A DNA stretch of 42,065 nucleotides, taken from positions 1 through 42,065 of the IMG/VR virus record IMGVR_UViG_3300048034_000948; one strand, written 5' to 3'. The notes below the pieces were generated by a model. It searched no databases. It had not been told where the DNA came from and worked only from the letters and a program-made list of their open reading frames with translations. Positions 1 through 42,065 of this stretch are shown in pieces; position 1 is the stretch's first letter; every line of letters starts with the position of its first letter. The position numbers and the translations under genes were made by a program. The stretch is from a virus.

Positions 1-25
1 CGGTTGGAATTTTATTTTAAGGCAT

Positions 26-62
26 AAAAAAACCGCGCAAGTTTGTTACGTTTGCGCGGTTG
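26..62 (-). terminator. rho-independent terminator after the left-end amidoligase gene
   Basis: Ten bases at 31-40 (AACCGCGCAA) pair with 51-61 (TTTGCGCGGTT) around a loop of about ten bases. Read on the minus strand, the GC-rich stem is followed by a run of seven T. It begins about 16 bases after the stop codon at 78, so it ends the transcript of the 78-1040 gene. Confidence 0.85.
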
Positions 63-77
63 AGTTTTTTTATTTCG

Positions 78-1040
78 TCAATACGCAAGCTGTGCATCCG
101 CACGCTCTGAATTATTCCATACATAGGAACAAAGCGCGTGAACTAGATCTTGATCTTTCCATCTTTCAAGCTGAGGACGTTTCGCGCAATGATGCAAAAA
201 CCATTGAAAAGACTTTTCGTGCGTGGGGTGTTTTAGTTCAAAGCGCAATTTGTTATGAGGTTTGCTAGTTTCACTTAGCGCGGTTGAAATAGCGTTGTAA
301 ATTAAGAACAAGCAAGCTTCCAAGTGATGCGCGCTAGTGGGTACAAATTCGTCTGCGTCAAATGCGGTGGAAGCGCTAAAACATCTGAATTCTATCGTCC
401 TCTCATTGGGTGAATAATTCGAATTTTGTAAATTACGTAAGTTTAGGAAAGCGGTTCTTGTACTTTGGCAATCCGCTAAACCGCTGAGGGTTGGATTGCT
501 TGCGGTACGTTTCAATCTATCAAAAGCGCAATCGTTCCAAGGTTGAGACCATTCTGATTGCTTGCGCAATCTTGAACCGCTTAAACCATAGAAAGCATTT
601 TCAAAACGTTTACAAACGCTAACAAGGGGAACAAGTACTTGAGCTAGTCTGCGTATATTGTTTGGTAACTCAAGGTTTCGGTTTCCTATTAGTGAGCTTG
701 CATTTATATGAACATGAATAGCGCTTGAATGATTCGCAGAAGAAAATTCGGCAAACTTGTTAGCAACTTTTAAAACTTGCGCGTGCTTAGTAGAATCAAA
801 TTTGACGCGCAACTCGTTTTCATAATCATAATCGAAGTTTGTCTCTATGGTTGAGTCAGTACCGCAGGCAATGTCTAGGTCGGGAAAATCCTGACGTAAG
901 ACGTTGGCGCAAGTTGTACTCCTGTACTGACTCGCGCTTTCAATTTCGATTGCTCCATGCAATTGATCAAAGCGCTTAAGGCAATTTCCGCTTGATGCGT
1001 TGAGTGAATAGTCGATAAGTTTTTGTTCTTTGGATTTCAT
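78..1040 (-). CDS. putative amidoligase (Amidoligase_2-like, GS fold), divergent copy
   Basis: This 320-residue protein has the signature blocks of the putative amidoligase enzyme family (Pfam Amidoligase_2, a glutamine-synthetase-like COOH-NH2 ligase). These are an N-terminal acidic strand IEIES near 31-35, an acidic DSTIE at 62-66, the metal-site-like AIHVHIN at 107-113, and RTIEFRCF at 214-221. Such enzymes are predicted to use ATP to join a carboxyl to an amine. The natural substrate is unknown. It is a distant paralogue of the protein at 7187-8104, sharing the HxH and TIEFR blocks and length. It starts with ATG and is followed by a strong terminator. No promoter of the TTGACA type is seen upstream. 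The gene is unusually rich in GCGC words compared with the rest of the window, which suggests a separate origin. Family membership is fairly sure; substrate is not. Confidence 0.72.
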   Translation of the reverse strand: MKSKEQKLIDYSLNASSGNCLKRFDQLHGAIEIESASQYRSTTCANVLRQDFPDLDIACGTDSTIETNFDYDYENELRVKFDSTKHAQVLKVANKFAEFSSANHSSAIHVHINASSLIGNRNLELPNNIRRLAQVLVPLVSVCKRFENAFYGLSGSRLRKQSEWSQPWNDCAFDRLKRTASNPTLSGLADCQSTRTAFLNLRNLQNSNYSPNERTIEFRCFSASTAFDADEFVPTSAHHLEACLFLIYNAISTALSETSKPHNKLRFELKHPTHEKSFQWFLHHCAKRPQLERWKDQDLVHALCSYVWNNSERADAQLAY

Positions 1041-1122
1041 TATTTATTTTATTTTATGTTGAACGTGTGAGTCTCAATAGTCTCAAAAAAAACTAAGAAA
1101 TCCAAGCAAAAACTTTGACTAA

Positions 1123-1144
1123 GTTAACTTTTTTTGAGGTTAAC
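1123..1144. repeat. pair of GTTAAC palindromes (possible operator)
   Basis: GTTAAC occurs at 1123-1128 and again at 1139-1144, inside the similar contexts AAGTTAACTTT and GGTTAACTTT. The 16-base centre-to-centre spacing is close to one and a half helical turns. It lies between the minus-strand gene at 78-1040 and a candidate plus-strand peptide gene, where a regulator could act. Binding is inference only. Confidence 0.3.
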
Positions 1145-1147
1145 TTT

Positions 1148-1255
1148 ATGAGAGAAAAAGGCAATTTTGTAAAATCAATCTATTTAGTTTATTTAGTGCA
1201 TTTGATTTGTTTAGTGTATTTGATTTGTTTAGTGTATTTAGTGGATTTGCACTAA
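1148..1255 (+). CDS. candidate 35-aa hydrophobic repeat peptide (the only plus-strand candidate)
   Basis: An ATG at 1148 opens a 35-codon frame ending in TAA. Eight bases upstream is GAGG, a good Shine-Dalgarno match. After the basic start MREKGNFVKS, the peptide is a run of Leu, Val, Ile, Tyr and Cys built on a six-residue repeat (LVYLIC-like), long enough for one membrane span. The 18-nt DNA repeat is in frame with it. No other plausible gene lies on this strand. It could be a small membrane toxin-like or lysis-type peptide, or a chance reading of a T-rich tandem repeat. No clear plus-strand promoter was found; a TTGACT at about 1115 lacks a good -10 partner. Confidence 0.3.
   Translation: MREKGNFVKSIYLVYLVHLICLVYLICLVYLVDLH
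1192..1249. repeat. 18-nt tandem repeat
   Basis: The unit TTTAGTG(C/T)ATTTGATTTG is present at 1192-1209 and 1210-1227. A diverged third copy runs from 1228 to 1249. The unit length is a multiple of three and coincides with a hydrophobic peptide frame on the plus strand. Iteron-like behaviour at an origin is an alternative reading. Confidence 0.75.
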
Positions 1256-1259
1256 CTAT

Positions 1260-1306
1260 AAATTAAGCGGTCAATTTTGGGGGTCAAAAATTAAGCGGTC
1301 AATTTT
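1260..1306. repeat. 19-nt direct repeat, two perfect copies
   Basis: AAATTAAGCGGTCAATTTT occurs at 1260-1278 and again at 1288-1306, a 28-base period. Each copy holds AAATT...AATTTT, so it is partly palindromic around GCGGTC. The GGGGGTC between the copies resembles the repeated ends of some insertion sequences, but no transposase is present. A protein-binding or replication role is possible. Confidence 0.8.
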
Positions 1307-1379
1307 TTTTCGTACCCAGCGGTTTTTTCGTGCCAAGTTACCCATGGTTTTCGTACCGCCTATGCTGGCTGCCTGTACC

Positions 1380-1424
1380 CGACCGACCGACCAACCGACC
1401 AGCCTGACCGACCGACCAACCGCC
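1380..1424. repeat. GACC-rich simple repeat, two blocks
   Basis: A tetranucleotide-like run (CGACCGACCGACCAACCGACC) at 1380-1400 is echoed at 1405-1424 by a near copy. The sequence is GC-rich in an AT-rich genome and carries no credible open frame. It flows into the cluster of ACCGCC words that follows. Confidence 0.7.
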
Positions 1425-1523
1425 ACCGCCTCCGCCATACGCACCGCCACCCGTACGATCTGGCTATACGCACCGCCATGCTGGGGATTTGGCTAGTAAG
1501 TAATGATTACTGTTCAGTAAATG

Positions 1524-1550
1524 CAGGTAGATACAGGTAGATACAGGTAG
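1524..1550. repeat. 10-nt tandem repeat CAGGTAGATA
   Basis: CAGGTAGATA is repeated head to tail at 1524 and 1534, with a third partial copy (CAGGTAG) at 1544. The period is close to one helical turn, which would suit side-by-side protein binding. Function is not known. Confidence 0.7.
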
Positions 1551-1918
1551 CCAAAGTCTAAAAACAGCCCGTTTCTCCTGGTTTCTGGATCTGAGAGTGC
1601 CTGCCAAGGGTTACATTAGGCCTGATCTTCCAGGTAAAATCAGGTTAGCCAATCCCAGCTGCCATTCCCAGCACTTATTTACTGGCCGTTCATCAGGTAA
1701 TCAGGCTGGCTTAGGAGTGCCTCGTCCTATTCTGCCATTCAAGTCATCAGGCAAAACGCTTTTTAGGCCCCTTCCTGCCTCTCTAAAAGGAAATATCTAG
1801 CAGGTATACAGCGCTGTGGTACCCTTAGCCTACAAAAGCATCTGGATTTCCAGACCCGTTGTGCCTGCCGACAACAATTTGCCTTTCTATGCGATCCCGT
1901 CATTTCTTGTGCCCGAGA

Positions 1919-1963
1919 CCAAAAAAAAGGGGGGAGTTGCAGTCTTATTTGCAACTCCCCCCC
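1919..1963 (-). terminator. strong rho-independent terminator
   Basis: GGGGGGAGTTGCA at 1929-1941 is perfectly complementary to TGCAACTCCCCCC at 1950-1962, with an eight-base loop. On the minus strand the 13-bp stem is followed by eight T. It ends the leftward operon that finishes with the gene at 2084-2293. Confidence 0.92.
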
Positions 1964-2083
1964 TAGTTCACAGTTAACATATAACTTTTGCTTACCCGCT
2001 TGATAGGAGCGGTTGGCAAGGACGAATAATTTTAATACTAGAAATAGCTCACAACTAATATTTTAATGATCGCCCTAAATTGA

Positions 2084-2293
2084 TTATGCTCGGTATGGAG
2101 AAATTCTACTTAGACACGTTCCATAGTTCCGACGTCTAGTAAGCCTGTATGTGTCTCGTGTCATAACTCCCGCTTCTCGTTCAGTTTTTCCACTTGCTAT
2201 GTTTACATAAATGGTGTCTGAGTCGATTGCCTTTTGTTGGGCTTCTCTGACATGAGTTGGTGTATTAAGTATGTTGTCTATTATCTTATTCAT
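2084..2293 (-). CDS. hypothetical basic 69-aa protein
   Basis: This is a short protein with a mixed helical N-terminus and a basic C-terminal part (TYRLTRRRNYG). No family was recognised. A longer frame would begin at a TTG at 2332. I prefer the ATG at 2293 because a near-consensus promoter (-10 at 2304-2309) lies inside the extra segment and would place the transcription start only a few bases before this ATG. It is the last gene before the terminator at 1919-1963. It follows the gene at 2329-2583 but has its own promoter, so it can be expressed alone. The mRNA would be nearly leaderless. Confidence 0.6.
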   Translation of the reverse strand: MNKIIDNILNTPTHVREAQQKAIDSDTIYVNIASGKTEREAGVMTRDTYRLTRRRNYGTCLSRISPYRA

Positions 2294-2303
2294 TATGTTA
2301 TAA

Positions 2304-2332
2304 ACTATACTTAGAGATTTAAGATATGTCAA
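2304..2332 (-). promoter_or_regulatory. sigma70-type promoter (TTGACA-N17-TATAGT)
   Basis: On the minus strand, TTGACA at 2332-2327 is followed after 17 bases by TATAGT at 2309-2304. It overlaps the stop codon of the gene at 2329-2583 and drives the 69-aa gene. The expected start is near 2297, about four bases before the ATG at 2293. Confidence 0.7.
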
Positions 2333-2583
2333 GAATTTTCCTCGTAAAACTTCATAAAGTCTTCCATTAGGATGTTTTTTGATTTTACTTGTCTATGAAT
2401 GTGGATAGATGGCTCTTCGAGTAACCCTAGGGTCATTTTAACTGCATAAATAAACGGGAATCCTAAATCTTGATACCTATGTATGCAATCTGTGGCACAT
2501 GAGTAATCTCTCTCCCTTACGCCTAGCTCTTTGAATGCTTCTTTTAATTGCGGGTTTACTGAGCCTCTATTTTCTTTCGACAT
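2329..2583 (-). CDS. hypothetical 84-aa protein
   Basis: This is a small, probably helical protein with two Cys in DYSCATDCIH (a C-x3-C spacing) and two His in a C-terminal HIH motif. Those four residues could bind a metal, but no family was recognised. It starts at ATG 2583 with AAAGGAA about a dozen bases upstream. It belongs to the operon read from the promoter at 3462-3489 (genes 3278, 2949, 2650, this one). Its stop codon overlaps the -35 of the next promoter. Confidence 0.65.
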   Translation of the reverse strand: MSKENRGSVNPQLKEAFKELGVRERDYSCATDCIHRYQDLGFPFIYAVKMTLGLLEEPSIHIHRQVKSKNILMEDFMKFYEENS

Positions 2584-2663
2584 AATAAACGATTCCTTTC
2601 TTTTTTCCTGTCCTTATATATTTTAACAAATGGTGCCAATATTTTGCTTCTAATTTTTTTCAT
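2556..2663 (-). CDS. candidate 35-aa basic peptide overlapping both neighbours
   Basis: An ATG at 2663 overlaps the end of the 2650-2949 gene (SHEKN stop region). It opens a 35-codon frame that runs 28 bases into the next gene. The peptide is strongly basic (MKKIRSKILAPFVKIYKDRK and more). It may be a real small protein, or a coupling frame that carries ribosomes across the 66-base gap. No Shine-Dalgarno is obvious. Treat as tentative. Confidence 0.35.
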   Translation of the reverse strand: MKKIRSKILAPFVKIYKDRKKERNRLLCRKKIEAQ

Positions 2664-2949
2664 GACTTAATAACTCCTTTACTCTAGCAACTACCCTGCC
2701 ATCTCTTCCACCGATATGCCAAGCGTATTCTTCGTACTCGCCTAATCGTTGGTCTAGCTTCCAATCGTAGATAGTAGCCACTATTCCATCCTCAAGCTCG
2801 ATTATCCACTCGGTCATAACTTTGCATTCGGGAAACATATCTTCGACAAGTGGTTTGCCAAACAGGTGTCTCAGTTGGTACTTAGTGGCACGTACCTCTC
2901 CTTGGAGGCACGTACCATTTGCTTTGTCGTGATTATAAATTGTTTTCAT
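2650..2949 (-). CDS. conserved-looking 99-aa phage protein of unknown function
   Basis: The protein has a compact alpha/beta pattern. A helix-strand segment TKYQLRHLFGKPL is followed by paired strands around EWIIELEDGIVATIYDWK, and then AWHIGG. This pattern (DG-x-VATIYDWK then WHIGG) is one I associate with small proteins of many phages, but I cannot give a function. The ATG at 2949 shares one base with the upstream TAA (TAATG junction), so translation is probably coupled to the 2949-3275 gene. Confidence 0.7.
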   Translation of the reverse strand: MKTIYNHDKANGTCLQGEVRATKYQLRHLFGKPLVEDMFPECKVMTEWIIELEDGIVATIYDWKLDQRLGEYEEYAWHIGGRDGRVVARVKELLSHEKN

Positions 2950-3275
2950 TATACTAAGCCACTTAGTGGGTTGAAGTTGCAGTATGCCACATCGAGTTCG
3001 ATCTCGATTTCTCGTAATTTCGCACGAGCTAACTCTAGGAAACTAAGGTCTATAATTGGTTGAGCCACCGCATCAGCATCGTACATTTCTACGTGTTTAA
3101 TGTTCCGAGCTTCTGCCATGTGGTGTGCTGATCTCGCTTGATCTCCAATTAGGTCTTCTTGCCAATCTGTATCTGTGTCGCCTGTGATTGTAAGGCTTAG
3201 GTCGTTCTCGTCATTGAAGAGGGTTATCTCATAGCCATCTTCGCTAAAGTCTTCTATCTCGTAGTTAATCTTCAT
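2949..3275 (-). CDS. hypothetical acidic 108-aa protein
   Basis: This protein is rich in Asp and Glu (EDFSEDGYEITLFNDENDL), followed by a helical stretch and a cysteine near the end. No family was recognised. A TTG at 3287 could extend it, but the ATG at 3275 has a textbook GGAGG six bases upstream and is chosen. It lies two bases after the stop of the 47-aa gene at 3278-3421. That gene's last codons contain the ribosome binding site, so the two are tightly coupled. Confidence 0.72.
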   Translation of the reverse strand: MKINYEIEDFSEDGYEITLFNDENDLSLTITGDTDTDWQEDLIGDQARSAHHMAEARNIKHVEMYDADAVAQPIIDLSFLELARAKLREIEIELDVAYCNFNPLSGLV

Positions 3276-3277
3276 AA

Positions 3278-3421
3278 TTACCTCCAAATTGCGTATTGTA
3301 TTTTGGGGCGATTTACTGATTTTCCATCTAAGGATTGTAAAGCCTTACGAAGATATACTCCATTGCTTACATTTTGCATAATTTGCGATTGTCTCGCGCA
3401 CTTGGCTGATCTGCTACTCAT
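3278..3421 (-). CDS. small 47-aa basic protein, first gene of operon
   Basis: ATG at 3421 opens 47 codons ending in TAA at 3278. The protein begins MSSRSAKCARQSQ, is basic, and ends in IQYAIWR. No family was recognised. It is supported by position: it is the first frame after the promoter at 3462-3489, and its stop lies two bases before the ATG of the next gene, whose GGAGG site lies inside this frame. The leader ends in AACCAATAAGAT-like sequence, also seen before the gene at 5101-5373. Confidence 0.6.
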   Translation of the reverse strand: MSSRSAKCARQSQIMQNVSNGVYLRKALQSLDGKSVNRPKIQYAIWR

Positions 3422-3461
3422 TATCTTATTGGTTATTGGTTATAATTTAATTTATACTCTT

Positions 3462-3489
3462 AATATAGGGCATATATAGAATAAGTCAA
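3462..3489 (-). promoter_or_regulatory. sigma70-type promoter (TTGACT-N16-TATATT)
   Basis: On the minus strand, TTGACT at 3489-3484 and TATATT at 3467-3462 are 16 bases apart. It is of the same type as the promoters at 7080-7107 and 8147-8174 and leaves a leader of about 34 bases before the ATG at 3421. It drives the operon 3278-2329. Confidence 0.68.
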
Positions 3490-3519
3490 GAAAAACTTTT
3501 AAAAAAATTAAGAAAGTTA

Positions 3520-3836
3520 ATTCATGGTTTTCAGAGTGTGGGCGAGCCAAGGGTGACAATTTCGGCCATTCGCCGCGGCATATACCCAAGCCTGTAGTAT
3601 TTTACGCTGCGCTGCGCGGCTCAGCTGCTAATCCTACCTGCCAAGCGATTTTTTGCAGCAGCAACCTGATGCCGAGCCATTCACCATGCCCTTACCTCAT
3701 TTTCAGCCCGTTTGCCCTGGTTTTTCCAGGAAGCCAAGTTCCCATGTGTGTGTACCGCCTTCCAAGAAAGCCTATTACACCGCCTACGGAAAGGGCACCG
3801 CCTGTTTCAGGATCTGGAACTTTCACCACCTACACG
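3520..3836. other. GC-rich non-coding island 2
   Basis: No gene is supported in this stretch. It holds three ACCGCC words (3754-3759, 3779-3784, 3797-3802). A block at 3731-3759 (GCCAAGTTCCCATG...GTACCGCC) closely matches island 1 at 1331-1360. GCCAAGGGTGACA near 3547 echoes GCCAAGGGTTACA near 1601, and there is a CCTGG-TTTTT-CCAGG hairpin at about 3715-3730. The following 3869-4058 shows only frames under 20 codons. Confidence 0.5.
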
Positions 3837-3868
3837 AAAAACCCGCCTACCGTTTCCAGTAGACGGGC
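3837..3868 (-). terminator. rho-independent terminator
   Basis: CCCGCCTAC at 3842-3850 pairs with GTAGACGGG at 3859-3867 with one mismatch and an eight-base loop. On the minus strand the stem is followed by TTTTT. It lies about 190 bases after the last gene (4059-4202) of the operon read from 5434. Confidence 0.78.
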
Positions 3869-4058
3869 CTTAACCAATAAGAGAAAATGTAAGTCTGCTG
3901 CTTATTTCAAATCGAAGGACGAATCCTCATCTACTCTAAGCTACGGGGCAGATACTCCGTTTAATATTCCAAGTTTGTTATGGCTGACTATGCCATTTGG
4001 TTATCTCCGCACTAGCTTGTAGTCATCAAGCACGGCTTTCTTCATGCGGGTAGGTCTA

Positions 4059-4202
4059 TTAAAGTGAATAAAGTTTCTCACAGCTCTCTTCTGCTGTTTT
4101 TATGGCTTCTAGTAGGGTTTTAGCCTCAATTATGTTGGTTTTCTTCTCTATTTGAAGCTCTGATTCGTTTAATAAATGTTGTAGCGCTCTAAGTTCTGTC
4201 AT
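4059..4202 (-). CDS. small 47-aa acidic helical protein
   Basis: ATG at 4202 is separated by one base from the stop of the RarA-C-like gene upstream. The frame ends with tandem stops (TAA TAG). The protein (MTELRALQHLLNESELQIEK at the start) is rich in Leu, Glu and Lys, has the look of a single amphipathic or coiled-coil helix, and has one Cys near the end. Position and codon pattern suggest a co-translated partner of the 4204-4875 protein. No family was recognised. Confidence 0.6.
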   Translation of the reverse strand: MTELRALQHLLNESELQIEKKTNIIEAKTLLEAIKTAEESCEKLYSL

Positions 4203-4203
4203 T

Positions 4204-4875
4204 TTAAAAAAAGGTTACTTGTTTCGTTTTAGTTCTGGTTTTCTTCTCTGGCATCAGTGGATTCTTTCCGCCAAGGGGTGGTCGAGCCGCCTCCTGGGTC
4301 TCTTTTGGGAGCTGGTGGAAATATTCCGCAAACCCCCTAAGTTCTGCTTCGCCAGGTAGTTCCAGGTGATTTGCCAGCTTCGAGCCATCAGAAATGAAGT
4401 CCTGGACGGTCTTGCCTGCTTGTTTTCCTCTCCTGGTGTGGCAATCTAGGGCAAATTCGGGGATTTCCAGAGGATGGACTGGCAATTCATCCACTTTTTT
4501 GATGCCACAGCGACTATGGTGGGTGTTTACCAGTTTCATCTTAGTCCAGTCAACTAGCCTACTTTTCTTGGCACGACATAGGTATATGACGGCTTGGATG
4601 ATACTCAGACGCTCGTGTGGGTCATCTTTCTTATGGAGGTACTCATAAGCGTCTTTAAGGCTTAATATGTGCGTAATTGCGTGTGTATCAGCTAATCCGA
4701 TGTCCTCCATTGCTATAATCACGCTTCTTTTCCAAAAATATTCGCCATAGTTGCTGATATACAGCTCATAGGCGAAATGTAGTGCATCCTCCTCTAACCC
4801 GCGCCTAACACATTTCTGGTATGCCGAACTGCACTCCCAGAAGTCAAAATTGTTTTTTGTTCTTACTCTAGCCAT
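4204..4875 (-). CDS. stand-alone RarA/MgsA C-terminal-like domain protein
   Basis: This 223-residue protein matches the C-terminal half of the RarA/MgsA (WRNIP1) AAA+ ATPases, without the ATPase domain. Visible family blocks are SAYQKCVRRGLEEDALHFAY near 17-36, WKRSVIIAMEDIGLAD near 48-63, and DCHTRRGKQAG near 148-158. In full RarA this region forms the helical tetramerisation part that acts at stalled replication forks with SSB. A free copy could bind host RarA or SSB, or bind DNA ends by itself. The tail is basic (KKTRTKTKQ). It starts at ATG 4875, overlapping the upstream gene by 8 bases, in the operon 5373-4059. Family call is good; function is inference. Confidence 0.75.
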   Translation of the reverse strand: MARVRTKNNFDFWECSSAYQKCVRRGLEEDALHFAYELYISNYGEYFWKRSVIIAMEDIGLADTHAITHILSLKDAYEYLHKKDDPHERLSIIQAVIYLCRAKKSRLVDWTKMKLVNTHHSRCGIKKVDELPVHPLEIPEFALDCHTRRGKQAGKTVQDFISDGSKLANHLELPGEAELRGFAEYFHQLPKETQEAARPPLGGKNPLMPEKKTRTKTKQVTFF

Positions 4876-5104
4876 TTCTTTGTTTATGTTCGTTAAGTTG
4901 TTGCCTTAAGTTTTCTACATGGTCTTGAAGTACCCTAGACTCATCATTTCTTGGATTGACGAGCTTTTTTGTGATACTTTCGACTACTCTTAGCCAATCA
5001 CGAATAGAAGTACCCACACTTATAGGCACTCCTTCCTTATCGTATAGCTTATCCCACTCATTGGCTCTTTTAAGCATTTGTTCAGTTAGGTCGTTTACGT
5101 TCAT
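4868..5104 (-). CDS. hypothetical 78-aa helical protein
   Basis: The protein is mostly charged and probably alpha-helical, with a C-terminal heptad-like stretch (LQDHVENLRQQLNEH) suggesting a coiled coil. No family was recognised. ATG at 5104 overlaps the stop of the 5101-5373 gene (ATGA), and the end overlaps the start of the RarA-C-like gene by 8 bases. It is the middle member of a tightly coupled four-gene operon and may be a partner of the RarA-C-like protein. Confidence 0.7.
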   Translation of the reverse strand: MNVNDLTEQMLKRANEWDKLYDKEGVPISVGTSIRDWLRVVESITKKLVNPRNDESRVLQDHVENLRQQLNEHKQRNG

Positions 5105-5373
5105 ACTATGCTATACTGTTCCCCTCCTATTGTTAATGTTTGCAAGGTAGTAAGGTTTATAGAGCGATATCCTTCTGCTTGCATATCAAATACACAAACT
5201 AGGTCATAATCAGAAGGATTATAGGCTCGTTCTCCCCATTTGAGGTGCTTGGTTACTCCTAGACGGCAAGTCATCTCGCGCAGTTCTCCGTTTTTCTTTA
5301 CGAAGATCGCTTTGAAGATTTTACCACTAGTTTTATAGATTAGCTCTTTGGCAATGTTCTTGGTTATAGTCAT
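5101..5373 (-). CDS. WYL_2-like (Sm/SH3-fold) small phage protein
   Basis: The 90-residue protein has the pattern of a phage family I recall as WYL_2 (formerly DUF2693). The segment KIFKAIFVKKNGELREMTCR is followed by GVTKHLKWG, then YNPSDYDLVCVFDMQ and GYRSINL. The fold is expected to be a small SH3/Sm-like beta barrel, perhaps binding nucleic acid or a ligand. No enzyme function is known to me. It is the first gene after the promoter at 5406-5434. The leader carries AACCAATAAGAAT just before the ATG, as in the operon at 3421, rather than a clear Shine-Dalgarno. Confidence 0.7.
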   Translation of the reverse strand: MTITKNIAKELIYKTSGKIFKAIFVKKNGELREMTCRLGVTKHLKWGERAYNPSDYDLVCVFDMQAEGYRSINLTTLQTLTIGGEQYSIV

Positions 5374-5405
5374 ATTCTTATTGGTTATGTTATCTTATAT
5401 AATAT

Positions 5406-5434
5406 ATATAATCATATAGATATAGATATGTCAA
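5406..5434 (-). promoter_or_regulatory. sigma70-type promoter (TTGACA-N17-TTATAT)
   Basis: TTGACA at 5434-5429 and TTATAT at 5411-5406 on the minus strand are 17 bases apart; a TATATA one base further is an alternative -10. The leader is about 26 bases. It drives genes 5101, 4868, 4204 and 4059. Confidence 0.66.
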
Positions 5435-5442
5435 GGGAATCT

Positions 5443-5538
5443 CTACTTGTTTTTTTCTTTTTCGTTATATACCATAAATAGGATAGTTAGCGCCCATGGG
5501 GTAAACAGTAGCATAGTCTGGAAAATTTCATATATCAT
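5443..5538 (-). CDS. 31-aa single-span membrane peptide
   Basis: ATG at 5538 overlaps the TGA of the upstream gene in a classic ATGA junction. The frame ends with TAG at 5443, just before the next promoter. The peptide (MIYEIFQTMLLFTPWALTIL and on to a charged NEKEKNK tail) is one hydrophobic span with a short charged C-terminus. It is the last gene of the operon led by the class II amidotransferase-like gene. Its role is unknown; small membrane modulators or lysis helpers have this shape. Confidence 0.62.
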   Translation of the reverse strand: MIYEIFQTMLLFTPWALTILFMVYNEKEKNK

Positions 5539-5825
5539 AACAGTATAATACATAGACCTACCTCTATTCCTTCTGGGGATTTTGCCTTATGGGTAATAGA
5601 GGTGCAGTATCGTAATTCTGGATCATCGAAATTCTCAAACCAAAATGTACTTCCATTAGGCATTTTTTGATACCATGGGTCATAAACACCCGAGCCATCC
5701 AGTTTAGGTATATTTGTGACATATATTGGCTTGTCGTGCTTTTGTGAGCGAGCGGTATCTAATACCCATGCGTCATTTAAGCACAACTCTTCTACTTGTG
5801 TTTTATTTTCTAATTCTGTTATCAT
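5535..5825 (-). CDS. hypothetical 96-aa protein
   Basis: This is a small, probably beta-rich protein with aromatic clusters (YDPWYQKMPNGSTFWFENF) and three Cys. No family was recognised. It starts at ATG 5825, two bases after the stop of 5828-6157, and overlaps the start of the 31-aa membrane peptide by four bases. It is the third gene of the operon led by the class II amidotransferase-like protein and might serve the same pathway, but only position says so. Confidence 0.68.
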   Translation of the reverse strand: MITELENKTQVEELCLNDAWVLDTARSQKHDKPIYVTNIPKLDGSGVYDPWYQKMPNGSTFWFENFDDPELRYCTSITHKAKSPEGIEVGLCIILL

Positions 5826-5827
5826 TT

Positions 5828-6157
5828 TTATACGTATTTTGGTGAGTTGAATCTTCGTGCTACTAGTTGCCTTCTTGCTACTCTTTCAGATAATCCTACA
5901 TATAAGTTTATGTCGGTTACTGATCCAAAGGAGTCAGATATACGTCTTGCATAAGTCAACCACCCTGCCCCCTCTAGATCGCCTATATGGTCTTCTACTT
6001 CTTCATGGGACAGGGCTAATAACTTGCGTACACCATTCAACGTAAGGAAAAGTTCTTTTGAGTTAGTTAGTAGCCTAAGTATAGATCTTTCTTTGGGGTC
6101 GAAATATAATTCAATTCTTTGCCACTCTTTAATTGGTTGTGTCATTACTTTATCCAT
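5828..6157 (-). CDS. putative winged-helix-like 109-aa protein
   Basis: The pattern of helices around RSILRLLTNSKELFLTLNGV and LSHEEVEDHIGDLEGAGWLT, followed by a beta hairpin with basic residues, resembles a winged helix. In such a fold the second part would be the recognition helix. The C-terminus is basic (ARRQLVARRFN). It could be a transcription regulator, but no close family was recognised. GGAG lies seven bases before the ATG at 6157, a strong ribosome site. It follows the amidotransferase-like gene by 14 bases. Confidence 0.62.
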   Translation of the reverse strand: MDKVMTQPIKEWQRIELYFDPKERSILRLLTNSKELFLTLNGVRKLLALSHEEVEDHIGDLEGAGWLTYARRISDSFGSVTDINLYVGLSERVARRQLVARRFNSPKYV

Positions 6158-6171
6158 AACTTACTCCTTTC

Positions 6172-7035
6172 TTATAGTAGTGGAAGGAAGGTGCCGATGG
6201 TGTCATCGACAATATCCTCCACAGGTTTTAAAGTGCCATTTGGTTGTTTAGGTGTAATACCTTCTTTGAGCATACCTTGTGTTGAAGTCGTCAATTCTAG
6301 TTGCGATTGATGAAGCCGAGTTTGCTCCACTTTTCTTTCGCTTTTTGGAAGCCACTGCTTTTTTTTTGACTTAACTTTCTTACGCTTGCCAAGTACGTCA
6401 TTCTTGGTGGCTTTTGGTTTATAGGGCGATCCATATGCGGAGTTGTAGGGCGAGTACGCATAGCCATTAGTGAAAGTAGAGTATCGTACTTTTAATTCCT
6501 TATGAGAATTATTAGAATACCAAATGCCTTCTTGCCATTCGCCTGCTTCCTCATTGACGATTACATAGTTTGCTTTTTTATCGATAAAAACAAGTTTTGA
6601 TCCACTACCGATACACGCTTGCAAGGTACGCTTGCCATAATCTGAGTAAATGAATTTTTTATCACCTTTATGGATAGGCTTAATATAGTCATCTACAAAG
6701 GTTCTTGTATCGGATTTATCCTTGTCGGTAATGTCAATGCCACTGATGACTCCGTTGTGAATCATAGCCAACTCGTCTGTAATGGCGAAAGGGTGGCAGT
6801 TGGTTGAGTCAACTAAGCCGTGGGTACTCCAACGAAAGTGGATTGCCATGGGCTTATCCATGTGAGGTTGGATTGCGTTCCAAAATGAATCGAAAGTCAT
6901 GAATCCTTTCTCAATTAAAACTTTACCTTTATAGGGATAAGCAAAACCTGCTCCGTCATCATTTGACTCCCAAGCGGTTTCCATTTCGTGTTTTATAACT
7001 TTTTTGTTTTGTGGTTTATAGATTGCTAAGCACAT
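6172..7035 (-). CDS. class II glutamine amidotransferase-like Ntn hydrolase
   Basis: The protein begins MCLAIY, so removal of Met exposes Cys2, the N-terminal nucleophile of class II amidotransferases (GATase2, Ntn fold). Further family blocks are NDDGAGFAY at 25-33, HFRWSTHG at 66-73, NCHPF at 79-83 and HNG at 93-95. In the family Cys2 attacks the amide of glutamine or another gamma-glutamyl amide. This 287-residue protein is too short for a synthase domain; its last third is Lys-rich (GKRKKVKSKKKQW near 218-230) and has no known domain. Amidoligase genes are often beside such thiol hydrolases, and here the amidoligase at 7187-8104 is directly upstream with its own promoter. AAGGA lies about nine bases before the ATG. 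The hydrolase may feed ammonia to the ligase or cleave its product. Confidence 0.8.
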   Translation of the reverse strand: MCLAIYKPQNKKVIKHEMETAWESNDDGAGFAYPYKGKVLIEKGFMTFDSFWNAIQPHMDKPMAIHFRWSTHGLVDSTNCHPFAITDELAMIHNGVISGIDITDKDKSDTRTFVDDYIKPIHKGDKKFIYSDYGKRTLQACIGSGSKLVFIDKKANYVIVNEEAGEWQEGIWYSNNSHKELKVRYSTFTNGYAYSPYNSAYGSPYKPKATKNDVLGKRKKVKSKKKQWLPKSERKVEQTRLHQSQLELTTSTQGMLKEGITPKQPNGTLKPVEDIVDDTIGTFLPLL

Positions 7036-7079
7036 AATTTTTTTCCTTATTTTATGGTTTGTATTTATCTTATAATCTT

Positions 7080-7107
7080 AATATACATCATATATTAGAT
7101 ATGTCAA
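7080..7107 (-). promoter_or_regulatory. sigma70-type promoter (TTGACA-N16-TATATT)
   Basis: TTGACA at 7107-7102 and TATATT at 7085-7080 on the minus strand. The spacer and -10 region are almost the same as in the promoter at 8147-8174 (both contain ATATATGATG). The leader is about 38 bases and carries AATAAGGA before the ATG at 7035. It drives the amidotransferase-like operon. Confidence 0.72.
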
Positions 7108-7135
7108 GAGAAACTTTTATTTTTTTTAAAGTATT

Positions 7136-7164
7136 GAGAGGGGAGGTTTTACCCATCCCCCCTC
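7136..7164 (-). terminator. probable terminator after amidoligase gene
   Basis: A GC-rich hairpin lies in the 80-base gap between the amidoligase stop (7187) and the next promoter: GAGGGG at 7138-7143 pairs with CCCCTC at 7159-7164, with inner AGG/CCT-type pairs. The T run after it on the minus strand is short and broken, so termination may be partial. Confidence 0.45.
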
Positions 7165-7186
7165 ATGTGGTGGTCATAGACAAATT

Positions 7187-8104
7187 TCAGTTCCGATCAT
7201 CATATTGAATTGCCAAGTCTTCTGCTTTGACTCGCATTCTGCGGTAATTATCTTTGAAAATAGGCAAGAAATAATTTTTACCGAGGTGGTGGTAAAACCA
7301 CTTTAGTGATTCTGCTCCATACCCAGGTGACTTTTGTTGCCATCTGTAGTTTGTGGCATTCATTGTTCGTTTTGCGTTGTGAATTATCGCAAAGACTGAC
7401 CACAGGTGGTGCATGAGCTTGTATTTATTAAGCGTGCCAGCGAATGCTCTGAACTCAATCGTTCCTTTACCATTCATATTCTGTAGATTTACAGGCGCAT
7501 AGCGCTGAAGGGAATTGAGCCGAGTTCGATGACGACACTTATCAGCCACGGGCTTGCGTTGCTCTTCTTGTACATTTAGTACCCACCGAGAATCATCTCC
7601 GATGCGTTCGCAATAAGTATTGCGATCACGACGTGTGCCAGTCTGTGCGAAGAGGGCATCTTGCCAACGATATGACAAATGTGCGACTCTCGTAAGAAAG
7701 GTAACTATTTTCGCAGTAGAAGCGCCACGTCCAAGTACGGAATCGATACCGACATGAATATGTAAGCCACATGAGTGATTTACACGCGCTCCAATGGATT
7801 GAAGCCATTTTGCAAACTCCAATACGTTTTCTACTCCTTCGTTGCCGACCAATATAGGGCTTACGAACTCTACTCCTTCTCTATTATACGAATGCGTACG
7901 TATAGATGAGTCATGCTCAGCGAGCCATCTCATGTCATTGAATCGAGGAGCACCATAAACAGGCTCTCCATTATGGTAATCGCCAATGTCCATGTTGTCT
8001 GCTTCATGTTCGGGAATTGTTGTCTCGACTTCGATGCCGAAAGACCAATTTTCTCCTTTCGCACTTTGATCAGTGAATAAATTTAGTTGGGTGTCTATGT
8101 CCAT
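7187..8104 (-). CDS. putative amidoligase (Amidoligase_2, GS-like COOH-NH2 ligase)
   Basis: This 305-residue protein shows the full set of Amidoligase_2 blocks. They are GIEVET at 23-28 (first metal-binding acidic strand), HDSSIRT at 64-70 with EGVEFVSPIL at 76-85, CGLHIHVG at 112-119, and KGTIEFRAF at 213-221. The family shares the glutamine-synthetase fold and is predicted to join a carboxylate to an amine with ATP. Its genes are known to neighbour class II amidotransferase-like thiol hydrolases or AIG2-type cyclotransferases. Here the hydrolase is the next gene downstream and a cyclotransferase lies at 15601-15966. The gene has its own promoter (8147-8174), AAGGA before ATG 8104, and a hairpin after its stop. 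Substrate unknown: peptide, cell-wall, protein or base modification are all possible. Confidence 0.85.
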   Translation of the reverse strand: MDIDTQLNLFTDQSAKGENWSFGIEVETTIPEHEADNMDIGDYHNGEPVYGAPRFNDMRWLAEHDSSIRTHSYNREGVEFVSPILVGNEGVENVLEFAKWLQSIGARVNHSCGLHIHVGIDSVLGRGASTAKIVTFLTRVAHLSYRWQDALFAQTGTRRDRNTYCERIGDDSRWVLNVQEEQRKPVADKCRHRTRLNSLQRYAPVNLQNMNGKGTIEFRAFAGTLNKYKLMHHLWSVFAIIHNAKRTMNATNYRWQQKSPGYGAESLKWFYHHLGKNYFLPIFKDNYRRMRVKAEDLAIQYDDRN

Positions 8105-8146
8105 ATATTATCCTTATTTTGTGGGTTATCTTATTGTTATAAACTC

Positions 8147-8174
8147 AATATACATCATATATTGAATAAGTCAA
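8147..8174 (-). promoter_or_regulatory. sigma70-type promoter (TTGACT-N16-TATATT)
   Basis: TTGACT at 8174-8169 and TATATT at 8152-8147 on the minus strand. The leader of about 36 bases contains AATAAGGATAAT directly before the ATG at 8104. Its similarity to 7080-7107 suggests the ligase and hydrolase operons are switched on together. Confidence 0.72.
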
Positions 8175-8201
8175 GTAATTTTTTAAATTTTTTTCATTTT
8201 C

Positions 8202-9077
8202 TTAATCAACTAAGTTGAGTAGTTCCTCTAATGTTCTAGGATTTCGCTCCGAGGTTGCGCCAGTTGCTTGATCTTCATACTCTTCGGGGTAATTAGTATG
8301 ACTTCCATATATAATTGGTTCGTCTACTTTTTGAGCCTCGTCTTGGTTTTCGTGACCGATGATAAATCTAGCCAAGTCTCTGTAAGGTCTGTAAGCGTCT
8401 CTGTTTTTGATGCGCCAGAGAAGGTCACGCCTTGATGCAATGGGTCTATTTTGCAAATACCGCCCAGGACATTCTTCATCATCAGATTGACCCCAGAATC
8501 TAGACGAATTTACAATGAGCCTTTCGCGCTGATGCAGGTGGTTTATGAGTTTATGCACGCACCGCCCGATATCAGACTCTTGGTCGTCTCCCCAAAGTAT
8601 TGGGATATATCTAGTTAGCCATGCGCTAAATCTAATCTTGATCATAAGTAAACCTTGATCAGTGAAATAATAGTTAGGTTCTTCAAACTTAGTTCTAGTC
8701 TGACCTGTCATGAATTCCACTGGGGGCATATTAGATTTTGCATCTTCTATAAGAAGGGTATTTACAAGTTTAGCTATTTCCTCTTGAGCTTTTTGCATCT
8801 TTGCACGCTTCCAAGCAAACTGCTTGTCATAGATTTCTCTATGTGCGCTAGGGAATTGTAGGTATCCTTCTATTCGAAACCTCCAAGCTTCATTATTCTC
8901 TATCTTGGCAACTACATCTTCGTCAGAAACTTTTGAAGCGAATGCAACACGTGCACGAGCAAATTCGGGTTTTTCAAAATTGGTAAGAAATAAACGCATG
9001 CCTTTGTTGGCAATAGTTGGGACGATTGATGTAGCTAGGTGCGTCTGTAGTTTTTCTTTTATCTTATCTTGTATCAT
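8202..9077 (-). CDS. hypothetical 291-aa protein
   Basis: No family was recognised. The protein looks alpha/beta with many charged helices (KQFAWKRAKMQKAQEEIAKL near 84-103), a central aromatic and Arg-rich part (WLTRYIPILWGDDQESDIGR near 153-172), and an acidic C-terminal tail (EEYEDQATG...). No transmembrane span or signal peptide is seen. ATG 9077 is chosen because the promoter at 9086-9114 would start transcription within a few bases of it, so the mRNA should be leaderless. It lies directly upstream of the amidoligase gene, so a role in the same pathway is possible but only positional. Confidence 0.72.
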   Translation of the reverse strand: MIQDKIKEKLQTHLATSIVPTIANKGMRLFLTNFEKPEFARARVAFASKVSDEDVVAKIENNEAWRFRIEGYLQFPSAHREIYDKQFAWKRAKMQKAQEEIAKLVNTLLIEDAKSNMPPVEFMTGQTRTKFEEPNYYFTDQGLLMIKIRFSAWLTRYIPILWGDDQESDIGRCVHKLINHLHQRERLIVNSSRFWGQSDDEECPGRYLQNRPIASRRDLLWRIKNRDAYRPYRDLARFIIGHENQDEAQKVDEPIIYGSHTNYPEEYEDQATGATSERNPRTLEELLNLVD

Positions 9078-9085
9078 ATATTATA

Positions 9086-9114
9086 TATATAAATAACTCT
9101 TGTTACTTAGTCAA
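9086..9114 (-). promoter_or_regulatory. sigma70-type promoter giving a near-leaderless mRNA
   Basis: TTGACT at 9114-9109 is followed after 17 bases by TATATA at 9091-9086 (or TTATAT at 16). The -35 lies inside the last codons of the 57-aa gene at 9103-9276. Expected start is near 9079, two bases before the ATG at 9077. Confidence 0.66.
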
Positions 9115-9276
9115 GTTTTTTATTGGTTTTTTTTGTAGCAAATAAGTAGCACAGTCATCTTCCCAGCCTGGGTAAACTTTTTGCTGGTACGCTTTCGCTT
9201 CAATGACATCTTCAAAGGGGCCGTGAAATGTTAAGCCTGCTTCAAGGTCGCCATATACTAGTATTATTTTATTCAT
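9103..9276 (-). CDS. small 57-aa protein
   Basis: ATG at 9276 opens 57 codons ending in TAA at 9103. The protein starts MNKIILVYGDLEAGLTFHGP, then has an acidic helix (FEDVIEAKAY) and a PGWEDDCATYLL segment. This has the look of a compact alpha/beta protein that folds on its own. I associate similar short proteins with phages but know no function. It follows the 56-aa zinc-ribbon gene by 13 bases and shares its promoter. The next promoter's -35 overlaps its end. Confidence 0.68.
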   Translation of the reverse strand: MNKIILVYGDLEAGLTFHGPFEDVIEAKAYQQKVYPGWEDDCATYLLQKKPIKNLTK

Positions 9277-9289
9277 TATATTTATCAGG

Positions 9290-9460
9290 TTATTCAGGTA
9301 AGCAATCTTTGCATATTACATGATGCCTTTCTGGTATTGTTACTTTTCTTCCACAGCAATCGCATTTGCGGATGCCTACTAAATGAAACAGCGCACTGAA
9401 CACTTTGTAGAAAGTCCAACAACATAAGCCATAGAAGAGTAATTTTATATATTGTTCCAT
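9290..9460 (-). CDS. 56-aa membrane-anchored zinc-ribbon protein
   Basis: The protein starts MEQYIKLLFYGLCCWTFYKV, a hydrophobic span of about 25 residues. It then has CDCCGRKVTIPERHHVICKDC, in which two C-x2-C pairs and two His form a zinc-ribbon-like knuckle. The frame is open further upstream (to 9556), but the promoter at 9468-9496 lies inside that extension, so ATG 9460 is chosen. The mRNA would begin at or next to this ATG. A small membrane-tethered zinc finger could recruit a host or phage protein to the membrane; this is inference. Confidence 0.66.
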   Translation of the reverse strand: MEQYIKLLFYGLCCWTFYKVFSALFHLVGIRKCDCCGRKVTIPERHHVICKDCLPE

Positions 9461-9467
9461 AGTTACT

Positions 9468-9496
9468 ATATAACTACATTTATAAATATATGTCAA
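9468..9496 (-). promoter_or_regulatory. sigma70-type promoter giving a leaderless mRNA
   Basis: TTGACA at 9496-9491 and TTATAT at 9473-9468 on the minus strand, 17 bases apart. Expected start is near 9461 and the ATG is at 9460. It is the most upstream promoter of the small-gene region. Confidence 0.68.
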
Positions 9497-9556
9497 GTCT
9501 TTATTGCTATTAAATTTATATGCATATTTTTCTATTGCTGCATATTTGCTGCGCAA

Positions 9557-9741
9557 ACCCTTGCCTTGAGGCTATATAGGTAAAATTTATCAGGAGAACT
9601 AGGTGACCAAGCCTCACCGCCCTGATACTTCGATTTCGCGCCTGTGGTGATTTTTGGGATTTCGCAGAATTTTTATTTCTGTGGCACCGCCCCACCTTAA
9701 GCCCTAGCCATGTGTCGCACCGCCCTAGGGTGAGCCTCTGC
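9557..9741. other. GC-rich non-coding island 3
   Basis: There is no gene between the small-terminase stop and the small-gene region. It has three ACCGCC words (9616-9621, 9686-9691, 9719-9724). The block GCCATGTGTCGCACCGCC at 9707-9724 resembles those in islands 1 and 2. Hairpin candidates are CCCTAG...CTAGGG (about 9702-9730) and CAGAA...TTCTG near 9665-9681. It may contain the terminator of the terminase-side operon, but no clean stem plus T run was found. Confidence 0.5.
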
Positions 9742-10218
9742 CTAGTTTCTTAATAAACTTCTGTATTCAGAAGCTTTTGTGTACTTATCAAGTACTTTCT
9801 CTAGGCTAGCGTCATCTAAACTACGCTCTGTTATAGCCATAGTCTCTATTGGGCCTCCATCTGGGCCACTTACTTCATGCTTTTCTCGCCTACCCCAATT
9901 AGATGGGTCACTTCTCTCTAAATACCATGCGGCTGCAGTCCAATTATTTTGTGCTGCTTTCTGTATTAAAACGATATTTCGGTTCTGAGCTTCAGCTATG
10001 CTTTTTTTTATGGACTCCGCAAATTGGTTGGCCAGCGTTCCTTCGATATCGCAGTCATTATCTCTTAACCATTTATACAATTGTGTCTCACTACATCCAG
10101 CTAATAGGCAAGCATTCTTCTTCGTATTTCCCGATCTAAGTGCCTGACAAAGATTTGCGACAAATTTTTCATCATGTCTTTTATCTTTTCTACCTATTTT
10201 GCTACTATGTGTGTTCAT
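9742..10218 (-). CDS. terminase small subunit-like protein
   Basis: This 158-residue protein has an N-terminal helix-turn-helix (NTKKNACLLAGCSETQLYKW near 35-54), a long helix (ESIKKSIAEAQNRNIVLIQKAA), then AAAWYLERSDPSNWGRREKHEV and SGPDGGPIE. The WYLER..P..WGRR.KHEV..GPDGGPI run is typical of small-terminase-like phage proteins, which bind the packaging site and hand DNA to the large subunit. It starts at ATG 10218, overlapping the ParB-like gene by four bases. The large subunit is 7.5 kb away rather than next door. Confidence 0.75.
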   Translation of the reverse strand: MNTHSSKIGRKDKRHDEKFVANLCQALRSGNTKKNACLLAGCSETQLYKWLRDNDCDIEGTLANQFAESIKKSIAEAQNRNIVLIQKAAQNNWTAAAWYLERSDPSNWGRREKHEVSGPDGGPIETMAITERSLDDASLEKVLDKYTKASEYRSLLRN

Positions 10219-10871
10219 GTTTCTTTGAATGCTAAGTTAAGTATATCACCGCTATGTTTTATGTATGGACGTTTATTAAGTTGTTCTCGTATATATGCAT
10301 TGAACTTTATCTTATCTGTAGGGTTCTCGAAGTATAGGTCATATATGAAGTTTTTGCTTACGTCTATTTGGGGGGATTCTGTATCACTGGTAGTGATACT
10401 ACTATTATCTTCAATAATAGTATCATCGTCAAGTAATTCAGGTAGAGTTCTTCTCATTATCTCTTCCACATGTTCATCTTCAAGTAGTGTTCCTTTTAGT
10501 CCGTCTTCCATTTCTTTTAATTCGCTTACGATTCTCCCTAGTTTTGCTGTGTCAAATTCTCCAGCATGATTATTCAGTGCCAAACAAATTGTCATTTCGT
10601 GTTCTTCAGGCTGATCGATGATCCAAGCATCAATCTCTTTCAAGCCTTTCCTTTTAAATATTTTCAGGCGCTGATGTCCTGCAAGCAATCTGTTTGTTCT
10701 TTTATTTATTACGATTGGCTGTATTGATCCAAACTTATCGTAACTTTCTTCTAAAAGTTTTAATCCTTTTCTGCTGACTATTCTAGGGTTGTCCTTCAGT
10801 AAGTGGATTTCGGAGACTTTCTTTTTCTCCAATCTCGGATATATGTTTTTTGATTTCTTGTTCAGATGCAC
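10215..10871 (-). CDS. ParB/Srx-fold domain protein (copy A)
   Basis: The first 110 residues form a ParB N-terminal-like domain. KVSEIHLLKDNPR is followed by LEESYDKFGSIQPIVINKRT and the hallmark AGHQR (the GHxR motif; CTP or nucleotide-binding in ParB). There is no ParB helix-turn-helix or dimer domain after it. The C-terminal part ends in an alpha/beta piece (KFNAYIREQL...) that looks like the end of copy B at 12956-13561. The only start that keeps the whole domain is GTG 10871 (or TTG 10832), so it overlaps the upstream gene by 50-89 bases. Phage ParB-fold proteins of this type often sit with methyltransferase and terminase genes, as here. Likely a DNA-linked regulator or nuclease-like factor rather than a partition protein. 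Confidence 0.74.
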   Translation of the reverse strand: MHLNKKSKNIYPRLEKKKVSEIHLLKDNPRIVSRKGLKLLEESYDKFGSIQPIVINKRTNRLLAGHQRLKIFKRKGLKEIDAWIIDQPEEHEMTICLALNNHAGEFDTAKLGRIVSELKEMEDGLKGTLLEDEHVEEIMRRTLPELLDDDTIIEDNSSITTSDTESPQIDVSKNFIYDLYFENPTDKIKFNAYIREQLNKRPYIKHSGDILNLAFKET

Positions 10872-11268
10872 CCTTGCCCTTTGTTTTAATATTTAATTGC
10901 TCAAGCATTCTTGCACGAGTTCGGGATGCGTTGCAAAGAAAATCTCTGCATGTTTTAGGGCGATTCTTATAAACTTTACACTTTTTTGTTTCTAGGTCTA
11001 AGTGCTGGCAATTATGGGCAACTAATACTGTAGATGGAACATTTTCTAATTTACCATAATGGGCTAGTGAAAAATCATTATCTCTTGATTCTGGAATAAC
11101 TTTGAAATTAAGCATGGTGCAACAATCACCACATCCCATGCATCCATTCCATTCTTTTTCATTCCTTTTCTCAAATACTTGCTTCTCAATCAATTCATCA
11201 GTTAGTATTTTGTGCGCACCTGTGAATTGCTTTTTGTAATCAGTTATGTCTATCTCTTTTCTACTCAT
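10783..11268 (-). CDS. YkgJ-like cysteine-cluster protein
   Basis: The 161-residue protein has eight Cys in the YkgJ pattern (putative zinc- or iron-chelating domain). NGCMGCGDCC at 41-50 gives C-x2-C-x2-CC, followed by NCQHL at 86-90, KKCKVY at 95-100, and PKTCRDFLC at 104-112. The metal and role are not known for most members. A longer frame starts at 11331, but ATG 11268 shares a base with the stop of the upstream gene (TAATG) and is chosen. The 3' end is read in two frames because the ParB-like gene starts inside it. It lies between the methyltransferase and the small terminase. Confidence 0.78.
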   Translation of the reverse strand: MSRKEIDITDYKKQFTGAHKILTDELIEKQVFEKRNEKEWNGCMGCGDCCTMLNFKVIPESRDNDFSLAHYGKLENVPSTVLVAHNCQHLDLETKKCKVYKNRPKTCRDFLCNASRTRARMLEQLNIKTKGKGASEQEIKKHISEIGEKESLRNPLTEGQP

Positions 11269-11507
11269 TAAAATATTAAGTTTAGAAAAAACATTACAAT
11301 CGAGAAAATTGTGTAAATTAAAGAACAGCAAATAAATCCATACATAAACATAAATGTTTTAAGTAGTTTTTTCTTCTGTTTCTTCTTATCTCTTGGGGGC
11401 GCATCTACCACAAATGGGTCATTGTATATTTCTTTGTATTCCTCCTTAACATTATATTTAGGTTTTGGTTTGTATCCCCATTCCATGTCTAATAATCTAT
11501 TTCTCAT
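11268..11507 (-). CDS. 79-aa tail-anchored membrane protein
   Basis: The first 50 residues are polar and end in a very basic patch (PPRDKKKQKKKLLK at 37-50). Residues 51-79 are one long hydrophobic span reaching the C-terminus. By the positive-inside rule the N-terminus should be cytoplasmic. ATG 11507 overlaps the methyltransferase end by 11 bases, and its stop is TAATG-coupled to the YkgJ-like gene. No family was recognised. Confidence 0.7.
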   Translation of the reverse strand: MRNRLLDMEWGYKPKPKYNVKEEYKEIYNDPFVVDAPPRDKKKQKKKLLKTFMFMYGFICCSLIYTIFSIVMFFLNLIF

Positions 11508-12969
11508 TTATTACCTCCTTTAATCCTTCCGCTATCCATTGTGCAGCAGTTACTGAGACAGCATTTCCCATTTGTTTATACCTTGGGCTATCAGCTTGCT
11601 CTTCTACTACTTGTTTGTTGTCTTTTTCTACTATTCTCCAAAGATTCTCAATGCTTTCTATCTTATATCGATATAAAGTATGATCATCCTGAAATCCTTG
11701 TAATCTTTCGCATTCCTTGGGGGTAAGTCGCCTTACCGCAAAGTCAGTCGTACTTGTTAGCATTTCCTTTCCTGCTCGTAAACACATACTTAACTCCTCT
11801 TTTCCTTTGGGAGTAGTGTCTGAAATTAAAGAGCATACACCCATTTGGCTCTGAGGCTGAGTTCTAATTGAAGGGCTGACTTCTTCTTTTTCTGTCTCAA
11901 TCATAGTATCTCCCTCTCTGCCTCGCTGTGAAAACGCAATTGCTGGCTGTCGTTGACCACCAGCCATAGTATTTAATGTTGGGCTAACACATTCCTCTGG
12001 GTCTCCTGTAACTCTCGGTACTCCGTCTTGTGATCTTGGCTCAAATGCTATACTTTCTCGCACCGCCTTGGTATTAAGCCCTTGCCTATCCTTTGCGACA
12101 TTGTGAGCAACTCCATGCTGGTCTGCTGAAGTTAAGGTAAAGCATACATCTTCATTTATCCCACTTCCTTGAGGGCCATTCTTATGATCTCTACCAATCA
12201 TAGAACCTTGTATGCTAATTACTTTAGGGCCAGATCCTGTTGCATTTCCTGTGGCTGTGGTGAGGGTGGCTGCGGTTTCTCCAGTTTGCTGTCCGTTGTA
12301 CACATCGACTCCAGGGCTTGGCGTAGCATTATTGGTAGGTTTTTTAATTTCCCCCTTTTTTCTGTCCTGTCTAGGATTCCCCGACAAGCGGTTGGTGAGA
12401 GCAAATACTTTAGCGATGGATTCTCCTCCAAAATTTCCGAAAGACGAGAGTATAAAGACTCGTCTACGTCGCTGGGCAACAGATTTGTTCCTCTTTCCAT
12501 TGGCACACCATCCCACGTGTTGGCTGTCCAGTACCGTCCATCCGACTGCATTACTCCCGATGTCGGTAAGTTGTCTAATGCACCGAGGAAGTGCGAGAGC
12601 ATTATCTGCACTGAGGAGTCCGTAGACATTCTCAGCCAAGGCAAACCGCAATCCTCTATCTCTTTTTCCGTGAATAAGTCTAGTTGCATGATAAAATAAT
12701 CCTGTTCGTGTTCCTTCTTTCATTCCTGCTCTTTGTCCAGCAACGGACACATCTTGGCAGGGAAAACCATATAAAATAGCATCTGCATCTGGTAAATCAG
12801 ATGCTTCTACCTTTGTAATATCTGTAAATACAGGGATGTGAGGGCGGTGGTACTTTAATACTCCTGCTGCATTTTTATCTAGTTCTACATTTGCAACGCA
12901 TTCCCATCCAGCATTCTCAAAACCACAATCAAGTCCTCCTACGCCTGCGAATAAGCTAATAAATTTCAT
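11497..12969 (-). CDS. DNA (cytosine-5-)-methyltransferase
   Basis: This is a full-length C5 methyltransferase of 490 residues. Motif I is SLFAGVGGLDCGF (SAM binding) at 5-17. Motif IV is GFPCQDVS at 68-75 with the catalytic Cys71. Motif VI is ENV at 113-115 and motif VIII is QRRRRVF at 166-172. Motifs IX/X include LTPKECERLQGF and YKQMGNAVS near the C-terminus. The long stretch between VIII and IX, with several T-L-T/T-L-N pieces, is the target recognition region. It should put a methyl on cytosine C5 in a specific sequence, probably to shield phage DNA from host restriction. No cognate restriction enzyme is in the window. ATG 12969 overlaps the ParB-like gene by 14 bases. Confidence 0.93.
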   Translation of the reverse strand: MKFISLFAGVGGLDCGFENAGWECVANVELDKNAAGVLKYHRPHIPVFTDITKVEASDLPDADAILYGFPCQDVSVAGQRAGMKEGTRTGLFYHATRLIHGKRDRGLRFALAENVYGLLSADNALALPRCIRQLTDIGSNAVGWTVLDSQHVGWCANGKRNKSVAQRRRRVFILSSFGNFGGESIAKVFALTNRLSGNPRQDRKKGEIKKPTNNATPSPGVDVYNGQQTGETAATLTTATGNATGSGPKVISIQGSMIGRDHKNGPQGSGINEDVCFTLTSADQHGVAHNVAKDRQGLNTKAVRESIAFEPRSQDGVPRVTGDPEECVSPTLNTMAGGQRQPAIAFSQRGREGDTMIETEKEEVSPSIRTQPQSQMGVCSLISDTTPKGKEELSMCLRAGKEMLTSTTDFAVRRLTPKECERLQGFQDDHTLYRYKIESIENLWRIVEKDNKQVVEEQADSPRYKQMGNAVSVTAAQWIAEGLKEVINEK

Positions 12970-13561
12970 CAGATGATTGTGTTTTATTTATTAATTCAAA
13001 CATATAATCCGTAATTGGACGATTATACTTAGCTTTCGACTTACATATATCTATAAAATTCTCAAAGGCTATTTTTTGCTCCAATGTACTAAAACTTAAT
13101 GAGACCTTGTATAAGTCACTTTGATTTAGTAATTCATAAGACTGATCTTCTAGCTCAGTATCTATATCGTTTACAAAATTAGCTATTTGCTCACTAGAAA
13201 AACCAGTGAATTTTAAATCTTCACCTTGAATATCTTCAAATATTTTTTTGACTTTTTCATCATCAAATATAGCTACTTCTTGATTTAGGGCAATGTTTGC
13301 TGATGGCTCATGGAATTCATCAATATCAATCAAGTAAGCATCCACATACTCATTTGTTTTTTTTAAAACCTCAAACCTTTGATGACCAGCAATAATTTTA
13401 TTAGTTCTTTTATTTACAACAATAGGTTGTAATACTCCAAACTTCTCGATGCTCTTTTCGAGTACATCTAATGACTCTTGTGTTATTTGTCTAGGATTAC
13501 TGAGTTTATCAAAATATATATCTGATACTTTTATTTTTTCAGAATGTATTTTACTACTCAT
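12956..13561 (-). CDS. ParB/Srx-fold domain protein (copy B)
   Basis: This 201-residue protein has the same ParB N-terminal-like domain as copy A. KVSDIYFDKLSNPRQI is followed by LEKSIEKFGVLQPIVVNKRT and AGHQR, with a shared C-terminal alpha/beta end (FENFIDICKSKAK, TDYMFELIN). The frame extends to 13594, but ATG 13561 gives MSSKIHSEK directly before the domain and overlaps the small gene 13554-13733 by eight bases. It is fused by overlap to the methyltransferase gene downstream, so the two are made together. A guide, regulator or DNA-binding partner of the methyltransferase is a reasonable guess. Confidence 0.76.
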   Translation of the reverse strand: MSSKIHSEKIKVSDIYFDKLSNPRQITQESLDVLEKSIEKFGVLQPIVVNKRTNKIIAGHQRFEVLKKTNEYVDAYLIDIDEFHEPSANIALNQEVAIFDDEKVKKIFEDIQGEDLKFTGFSSEQIANFVNDIDTELEDQSYELLNQSDLYKVSLSFSTLEQKIAFENFIDICKSKAKYNRPITDYMFELINKTQSSDEIY

Positions 13562-13733
13562 CGTGTTTTTCAATTTCATCAATGCATAATTCAACGGCTC
13601 TGTTAAATACAGCTGCTACTACCTTTTTAATATTAGCATCAGTAATCTCTGTTCCGCTTTGATCCGTTAGAGTCATTTCTTCAGCTATTTTTTTTAGGTC
13701 TGTTAATTTATTAATTATCTCATCTTTTTTCAT
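13554..13733 (-). CDS. small acidic 59-aa protein
   Basis: ATG at 13733 opens 59 codons ending in TAG at 13554. The protein is helical and acidic (MKKDEIINKLTDLKKIAEEM at the start, ending IDEIEKHDE). The promoter at 13740-13769 puts the expected start of transcription one base before this ATG, and the stop overlaps the next gene's start by eight bases. It therefore leads the ParB-methyltransferase-YkgJ-terminase operon. No family was recognised. Confidence 0.66.
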   Translation of the reverse strand: MKKDEIINKLTDLKKIAEEMTLTDQSGTEITDANIKKVVAAVFNRAVELCIDEIEKHDE

Positions 13734-13739
13734 TTGTTA

Positions 13740-13769
13740 TATATATTAACTAAAATTAATAAATGTCAA
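13740..13769 (-). promoter_or_regulatory. sigma70-type promoter giving a leaderless mRNA
   Basis: TTGACA at 13769-13764, then TATATA at 13745-13740 after 18 bases (or ATATAT at 17). The expected start at about 13734 is next to the ATG at 13733. It probably drives the whole row 13554 to 9742. Confidence 0.66.
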
Positions 13770-13774
13770 TACAT

Positions 13775-15601
13775 TTAATGCATGTCGATCCTACTCTGGA
13801 TGCTGGTGAGGATATTCTTGTAATCTTTTGATGATCGCCCTTGCCCTTCACTTGCTTTTCCTACTACTTCTCTTTTTGACTCAATTAAATTCCAAATATC
13901 TGTATCTATAGTGTTAGGCGCTAGTAGGTAATAACACGTTACTGCATTCTCTTGCCCTATTCGGTGCGCTCTATCTTCGGCTTGGTCGTGTAGGGCTGGA
14001 GTCCATCCACACTGTATGAAAACAACATCACTGGCAGAGGTTAAGGTTATTCCTACTCCAGCCGCCTGTAGTGAACATACAATGATCTTAGATTGATCGT
14101 TTGTCTGAAAATTATCTACATTATTTTGTCGTTCTTCTGCACTCATTTCTCCAAGCACGCTAGCAGGAGAAAAATGGGATAATCTATCGAGTAGTCCTTT
14201 TTGTATGCTAATGTTGTCAGCAAAAATAATAAGTTTATTACCATTAAGCATAAATTCTTCTATCCAACTAATACAGGAGTCAATTTTTTCTGTAGCGCAT
14301 CTTTGCTTTAATTTGTTCAGCAACATCAAAGCTTCTGCGTTTTCTATATTTTCTGATTTTCTATTAAAATAATTTTTAACAAAAATACTTATATCTTTTT
14401 TGCTCTTGCACTTATTTAAATTGATTAAATCCTCGCGCGATGGATTCTTGAAATCTTTTCTAATGAAATCTTTGCAATACTTAATTGGATTCTCTGAAAT
14501 GATATAATTGTACATTTCTGCTTCCTCTTTGTACTGTTCTTTTCTTTGCTGTATTTCCTCTAAAACTTCTATTTCAGCATTTGCATAGTTTTCTGGATTG
14601 GATAACTCTACATCAATGACGATTCTTTGTTTATCAGGAAGCTCTTTCAAGACATCTTTTTTTTGACGTCTTATATAGCACCTTTTTCTGAGTTCTTGAT
14701 TCAAAATGTCCAAATTTTTTGCTCCTGATATGTTTAAACCAAATCTTCCTTTGTATGCTGCACAATAATTTTTAGTAAAATACTGCCAACCTCCAAGCTC
14801 TCCTAGTCTATTGATAATTTCTAATTGAGAAATTAATTCACTGGGTCTGCTTAAAATAGGTGTACCGCTTAGTAAAAAAACATTCTCACAATTCTTTGAT
14901 AATTCTTTTACTTGTTTTGTCCGAGCTGCAGAAGAATTTTTTAAATAATGACTTTCATCACATATAATAGTTTTGTATGCTATGCTTTCTAATATATCTT
15001 TATATTTTTTGATTTGTGAGTATGGAATAATATTAAAGTCAGCATTCCTGTTAGGCTTCTCGTCCACACTGCACCACTCATCAAACCATTTTATTATCTC
15101 CTTCTTCCAATTTTTCTGTAATGAAACAGGGCAAATTATTAAACAAGGAAATCCATTTACATTCGCAGTTGATGCAAGTGCTTGAACAGTTTTCCCTAAA
15201 CCCATTTCATCAGCTAAAAAGCATTTTTTTTGCTTGCTTAAATAAACAACTCCAGCTTTTTGAAATGGTCTTAATTCATGCTGTAATATATCTACTTCTA
15301 TAGTCGCGTCTGTATCAAAAGATGCATCATATATTTCGTTTTTTGTTTTTACAGTACTATCTTTTTTACCTAAAGCTTTTGTTACACTTTGTGTAATAGT
15401 AAACTGATTTTTTTCTAAAAAAACATATAAGTTTTCTATAATCTCTGACTTATTAGAAACATCTAAATTAAAAACCCAAAGCTTTTGTTTTGGATTCCAG
15501 CGCCTGCAATAAGCGGGAAATAATTTTATTTGATCTACTAGAGTAGGATCATATGGGAAAGATATATTAATCTTTCCATCGTTGCATTCTGCTACACGCA
15601 T
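13775..15601 (-). CDS. SNF2-family DNA helicase/translocase (SMARCAL1/HARP-like)
   Basis: This is a 608-residue two-lobed SNF2 ATPase. Motif I is DEMGLGKT at 131-138, motif II is DESH at 215-218, LLSGTP is motif III, and DRAHRIGQ is motif VI near 550. Before the helicase, residues 10-65 (YCRRWNPKQKLWVFNL) resemble the HARP-type substrate recognition domain of annealing helicases such as SMARCAL1. Phages use such enzymes in replication-fork repair or recombination. It starts at ATG 15601, which shares a base with the stop of the cyclotransferase gene (TAATG). It is complete; no nuclease domain is fused. Confidence 0.9.
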   Translation of the reverse strand: MRVAECNDGKINISFPYDPTLVDQIKLFPAYCRRWNPKQKLWVFNLDVSNKSEIIENLYVFLEKNQFTITQSVTKALGKKDSTVKTKNEIYDASFDTDATIEVDILQHELRPFQKAGVVYLSKQKKCFLADEMGLGKTVQALASTANVNGFPCLIICPVSLQKNWKKEIIKWFDEWCSVDEKPNRNADFNIIPYSQIKKYKDILESIAYKTIICDESHYLKNSSAARTKQVKELSKNCENVFLLSGTPILSRPSELISQLEIINRLGELGGWQYFTKNYCAAYKGRFGLNISGAKNLDILNQELRKRCYIRRQKKDVLKELPDKQRIVIDVELSNPENYANAEIEVLEEIQQRKEQYKEEAEMYNYIISENPIKYCKDFIRKDFKNPSREDLINLNKCKSKKDISIFVKNYFNRKSENIENAEALMLLNKLKQRCATEKIDSCISWIEEFMLNGNKLIIFADNISIQKGLLDRLSHFSPASVLGEMSAEERQNNVDNFQTNDQSKIIVCSLQAAGVGITLTSASDVVFIQCGWTPALHDQAEDRAHRIGQENAVTCYYLLAPNTIDTDIWNLIESKREVVGKASEGQGRSSKDYKNILTSIQSRIDMH

Positions 15602-15966
15602 TAAACATAAACTTCATTGTAAGCTTCTTTTGCTGTACCATATTTTTCATTCTGAATATAGTAGACCCATGCCTTGTATTTTTTTTCGTCTTCTCCTACA
15701 AAAAAATCTTCTTCCCTTTTATACCAATCAGGATGTCCTTCTAATAAGTCAATTCTCCACATCATTTCGTCAGGTATTTCCCAAATCTCTCCTCTCACAA
15801 ACACTCCTCCTACGATGTCTGGTTTATTTAAATAAGGGAGACCATCAACAACTAGCTTTCTTGGCTCTAGTGTTCTTGCTTTAACTAAAAAATCCGCACC
15901 ACAAGAAGTAAGCAAACTATTGTTTCCTTGATTCATCTTGAGTGTTCCGTAAACGAATACTTTCAT
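15601..15966 (-). CDS. gamma-glutamylcyclotransferase (AIG2/GGCT-like)
   Basis: The 121-residue protein has the family signature VYGTLKMNQGNN at 5-16 (substrate loop), GEIWEIP at 59-65 and LLEGHPDWYKRE at 74-85. Glu76 is in the position of the catalytic acid. Such enzymes release a gamma-glutamyl group as 5-oxoproline; BtrG in butirosin synthesis removes a protecting gamma-Glu this way. AIG2-type cyclotransferases are a known partner of Amidoligase_2 genes, and this phage carries two such ligases. Here the gene sits between a ribbon-helix-helix gene (one base gap) and the SNF2 helicase (TAATG overlap), 7.5 kb from the nearer ligase. All key residues appear intact. Confidence 0.88.
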   Translation of the reverse strand: MKVFVYGTLKMNQGNNSLLTSCGADFLVKARTLEPRKLVVDGLPYLNKPDIVGGVFVRGEIWEIPDEMMWRIDLLEGHPDWYKREEDFFVGEDEKKYKAWVYYIQNEKYGTAKEAYNEVYV

Positions 15967-15967
15967 C

Positions 15968-16165
15968 TTATAATTTTATATTATTTAAAAACTCCTTTAC
16001 TGATACCTCAATTAAATGAGCCATAGTATAAGGAGTGTTGGGTTTAGAGTTATGTTTTAATTTCTTCAGTAACTCTTGATCTATTCGGAAAGAAAACATT
16101 TTTTTCTTCATGTGAACAGGAAGTTTTTTTCTTCCTGGCTTAACTACTGTTTCTTCCTGACTCAT
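15968..16165 (-). CDS. ribbon-helix-helix (CopG-like) DNA-binding protein
   Basis: This is a 65-residue basic protein. The strand FSFRID is followed by helix QELLKKLKHNS, a turn, and helix TMAHLIEVSVKEFLNN, the plan of CopG/Arc repressors. These bind DNA as dimers through the strand. The N-terminus (KPGRKKLPVHMKKK) is a basic arm. It heads the operon with the cyclotransferase and SNF2 helicase and lies directly behind its promoter, so autoregulation is likely. The mRNA would be almost leaderless. Confidence 0.74.
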   Translation of the reverse strand: MSQEETVVKPGRKKLPVHMKKKMFSFRIDQELLKKLKHNSKPNTPYTMAHLIEVSVKEFLNNIKL

Positions 16166-16174
16166 ATAAAATAT

Positions 16175-16203
16175 ATTATTCTATATATGTCTTTACATGT
16201 CAA
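16175..16203 (-). promoter_or_regulatory. sigma70-type promoter giving a near-leaderless mRNA
   Basis: TTGACA at 16203-16198, with AATAAT at 16180-16175 after 17 bases. Expected start is near 16168, about three bases before the ATG at 16165. The -35 follows the stop of the 41-aa membrane gene by five bases. Confidence 0.6.
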
Positions 16204-16207
16204 TACA

Positions 16208-16333
16208 TTAATACTGGGTAAACGAAAACACGATTTCTATTAGGGCGAACATTGTATCTAGGATTAAATCTCTTTCTAGGAAAAAAAATATTAAAGCTAT
16301 AATCCATCTCCATTCATTTTGGAGATTATGCAT
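16208..16333 (-). CDS. 41-aa membrane protein with two short hydrophobic stretches
   Basis: ATG at 16333 follows the stop of the holin-like gene by three bases and has AAGGTAGGA just upstream as a ribosome site. The protein starts MHNLQNEWRW, has a span IIALIFFFL, a short charged loop (ERD), then a second hydrophobic part (MFALIEIVFSF). It ends the lysis-like gene row before the next promoter. It may assist the holin; no family was recognised. Confidence 0.62.
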   Translation of the reverse strand: MHNLQNEWRWIIALIFFFLERDLILDTMFALIEIVFSFTQY

Positions 16334-16336
16334 TTC

Positions 16337-16801
16337 CTACCTTCTTCCGCCTGGTGTAAAGTAAAACCCTAAAACCATAGGTGCTAAAACAATCACAAAA
16401 TACCCTGCTAGATGTCCTGTCGTGACCACAATGGGCGACTGAGAAACAGGGAATGTGAAGAGTCCAAAAAGGATTTCCGTTGATGCTTCACCTGTGGGGT
16501 TGGTGAGGGTAATGATTTCTGCGCTTGGGAACATTGTACACATGATGACGACTGCAGAGAGTGTACCAACGAGGACGAGCGCGAGCATCCTGCGAGTAGC
16601 ACGAGTAAACATACCGCCTTCACCGCTATTAAGTTGTTCTTGAAATTTAAGTGCAAATTCATTCCCCCTTGCCTCCCTTGCTAGTTCTAGTTCAAATTTT
16701 TGTTGGCGATTATCGCTTATCGCACCAAATACACCTTTAAGGACTGACCCTAATGCTGCGGATCCTCCTGCTGTAAAAAACATTGAAACTAATTCAAACA
16801 T
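16337..16801 (-). CDS. holin-like membrane protein
   Basis: The 154-residue protein has a Gly/Ala-rich hydrophobic N-terminus (1-28), a charged helical middle (RQQKFELELAREARG and on), a clear membrane span at 72-91, a polar loop, and a second span at 126-148. A three-segment layout with a charged coil fits the three-span holins of phages and gene transfer agents, which time lysis by opening the inner membrane. It lies in a row of small membrane genes behind the large terminase. No endolysin was found nearby, so the holin call is by layout only. Confidence 0.55.
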   Translation of the reverse strand: MFELVSMFFTAGGSAALGSVLKGVFGAISDNRQQKFELELAREARGNEFALKFQEQLNSGEGGMFTRATRRMLALVLVGTLSAVVIMCTMFPSAEIITLTNPTGEASTEILFGLFTFPVSQSPIVVTTGHLAGYFVIVLAPMVLGFYFTPGGRR

Positions 16802-16803
16802 AA

Positions 16804-16986
16804 CTATTTACGCATAGCTGAAATTATGGCCATAGCTCCTTCTTTATTTGATGTCATTAACGCTTCTCCGTTAACCATCATTATTTTCCACATATTCTTA
16901 CCCATATGCTTTCTTTCTTTTACATAAACTACCAAAGCTGGGTTTATGTGATACTTTTCGTTATTGGAGTCCTCTATGAGTATCAT
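16804..16986 (-). CDS. hypothetical 60-aa protein
   Basis: This is a short beta-rich, basic protein (MILIEDSNNEKYHINPALVV at the start, ending in a helix NKEGAMAIISAMRK). No family was recognised. ATG 16986 comes three bases after the stop of the coiled-coil membrane gene, and its own stop is two bases before the holin-like gene. It is co-translated with lysis-like genes, but it has no membrane span. Confidence 0.66.
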   Translation of the reverse strand: MILIEDSNNEKYHINPALVVYVKERKHMGKNMWKIMMVNGEALMTSNKEGAMAIISAMRK

Positions 16987-16989
16987 ATG

Positions 16990-17310
16990 TTATTCGCTGT
17001 CTGTTCCTTTGTATCTCAAGCTATCCACATGCTCATCTAATTTATCTACTCTTTCTTTTAAATGCTCAATATTCATATCTTGAGTTGCATCTGCTGGTAA
17101 AGCACCAATTTCTCCTCGTGGCCATTTTATTCTAAATTCACTATTTAGTTCCATTGTGTGATTCATGCGTATTATGTCATTTTCAATAGTGCTAATCTTA
17201 TTCCATATAACAGAATAACCCCACACACATGTACCTACTAAAGCTATTGTTTTAGCCATGAATGCAAGATTTGCTTTCACTTGCATGTTATCCCCTACTT
17301 CTGTAGCCAT
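16990..17310 (-). CDS. membrane-anchored coiled-coil protein (possible spanin/holin partner)
   Basis: One hydrophobic span at about 18-36 (MAKTIALVGTCVWGYSVIW) is followed by a heptad-like helix (KISTIENDIIRMNHTMEL), a Pro/Gly-containing link (KWPRGEIGALP), and a second coil (HLKERVDKLDEHVDSL). The layout is like inner-membrane spanin or Rz-type proteins, although it is short at 106 residues. GGAG lies eight bases before ATG 17310, overlapping the end of the gene upstream. Its role is inferred from shape and position. Confidence 0.64.
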   Translation of the reverse strand: MATEVGDNMQVKANLAFMAKTIALVGTCVWGYSVIWNKISTIENDIIRMNHTMELNSEFRIKWPRGEIGALPADATQDMNIEHLKERVDKLDEHVDSLRYKGTDSE

Positions 17311-17311
17311 T

Positions 17312-17491
17312 TTATGAACTCCTTTTGTATCTATAATAACGCTCGGTAGATATATCTTTATCTCTACACGCCTGAGTTACTGTTGTTTGGCTTTTGGCAA
17401 TTATAGCATCTACTTGCTTAACTATTTTAGCTAGTTCTTGTTTCCTAGCTTTAATATTTAGCTCTCTAACTTTACGAGCTTTTATTATCAT
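17312..17491 (-). CDS. 59-aa basic protein with helix-turn-helix-like end
   Basis: The protein is very basic, MIIKARKVRELNIKARKQEL at the start, then a helix and TVTQACRDKDISTERYYRYK. The last part has the spacing of a helix-turn-helix found in small transposase- or resolvase-like DNA binders. A longer frame starts at 17530, but ATG 17491 is preferred because it makes a modest 20-base overlap with the gene upstream. It may be a regulator inside the lysis-like row. Confidence 0.55.
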   Translation of the reverse strand: MIIKARKVRELNIKARKQELAKIVKQVDAIIAKSQTTVTQACRDKDISTERYYRYKRSS

Positions 17492-17663
17492 CCTTTTTTG
17501 TTGGGTTTTTGTTTTGTTTATACAGCGCAATTAGAATATGCGTAAGTGTAAGCATACCGCAGATAAAACCTAACATCGGATTAGCTTCGTTGAAAAAGAA
17601 AGTTCCTCCAGTGCCTGCAGCTGCGATTGTTGAAGGAGCAAATGAATTCAATGATTCTGTCAT
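17472..17663 (-). CDS. 63-aa holin-like membrane protein
   Basis: A weakly hydrophobic N-terminal segment (STIAAAGTGGTFFF) is followed by a span (MLGFICGMLTLTHILIALY) and a charged tail (KQNKNPTKKDDNKSS). A short hydrophobic protein with a basic tail directly behind the large terminase fits a small holin or antiholin. It starts at ATG 17663, 46 bases after the terminase stop. No clear Shine-Dalgarno is visible. Confidence 0.55.
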   Translation of the reverse strand: MTESLNSFAPSTIAAAGTGGTFFFNEANPMLGFICGMLTLTHILIALYKQNKNPTKKDDNKSS

Positions 17664-17709
17664 TATTAATAAAATTATTTTACGCTATCTTTTTACATCA
17701 AGCAAATTA

Positions 17710-19122
17710 TTAAGCCATTAAAAGTTTATTGGTTTTTTTCACCATACTAAAGGCTAAACTAACGGCGTCAATCTGATCATCATGTTTTCCGTCAGGGAAT
17801 GTTCGTAGCTCTTCTATAAAATCATAATTCCACTCTGCTTTTACTAAAAAAACTCTCCCTGCTTGTACTTTTGCTAACCAAGGATTTGCTTTTGTTAATT
17901 TATCTCCTTTTAGGTTTAAACCTAATACTATATTTTTCCCTAATCTTTCTTTTTTTACTTCTTCATATGCAGTAATAAAACCACCAATGGCTTCTATACC
18001 AATTCTATTTTGTTCTAAATCTGCATATCGTGATATTGTGGATTTTATTTCGTGCCATGTCATACGCTTCTTTGTTATATTTAATATATATAAAAAGTCA
18101 CGTTGCTTGTCGTATGCACATAATGCACTAGCGGTAAAATCCGATGTCTGTGTTTTAGTTACTGCTAAGTCCCATGCCCTTACTTTTTCTATGTTATGTG
18201 GGACATTATGAGCATCAATATAGTTTAACATTTCAATATCTACTATATTCCCACCTTTTGATATCGGCTGACCATTATAAAGAGAATTAAATTCATAAGG
18301 TGTAAGCATTACTTTTCTAGCTTCTATGAAATTTACATCTTTATTCTCAGGCCATAGTGCTTCTCCTTCTTTTCTTCCCAGTTCATCTTGCTCTTCTTGG
18401 CATATGGCTGGGAAGTTCATAACGTCATACACTTGATTAGTAAATCCTTGAGACTCTAATTGCTCTGTATATGATTTATTCGTCAATCTTCCAACTAAAT
18501 CATCTTCGTGCCATCTAGTCATAATAATAATTACTAAACTATCAGGAGTTAATCGGGTCATAGCTACAGATTGATACCAATCCCAAATATGATCTCTGGA
18601 TGTCTGTGATTCTGCAGCTGCTCTATCTTTGTGTGGGTCATCTATGACTAGACACGATGCTCTATTTCCAGTTAATCCAGCCCCTAAACCAACTGCTCTA
18701 ACTCCTCCTCCCTTGGTTGTCATCCAGTTATTTGCAGTTCTGGTATCTTCTGACATTTTTGCTTTAGGGAAAATTGCTTTATATATGTCGCTCTCAAATC
18801 TTCTTCTAATAGATTTACTGTTTTTTAGAGGAAGCTCGGTATTATATCCAGCGATAACAATATTTTGAGTGGGGTCTCTACCTAAAAAAAACGATGCAAA
18901 TTCTTCTGCTATTAATCTACTTTTACCATGCTGAGGTGGCATGTTAATTATTAATCTTCTTTCACCAGTTTGCTGTATTAAATTATTTAAATAATCGCAC
19001 AAATAGACATGTACTTTTGAAGGTATGTACAAAGGGTCATTTACTAGAGTGTATGCAAGTAAATCATTTTGAGCTTCTTTCGTAAGAGCTATTCTTCCTT
19101 CATAAGCTAAGTTTTTATCCAT
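17710..19122 (-). CDS. terL: terminase large subunit
   Basis: This 470-residue protein is the packaging motor. The Walker A block is MPPQHGKSRL at 61-70, Walker B is CLVIDDP at 157-163, and the C-motif-like TRWHEDDL is at 202-209. The nuclease domain carries RAWDLA at 315-320 (Asp317 in the metal site), GIEAIG in the middle, and KHDDQIDAVSLAF near the end, with the last acidic pair. It cuts concatemeric phage DNA and pumps it into the capsid. It is complete and starts at ATG 19122. The small subunit is not adjacent but at 9742-10218. Confidence 0.94.
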   Translation of the reverse strand: MDKNLAYEGRIALTKEAQNDLLAYTLVNDPLYIPSKVHVYLCDYLNNLIQQTGERRLIINMPPQHGKSRLIAEEFASFFLGRDPTQNIVIAGYNTELPLKNSKSIRRRFESDIYKAIFPKAKMSEDTRTANNWMTTKGGGVRAVGLGAGLTGNRASCLVIDDPHKDRAAAESQTSRDHIWDWYQSVAMTRLTPDSLVIIIMTRWHEDDLVGRLTNKSYTEQLESQGFTNQVYDVMNFPAICQEEQDELGRKEGEALWPENKDVNFIEARKVMLTPYEFNSLYNGQPISKGGNIVDIEMLNYIDAHNVPHNIEKVRAWDLAVTKTQTSDFTASALCAYDKQRDFLYILNITKKRMTWHEIKSTISRYADLEQNRIGIEAIGGFITAYEEVKKERLGKNIVLGLNLKGDKLTKANPWLAKVQAGRVFLVKAEWNYDFIEELRTFPDGKHDDQIDAVSLAFSMVKKTNKLLMA

Positions 19123-19161
19123 AACTGGATAAAACTTATAATTTATATAATCACAACAAAA

Positions 19162-19533
19162 TTATTGCACTTGTATTTGATTAGAGGAACTCACTACATC
19201 AGAGTCTCCAGTATCATTAGTAACAGCAACACCAAACAAATAATATCCTGCAGTAGTTTCTTCGTAAGAAAAAATAAATCTTTCACCTGTCGTAGTGGTA
19301 TCTGTACTATTGGTTGATGATAATACAGGATTTAATAATGAATTTCCTGTTTGGGTGTCTGTATTTGCTGTAATAGACCACACTAGCGGATCACCAGAAA
19401 GCTCAATAGTAGCGATATGATCATCTGAGGGAGTAACGCTAGTTGCTTCTCCATCACTTATAGATTTTCTATAAATCTTAAACCCAGTTTCATTGTCTGC
19501 GTTATCTAAGAATCCCATTTGTATCACTGCCAT
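19162..19533 (-). CDS. FN3-like structural protein
   Basis: The 123-residue protein has the start of a fibronectin-type-III domain. NADNETGFKIYRKS near 11-24 is the usual D..NETGF.IYR strand pair, followed by Thr/Ser-rich beta strands and an AGYYLFGVAVTN closing strand. No signal peptide or membrane span is present. It is the last gene of the tail fibre block, so a small virion decoration or fibre-tip protein is likely. A similar NNEDGF segment begins the 2541-aa protein. Confidence 0.62.
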   Translation of the reverse strand: MAVIQMGFLDNADNETGFKIYRKSISDGEATSVTPSDDHIATIELSGDPLVWSITANTDTQTGNSLLNPVLSSTNSTDTTTTGERFIFSYEETTAGYYLFGVAVTNDTGDSDVVSSSNQIQVQ

Positions 19534-19576
19534 AATATTATTCTATTGTAACTTTAATTATCTATTCAAGTTAAAT

Positions 19577-22500
19577 TTATGAAGGGGTAAAATTAAAGTA
19601 TGGATGCTCTGGGTCTAATGCTAGTCCCCATTTATGTGCTAAATGTCCTTCTATTTTATAAAAATCTTCCATACTTATTTTTTTAGGTATAATGACAGCT
19701 TCTCCAATTATTAGATCCTGACCTTGATTGTAGTGCTGTCCTCCTAACCTAAAACTACTACTAGAATCATTTACTGGTGATAAGTTTTGATTTGTTTTCA
19801 TTTTTCGATATGTGTCCTCACCGCTTTGCGTAGCGATCTGTGAAAACATCCCAAGTCCATCTGAGACAGAAAACCTGTAACTTAATAGTTGTGGCTCCAC
19901 TGAAGCAACTCCATTCACTCTCGCTCCTCCTGCTACATTTCCATAATCAAAGTAATGGTTTCCACTCCAAGGCGCGTGAGCTAAAAACCTATTTGTTTGG
20001 TAATCAACCTGCCACCATAAATAACCTTGTTGATCTGCAGTCGTAGGTCTAATTACATAAAACATTTGAAATTCGCTACAGCTGCCTTCATAGGTCAATG
20101 GCGATTCATCAAATCTATACAGGGTGTCTCTTGAAATATATATGGCATTATCTCCATTTATATCATAGCCACATAACGCTGGTGATTTCATACTCGTGGC
20201 TGTTCCAGTAAAAACTTCAGATAAGTTGGGAAGTATTGCGAGATTTCCATGCTCTGGAAATTCTTCATCTGTTGGGTTCATCCAGAAACTTGGATTGTAT
20301 GCTAGCATGTCTAGGCTACCCTGTAGGACTGGCGTAATAGCTTTAGCATATCTAATACCTAGTTCTACCATGGAGGTGGGTGTGTAGTGACGATTATCGT
20401 AGCTTTGTAGGTCGTTAGTTTCTATCTCAATAGTTTTTTCATTATTTTTAAGGTTTGATAGTGCCTGAAAAACTTCTTCGCTGTGTGCTTTGTCAGATTT
20501 TACTGCTCCATAAAAAACTGGTATATTCCCATAAATTGATCGAATTGTAGAAAATAAATTATTTATATTTTTTGCATCTGACTCTAACTCATATTTGTAT
20601 GCATTTAAGTTTTCTAGCGTACCCTTAAATTGTGGAGATACTTTTTGCTCTGCTGTCAATGGTGTGAAATATGCACCTATTGAATAAGGATAAGAGTTAT
20701 AATTAACTAAATCATTCCCATCATCTTCAAAATATTTTTCATGCTGAGATATAGATTGCTCACGCATTTTTTCGTAAGAAATATCGTGCCTTGTAAATGA
20801 ATTATATCTATTTCCATTCACAAATGAGATTCCGTACCTATTTATAAAATTATTAATAGTCCCTGAATAGTACCTCCAAGTAGACTGCATAAATACTCCT
20901 CCACCTCTTTCCCTAAATGCTTGCAGGGCATCATAGAAGGAATTATTTCCAAATTTACTCCATGTGTTATTTTTAGCAATACAGTTATATATAACTGCAT
21001 CATATTGCTCTAAGTATTCTAGTATAGTAAGGTATGACTCTGTAGATCTAATTTTATTTTTCCACTCTAAGTCATCTATGTGCTGCGTAAAATGAAGAAA
21101 CCATGGTGTATTTGATGTTGGGTATGCATTAGCCTGCTGTTGCCAGTAATCCATTCCATATGTTTTTCTGTACATAGAAGATATTTCATACCCACTTCTT
21201 CTTACATGAGGGACATTATGGAATTCAATGCCATTTGCTTCTGCTAAAACCTTATACCAATCTTCACTATATGATGCTGCTGCCCACCATTGGTAGTCTT
21301 CTGATGTAGTAATATCACTTATTAATAGTATTTTCTTACTTCCTTCAGGGTTATTTGAAGATTTTGTAACTAAATTTTTTATAATATTGTACTGCATTGC
21401 TACATCATTGCCGCCACTATTTGTATTTATACTTGGAACATAAGCTGGTACATGATTAGTGATTAGTCCAAAATTTTGCGTACTTTCACCCGCTATATGA
21501 TACCAAAGGTGCTTTGGTGTACTTGAATTAAAAGCAACTTCTATTGTTCCTTCCTCATCGAAGTACACAACTCCATTAGGATCTGATGAAAACCCATGAT
21601 AAATTTCACTACTTGTTAGGGTGGGGTCTGTTTGTAAAAATGATATACCTTTTCCTTCAAATCCAGATGGCATTTGAATTTTAATTTTAGATCCATGAGC
21701 GGCTTCTAGGTCTGGATGACTTGATGCTCCTTGCTGTACTTCTGATTCGCTAATTATGTAGTTATCTTTTTTTAATATCTTTCCTGTTCTAGATAAGTAA
21801 TTATCCTTCAGGTTTGATGAATAAGTATCCTTATAAGAAGTTTTGTATTCAGGCAGGTTATTGCCTTCTCCCATAAAATCATAAAGCCATGCAGAGGAAA
21901 GTGGATTATTGGCCATTAATACCATATCTCCAGGCTCTTGGTTTAACCTCAAGGGCATGTATGGTTTTGGGTTTGGAAAAGAATGTATTGTTAAATAACT
22001 CTTTGTGCTCAAGTTATTGCAAGCACTATCAATACAGTCTTTGATTTCAGTATATGCAGTTGCATCGACCTCTTGCACTTCATCTGAAAATATCCTTTGT
22101 TCTACTGGTATTTCTGTCTGTAAAAGCTGAGTTTGAGTTATGTTTTCTACCTCATCATCCATTCCAGCATGAAACAGTACAGCTCTTACTCTGCCTTGTA
22201 TATTTTGTGAAATTAATGATTCAACTTTTGGTGTTATTTCAGTAGTAATTAAGTCTAATAGTTTTGTGTTTTTTTCTATGTAATCTCTGACTGTAAATCC
22301 ATCTATAGCTATTTTTATTAAATATGTTGTCCTGCGCTTCCTTTTTGAAAAATACTGCATCATTGATGCATCCCAACCTAAATAAGAATTATACTCACTA
22401 AGATTACCTTCACTTATTTCTTTTGGTACTGAAATCTGATAACTACCATTGTTCGTATTTGTAAAATTTATGCCTATGGGTACTATAACATCATTTTGTG

Positions 22501-22654
22501 GAGTTAATTCCAATTCTATGCTTTCCCCTATATCGTTTTCGTAATTAGGGCTTGTTAATAGCTCACTAGGTAAAAAATCCTTTTCGGCATATCCATTAAT
22601 TCCATATGTGTTTTCTAGAGTTGGAATTATACTAGCTACTTCTGAATGTGGCAT
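19577..22654 (-). CDS. large tail adhesin with ThuA/GATase1-like and LamG-like domains
   Basis: This 1025-residue virion protein is rich in Ser, Asn, Tyr and Thr. Residues about 438-600 form an alpha/beta segment. A strand KKILLISD, then a region around AVIYNCI, then FRERGGGVFMQ together resemble class I amidotransferase or ThuA-type flavodoxin folds. The same segment occurs in the 2541-aa protein. The last 230 residues look like a concanavalin/LamG-like lectin domain, closing with the common EGHLAHKWGL motif. Such lectin folds bind glycans, so a host-surface adhesin is likely. It starts at ATG 22654, four bases after the previous stop. No catalytic Cys-His-Glu triad is evident, so enzyme activity is uncertain. 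Confidence 0.78.
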   Translation of the reverse strand: MPHSEVASIIPTLENTYGINGYAEKDFLPSELLTSPNYENDIGESIELELTPQNDVIVPIGINFTNTNNGSYQISVPKEISEGNLSEYNSYLGWDASMMQYFSKRKRRTTYLIKIAIDGFTVRDYIEKNTKLLDLITTEITPKVESLISQNIQGRVRAVLFHAGMDDEVENITQTQLLQTEIPVEQRIFSDEVQEVDATAYTEIKDCIDSACNNLSTKSYLTIHSFPNPKPYMPLRLNQEPGDMVLMANNPLSSAWLYDFMGEGNNLPEYKTSYKDTYSSNLKDNYLSRTGKILKKDNYIISESEVQQGASSHPDLEAAHGSKIKIQMPSGFEGKGISFLQTDPTLTSSEIYHGFSSDPNGVVYFDEEGTIEVAFNSSTPKHLWYHIAGESTQNFGLITNHVPAYVPSINTNSGGNDVAMQYNIIKNLVTKSSNNPEGSKKILLISDITTSEDYQWWAAASYSEDWYKVLAEANGIEFHNVPHVRRSGYEISSMYRKTYGMDYWQQQANAYPTSNTPWFLHFTQHIDDLEWKNKIRSTESYLTILEYLEQYDAVIYNCIAKNNTWSKFGNNSFYDALQAFRERGGGVFMQSTWRYYSGTINNFINRYGISFVNGNRYNSFTRHDISYEKMREQSISQHEKYFEDDGNDLVNYNSYPYSIGAYFTPLTAEQKVSPQFKGTLENLNAYKYELESDAKNINNLFSTIRSIYGNIPVFYGAVKSDKAHSEEVFQALSNLKNNEKTIEIETNDLQSYDNRHYTPTSMVELGIRYAKAITPVLQGSLDMLAYNPSFWMNPTDEEFPEHGNLAILPNLSEVFTGTATSMKSPALCGYDINGDNAIYISRDTLYRFDESPLTYEGSCSEFQMFYVIRPTTADQQGYLWWQVDYQTNRFLAHAPWSGNHYFDYGNVAGGARVNGVASVEPQLLSYRFSVSDGLGMFSQIATQSGEDTYRKMKTNQNLSPVNDSSSSFRLGGQHYNQGQDLIIGEAVIIPKKISMEDFYKIEGHLAHKWGLALDPEHPYFNFTPS

Positions 22655-22658
22655 AATT

Positions 22659-25600
22659 TTATTCGGTTAAATCAACAGGATTAATGATTTTTGCATCATA
22701 GTAAGCATTTAAATCTTCATCATTCTGTGGTACATATTGAAAGTATCCACCTCTCCTACCATCTGTGAGATTCCTCGACTGCAGTCGAAGGTTGATATGA
22801 TTTAGTCCATCATGATGAGAGGTTCTATTCGGATGATTATCTGTTTCGCCATCATGCACCCACCAATGCCCTGTGGTGGTTCGCTTATGTATATCTTGAG
22901 GATGAGGGTAATCTACCATTGTGTAATTTACCCCCGAGAATACCATTGTATGTTCGTAAGTATCAACCCCTCCCGATAGAACAACTCTAGCTACTCCTTG
23001 CGATTTTATCTCATAAGTATCTGCATCAGATTTGCTTGTTATAATCCAAGGCTCCCAACCTTCTGCGAGGAATTTTGCACCCACATATAACTCAACACCG
23101 CTTGGTGAAGAAATTATTGGGTCACTAGGTGGAGGGTTCTGCACATTTGAATCATTTGGAGCATAGTCCGCATTGTCTCCAACACCATCGCTATCTGAAT
23201 CTGCGCTTTCTGTGCTGTCATTTGGGAATGCATCGTTAATATTTGGCACTCCATCACCATCAGAGTCAATGCGCTCGGATATCCTATTATTAGAATAATC
23301 TGGTAAGCTTCCATTTTCTGTAAGCTTTGGATAGTATTTTTTATTATGGTGTAATATTCTAGATACTCTCCTTAATGTTTCTGATGTAATTCCATACGCA
23401 TTAAAGAATGCACAGCTAAAATTATTCCCTGCATCAATAGGCTTAGGAAATTCATATATTCCAAAATTCTCTTCTTTACCTGTGTTTTCATCTGCGTAAA
23501 TTAATGCAAATTTTACTTTATTAAATTGGGTAACATCATCACTAAATAGTTGGAAGTACAAATATTTTGATTTATCTACAACAACTGGACTTAATGATTG
23601 CTCAGGAAAATACTTTGGGCTTTGCCATCCTTTCTTTAATATTCCTAATCTATTACTTGGGGTAATTCGATCCTGTATGACATATGACCTATCATCTGTG
23701 TGGTACACTGTTTTAAGTGAAGCATCTATGGAAGAACTTCTTATGAAATCTTGTCCTCCGCTTTTTGTGAATTTGGTTATACCTTCAGGGCTAGTTGAGC
23801 ATAAAATTTCTTCGTAATTATTAACTGCAACTTTTTCTATATTTTCCTGAAATGGTATTGGTTCGTTAACGATGTGAAAGTTGCCGTTATATGAATAAAC
23901 GACCTCTACCTTATTGTCGCTTTTTATAAAATCTATATTTTTATACTCATCTGACCAATTATTTAATGGATGGTAATGAGAAAAGTATTTAACGAGATAT
24001 GCATCTTGAACGAACGTTGGATACCTGTCCTTAAAGTTATTAAAGCTGGCCCAATTAGCAGTTATTGTTGTCCATTCACTCTTTGTGCAGAACACTTCTT
24101 GTCCGTCACTCACTAAAGAGCCATTTAACTCAAGCGATGGATTAGCTGCATCTTCAAATCCGCAACTAGATGGATTTTTCAAACAATTAAAATGATCACT
24201 CTCTGTGGCTTTAAACCCTAAATGACCTGAAGAATATAGCTCCCAGGCAAATATACTGTCGCCTGGAGTTCCTTGGTAGGTGGATGCTGTTTGCCATGAA
24301 AGGTCTCCTAGGCACTTATTTAGTATTAATGAAGGCCAATAGAAAGAAGCATCTGTAGACTGGAAAGTGTCTCCAAATAAATCATTTGGGTAGCTAGATG
24401 GCAATTCATCTGCATCGTTTATTTTCTCAAAATCTTCATTACTAATCGGTAGCCATATGTCATACTTTGATAATCTATGATAATAAGAATTTATCCTAGT
24501 AGTATTAAAACCATATGTGTTATTAGGATTTAAATTATGTCCTAAAATTCTGATACTGCCAGTTATTAGACCTGTATTAGCAAAATAAGGAGAACCTAAA
24601 CTTTGGTAAATATCTGCATAATTATTATTTAAAATATTAGTATCCTTTTCGGAATATTCTGCCTTTTTGTAAAGGAAATCAATATGATCAAGTATGCTCA
24701 TTCCTGTTGCGGAAGTAAACCAATCTTGGATCAAACTAGCTACATACCTTAAATCGTATTGTAGTTCATCTATCGAATTACTTGCTTCAGCACAATCCTC
24801 AGGCCTTACATATAACGACAATGTTTTAGAATTAGACTCATAACTATACTTACTTGGTAAAGGGTCACCTGTTCGCTCAAAAATTGAAATTTTATCTATG
24901 TGGGGGATTTCTACTCCATCAATATGTGTTCCCTCTGGATTTAATTGAATCACTTCTAGTGATGTCCCTAATTCTGAATTTATAATATGCTTATTTAAGC
25001 CTTCTTTACTTAAGTAATACTTATCGAACAATAGCTTATTTAAAACAGAGCAACTATTTGTAAGCCTATTTGCATTTTCTTGCGGAATTAGAGTATGCCT
25101 GCCTACATCTTTTGATACAGCATTACTTTTGATAGATTTAATTTCCCGATATACATAATCTTCGCCTTTTGATTTAACTTCAAGTTTAGTTATATCTTTT
25201 ATTGCCTTAAATGAATGCGTGAAATTAAAGTCACCTTTGGTAAATTTTTCTGCTTGTAACACGTTATCAATGTATACTGCAGTGCTTCCTCCTATTGCGT
25301 TCCTGATCTCGAACTCTACATCATATACTTCATTAGGGGTAGTAGCAATATTCTGATATATACCACCTTCGTTATTACCTAATGCATCGTTTGATGGTAC
25401 AATTGATGGGTTGAATTGATCTATCCCGATAAAAGTATTTTCGCTTATATTTTCAAGTAACTGTGCGCCAAAGTAGCCACGGGGTTGGTCTGGCAGTATG
25501 GATGAAACTGGGAAAAAGCCCCTCTGTGATATCCATCCTTCCGTTTCAAAGTTATTGTTAGTAGGAGTAAATAAGCTTCCGTATAATTTTTCTTCAGCAT

Positions 25601-28600
25601 TTACGCCTAAACTTTCGTGCGTAAGTCCAAAGTGTGGTGCGACATTTTTTCTCCAAAAATCAGAATACCCAATATCGCCGCTTGTAAAAAGTATACCTCC
25701 GCCTTGTTTTCTGTATTTTAATAAGCCTTCTATGAAATTTTCATGTATAAGGGGATCACTCTGCGTTTCCCCTAATCCTCTTGCGTTCCAAATTACGCAA
25801 TCATACTGGTTGAAATGGTTATACCAATGAGATGTACTTTTGTATCTATCTTGGAAATTATTTCCTGCTGAACTATCTACACCCGCAAAGTATTCCCTAG
25901 GGTCAAGTGCGCCATGTTTGAGAATTTGCCACTTTATGTCGTCTGACATAGTTCCTGCTATCCAGCTGTCTTTTATGTCATCCCATGTTGCATAAATGGC
26001 ATCTTCTGAAGCAGGGGGAAGCTCCATGCTAAATCCAGCAGCCACTGCAATTTTTTCTATAAAAAATTGGTCATGCGCGGATGAAGTGTAACTTGTCCAA
26101 TCCGTTAAAGAAAAACAATCATTTATATATAATACTTTATTCGTTTTTTGTTTCCTTCGGGATGATATTAAATTTAGCTGATTGTAAAGCAATCCTACTG
26201 ATGCAGGCATGTAGTCATTAAACACAGGTATAGACACGGGCAGTTCATCCCAATGATTGCCGATATTGTAATAAATCTTTTCTACATCTTTGTAATCCTG
26301 ATAAGGCAAGTCTAGTATTACGTAATCTCCCTCTTGCGTAGTGGCTATTTCAGTGCCTCCATTACTAGCGATGTCATTTAACCAAAAGGCAATTGAGTGT
26401 TCTGTGTTTTTAAATTTAAATGTATTACCCGCAGATAAATGCATATGGTTTATATTTTTCGGCAGAGTGTAGTATCTAGACTCATGCTGATCACTGCTAA
26501 CAAACCCTTCATTTTCCTGCATTAAATAATGTGAACCCTCGGATGGAAATAAAACTGAAAATGTATATGTATTTTCTGATGAGTCCCACTGTATATCAAT
26601 GTTCTCTTCGTGCGTATTGCTTATTAAGTTGCCAATTTTACTTAACTGAGATGTGTAATCAAATGTAGAATTTTCGTCAAATACTGGCAGGCTGTTAGAA
26701 TAAAAATACTCAGATTTCCAAGTGCCAACTCTTGCTACGATTAATCCTTCTTCTGAATCTTCTTCACCGATTACAGAAAGCATATTAGTTCCATCTCCTG
26801 CCGTTATGACAGGCTCATGCTTAAATCCTTGATTTTTAGGAGTGGTAGATATTCTTATATTTCCTAATGTAGTCTGAAAAGGTATAGCTCCAAAATTATT
26901 TTCAGTCTCCCAGTGCTTTAGCCCTTGCTTGAAGTTAGGGTCAATAATCATAGCATTCGCATCTGCACTAAAATACTCTCTGGATATTTCAATATTTAAG
27001 TTTTCAGAGCCTGCTTGCTGTGATTCCAGTAATCCACTAACCCCGTCCGAATATTTCCATTCCGATAAAGCTATATTACTTAAATCCATTTTATTTGGAT
27101 AGTAGCCAAGGTCTTCATCAAAAGGTTCTATGATTCTAGTAGTAGATTCTGTATTTATTTTTCCTATATGCCCATTTTCGATTCTTGATCCAATAGGTGC
27201 GTCAAACTCCAATCCTCCACTTACTATATATGCAGAATCACTAGCAAGGCCCTTAGTTATGCTTGCAGTAAAAAAAGTAGATGAAAAATTTATATCTTCT
27301 TTTATTAAGTTAAAATATTCTAACGTTATTGAATTTAAAGTATTTATGCCATTTTTCCCTTTTGCTGTTTGCGAAAATACTAATGCCGTTTCTCCTGAAG
27401 GCTTATTCCATGTCAAAGTTTTTGCAAAATAAGTTCCGTCTACAGACTTAACTTCTACAGCAATATCTCCAATAGAAGTCCCTGAGCTATATGTTTTATA
27501 AAACTGACCTATTGATGTTTCGCCACCAGATAAACCACTAGAATTTGCACTATTAAAATTACTCCCAGAGTGATGAATGGCTGTTACATAATTATTTGAA
27601 TCTACAGTAAATGTGCATTCATTAGTTATTTCGGTAATTTCTACTCCTTCGTTGTAGTCTATTTCTAGATGTTGAGTATAGTTTCCAATTTGCGTTTTGT
27701 AAACTGGAGCAAATTTTCCATCTAGGGAAACTATATTTATATCACCCTCTGCAATATATTCTGTAATATCATCCTTATAAGCCTTGTAAGCAAAAGGAAT
27801 GTACCATTCTGATGTTAAACCAGATCCCTCTTCGGATAGATTAAATCCAATATGATATAGTTCTTCTGGGCTAAAGTTATTTACCTCAAGACTTATTTCA
27901 TATAAGTTAGTGCTAAACTGAGATATTAGATATTTTCTCTTGTTATCAATGAGTAAGGAATAAATATTATAGAACTTTTTACCTGTTGCTTTATCAGTTC
28001 TTGGGGCTACTCCTGTATCTTGGTAGGGGAAAGTATGGGTAGATTGAACACCATTTATTTCAAAAGATATTTTTATCTGCTCTACAACACCTCCAACTTC
28101 GATAAACTCTACAGATTGCAGCCTTTCTTCAAGTCGTGGTGAAGGTAAATACTTATAACCATCAATATATATTTTATCTATTTCCCCTAAATTATTCTTT
28201 GAGTAATCTTTTATACGCGTGGACTTTTCTGTCTTAGTTAAATAACCTTGAGGAGGATAAATATTTACTTGTGCTTCAGGGTTTAAATTATCCCAAAAAC
28301 TTGGATCTGCTGAATTAAATGGGTCGATAGTATTATCGCCTAAATGCAAAGATGTTTCATTGTACAATGAATTTTGTTTAGCATATATGTTATTTTCTAG
28401 CCTAAATCCATGTGAGTTTTTTCTCTCATTTTTTGTAGTGTAAGATATAGTGTCACTTGAGGTAAGATTAGAAACAGAACTACTTTGATATCCTGCTACT
28501 GTTTCTAAATCCTCTTTCTGCCAAATTCCATTTAGGTTTGCGTCTCCAATAGCTAAAATTACATCAGTCCTGTCATATATATCAATTGTGTCGAAAGATA

Positions 28601-30284
28601 CTAAATCTGATAATCCTGCAGGATTGAATGCTGCAACATTTACTATAATTTCATTCCCTTTCGCTATCTCTAGCATTACTGTGTGCTCTTCTTCAGTAAC
28701 TTGTTTTACAGTTGAAGGGTATGGGTTCGAGGAATTATTTTCGTCAGGAATATGGTCTACGTGTTCAGTAGTTGTCCATTTTGTAATTTCATTATTTAAC
28801 CTTCCGATTTCCCCTTGTGTAGTGACTCCTTCAAAACTTGTGTTGTCTTGAAAGTCTTCTAAAAATTGATCTGAAGTGCCTAAATTTATATCATAATAAT
28901 TATCGTATGTAAGTGTAGCACCAGACTCATTAGCAAAACTTAGTTTTAATTTACTTCCATTGGATAACACTCTACCAAACTCCTCCGCTTTCACGAGTGA
29001 CCATGTTGCAATTTCGTGGTCTCCTGGTTGGTAAAACAAATCTGTTACTCCTGGTGGCACAGTAAGTATTGCTTTTGTCACCATGTGCTTCCATAAACCT
29101 GCTCCACTAAAGCCTCTTGGCAGTTCTTCTCTTGAGAAAGTTATAGTGCATCCTTGCTCTGATCTTAATTGCCTGGGGACTGGATCGGCTACTACTACAC
29201 TTCCATTTACCCAACTAGGGGAAGGGCTTGAAAGTACATACCCATATGTATCGTTAGTTCTTCCGTCATCTATTTCACTAAATATTAGATGTTCTTGCCC
29301 CCAGAAATCAATTCTTGTGTGACCAAACTCATAACTTCCAAACTGGGGTAGTAATTTATTGACTTCATAACTATTTATTAAATTGCAAGGCTTGTGAAAT
29401 TTATAAGCAAACATGATCCCAGCTACAGGATTGTAGTCTTTTTCTAGATCCTGATGGTATAATACTTCAGAAACAGTAAGCTGACCATTTACCTTGGTTG
29501 TGCCTATGGATACTTTATCAATGCGCTGATCGGATTCAAAAAATATAGAATTTTCGGCTGTTCCATATCCTTTGGATACCTCTGTTTGCTTATGTGTATA
29601 TTCCGACCAAAAATAGTCTCCTGATTGTTGCTCTAAAACCAAACTAGCATTAGGGGATTTTTCTAATGTTATTTTATGATTTCTATATTCTTCTTGCGGG
29701 ACTTCATTAGCATGTAATGAGTTTGTTATTTTAATTTCTTGTATTATCTTAGACTGTGTTCCACTACCTAAACCCATGTATGTTGAGTCACGCATAGCAG
29801 ACCACTTAGACCCATAATTTTCTAAAGTCTGGAAATTATAACTTATAAGTTCGTGGTCTTTTAAGTCTGTTTCAAATTTTACAAATTCAATACTAGTAAA
29901 ATGCGTAGTATCAAAGAAATAATCAGAATGTTTACTATTGATATATGCTGGGTTTAGTTCTTTTGATAAAGTACCATTTGGTGGAGATGAGTAATTAAAA
30001 GTGACGTTTTCGTGACCAATCCTTAAATTGGAAAAATTTCCGTCTGGCTGATATTTTATATTATTTTCTCCATATTCCCCAGCAACAGTTAATGTGTTAC
30101 TTTGTGCTAAGAAATCATTGTATTCATCTTCGTTACTTAATAATTCACTAGGTGCAGACAAAGACGATAGATCGAGTACTGTGCTTTGAATATTATTTAA
30201 ACTACTAACCTCTCCATCTTGACTAAAGACAAACCCGTCTTCGTTGTTGGCTTTATCCTTAAACTTAGCTTCAGCGTAATGCAT
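22659..30284 (-). CDS. giant 2541-aa tail fibre/adhesin
   Basis: This is the largest gene in the window. The protein starts with an FN3-like NNEDGF strand. It carries a dockerin-like calcium motif (GDANLNGIWQKEDL) near 575 and a ThuA/GATase1-like alpha/beta segment at about 1380-1540 (KVLYIND, DCVIWNARG, RKQGGGILFTSGD) shared with the 1025-aa neighbour. Many beta-rich stretches lie between, and thrombospondin-3-like acidic repeats (DSDGDGVPNINDAFPND and DSDSDGVGDNADYAP) lie near 2340-2375, with a Pro-rich link. The last 150 residues are His/Trp-rich and may be a receptor-binding tip. It is expected at the tail tip, stabilised by calcium. It begins at ATG 30284 with no strong ribosome site visible. 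Confidence 0.8.
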   Translation of the reverse strand: MHYAEAKFKDKANNEDGFVFSQDGEVSSLNNIQSTVLDLSSLSAPSELLSNEDEYNDFLAQSNTLTVAGEYGENNIKYQPDGNFSNLRIGHENVTFNYSSPPNGTLSKELNPAYINSKHSDYFFDTTHFTSIEFVKFETDLKDHELISYNFQTLENYGSKWSAMRDSTYMGLGSGTQSKIIQEIKITNSLHANEVPQEEYRNHKITLEKSPNASLVLEQQSGDYFWSEYTHKQTEVSKGYGTAENSIFFESDQRIDKVSIGTTKVNGQLTVSEVLYHQDLEKDYNPVAGIMFAYKFHKPCNLINSYEVNKLLPQFGSYEFGHTRIDFWGQEHLIFSEIDDGRTNDTYGYVLSSPSPSWVNGSVVVADPVPRQLRSEQGCTITFSREELPRGFSGAGLWKHMVTKAILTVPPGVTDLFYQPGDHEIATWSLVKAEEFGRVLSNGSKLKLSFANESGATLTYDNYYDINLGTSDQFLEDFQDNTSFEGVTTQGEIGRLNNEITKWTTTEHVDHIPDENNSSNPYPSTVKQVTEEEHTVMLEIAKGNEIIVNVAAFNPAGLSDLVSFDTIDIYDRTDVILAIGDANLNGIWQKEDLETVAGYQSSSVSNLTSSDTISYTTKNERKNSHGFRLENNIYAKQNSLYNETSLHLGDNTIDPFNSADPSFWDNLNPEAQVNIYPPQGYLTKTEKSTRIKDYSKNNLGEIDKIYIDGYKYLPSPRLEERLQSVEFIEVGGVVEQIKISFEINGVQSTHTFPYQDTGVAPRTDKATGKKFYNIYSLLIDNKRKYLISQFSTNLYEISLEVNNFSPEELYHIGFNLSEEGSGLTSEWYIPFAYKAYKDDITEYIAEGDINIVSLDGKFAPVYKTQIGNYTQHLEIDYNEGVEITEITNECTFTVDSNNYVTAIHHSGSNFNSANSSGLSGGETSIGQFYKTYSSGTSIGDIAVEVKSVDGTYFAKTLTWNKPSGETALVFSQTAKGKNGINTLNSITLEYFNLIKEDINFSSTFFTASITKGLASDSAYIVSGGLEFDAPIGSRIENGHIGKINTESTTRIIEPFDEDLGYYPNKMDLSNIALSEWKYSDGVSGLLESQQAGSENLNIEISREYFSADANAMIIDPNFKQGLKHWETENNFGAIPFQTTLGNIRISTTPKNQGFKHEPVITAGDGTNMLSVIGEEDSEEGLIVARVGTWKSEYFYSNSLPVFDENSTFDYTSQLSKIGNLISNTHEENIDIQWDSSENTYTFSVLFPSEGSHYLMQENEGFVSSDQHESRYYTLPKNINHMHLSAGNTFKFKNTEHSIAFWLNDIASNGGTEIATTQEGDYVILDLPYQDYKDVEKIYYNIGNHWDELPVSIPVFNDYMPASVGLLYNQLNLISSRRKQKTNKVLYINDCFSLTDWTSYTSSAHDQFFIEKIAVAAGFSMELPPASEDAIYATWDDIKDSWIAGTMSDDIKWQILKHGALDPREYFAGVDSSAGNNFQDRYKSTSHWYNHFNQYDCVIWNARGLGETQSDPLIHENFIEGLLKYRKQGGGILFTSGDIGYSDFWRKNVAPHFGLTHESLGVNAEEKLYGSLFTPTNNNFETEGWISQRGFFPVSSILPDQPRGYFGAQLLENISENTFIGIDQFNPSIVPSNDALGNNEGGIYQNIATTPNEVYDVEFEIRNAIGGSTAVYIDNVLQAEKFTKGDFNFTHSFKAIKDITKLEVKSKGEDYVYREIKSIKSNAVSKDVGRHTLIPQENANRLTNSCSVLNKLLFDKYYLSKEGLNKHIINSELGTSLEVIQLNPEGTHIDGVEIPHIDKISIFERTGDPLPSKYSYESNSKTLSLYVRPEDCAEASNSIDELQYDLRYVASLIQDWFTSATGMSILDHIDFLYKKAEYSEKDTNILNNNYADIYQSLGSPYFANTGLITGSIRILGHNLNPNNTYGFNTTRINSYYHRLSKYDIWLPISNEDFEKINDADELPSSYPNDLFGDTFQSTDASFYWPSLILNKCLGDLSWQTASTYQGTPGDSIFAWELYSSGHLGFKATESDHFNCLKNPSSCGFEDAANPSLELNGSLVSDGQEVFCTKSEWTTITANWASFNNFKDRYPTFVQDAYLVKYFSHYHPLNNWSDEYKNIDFIKSDNKVEVVYSYNGNFHIVNEPIPFQENIEKVAVNNYEEILCSTSPEGITKFTKSGGQDFIRSSSIDASLKTVYHTDDRSYVIQDRITPSNRLGILKKGWQSPKYFPEQSLSPVVVDKSKYLYFQLFSDDVTQFNKVKFALIYADENTGKEENFGIYEFPKPIDAGNNFSCAFFNAYGITSETLRRVSRILHHNKKYYPKLTENGSLPDYSNNRISERIDSDGDGVPNINDAFPNDSTESADSDSDGVGDNADYAPNDSNVQNPPPSDPIISSPSGVELYVGAKFLAEGWEPWIITSKSDADTYEIKSQGVARVVLSGGVDTYEHTMVFSGVNYTMVDYPHPQDIHKRTTTGHWWVHDGETDNHPNRTSHHDGLNHINLRLQSRNLTDGRRGGYFQYVPQNDEDLNAYYDAKIINPVDLTE

Positions 30285-30333
30285 AAAATATATGCTATTA
30301 CCTACTTATTGCTTTGTAAATATATTATATATT

Positions 30334-30462
30334 TCACTTCTGAGATAAATAATGAATGTATTTACTTATCTTGGTCTGATGTTGAAGCGTAGTTGCATAC
30401 AAATCAAGCTCTGTGAGAAGAACTTTACCGAGCTTTAATAAATCTGTTTCGTTAATACTCAT
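30334..30462 (-). CDS. small 42-aa helical protein
   Basis: ATG at 30462 overlaps the TGA of the gene upstream (ATGA). The frame runs 42 codons to TGA at 30334. The protein (MSINETDLLKLGKVLLTELD, then YATTLQHQTKISKYIHYLSQ) looks like a helical hairpin. Its place between fibre genes suggests a small chaperone or linker for fibre assembly, but no family was recognised. Confidence 0.6.
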   Translation of the reverse strand: MSINETDLLKLGKVLLTELDLYATTLQHQTKISKYIHYLSQK

Positions 30463-30701
30463 TCAGGTATTAATGTCTCTTCAGGCTCTGGAGCCGTATA
30501 ATTTACAACCTTGGTCACATCAATAAGCGAACTGACATCATGATTTCCGCTTAATGCGACAAGAAATCCATATTTATCATCATACTCAATCACTGTTGAG
30601 TAAGACTTTACTCTGCCTTTTGGTAATTCAAAGTGAGCGGAAAGCTGGTCGTGTACTTCCTCTACTTTTGTTTTGTCTGTGTCTATGTAAATTTTCACCA
30701 T
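30459..30701 (-). CDS. hypothetical 80-aa protein between fibre genes
   Basis: The protein is a compact alpha/beta fold (MVKIYIDTDKTKVEEVHDQL, then strands around VIEYDDKYGFLVALSG) with an acidic Pro-rich tail. I chose ATG 30701, which overlaps the upstream stop by seven bases and has GGGGG just before it; ATG 30713 would add MGVH. No family was recognised. It might help assemble or attach the neighbouring fibres. Confidence 0.62.
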   Translation of the reverse strand: MVKIYIDTDKTKVEEVHDQLSAHFELPKGRVKSYSTVIEYDDKYGFLVALSGNHDVSSLIDVTKVVNYTAPEPEETLIPE

Positions 30702-31714
30702 GTGAACCCCCATTTAGTTGATAAATACTGACCAGCTGTGTTGAAGTCTGCATCACTTAAGGACTCGCTCCACCATATAATTTCTCCAATTTCTCCACGC
30801 ATTGTGTAACCAGGGTGGGTATCATTTGTGCCTATTTGAAGACCCCCTAAAGCAATATAATTATCGCTAGCACTGGATGTTTTGTAATACTCGTCCCCAT
30901 AAGTCTTCTGGCTACCAAAACTAGAAACAATTCTCCATGCTACATCCTGTCTGTCGGTATCTGGATTATTTGACGCACGTGCCGTAAATAATGTACATTC
31001 TCCTTGGTCACCTTGATATCTATTATACCATGTCGGATTTACGCCTGACTTATTAAATTGTGTATACCAATACTTAGAAGTATTAGTGTCTTTTCTGCCA
31101 GTAATAGATACAGATTTCCACTGACCACAAACCGCACTATAAGTTCCTGCTGAATCGTAGTGTACACTGTCAGCAGTATTATCTGCATTTTTTGGCTGCG
31201 GGGTCTGCCTACATACAAACATTACTGTAGTTCCGCTTACGTGTAGCCGATTACTCATCATCTCACGAGAAGGCTGAAGGAATTGAGTGCCGTTAAATTG
31301 TAATACGGGCAAGTTGTTTATACGAGCATCTCCACTAGGTAAAACCAACGGAGTAGTGCCAGAATCTGAGACCATAGTTGGTTGCTGTAAACTAGTATTT
31401 GATTCAATAAAAGTACCTGTAACTAAGTCTTTAACCTTAGCAACTGAACCTCCATCTGCTGAAGGTACTCCATTAGAATCAAAGCAAGTGCCCGCTTGGG
31501 ATATGTCTACATGATTGAAAGGTCTAGCTACTTGGTTTGATCCGAGTTGATACTTCCCGAAATGTTTGCTGGGCGACCAGAACACCCAGTTTGTACCTTC
31601 GGATAAGAAAAGCTTTTTAGTATCAGTGGCGAATGCCATTTCTCCATCAGCGGTTGGTGGGTTGGCTAGAATATTAGCTTCCGTAGTTTTTGTATATGTT
31701 GTTAGTGAGGGCAT
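30695..31714 (-). CDS. tail fibre protein with LamG-like lectin domain
   Basis: Residues 20-48 hold a short module (ADGEMAFATDTKKLFLSEGT then NWVFW) also found in the next two fibre proteins. Residues about 50-339 form a concanavalin/LamG-like fold: VLQFNGTQFLQP, MFVCRQTP, MRGEIGEIIWWSESLSDADF, and the closing GQYLSTKWGF. This lectin shape usually binds surface glycans. It starts at ATG 31714. A head- or tail-fibre receptor-binding role is probable. Confidence 0.76.
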   Translation of the reverse strand: MPSLTTYTKTTEANILANPPTADGEMAFATDTKKLFLSEGTNWVFWSPSKHFGKYQLGSNQVARPFNHVDISQAGTCFDSNGVPSADGGSVAKVKDLVTGTFIESNTSLQQPTMVSDSGTTPLVLPSGDARINNLPVLQFNGTQFLQPSREMMSNRLHVSGTTVMFVCRQTPQPKNADNTADSVHYDSAGTYSAVCGQWKSVSITGRKDTNTSKYWYTQFNKSGVNPTWYNRYQGDQGECTLFTARASNNPDTDRQDVAWRIVSSFGSQKTYGDEYYKTSSASDNYIALGGLQIGTNDTHPGYTMRGEIGEIIWWSESLSDADFNTAGQYLSTKWGFTW

Positions 31715-31718
31715 TTTT

Positions 31719-32426
31719 TTAGCTTTCTATTTGTGAAAATACTTCGTTATCGAATTGGTCTAATCCAGTATATACCAACAAGGACGAGGACTTGTATTGT
31801 GGTGCGTTTACGCTGTGGTCAATATAACCCGTAACAAGTGCACTCGGTATATTGCTTATACAAAACCAATTTGGGGAAGTGATTGTAACGGTTTCATTAT
31901 TATCCCCGCTCACCACGGCAGTTGCTTCATTGGGTAATGCATTAGCGAGTAGATTATCAGCAAGGTTTTGAGAGCCTTGCCAATCAGAGGTTCCCCAATT
32001 TGCTTGATCCATATCTACATAATAAGATGCTCCCGAGGCATTTGCTGTTAATCTATTATGTATATTGTAGATAGCAAGGCTCTCATCATCTCCCATACTT
32101 ACGAAATAAAATATAGAACTATTTGCTGGGCCTGTAATAGGGCCAGGTACTCGTGAGTATGTGAATTCTGTTACATAGTCCTCCTGTGGTACATAAAACA
32201 AATCACCAGGCTGTTTATTTTCCACTGCAAGAATTTCGTCAAAGGTACCGTAAGTAATATTTACCTCTCCTGAGTCATCTACAGACTCTCCTACAACCGC
32301 AGGGGAATACTGAGACCACCCAGAGCCGCTGTAAACAATTATGCGACCAGTATCGGTCTCAAAGTACATATCGCCTGCGCTTGAGGTTGGGCGATTAGTT
32401 GATGTTGTTGTTAATAATTTACTCAT
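31719..32426 (-). CDS. tail fibre protein, 235 aa
   Basis: The N-terminus carries the same short module as its neighbours (SAGDMYFETDTGRIIVYSGS followed by GWSQY), which likely folds as a small beta hairpin at the fibre attachment end. The rest is beta-rich and polar with no known domain. It starts at ATG 32426, two bases after the stop of the 712-aa fibre gene. Shorter than the neighbouring fibres. Confidence 0.7.
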   Translation of the reverse strand: MSKLLTTTSTNRPTSSAGDMYFETDTGRIIVYSGSGWSQYSPAVVGESVDDSGEVNITYGTFDEILAVENKQPGDLFYVPQEDYVTEFTYSRVPGPITGPANSSIFYFVSMGDDESLAIYNIHNRLTANASGASYYVDMDQANWGTSDWQGSQNLADNLLANALPNEATAVVSGDNNETVTITSPNWFCISNIPSALVTGYIDHSVNAPQYKSSSLLVYTGLDQFDNEVFSQIES

Positions 32427-32428
32427 AC

Positions 32429-34567
32429 TTAGTCATTTTCAAATTTTGCCCAACCGTTGCTGTTTAATATATATAAATCATTCGTGTCAGTTCCGTATGC
32501 AATTGTGCCAGTGTCGTCACCTGTTCTACTTAAAATGCTTTGCTCCGTATCAAATGTAGCTATTGTTAATGTTTCTGGAATCGGAGTTTCTATAATTTCT
32601 GTCGTCAAATATGTAGGTTTTGGTGAAGATCTGGTTATTTCTACCCAGTCTTTTTCTTTCTCATAAGACTCATAACCAGTCGCAGGCGCAGCAAGAAGGT
32701 TTGCATATAATTTACTTTTTCCCGCAAGTACGGAAATTTCTTCAAACGATATTTTTACAAATTTTTCACCAACTGAGTTATATAAATAAACTACATCAAT
32801 TACTCTTAAATAGATCTGAGAGTTATTTGCTTCAAATGACTCAATGCCATCATTACCCCTACTAATTAATTTTTTATAATCTAATTTAATTATTATTCCT
32901 GGATTTATATTTAATGTACTAACAGCAGTATTATTACCATTTACACTTTCCTCATAAATCATCAAAGTACTGTCAGCCTGAGAGATAACTGAAGGATTTG
33001 CACTGCTCCTAGACGTAAAATCCAAAATCTTTATGTCTGAGCTAGCGGAAGTAATATATAAAGCATCTGATGTGTTTAATGTTTGGCTTTCGTGAACTGC
33101 TAAGTATTGCAGTTCGTTTCTCATAAAGTCAGATTGATTTATTGTCATATGGGATGGTAAGTAAGGGCCAAGGTCTATACTTACCAATAGAGTAGCTCCA
33201 TTAGGGTCTTCCGATAGCTCTATCTTCCAACTAGATTGCGTATACCTTACCCCTCCCTGTATCGATGGGTCAAATATAGCTGACCTGCCTGTAATATTTG
33301 CATCCATTGATACATTGAATGAGTCATTTAATAAACTTATATTAGAGACTGAAAAAATATTATCCTTTGGGTACTTTGGGAAATTCAGCCATGTTGCTAT
33401 ATCTTTTGCAATGCCTACTAAATCATTATCTTTTTGTTCGTAGAAAGAGTATCCATATTCCCATAAATTAGGTGATGTTCCGTCTTGATTGATGCCAAAA
33501 TAATTATGCCAAGTATAAATATCTTCTGCTCCTTCTCCGTAAACTATTTCAAACAATGCGTCTGTTAATGATTTTCTAAAAAACTTATAAGTACTATCCT
33601 CTGTATCTAGATCTGGCGAAAATGCATAATTTAACCTACTATACTTCTGCTCAACTGTAGAATCTTGTTCTATTTCTAAAAGGGAGTTTATGCCTTCGTT
33701 AATTTCTGTTGATTTTATACTTACACCTAAAGCTTTACTAGATTCATATAAACCAGAACCTGATGCTGCTAAATCTGCATCATAAGCAGAATAACTAAAA
33801 TCTAAAACTATGTGAGTACCATTGTTTGCATTATAGTTAGGGAGGAACTCTACTAATGGTGTGCCAATGGTTCTGTTTTCTTCTAAAACTTTATCTTCTC
33901 CCTCGAAGAGCATTATATTTATGTATTTTCGTATTAAATTAAGCGCTCCAAATACTTTTTCTGACTGTTTTGCTTTTGGCAAAAATACATTAAATTTAGG
34001 ATAGCCTCTAGAGATGTTACCTGCTTTGTTTTTTTGTACTGAAACTACATCTGAACTTCTTAGTGGGTATAAGAAATTTCCATCTGTCTTTAAGTTTTTG
34101 TCCCTGTCGTTTGAGGATAGGTTCATTACCTTGAAGTCTGTAACAATTAATGGATGCAGATTGACTACTTCAATGTCACTAGGTGGCCCATATGGCTCTT
34201 CTCCCGCAGGCCTGCTATCGTAGCGATAAAGTTTAATATCACTAACTGGAGATGGTAAAGAGCTTACTCTTGCAAATACATCACTAGGTTCTTGGTTTGG
34301 CCAGCCTGCAGGTCTTTTGTTGGTATCATAAACCTCCAGTTGAGTTATTGATAGAGGAGAGGAGGAAGCATCTAATCCACTTACTTTTGCAGGAATATAT
34401 AAAATAGAAAAATCAGTAACCTCTAAAGGGTATGTTTCTATACTTATAGGTTCAGGAGCTAAAGGTATTACAAGTGAAAGATTTTCAACAACTAGCTGAG
34501 TGACTTTTAGTAAACCTCCCTCTCCTAATATTTGCTTAAAAGCAAAAGGGTTTATGATAAAAGTCAT
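32429..34567 (-). CDS. tail fibre/adhesin, 712 aa
   Basis: The first 150 residues contain degenerate repeats: segments ending VTDF or VSDI, and two RPAG...PPSD(V/I)-type pieces (KRPAGWPNQEPSDV and SRPAGEEPYGPPSDI). The middle is beta-rich with no known domain. The C-terminus ends with the shared module (GTIAYGTDTNDLYILNSNGW), which in the next two genes is at the N-terminus. The protein may therefore dock to them or have traded the module. ATG 34567 overlaps the collagen-like gene by four bases (ATGA). Confidence 0.72.
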   Translation of the reverse strand: MTFIINPFAFKQILGEGGLLKVTQLVVENLSLVIPLAPEPISIETYPLEVTDFSILYIPAKVSGLDASSSPLSITQLEVYDTNKRPAGWPNQEPSDVFARVSSLPSPVSDIKLYRYDSRPAGEEPYGPPSDIEVVNLHPLIVTDFKVMNLSSNDRDKNLKTDGNFLYPLRSSDVVSVQKNKAGNISRGYPKFNVFLPKAKQSEKVFGALNLIRKYINIMLFEGEDKVLEENRTIGTPLVEFLPNYNANNGTHIVLDFSYSAYDADLAASGSGLYESSKALGVSIKSTEINEGINSLLEIEQDSTVEQKYSRLNYAFSPDLDTEDSTYKFFRKSLTDALFEIVYGEGAEDIYTWHNYFGINQDGTSPNLWEYGYSFYEQKDNDLVGIAKDIATWLNFPKYPKDNIFSVSNISLLNDSFNVSMDANITGRSAIFDPSIQGGVRYTQSSWKIELSEDPNGATLLVSIDLGPYLPSHMTINQSDFMRNELQYLAVHESQTLNTSDALYITSASSDIKILDFTSRSSANPSVISQADSTLMIYEESVNGNNTAVSTLNINPGIIIKLDYKKLISRGNDGIESFEANNSQIYLRVIDVVYLYNSVGEKFVKISFEEISVLAGKSKLYANLLAAPATGYESYEKEKDWVEITRSSPKPTYLTTEIIETPIPETLTIATFDTEQSILSRTGDDTGTIAYGTDTNDLYILNSNGWAKFEND

Positions 34568-37128
34568 GCCTCAGTCCCAACCAACCAAACTTTTAATCCT
34601 GCGCCTGTTATTGTAGAACCTACTGTTTGTAGGTGAACTGTTATTGTATCGTCTTCTGATATAGAAGGATTATCTATAGTAGGCTGCGTGGTCGCACTAG
34701 TGCTTGTTTTCGACCCATCTTCTATCACAATTGACTCGGATAATAATGAAACACCACTATTTCTTATATCTACAGTCAGAGCAGAACCTGTGGGAGCTGT
34801 ACTTAAGGTTGCTTTTACTTTTGTTACACTCATAGAAGCAGGAACAGTAAATTCTACTTTTTTGCCTGTAGTAAGATCCGAAATTTCATCAGAACAAGCT
34901 ACCCCGAAATAAATTGGTTCTGCTGGCACATTACTCAGGTCACTAAAGCTGCCAGTTGTTGCAATAGATGATAAATTATCTATTTTATTCTTATCAGAAG
35001 AACTCAATAATCCCGCAAGCGTACTAGACGCACTTTCTACTTCAGCATGCGTGCCAGTGGATGAAGTGATTGTAAGGGAATCTCCATCACGCAAATCTAC
35101 TCCTAAATTAGTAGCATCCCCACCTCCTCCACCAGAAGCTTCTGTGGGGTTTATCCATTGCGTGTCATAATCTTGTGATGATGATTTTGCTAAGACTTGA
35201 CCAGCTATTCCACCTTTTGGAATGCCTTCACCCTTAAGTGATCCAAAGTTTGTATAGTTGCTGGTTACAGATCCATCTAATCCGCCTAATAGTCTGTATA
35301 AAGTAAAAGTGTCTTTTCCTATAAATAGTCTATCGAAAGATGTAATTGTTCCTCCAAAATTTATATATGCTTCATTCCAAGGGTATGGATTTATAGAATC
35401 TTGATAAATATATATACTACTACCATCCTTACCTCTCTCTCCACTTGTTAAAAGGTTTACTAGAACAAACCAGTGAAGCTTTTGTGAGCCAACATAAGAA
35501 GGAGTGATTGTACCGATTGTTGCTTGAGAGCCTGGAAAGTTTATTGAATTTACCTCCCAAGTACTAGGTAAGGGATAAAAATTATCTGCAGTAGAGTAGT
35601 TAAATGCAAATGGTGGAGATTTACTAGAATCATCAAGCCTTAAAACCCACCTTGTGTTAGTTGGATCATAGACAATAATATAATCAGGCATGTCTATCTG
35701 GGCTTGCCTGTATTCTGCTTTTTCTAAATCAGAAAATTTTTCAAATGTAAATATCCCATTTATATCAAACTCTGCATCTGCAGTACCATCCATTTGTCCA
35801 GAAACAGTAATCGTTGATAAGTGATCTACAGATTTTTTCTCTAAAATATCTAGAGTATCAGTATTGAAATGGAAATCATTTATTTGTCCTTGATAATCAA
35901 GAGGAGTGTAATCTCCAGAAGTCCATACGGAACCCTTATCTCCTACCTCACCTTTAGTTCCTTCAGGCAATACAATATCTAAAATTGCATCATTTGCAGT
36001 TCCTACATTAGTAACTGAAGGCTCGTTCCCTGTAGTTACAGTACCTACACTCAAAGTAGCAGCGTCGCCCTTTGATCCATCTAATATTTCTGCTAAAACT
36101 ACCCATGAAATAGAACCAGCAGTAAAATTGAATTCTACTGAGTTACTAGTATTAAAAGTTATTGCTGCAGTATAAATAGATCCTGCTTCATGCGGGAATT
36201 TACTTAAAATATTATACTCAATCCCGCTTTCTACTCTTGTGAAGCTTGTCCACTTGTTGTGGTCTTCGGGTTTAGATGCTAAAGAATCTAGTAGGGAGAC
36301 AATATTTTGATCGTCTAGTGCTGCGCTTCCGCTTCTGACTAAAGATGCAGTGTTATTAGAAAATGTTGTATCAGAAGTGTTATTCCCTGTGTTATCTATG
36401 AATGTTATTGTATATGTATCTTGCTCTGTAGCAGTATCATCAGTTTTACTTAATGTTAATACAACTGTATCATTTAAAGCATATGGATTTTCTGATTTCC
36501 ATTTTGCTTCTGAATAAATTTCAGATTTTTTATAAATTGAAGCATTTTCTGTGTTAAAATGAAAGTCATTATTTTTTCCATCTGAAGCTAATGGCACTCC
36601 ATTATATGCTGTCCATAAATTACCATCTTGTCCCGATTGTCCAGTACTTCCCTGGTCTCCTACTTCTCCAGAGTCCCCTGTATCCCCTTTTTCTCCCCTA
36701 AAAGTACCTATTGACAACCAACTTGTTTGATTCTTTTCTGCATACCAAATAGTGGCATTGCTTGAATCTAACTTATATTCATCATAAGTATCAGGTTGTG
36801 TTTTATCATCAGGCGTAATGCCAGCTAAATCCTCATGCGTCCATTGATCTCCGTCAATGCCGTCTAATCCTGCTGCGCCTGGGGTTCCTTGATCTCCTTG
36901 ATCGCCAAGGAAAGATCCTATTACTTGCCAATTAGCTATTGTTTCTGATGTGCCTTCGGGTAAATAGTAAAAATCTTTTGTTTCAGTATTTAAGAAATAC
37001 TTTGCATAACCAAAAGAGGTGCCAGAGTTAGGTGGATCATTGGCGCCGAATTCAATTTTATCTCCATCTACGCCAGGAGCGCCAGATGGGCCAACGCCGC
37101 TTGTAATATTTTTAACAATTAGATACAT
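34564..37128 (-). CDS. collagen-like tail fibre, 854 aa
   Basis: Gly-X-Y collagen-like blocks occur at about 11-23, 75-94, 145-169, 385-395 and 560-568 (for example GDQGDQGTPGAAGLDGIDGD and GEKGDTGDSGEVGDQG). Between them are repeated globular modules with the pattern F(H/Y)FNT-x-T followed by W..IG.F.G. The layout suggests a trimer in which triple-helical rods join small knobs. The last third is beta-rich (ATNLGVDLRDGDSLTITSST and on) and may be the receptor-binding or trimerising end. It starts at ATG 37128, one base after the previous stop. Family call by composition; receptor unknown. Confidence 0.8.
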   Translation of the reverse strand: MYLIVKNITSGVGPSGAPGVDGDKIEFGANDPPNSGTSFGYAKYFLNTETKDFYYLPEGTSETIANWQVIGSFLGDQGDQGTPGAAGLDGIDGDQWTHEDLAGITPDDKTQPDTYDEYKLDSSNATIWYAEKNQTSWLSIGTFRGEKGDTGDSGEVGDQGSTGQSGQDGNLWTAYNGVPLASDGKNNDFHFNTENASIYKKSEIYSEAKWKSENPYALNDTVVLTLSKTDDTATEQDTYTITFIDNTGNNTSDTTFSNNTASLVRSGSAALDDQNIVSLLDSLASKPEDHNKWTSFTRVESGIEYNILSKFPHEAGSIYTAAITFNTSNSVEFNFTAGSISWVVLAEILDGSKGDAATLSVGTVTTGNEPSVTNVGTANDAILDIVLPEGTKGEVGDKGSVWTSGDYTPLDYQGQINDFHFNTDTLDILEKKSVDHLSTITVSGQMDGTADAEFDINGIFTFEKFSDLEKAEYRQAQIDMPDYIIVYDPTNTRWVLRLDDSSKSPPFAFNYSTADNFYPLPSTWEVNSINFPGSQATIGTITPSYVGSQKLHWFVLVNLLTSGERGKDGSSIYIYQDSINPYPWNEAYINFGGTITSFDRLFIGKDTFTLYRLLGGLDGSVTSNYTNFGSLKGEGIPKGGIAGQVLAKSSSQDYDTQWINPTEASGGGGGDATNLGVDLRDGDSLTITSSTGTHAEVESASSTLAGLLSSSDKNKIDNLSSIATTGSFSDLSNVPAEPIYFGVACSDEISDLTTGKKVEFTVPASMSVTKVKATLSTAPTGSALTVDIRNSGVSLLSESIVIEDGSKTSTSATTQPTIDNPSISEDDTITVHLQTVGSTITGAGLKVWLVGTEA

Positions 37129-37129
37129 T

Positions 37130-37405
37130 TTAGTCGCCAGATATTCTAAGTTCTGTAGTTCCAGAAGCAGTTATACCATATATAGCACCTGATGTTTCAT
37201 CTCTATTTATGGCTAAAATTTCGTTAGGAGCAAGGGGGAATCCATTTGCTACAGTTAATTCGTTTTGTTCTTTTGTCCATTGTAAGTAAACAACTGAACT
37301 TCCTGTGTTTTTTACTAGTAAACTACTAATGTTCTTTTTAGTGTACGGATCGGCTGCTGGAGCAACCACAGATGCTGTACTAGTTGCTGTTGCTGAAATT
37401 CTCAT
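37130..37405 (-). CDS. small beta-sandwich virion protein, 91 aa
   Basis: The protein has the pattern of small phage decoration or fibre-base proteins. NISSLLVKNTGSSVVYLQW is followed by NGFPLAPNEILAIN, then GAIYGITASGTTELRI. It has no signal peptide and an Ala/Thr/Ser-rich N-terminus. It starts at ATG 37405, two bases after the large fibre gene. A structural role on head or tail is likely. Confidence 0.7.
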   Translation of the reverse strand: MRISATATSTASVVAPAADPYTKKNISSLLVKNTGSSVVYLQWTKEQNELTVANGFPLAPNEILAINRDETSGAIYGITASGTTELRISGD

Positions 37406-37407
37406 AT

Positions 37408-40400
37408 TTAGGTAATAATATATGGTTGTGCGCTTGATAAAGAATAATCTATATCCCTGACTAAAGTAACGCTAAATCTTGCAAGAGAATATGAATGACT
37501 ACCATCTGACACTTGAAAATCACAATTAATTACTCCTGTTTCATTCCCAAGCGTAAAATAGCTATGTATTTCTTGTGTGTCAAAATCTAGTGTTGCTAAG
37601 AATGATGTTTGAGCGACTGCACCTATCTCTACACCAGTAACATCATTATTGTAAGTAATTAGTGCAGGAGATTGAATATTTTCCCAATATCTTAGTAGGG
37701 AGTTTACGGTACCATTAAAGACTTGATTGCTTTGATAAGGACTATGATTTCCAATTTTTAAAAAATCTAATGTTGTATTTGAACTCCATGCATTCTCAGG
37801 GTAACCACCTGGCAGGCTCACAGTCCTTATTAAATTATCATCAATCCATACTTTTATATTCTGCTCCTGTAGGTCATAAAACCAATTTAACTGAAAATCT
37901 TGTCCATAATTAAAACTTACATTGGATATAGTGAAATCTGCATGCTGCGTAGGGCTATCTCCACCTGTGAAAAATCTTATGCCTCCATTAACTATTTCTA
38001 CAAACGAAGCATGTTTAGAATTTTGAATAGATAAAGTATTAATATTTGCCTGAATATCAGAATCAAAGGCATACGCAATTTCTTCAAAGCTTACAGGAGA
38101 TGTAAAATTTATATTATGTGTTCCTGCCTTAAAAAAAGTCTCGTGAACCTTTAGCCATCCATAATGATTATTTTTAATATAAATAGAAATATTATTATTA
38201 TCACTCGTAAGATCACTTGATACACCTGAATAGTTTGCGTCTAAATGAACATTGTAAGTCTTGCCAGCAACTCCTAAAAAGTTATCTGGATGCTTATCAC
38301 CAAGCTCTTGGCATAACCAGTAAACATCCCTAATGCCTGTAGCTGTATTTAAAATCTGTGACTTGTCGTCTGGTGCTGTACTTATACCTGGATTATTATT
38401 AAATCCGCTTATGATTAAGCTGTTATTTCTTGGAGCTATTACGGCACTTGCTGTTTCATAATGCTTTTTTTCGTAAGTACTATCTAGGACTGCATGAGAA
38501 CATGAAGGCTTATTAAATGCTGTATTATATACCTTTAAGTCAATACTTTCTAAAAAATTATCAGCATCAGTCGTTTTTTCTGAAATTATATCTACCCTCT
38601 CTATATCTCCATTTGGTATAAATATTAACTCTGCTCCGACAGCGATGCTATCATAATTAAATGAATGGTATCCAACAGTCCCAATACTGAGATTGGGCTG
38701 ATTTGTTTGTACTACAGTTCCATTAGAGTTAAAAAATTGTATTTTACCTATAAATCCAGCTCCTCCTTTAATATGCAAACCTATAACATTGTTTGCCTTT
38801 AATGGGTAATTTAAATACTGTGATATCCTTACTCCAGCACGAGATTCTAGTGGGGAAATTTTATTTTCAATGTGAAGCGGGTCGTTAAACGAAGATAAAT
38901 TTTTTGTATGCCAGTCTTTTAAAAGATAAGCTCTACTTTCATCAACCATTACGTGTTCTCCTAGAGATGTATTATTTATATCATCCCAATCATGCCATTC
39001 GTGCGTCACTACAGAGTGATCTTCTTCTTGACCAATATCGTATGGCAATAGATGCCATTTATTATTAGTAGAGTCTTCTCTACGAACATATAATTCTTTA
39101 TAATATAAAGATACGGTAGCATGATCTGTATCATTGACACTATCTTGATCCAGCACAAAAACATCAGTATTCTCGATATCCGACAACAATACCTCTATAT
39201 CTTGAGAAGTAGTATTAAAATATATTTCTATGTCTACCAATCTTGGTTTTTGACCAGAATGTTTAGTTACTAAATTAAGATTATCCCAATACCATCTATT
39301 TGTATAATCAGGCTCATTATCGTGCGGTGCTACAGAATCAGTGTAATCAATGTTGCTGTTACTGACTGTTTCATTTCCAGTTAAATACTGCACACTAATT
39401 CCATTAGTGTTATCTATACTTTGTACTGTTTCTGAGATGTCAATTTTTACTGATTTTATAAGGCTTCCATTATCCTTGATTTCTAATTTTAATGGAATGT
39501 GAGAGGGTGTACCTAAAGCAATAGTCCCTTTAACTACATGTATTCCTGTACCTGTAGATGTAAAACTAGAAATCTTTTTTTGTCCGTACGTATTAGGATG
39601 ATCGCCAGTACCATCACGCTCAACTCTCCATGCATAATAATCTGCTCTTGATAATTCAGAATTTTTTAAAATAGATTCTTGTGAACTATAAGTTTCTATG
39701 TCACTAAACTCATGACGAATAAGCTTTAATTTTTCGATATATAATTCGCTTTCCACATAGGGACACCAAATAATCTTTATATCTACAGGATTTGAAATTG
39801 ATGGGCTGGGTGCATCCGTTGTTGATTGCAGGAAAGGAAGGAAATCTATAACTACACGTTTTTTAACAGTATTTGTAATTTTTCTTGCTACTGCTATTTG
39901 CGGGGTTGTTGCATTATGGGGTGTAAAGCATACCGCAAGATATCCAGCAGTAGGAGATTGCGTGTTATTTGTATATTTAACAAAACACTCACCTAAGTCT
40001 AACGTGAATTTATCTCCTACATAGTTTAGTATACTTGCTGAAATACTGGGTCTTATTGATGTATCAGATACTATATCACTTACACCATTTCCAGTTATGG
40101 CATTATTATCACTGCTTACAAAAGAAAAAACTGCGCCAATATCTTCAGTGAATGTAGTGGACGCATTTTGTGGATTAACCACGTTACTAAACTGAAAGAA
40201 AGAATCACTGGCTGGATCAATTCTGTTATATTGATCAGTTACACTAAATAAATTTTCATAGGAGTCTGCATCAGGGAAAAATTCTGGGTTTTCTGTGACT
40301 ATTTCCGTATCATTTCCTGAGCTTGCTATTATACCTGAATCCGTTTGGCTAATATTTAAATCTAGTCCAAAAAATGCATTTTCATCCTCACTTATACTCT

Positions 40401-40956
40401 GTGTACCTACAGATATCTCTGTTGGCGTAGAACTCGGCTCAACTGGATCAATCCCTAAAGGATTTTCAATTGTTATCGTATCGACAGAATTATATCCAGA
40501 TCCAGGAGTTGTTACGGCACTTGTAAGGATACCTCCCGCAGTATTGATAGTCTGTACTGTTAGTATAGCTCCTTTATCTTCTCCATTTTGCGTTAATGGG
40601 TAGGCATTAGCTTCTACAAAACCTGTACCTATACCTACTCCGCTATCCAAATGTCCCTCTAGTCCACCTTCACTTGTGATAGAGATTGTAAATTCAGATC
40701 TAGTAAGTGGGATTTGATTTAATGCTGGTTCATTACTATGGCTCCATCTACCCATCAATGTAATATTATCTGCTTCTACATCAGTAATATTGAAGCTTCT
40801 ACCTACAGATTCATAAAACCTAATATCTACAGGTACTTTATCACCCTGACTCAATAGAAATGTGTCGGAAGATGCAAGATCAGAGTGACTTTTTAATAAA
40901 TTACTACCAAGGTCTGCTGATAAATCTATAGCGACATCTTTATTAGGAACTGCCAT
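37408..40956 (-). CDS. large tail fibre/baseplate-associated adhesin, 1182 aa
   Basis: The N-terminus (MAVPNKDVAIDLSADLGSNL and a VPVDIRFYESVG strand) looks like a beta-rich attachment domain. A GSGYNSVDTITIENP piece near 155-170 is the common GxGY repeat of fibre and surface proteins. Residues about 1000-1120 are LamG-like (FQLNWFYDLQEQNIKVWIDD, TLDFLKIGNHSP, GTVNSLLRYWEN), and the last 60 resemble a cadherin-like beta domain. It is the first gene of the fibre block after the glycosyltransferase-like gene, with an AT-rich inverted repeat just upstream. Likely host-glycan binding. Confidence 0.75.
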   Translation of the reverse strand: MAVPNKDVAIDLSADLGSNLLKSHSDLASSDTFLLSQGDKVPVDIRFYESVGRSFNITDVEADNITLMGRWSHSNEPALNQIPLTRSEFTISITSEGGLEGHLDSGVGIGTGFVEANAYPLTQNGEDKGAILTVQTINTAGGILTSAVTTPGSGYNSVDTITIENPLGIDPVEPSSTPTEISVGTQSISEDENAFFGLDLNISQTDSGIIASSGNDTEIVTENPEFFPDADSYENLFSVTDQYNRIDPASDSFFQFSNVVNPQNASTTFTEDIGAVFSFVSSDNNAITGNGVSDIVSDTSIRPSISASILNYVGDKFTLDLGECFVKYTNNTQSPTAGYLAVCFTPHNATTPQIAVARKITNTVKKRVVIDFLPFLQSTTDAPSPSISNPVDIKIIWCPYVESELYIEKLKLIRHEFSDIETYSSQESILKNSELSRADYYAWRVERDGTGDHPNTYGQKKISSFTSTGTGIHVVKGTIALGTPSHIPLKLEIKDNGSLIKSVKIDISETVQSIDNTNGISVQYLTGNETVSNSNIDYTDSVAPHDNEPDYTNRWYWDNLNLVTKHSGQKPRLVDIEIYFNTTSQDIEVLLSDIENTDVFVLDQDSVNDTDHATVSLYYKELYVRREDSTNNKWHLLPYDIGQEEDHSVVTHEWHDWDDINNTSLGEHVMVDESRAYLLKDWHTKNLSSFNDPLHIENKISPLESRAGVRISQYLNYPLKANNVIGLHIKGGAGFIGKIQFFNSNGTVVQTNQPNLSIGTVGYHSFNYDSIAVGAELIFIPNGDIERVDIISEKTTDADNFLESIDLKVYNTAFNKPSCSHAVLDSTYEKKHYETASAVIAPRNNSLIISGFNNNPGISTAPDDKSQILNTATGIRDVYWLCQELGDKHPDNFLGVAGKTYNVHLDANYSGVSSDLTSDNNNISIYIKNNHYGWLKVHETFFKAGTHNINFTSPVSFEEIAYAFDSDIQANINTLSIQNSKHASFVEIVNGGIRFFTGGDSPTQHADFTISNVSFNYGQDFQLNWFYDLQEQNIKVWIDDNLIRTVSLPGGYPENAWSSNTTLDFLKIGNHSPYQSNQVFNGTVNSLLRYWENIQSPALITYNNDVTGVEIGAVAQTSFLATLDFDTQEIHSYFTLGNETGVINCDFQVSDGSHSYSLARFSVTLVRDIDYSLSSAQPYIIT

Positions 40957-40967
40957 ACATATAAAAC

Positions 40968-40999
40968 ATTACAAATTACTATTATAGTCAATTTGTAAT
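40968..40999. repeat. perfect AT-rich inverted repeat upstream of the fibre block
   Basis: ATTACAAATT at 40968-40977 and AATTTGTAAT at 40990-40999 are exact inverse complements around a 12-base centre. On the minus strand the centre contains TATAAT (-10 consensus) and a TTGACT. It could be an operator over a promoter for the fibre genes. The stem is too AT-rich and lacks a T run for a normal terminator. Confidence 0.55.
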
Positions 41000-41007
41000 T
41001 ATCTATA

Positions 41008-42065
41008 TTATTTGGATCTTCTTCTTTTCCTTTTTACTGTACTTGGTTTTTCTTTGGGCTTTTCAAGCAATGGTATCTCAGACTGTGCATTAACATCCGT
41101 AATACTTTCTCCTGCGGTATGTTTTAAGAAGCTCGTATGCTTCTGCCTTAAATGGCCCCTGTACTCCCCTTCTGGCTCGTGGTATGCTTGTGCATGAATA
41201 ATCTTGTCAAAGTTTTGCTCTTTATGATTATCCTTACCACGAGCGCGAACAATGTGGTCTGAGATTGCATGCGTGTTAACGCACATTTTTATGTCATTAG
41301 GGTGCCATCTATTCCAGCAAACAAAAAGATCTTGTGTGCCTCGTCCTTCATAACCTTCAAAATCAGCAAAGGATAAAGCTTTTCGATTCATCAATGTACA
41401 CCCAAACCCTACCCAGTCAGTTGGCAATAAAGCTCCTTTACCAATTGCTGGATATGCGTTTTCCATCCACCCTCTCCGCCTCCACCCATTTTTACTATTT
41501 AAGGCGAATATATCTGATTTAGGAGGGTATTCTTTGCACTTATCTAGCAATTTATGATACTCCTCAGCCTGTTTTTGGTTTTCTATATGCTCTTCCTCTG
41601 ATTGGGGCATACCAATGTTGTCTACTTTTTCTTTTAGATCAGATAATGCTTTGCTTTCGTCTTCAGGGATTTCTCGTTCTTCTGGAAGAAAATCTTCTGC
41701 TATTGCATGCCTGTAATCACCAAATCCTCCAAGAAATGATCCCCCTCCCTGACTTGGGTATGTAGACATACACACACTGTAATATCCATTATCAAAATTT
41801 AATGCATCTAATGATGTAGAAAGAGCATTAATTCCTGGCAATACATCACTTTCAACACTCCAGAAGTAATCTGCATCCATTTGCCTTGCTCTAGTAAATG
41901 CACAGCCTTGTAGTTGAGCTATGAGTAATTGAGCATCAAGTTCATAATTTGCTAAGTCATCGTTATCTATATCTAATTGCAAAAGCTCAAAGTTCCATCC
42001 TTGAGGAAGAATATTTTTAATATACTTCTCCGAGTCTATTTTTATCTGCTCTGAAGAATCTCCGA
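41008..42065 (-). CDS. glycosyltransferase-like protein (5' end outside window)
   Basis: The frame is open to the right edge, so the N-terminus is missing. The visible part begins GDSSEQIKIDSEKYIKNILP. TRARQMDADYFWSVESDVLP is like the GT-A glycosyltransferase block in which an Asp/Glu-x-Asp motif binds metal and nucleotide-sugar. Further on are WVGFGCTLMNRKAL and GTQDLFVCWNRW, fitting acceptor and base regions. A highly charged insert (DESKALSDLKEKVDN...EEEHIENQKQAEEYHKLLDK) of about 60 residues interrupts the fold and is probably a helical arm. The C-terminus is very basic (KRKRRRSK). It could glycosylate virion proteins or DNA. The family call is moderate. Confidence 0.62.
   Translation of the reverse strand, partial: GDSSEQIKIDSEKYIKNILPQGWNFELLQLDIDNDDLANYELDAQLLIAQLQGCAFTRARQMDADYFWSVESDVLPGINALSTSLDALNFDNGYYSVCMSTYPSQGGGSFLGGFGDYRHAIAEDFLPEEREIPEDESKALSDLKEKVDNIGMPQSEEEHIENQKQAEEYHKLLDKCKEYPPKSDIFALNSKNGWRRRGWMENAYPAIGKGALLPTDWVGFGCTLMNRKALSFADFEGYEGRGTQDLFVCWNRWHPNDIKMCVNTHAISDHIVRARGKDNHKEQNFDKIIHAQAYHEPEGEYRGHLRQKHTSFLKHTAGESITDVNAQSEIPLLEKPKEKPSTVKRKRRRSK

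Follow-up and report, generated by a model that had tools for sequence, protein, structure and literature searches.

Genes and promoter-like elements of the locus

The window analysed here, the whole 42,065-nucleotide stretch of DNA from an uncultured phage, corresponding to positions 1 to 42,065 of IMG/VR record IMGVR_UViG_3300048034_000948, carries on its minus strand two predicted ligases (ligA, positions 7187 to 8104, 305 residues; ligB, positions 78 to 1040, 320 residues), a stand-alone class II glutamine amidotransferase of the GlmS N-domain type (GATase, positions 6172 to 7035, 287 residues) and a gamma-glutamyl(amine)cyclotransferase-like protein (GGCT; GGACT, PF06094; positions 15601 to 15966, 121 residues). 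The four open reading frames contain no internal stops, and their coordinates and family matches confirm an earlier note on this DNA, which had placed two ligases, an Ntn hydrolase and a cyclotransferase at these positions.

The Amidoligase_2 family (PF12224; curated Pfam cut-off of 22 bits) scores ligA at 72.9 bits, and the protein displays 67% and 65% identity to its counterparts in two related phages, G001 (an 85 kb, probably complete IMG/VR relative) and L106, respectively. PDB sequence searches with ligA or its 16-member profile revealed nothing meaningful, including no similarity to GshA or YbdK, and fold comparison was therefore used instead. The closest Foldseek matches in the PDB to the AF2 model of ligA (pLDDT of 80.9) are YbdK, GCS, GS and PafA, while those of the model of ligB (pLDDT of 86.5) are glutamine synthetases, the best E values for the two models being 5e-5 to 2e-4. 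Residues E25, E27, D65, H115, H117, N206, E217 and R219 of ligA are invariant in 12 aligned proteins, including ligB, whose core residues are identical to these eight. The two ligases share the predicted fold of the GS/GshA/YbdK/PafA superfamily, with E-x-E, H-x-H and E-x-R motifs in the likely active site, but their sequences are too distant from it to yield a match in the PDB, and their TM-scores to GS-fold proteins are modest (about 0.40-0.47). The more divergent paralogue, ligB, scores 27.1 bits against PF12224 over positions 106-229 of the 245-position profile; it is 46% identical to its G001 counterpart and 25% identical to the protein at the corresponding place in L106, and no relatives were identified among 50,697 phage records. 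Pfam score, core residues and predicted models agree in assigning both proteins as predicted GS-fold Amidoligase_2 enzymes.

The GATase matches PHROG 25883 (2.4e-19) and carries a lineage-specific, Lys-rich C-terminal tail. Its score of 22.6 bits against GATase_6 (PF13522) lies under the Pfam cut-off of 27, and most of its homologues likewise fall below the cut-off for GATase_4/6, but a profile built from 11 phage homologues aligns to GlmS with an E value of 1.9e-18 and with the active site in register. C2, R68, T71, N94, G95 and D109 are invariant and in register with GlmS. The protein holds every glutamine-binding and catalytic residue of its class, membership of which is defined by the Cys and Gln-site residues and not by Pfam score. 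The earlier note had presented this gene as a Cys2 Ntn hydrolase partner of the ligase; its residues match those by which a GATase hydrolyses glutamine, such that a role as ammonia donor fits better than one as a second trimming enzyme. As the protein lacks a synthase domain, it would require an ammonia-using partner. The glutamine-binding residues of class II GATases could accept other gamma-glutamyl amides too. In L106 the GATase frame is broken after residue 164.

Each of the two genes, ligA and the GATase gene, has its own promoter in this lineage. The promoter-like element of ligA (TTGACT-N16-TATATT, positions 8147 to 8174, minus strand) is near-identical to that of the GATase gene (TTGACA-N16-TATATT, positions 7080 to 7107, minus strand), and the two upstream regions share 30 of 35 bases (shuffled sequences: mean of 21, maximum of 27). 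The similarity described previously is thus real, but the motif TTGAC-N16/17-TGTAYATTG, which also precedes both genes in G001 and the GATase gene in L106, is common to at least one other G001 gene and therefore looks like a general phage promoter and not like one peculiar to this pathway.

GGCT scores 65.2 bits against PF06094 and can be aligned to human GGACT, retaining the YGTL motif and a catalytic-type glutamate, E76. It is 69% identical to, and syntenic with, its G001 counterpart. The gene lies outside the ligA operon, abutting an SNF2 helicase gene at position 15601, 7.5 kb from ligA.

Co-occurrence of the four genes in other viruses

All four genes are found in G001 in unchanged order. 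Local HMM scans of 80 other viral GATase loci revealed an amidoligase beside the GATase in 76, always adjacent, on the same strand and separated by no more than 92 bp, with the ligase upstream in 72 of the pairs. The remaining four loci begin within 833 bp of a contig edge, while none of 80 control loci picked by terminase contained ligase, GATase or GGCT. GGCT was located within about 10 kb of only 4 of the 80 GATase loci and is therefore optional. Of 20 loci selected for GGCT, 16 also carry a ligase and seven carry all three genes. In phages ctfjg026 (MW202828) and C75C1 (OQ984151) GATase and GGCT are fused in one protein, which ties the two activities to one pathway; both fusion genes lie near an amidoligase-like gene, the match in ctfjg026 being weak (22.5 bits). 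Ligase, GATase and GGCT occur together in Arthrobacter phages, where they are consecutive in the order GGCT-ligase-GATase in Salgado and Ottawa, as well as in C75C1, tf and several viral contigs. Thus, of the outcomes that would have spoken against the assignment, namely a fold other than GS, loss of catalytic residues and lack of co-occurrence in related phages, none was observed.

That the four genes are unrelated neighbours assembled by chance would agree with the placement of GGCT in another operon and with the separate promoters of ligA and the GATase gene. Synteny with G001, the pairing frequency relative to the controls and the GATase-GGCT fusions make this extremely unlikely, and for ligase and GATase a chance neighbourhood is already refuted by the pairing.

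The combination has been published for several phages (PMC5498523, PMC11945000, PMC10945688) and is present in the further phages named above, so the earlier suggestion that it is unusual for a single phage to carry two ligases along with both partner enzymes does not stand. Such cassettes are known in many phages, and the version described here is somewhat different. The so-called peptidoglycan modification module of phages (tf, LUZ24, PaP3, phiEco32, CW02, PSA-HP1) likewise comprises Amidoligase_2, class II GATase, GGCT and a second GS-type ligase. In the present phage, by contrast, an Amidoligase_2 paralogue takes the place of the second ligase, GGCT is distant and beside a helicase gene, and ligase and GATase promoters are separate. 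No PF14395 COOH-NH2 ligase was found in the window, G001 or the L106 contig (tf control positive), and no RimK-like ATP-grasp protein (PF08443) in G001 or the L106 contig (tf control at 18 bits). Salgado and Ottawa, OM43 phage MEP402 and Marvin-type mycobacteriophages also have an adjacent ligase and stand-alone GATase with identical active-site residues, but only one ligase in the stretches examined, and the GATases of these phages share about 17-39% identity with that of the window.

A carboxyl-bearing DNA base as an unlikely substrate

A C5-cytosine DNA methyltransferase gene lies at positions 11497 to 12969 (minus strand). In CmoX phages, CmoX and CmoY make 5-carboxymethylcytosine and its glycine amide; SPPC and an Arg mark CmoX, and some ligases of these phages bear a glutamine-hydrolysing domain (PMC12783734). 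Amide ligation, glutamine hydrolysis in some members and the methyltransferase and ParB-domain neighbours (PMC12783734) are features in common with the present locus, and G001 has a weak match to a TET-associated glycosyltransferase, all of which would suit a route like that of CmoX/CmoY, in which the ligase forms an amide on a base with a carboxyl group. The methyltransferases of the window, G001 and L109, however, display GFPC in motif IV and GNAV, with Asn, in motif X, lacking the SPPC and the Arg (at the position of HhaI N304) of CmoX; the enzyme was judged an ordinary methyltransferase and rejected as a source of the carboxyl handle. In addition, neither a thymidylate-synthase-family protein nor a Tet_JBP protein was found in G001 (the latter search run without a positive control), and CmoY is an asparagine-synthetase-like, AMP-forming ligase of a fold unrelated to the GS fold of ligA and ligB. 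DNA hypermodification is therefore very unlikely, and the modified base listed as an option in the earlier note is disfavoured. A SAM-methyltransferase encoded beside the C5-methyltransferase in G001 and L109 was considered as CmoA and rejected as a general methyltransferase match (CmoA, 23.9 bits versus a cut-off of 193); it is not among the ORFs of the window.

Proposed pathway and its possible target

The genes, predicted folds, active-site residues and conserved pairing observed are consistent with an amide-forming phage cassette of the known amidoligase/GATase/GGCT kind, a reading that we favour with modest confidence. ligA would use ATP to turn a carboxylate into an activated acyl phosphate, in the way of glutamine synthetase, while the GATase would hydrolyse free glutamine and supply ammonia to ligA, the pair acting as a split glutamine-dependent amidotransferase. 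ligB may catalyse a further ligation of related type, either on the group that ligA modifies or on one next to it. GGCT, which probably acts in the same pathway, would attack gamma-glutamyl groups whose alpha-amine is free and release them as pyroglutamate, so as to trim the product or remove by-products; building and trimming by ligase and GGCT is plausible. The separate promoters of ligA and the GATase gene, the optional GGCT lying with a helicase gene, the modest TM-scores, the possible binding of other gamma-glutamyl amides by the GATase and its interrupted frame in L106 count against this reading.

We infer that the leading candidate for the target is the envelope, either a peptidoglycan peptide or another surface amide. 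Stem peptides contain gamma-Glu linkages, which fit GGCT and gamma-glutamyl chemistry. A cassette that amidates or rebuilds the stem peptide, blocking superinfection or preparing lysis, is a tentative option: wall modification was proposed, but not experimentally shown, for a similar gene set in phiEco32, LUZ24-like and PSA-HP1 phages (PMC5498523, PMC11945000), and the PF14395 ligase and RimK-type ATP-grasp protein of that module, which were not found in G001 or the L106 contig, count against it. We found no report establishing the substrate of ligase-GATase(-GGCT) cassettes. An auxiliary role in nitrogen or glutathione-type metabolism, with ammonia channelled into host amino acids or gamma-glutamyl compounds, was proposed for Phage-ZRK32 (eLife 2024), which has GATase, amidoligase and GGCT in common with the window but additionally carries a glutathione-synthase-like gene and infects a planctomycete (PMC10945688). 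YbdK and gamma-glutamylcysteine synthetase are indeed among the best structural matches of ligA, but sequence similarity to GshA and YbdK is absent, glutamine synthetase is already general in bacterial hosts and, on our reading, the ZRK32 claim is based on growth effects and not on enzyme assays (PMC10945688); we regard this role as improbable.

Ligase-GATase(-GGCT) cassettes occur across very different phages. Ligase and GGCT are both carried by a phage recorded, by the record's own assignment, for Anaeroplasmataceae, which are Mollicutes and have no cell wall. This argues against the peptidoglycan proposal and would point to a non-wall product, such as a small molecule, or a mark on a host protein, that bears gamma-glutamyl or amide groups and aids the phage, for example against host defence, with ligB as a second step confined to the lineage; such a product is nonetheless considered unlikely. 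Together with the tight pairing and the GATase-GGCT fusions, the phage assigned to wall-less hosts makes the peptidoglycan proposal testable. An apparent archaeal relative, in a Nitrosotalea MAG, was set aside: the contig looks like that of a bacterial podovirus, with a lipoprotein-like ORF and replication genes, and was therefore not counted against a wall substrate.

Family assignment and active sites

The 42,065-bp window, an IMG/VR virus record, carries terminase, tail and methyltransferase genes, and ORF calling confirmed the four ORFs singled out in the earlier note as open frames, all on the minus strand. Pfam profile searches placed the two putative ligases, LigA (7187-8104; 72.9 bits) and LigB (78-1040; 27.1 bits, part of the profile covered), in Amidoligase_2 (PF12224) and the cyclotransferase GGCT (15601-15966; 65.2 bits) in PF06094, as that note had expected. 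For its amidotransferase, GATase (6172-7035), the outcome was mixed: the PF13522 score of 22.6 bits lies below the Pfam cut-off of 27, while PHROG 25883 matched at 2.4e-19 and a profile of 11 phage GATase homologues aligned to GlmS (4amv) with an E-value of 1.9e-18. Alignment of these homologues revealed no variation at Cys2, His66, Arg68, Thr71, His81-Pro82, Asn94-Gly95 or Asp109. Four features of GlmS are in register: its catalytic Cys, HxRxxT, the oxyanion motif HNG and the Asp by which the head group of glutamine is bound. As predicted from these residues, GATase should thus hydrolyse glutamine; it lacks a synthase domain.

In the ligases, E25, E27, D65, H115, H117, N206, E217 and R219 (numbered as in LigA) show no variation among 12 proteins, LigB included. 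The best PDB matches of the AlphaFold2 models belong to the glutamine synthetase superfamily, as the fold check suggested by the earlier note would have it, comprising YbdK-type and gamma-glutamylcysteine ligases, glutamine synthetase and PafA for LigA (pLDDT 80.9, pTM 0.83) and glutamine synthetases for LigB (pLDDT 86.5, pTM 0.89). Since TM-scores are only ~0.40-0.47, the superfamily level is supported, without a close family. GGCT retains the YGTL loop, and its E76 falls in the stretch aligned to the catalytic region of human GGACT. The end of its gene is the start of an SNF2 helicase gene (15601), with which it is probably co-expressed.

The ligase would activate a carboxylate with ATP and GATase would provide it with glutamine-derived ammonia, the pair forming a split glutamine-dependent amidotransferase. 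BtrG removes gamma-Glu as pyroglutamate, and GGCT may similarly release a gamma-Glu bearing a free alpha-amine. Alternatively, the ligase might make a gamma-glutamyl amide that GATase then hydrolyses, since a gamma-glutamyl head group would fit the same GATase residues equally well. Of the cassette's members, LigB has the least certain role.

Co-occurrence and conservation of the cassette

The co-occurrence survey, based on HMMs made from phage homologues, bore out the proposed association of ligase and GATase: the ligase lies beside GATase in 76 of 80 GATase-selected viral loci (related contig L106 counted in), which were collected via two short patterns and, many being mutually related, are not independent events, while ligase, GATase and GGCT were each absent from the 80 terminase-selected control loci (790 kb). 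In all 76 pairs the two genes lie on one strand and no more than 92 bp apart, with the ligase upstream in 72 of them; in the four loci lacking a ligase, GATase lies within 833 bp of a contig edge. Among 20 GGCT-selected loci, 16 contain the ligase and seven all three genes, which identifies GGCT as frequent but optional and the ligase as the common element. In ctfjg026 and C75C1 a single protein joins an N-terminal GATase to a GGACT domain (MW202828.1 47708-48925; OQ984151.1 20149-21045; annotated gamma-glutamyl cyclotransferase only); the C75C1 fusion is near an amidoligase and that of ctfjg026 adjoins a weak amidoligase-like frame. Arthrobacter phages Salgado and Ottawa present GGCT (annotated hypothetical), ligase and GATase in one row.

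The relative G001 (IMGVR_UViG_3300021958_000041, 85,196 bp) is probably complete, given its ~127-bp terminal repeat. It displays the same order of GGCT (69% identity), LigA (67%), GATase (61%) and LigB (46%), the last beyond the contig junction, as expected for a circularly permuted genome. L106 encodes a LigA 65% identical to that of the window, a GATase frame broken after residue 164 and, at the LigB position, a 433-aa ORF (25% identity to LigB, E 3e-18) in which E-x-E, H-x-H and E-x-R are conserved; this 45.8-kb contig yielded no GGCT. A fourth contig, L109, contains the GGCT-helicase-ParB-methyltransferase row.

The earlier note deemed both partners plus two ligases unusual, but the combination is already published for PSA-HP1 and relatives including tf, LUZ24, PaP3 and phiEco32 (PMC5498523), a LUZ24-like phage (PMC11945000) and ZRK32 (PMC10945688); ligase and GATase are reported for LUZ24-like UFV-P2 (PMC3890496) and OM43 phages (PMC10580990). 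The window differs from published cassettes in its two Amidoligase_2 paralogues, and neither a PF14395 ligase nor a RimK ATP-grasp was found in G001. It thus represents a different make-up of a known type, ordinary as a discovery and a useful test case for the substrate question.

Candidate targets

DNA is a disfavoured target. The nearby C5-methyltransferase and ParB genes are reminiscent of CmoX phages, whose DNA carries 5-carboxymethylcytosine and its glycine amide, but the methyltransferases of the window, G001 and L109 carry GFPC and, at motif X, Asn in place of the SPPC and Arg of CmoX (PMC12783734). G001 yielded no thymidylate-synthase-family member in a search with positive controls and no Tet_JBP in one without a positive control. 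At G001 18854-19600 (L011) there is a weak TET-associated glycosyltransferase match (21.8 bits, cut-off 27.5). The cell wall, put forward in publications on related cassettes, may be a target; however, a phage recorded for Anaeroplasmataceae, of the wall-less class Mollicutes, has ligase and GGCT, so that wall peptides would not be the sole target if the host assignment is right. Nitrogen metabolism, as put forward for Phage-ZRK32, is a further proposed target.

Within the methyltransferase gene (11497-12969), another frame holds a 156-aa ORF (12219-12689, minus strand) without a Pfam match, which is 77.5% identical in G001 (70040-70486), compared with 69% for the methyltransferase itself, and is also present in L109 (10331-10759); it appears to be a dual-coding gene. 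Two very large ORFs, 2541 and 1025 aa long (22659-30284 and 19577-22654) and unmatched in G001, adjoin the window's terminase large subunit gene. Between its tail genes and terminase large subunit, G001 has at ~56-63 kb (L013, L014) a sulfotransferase-/glycosyltransferase-like gene row, one gene matching Sulfotransfer_2, that was not seen at the corresponding place in the window.

Promoter-like elements

Ligase and GATase frames overlap in most other phages examined, whereas in the window lineage LigA and GATase are 111-164 bp apart, a separate promoter-like element lying in between. The near-identity of the two promoters described earlier is real: upstream of LigA and GATase, 30 of 35 bases agree, TTGAC(A/T)-N16-TATATT among them, compared with a maximum of 27 in shuffles. 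The motif TTGAC-N16/17-TGTAYATTG precedes LigA and GATase in G001 and GATase in L106; it is also found before another G001 gene (79578) and so looks like a common phage promoter. Both window promoters (8147-8174 and 7080-7107) contain a 7-8-bp inverted repeat around TGATG in the spacer/-10 region, TCAATATA-TGATG-TATATTGA and TAATATA-TGATG-TATATTA, the two differing by a paired C-G to T-A change; CAAAGTA-TGATG-TACTTTG is found before LigA in G001. The TGATG-centred repeat may serve as an operator for a phage regulator.
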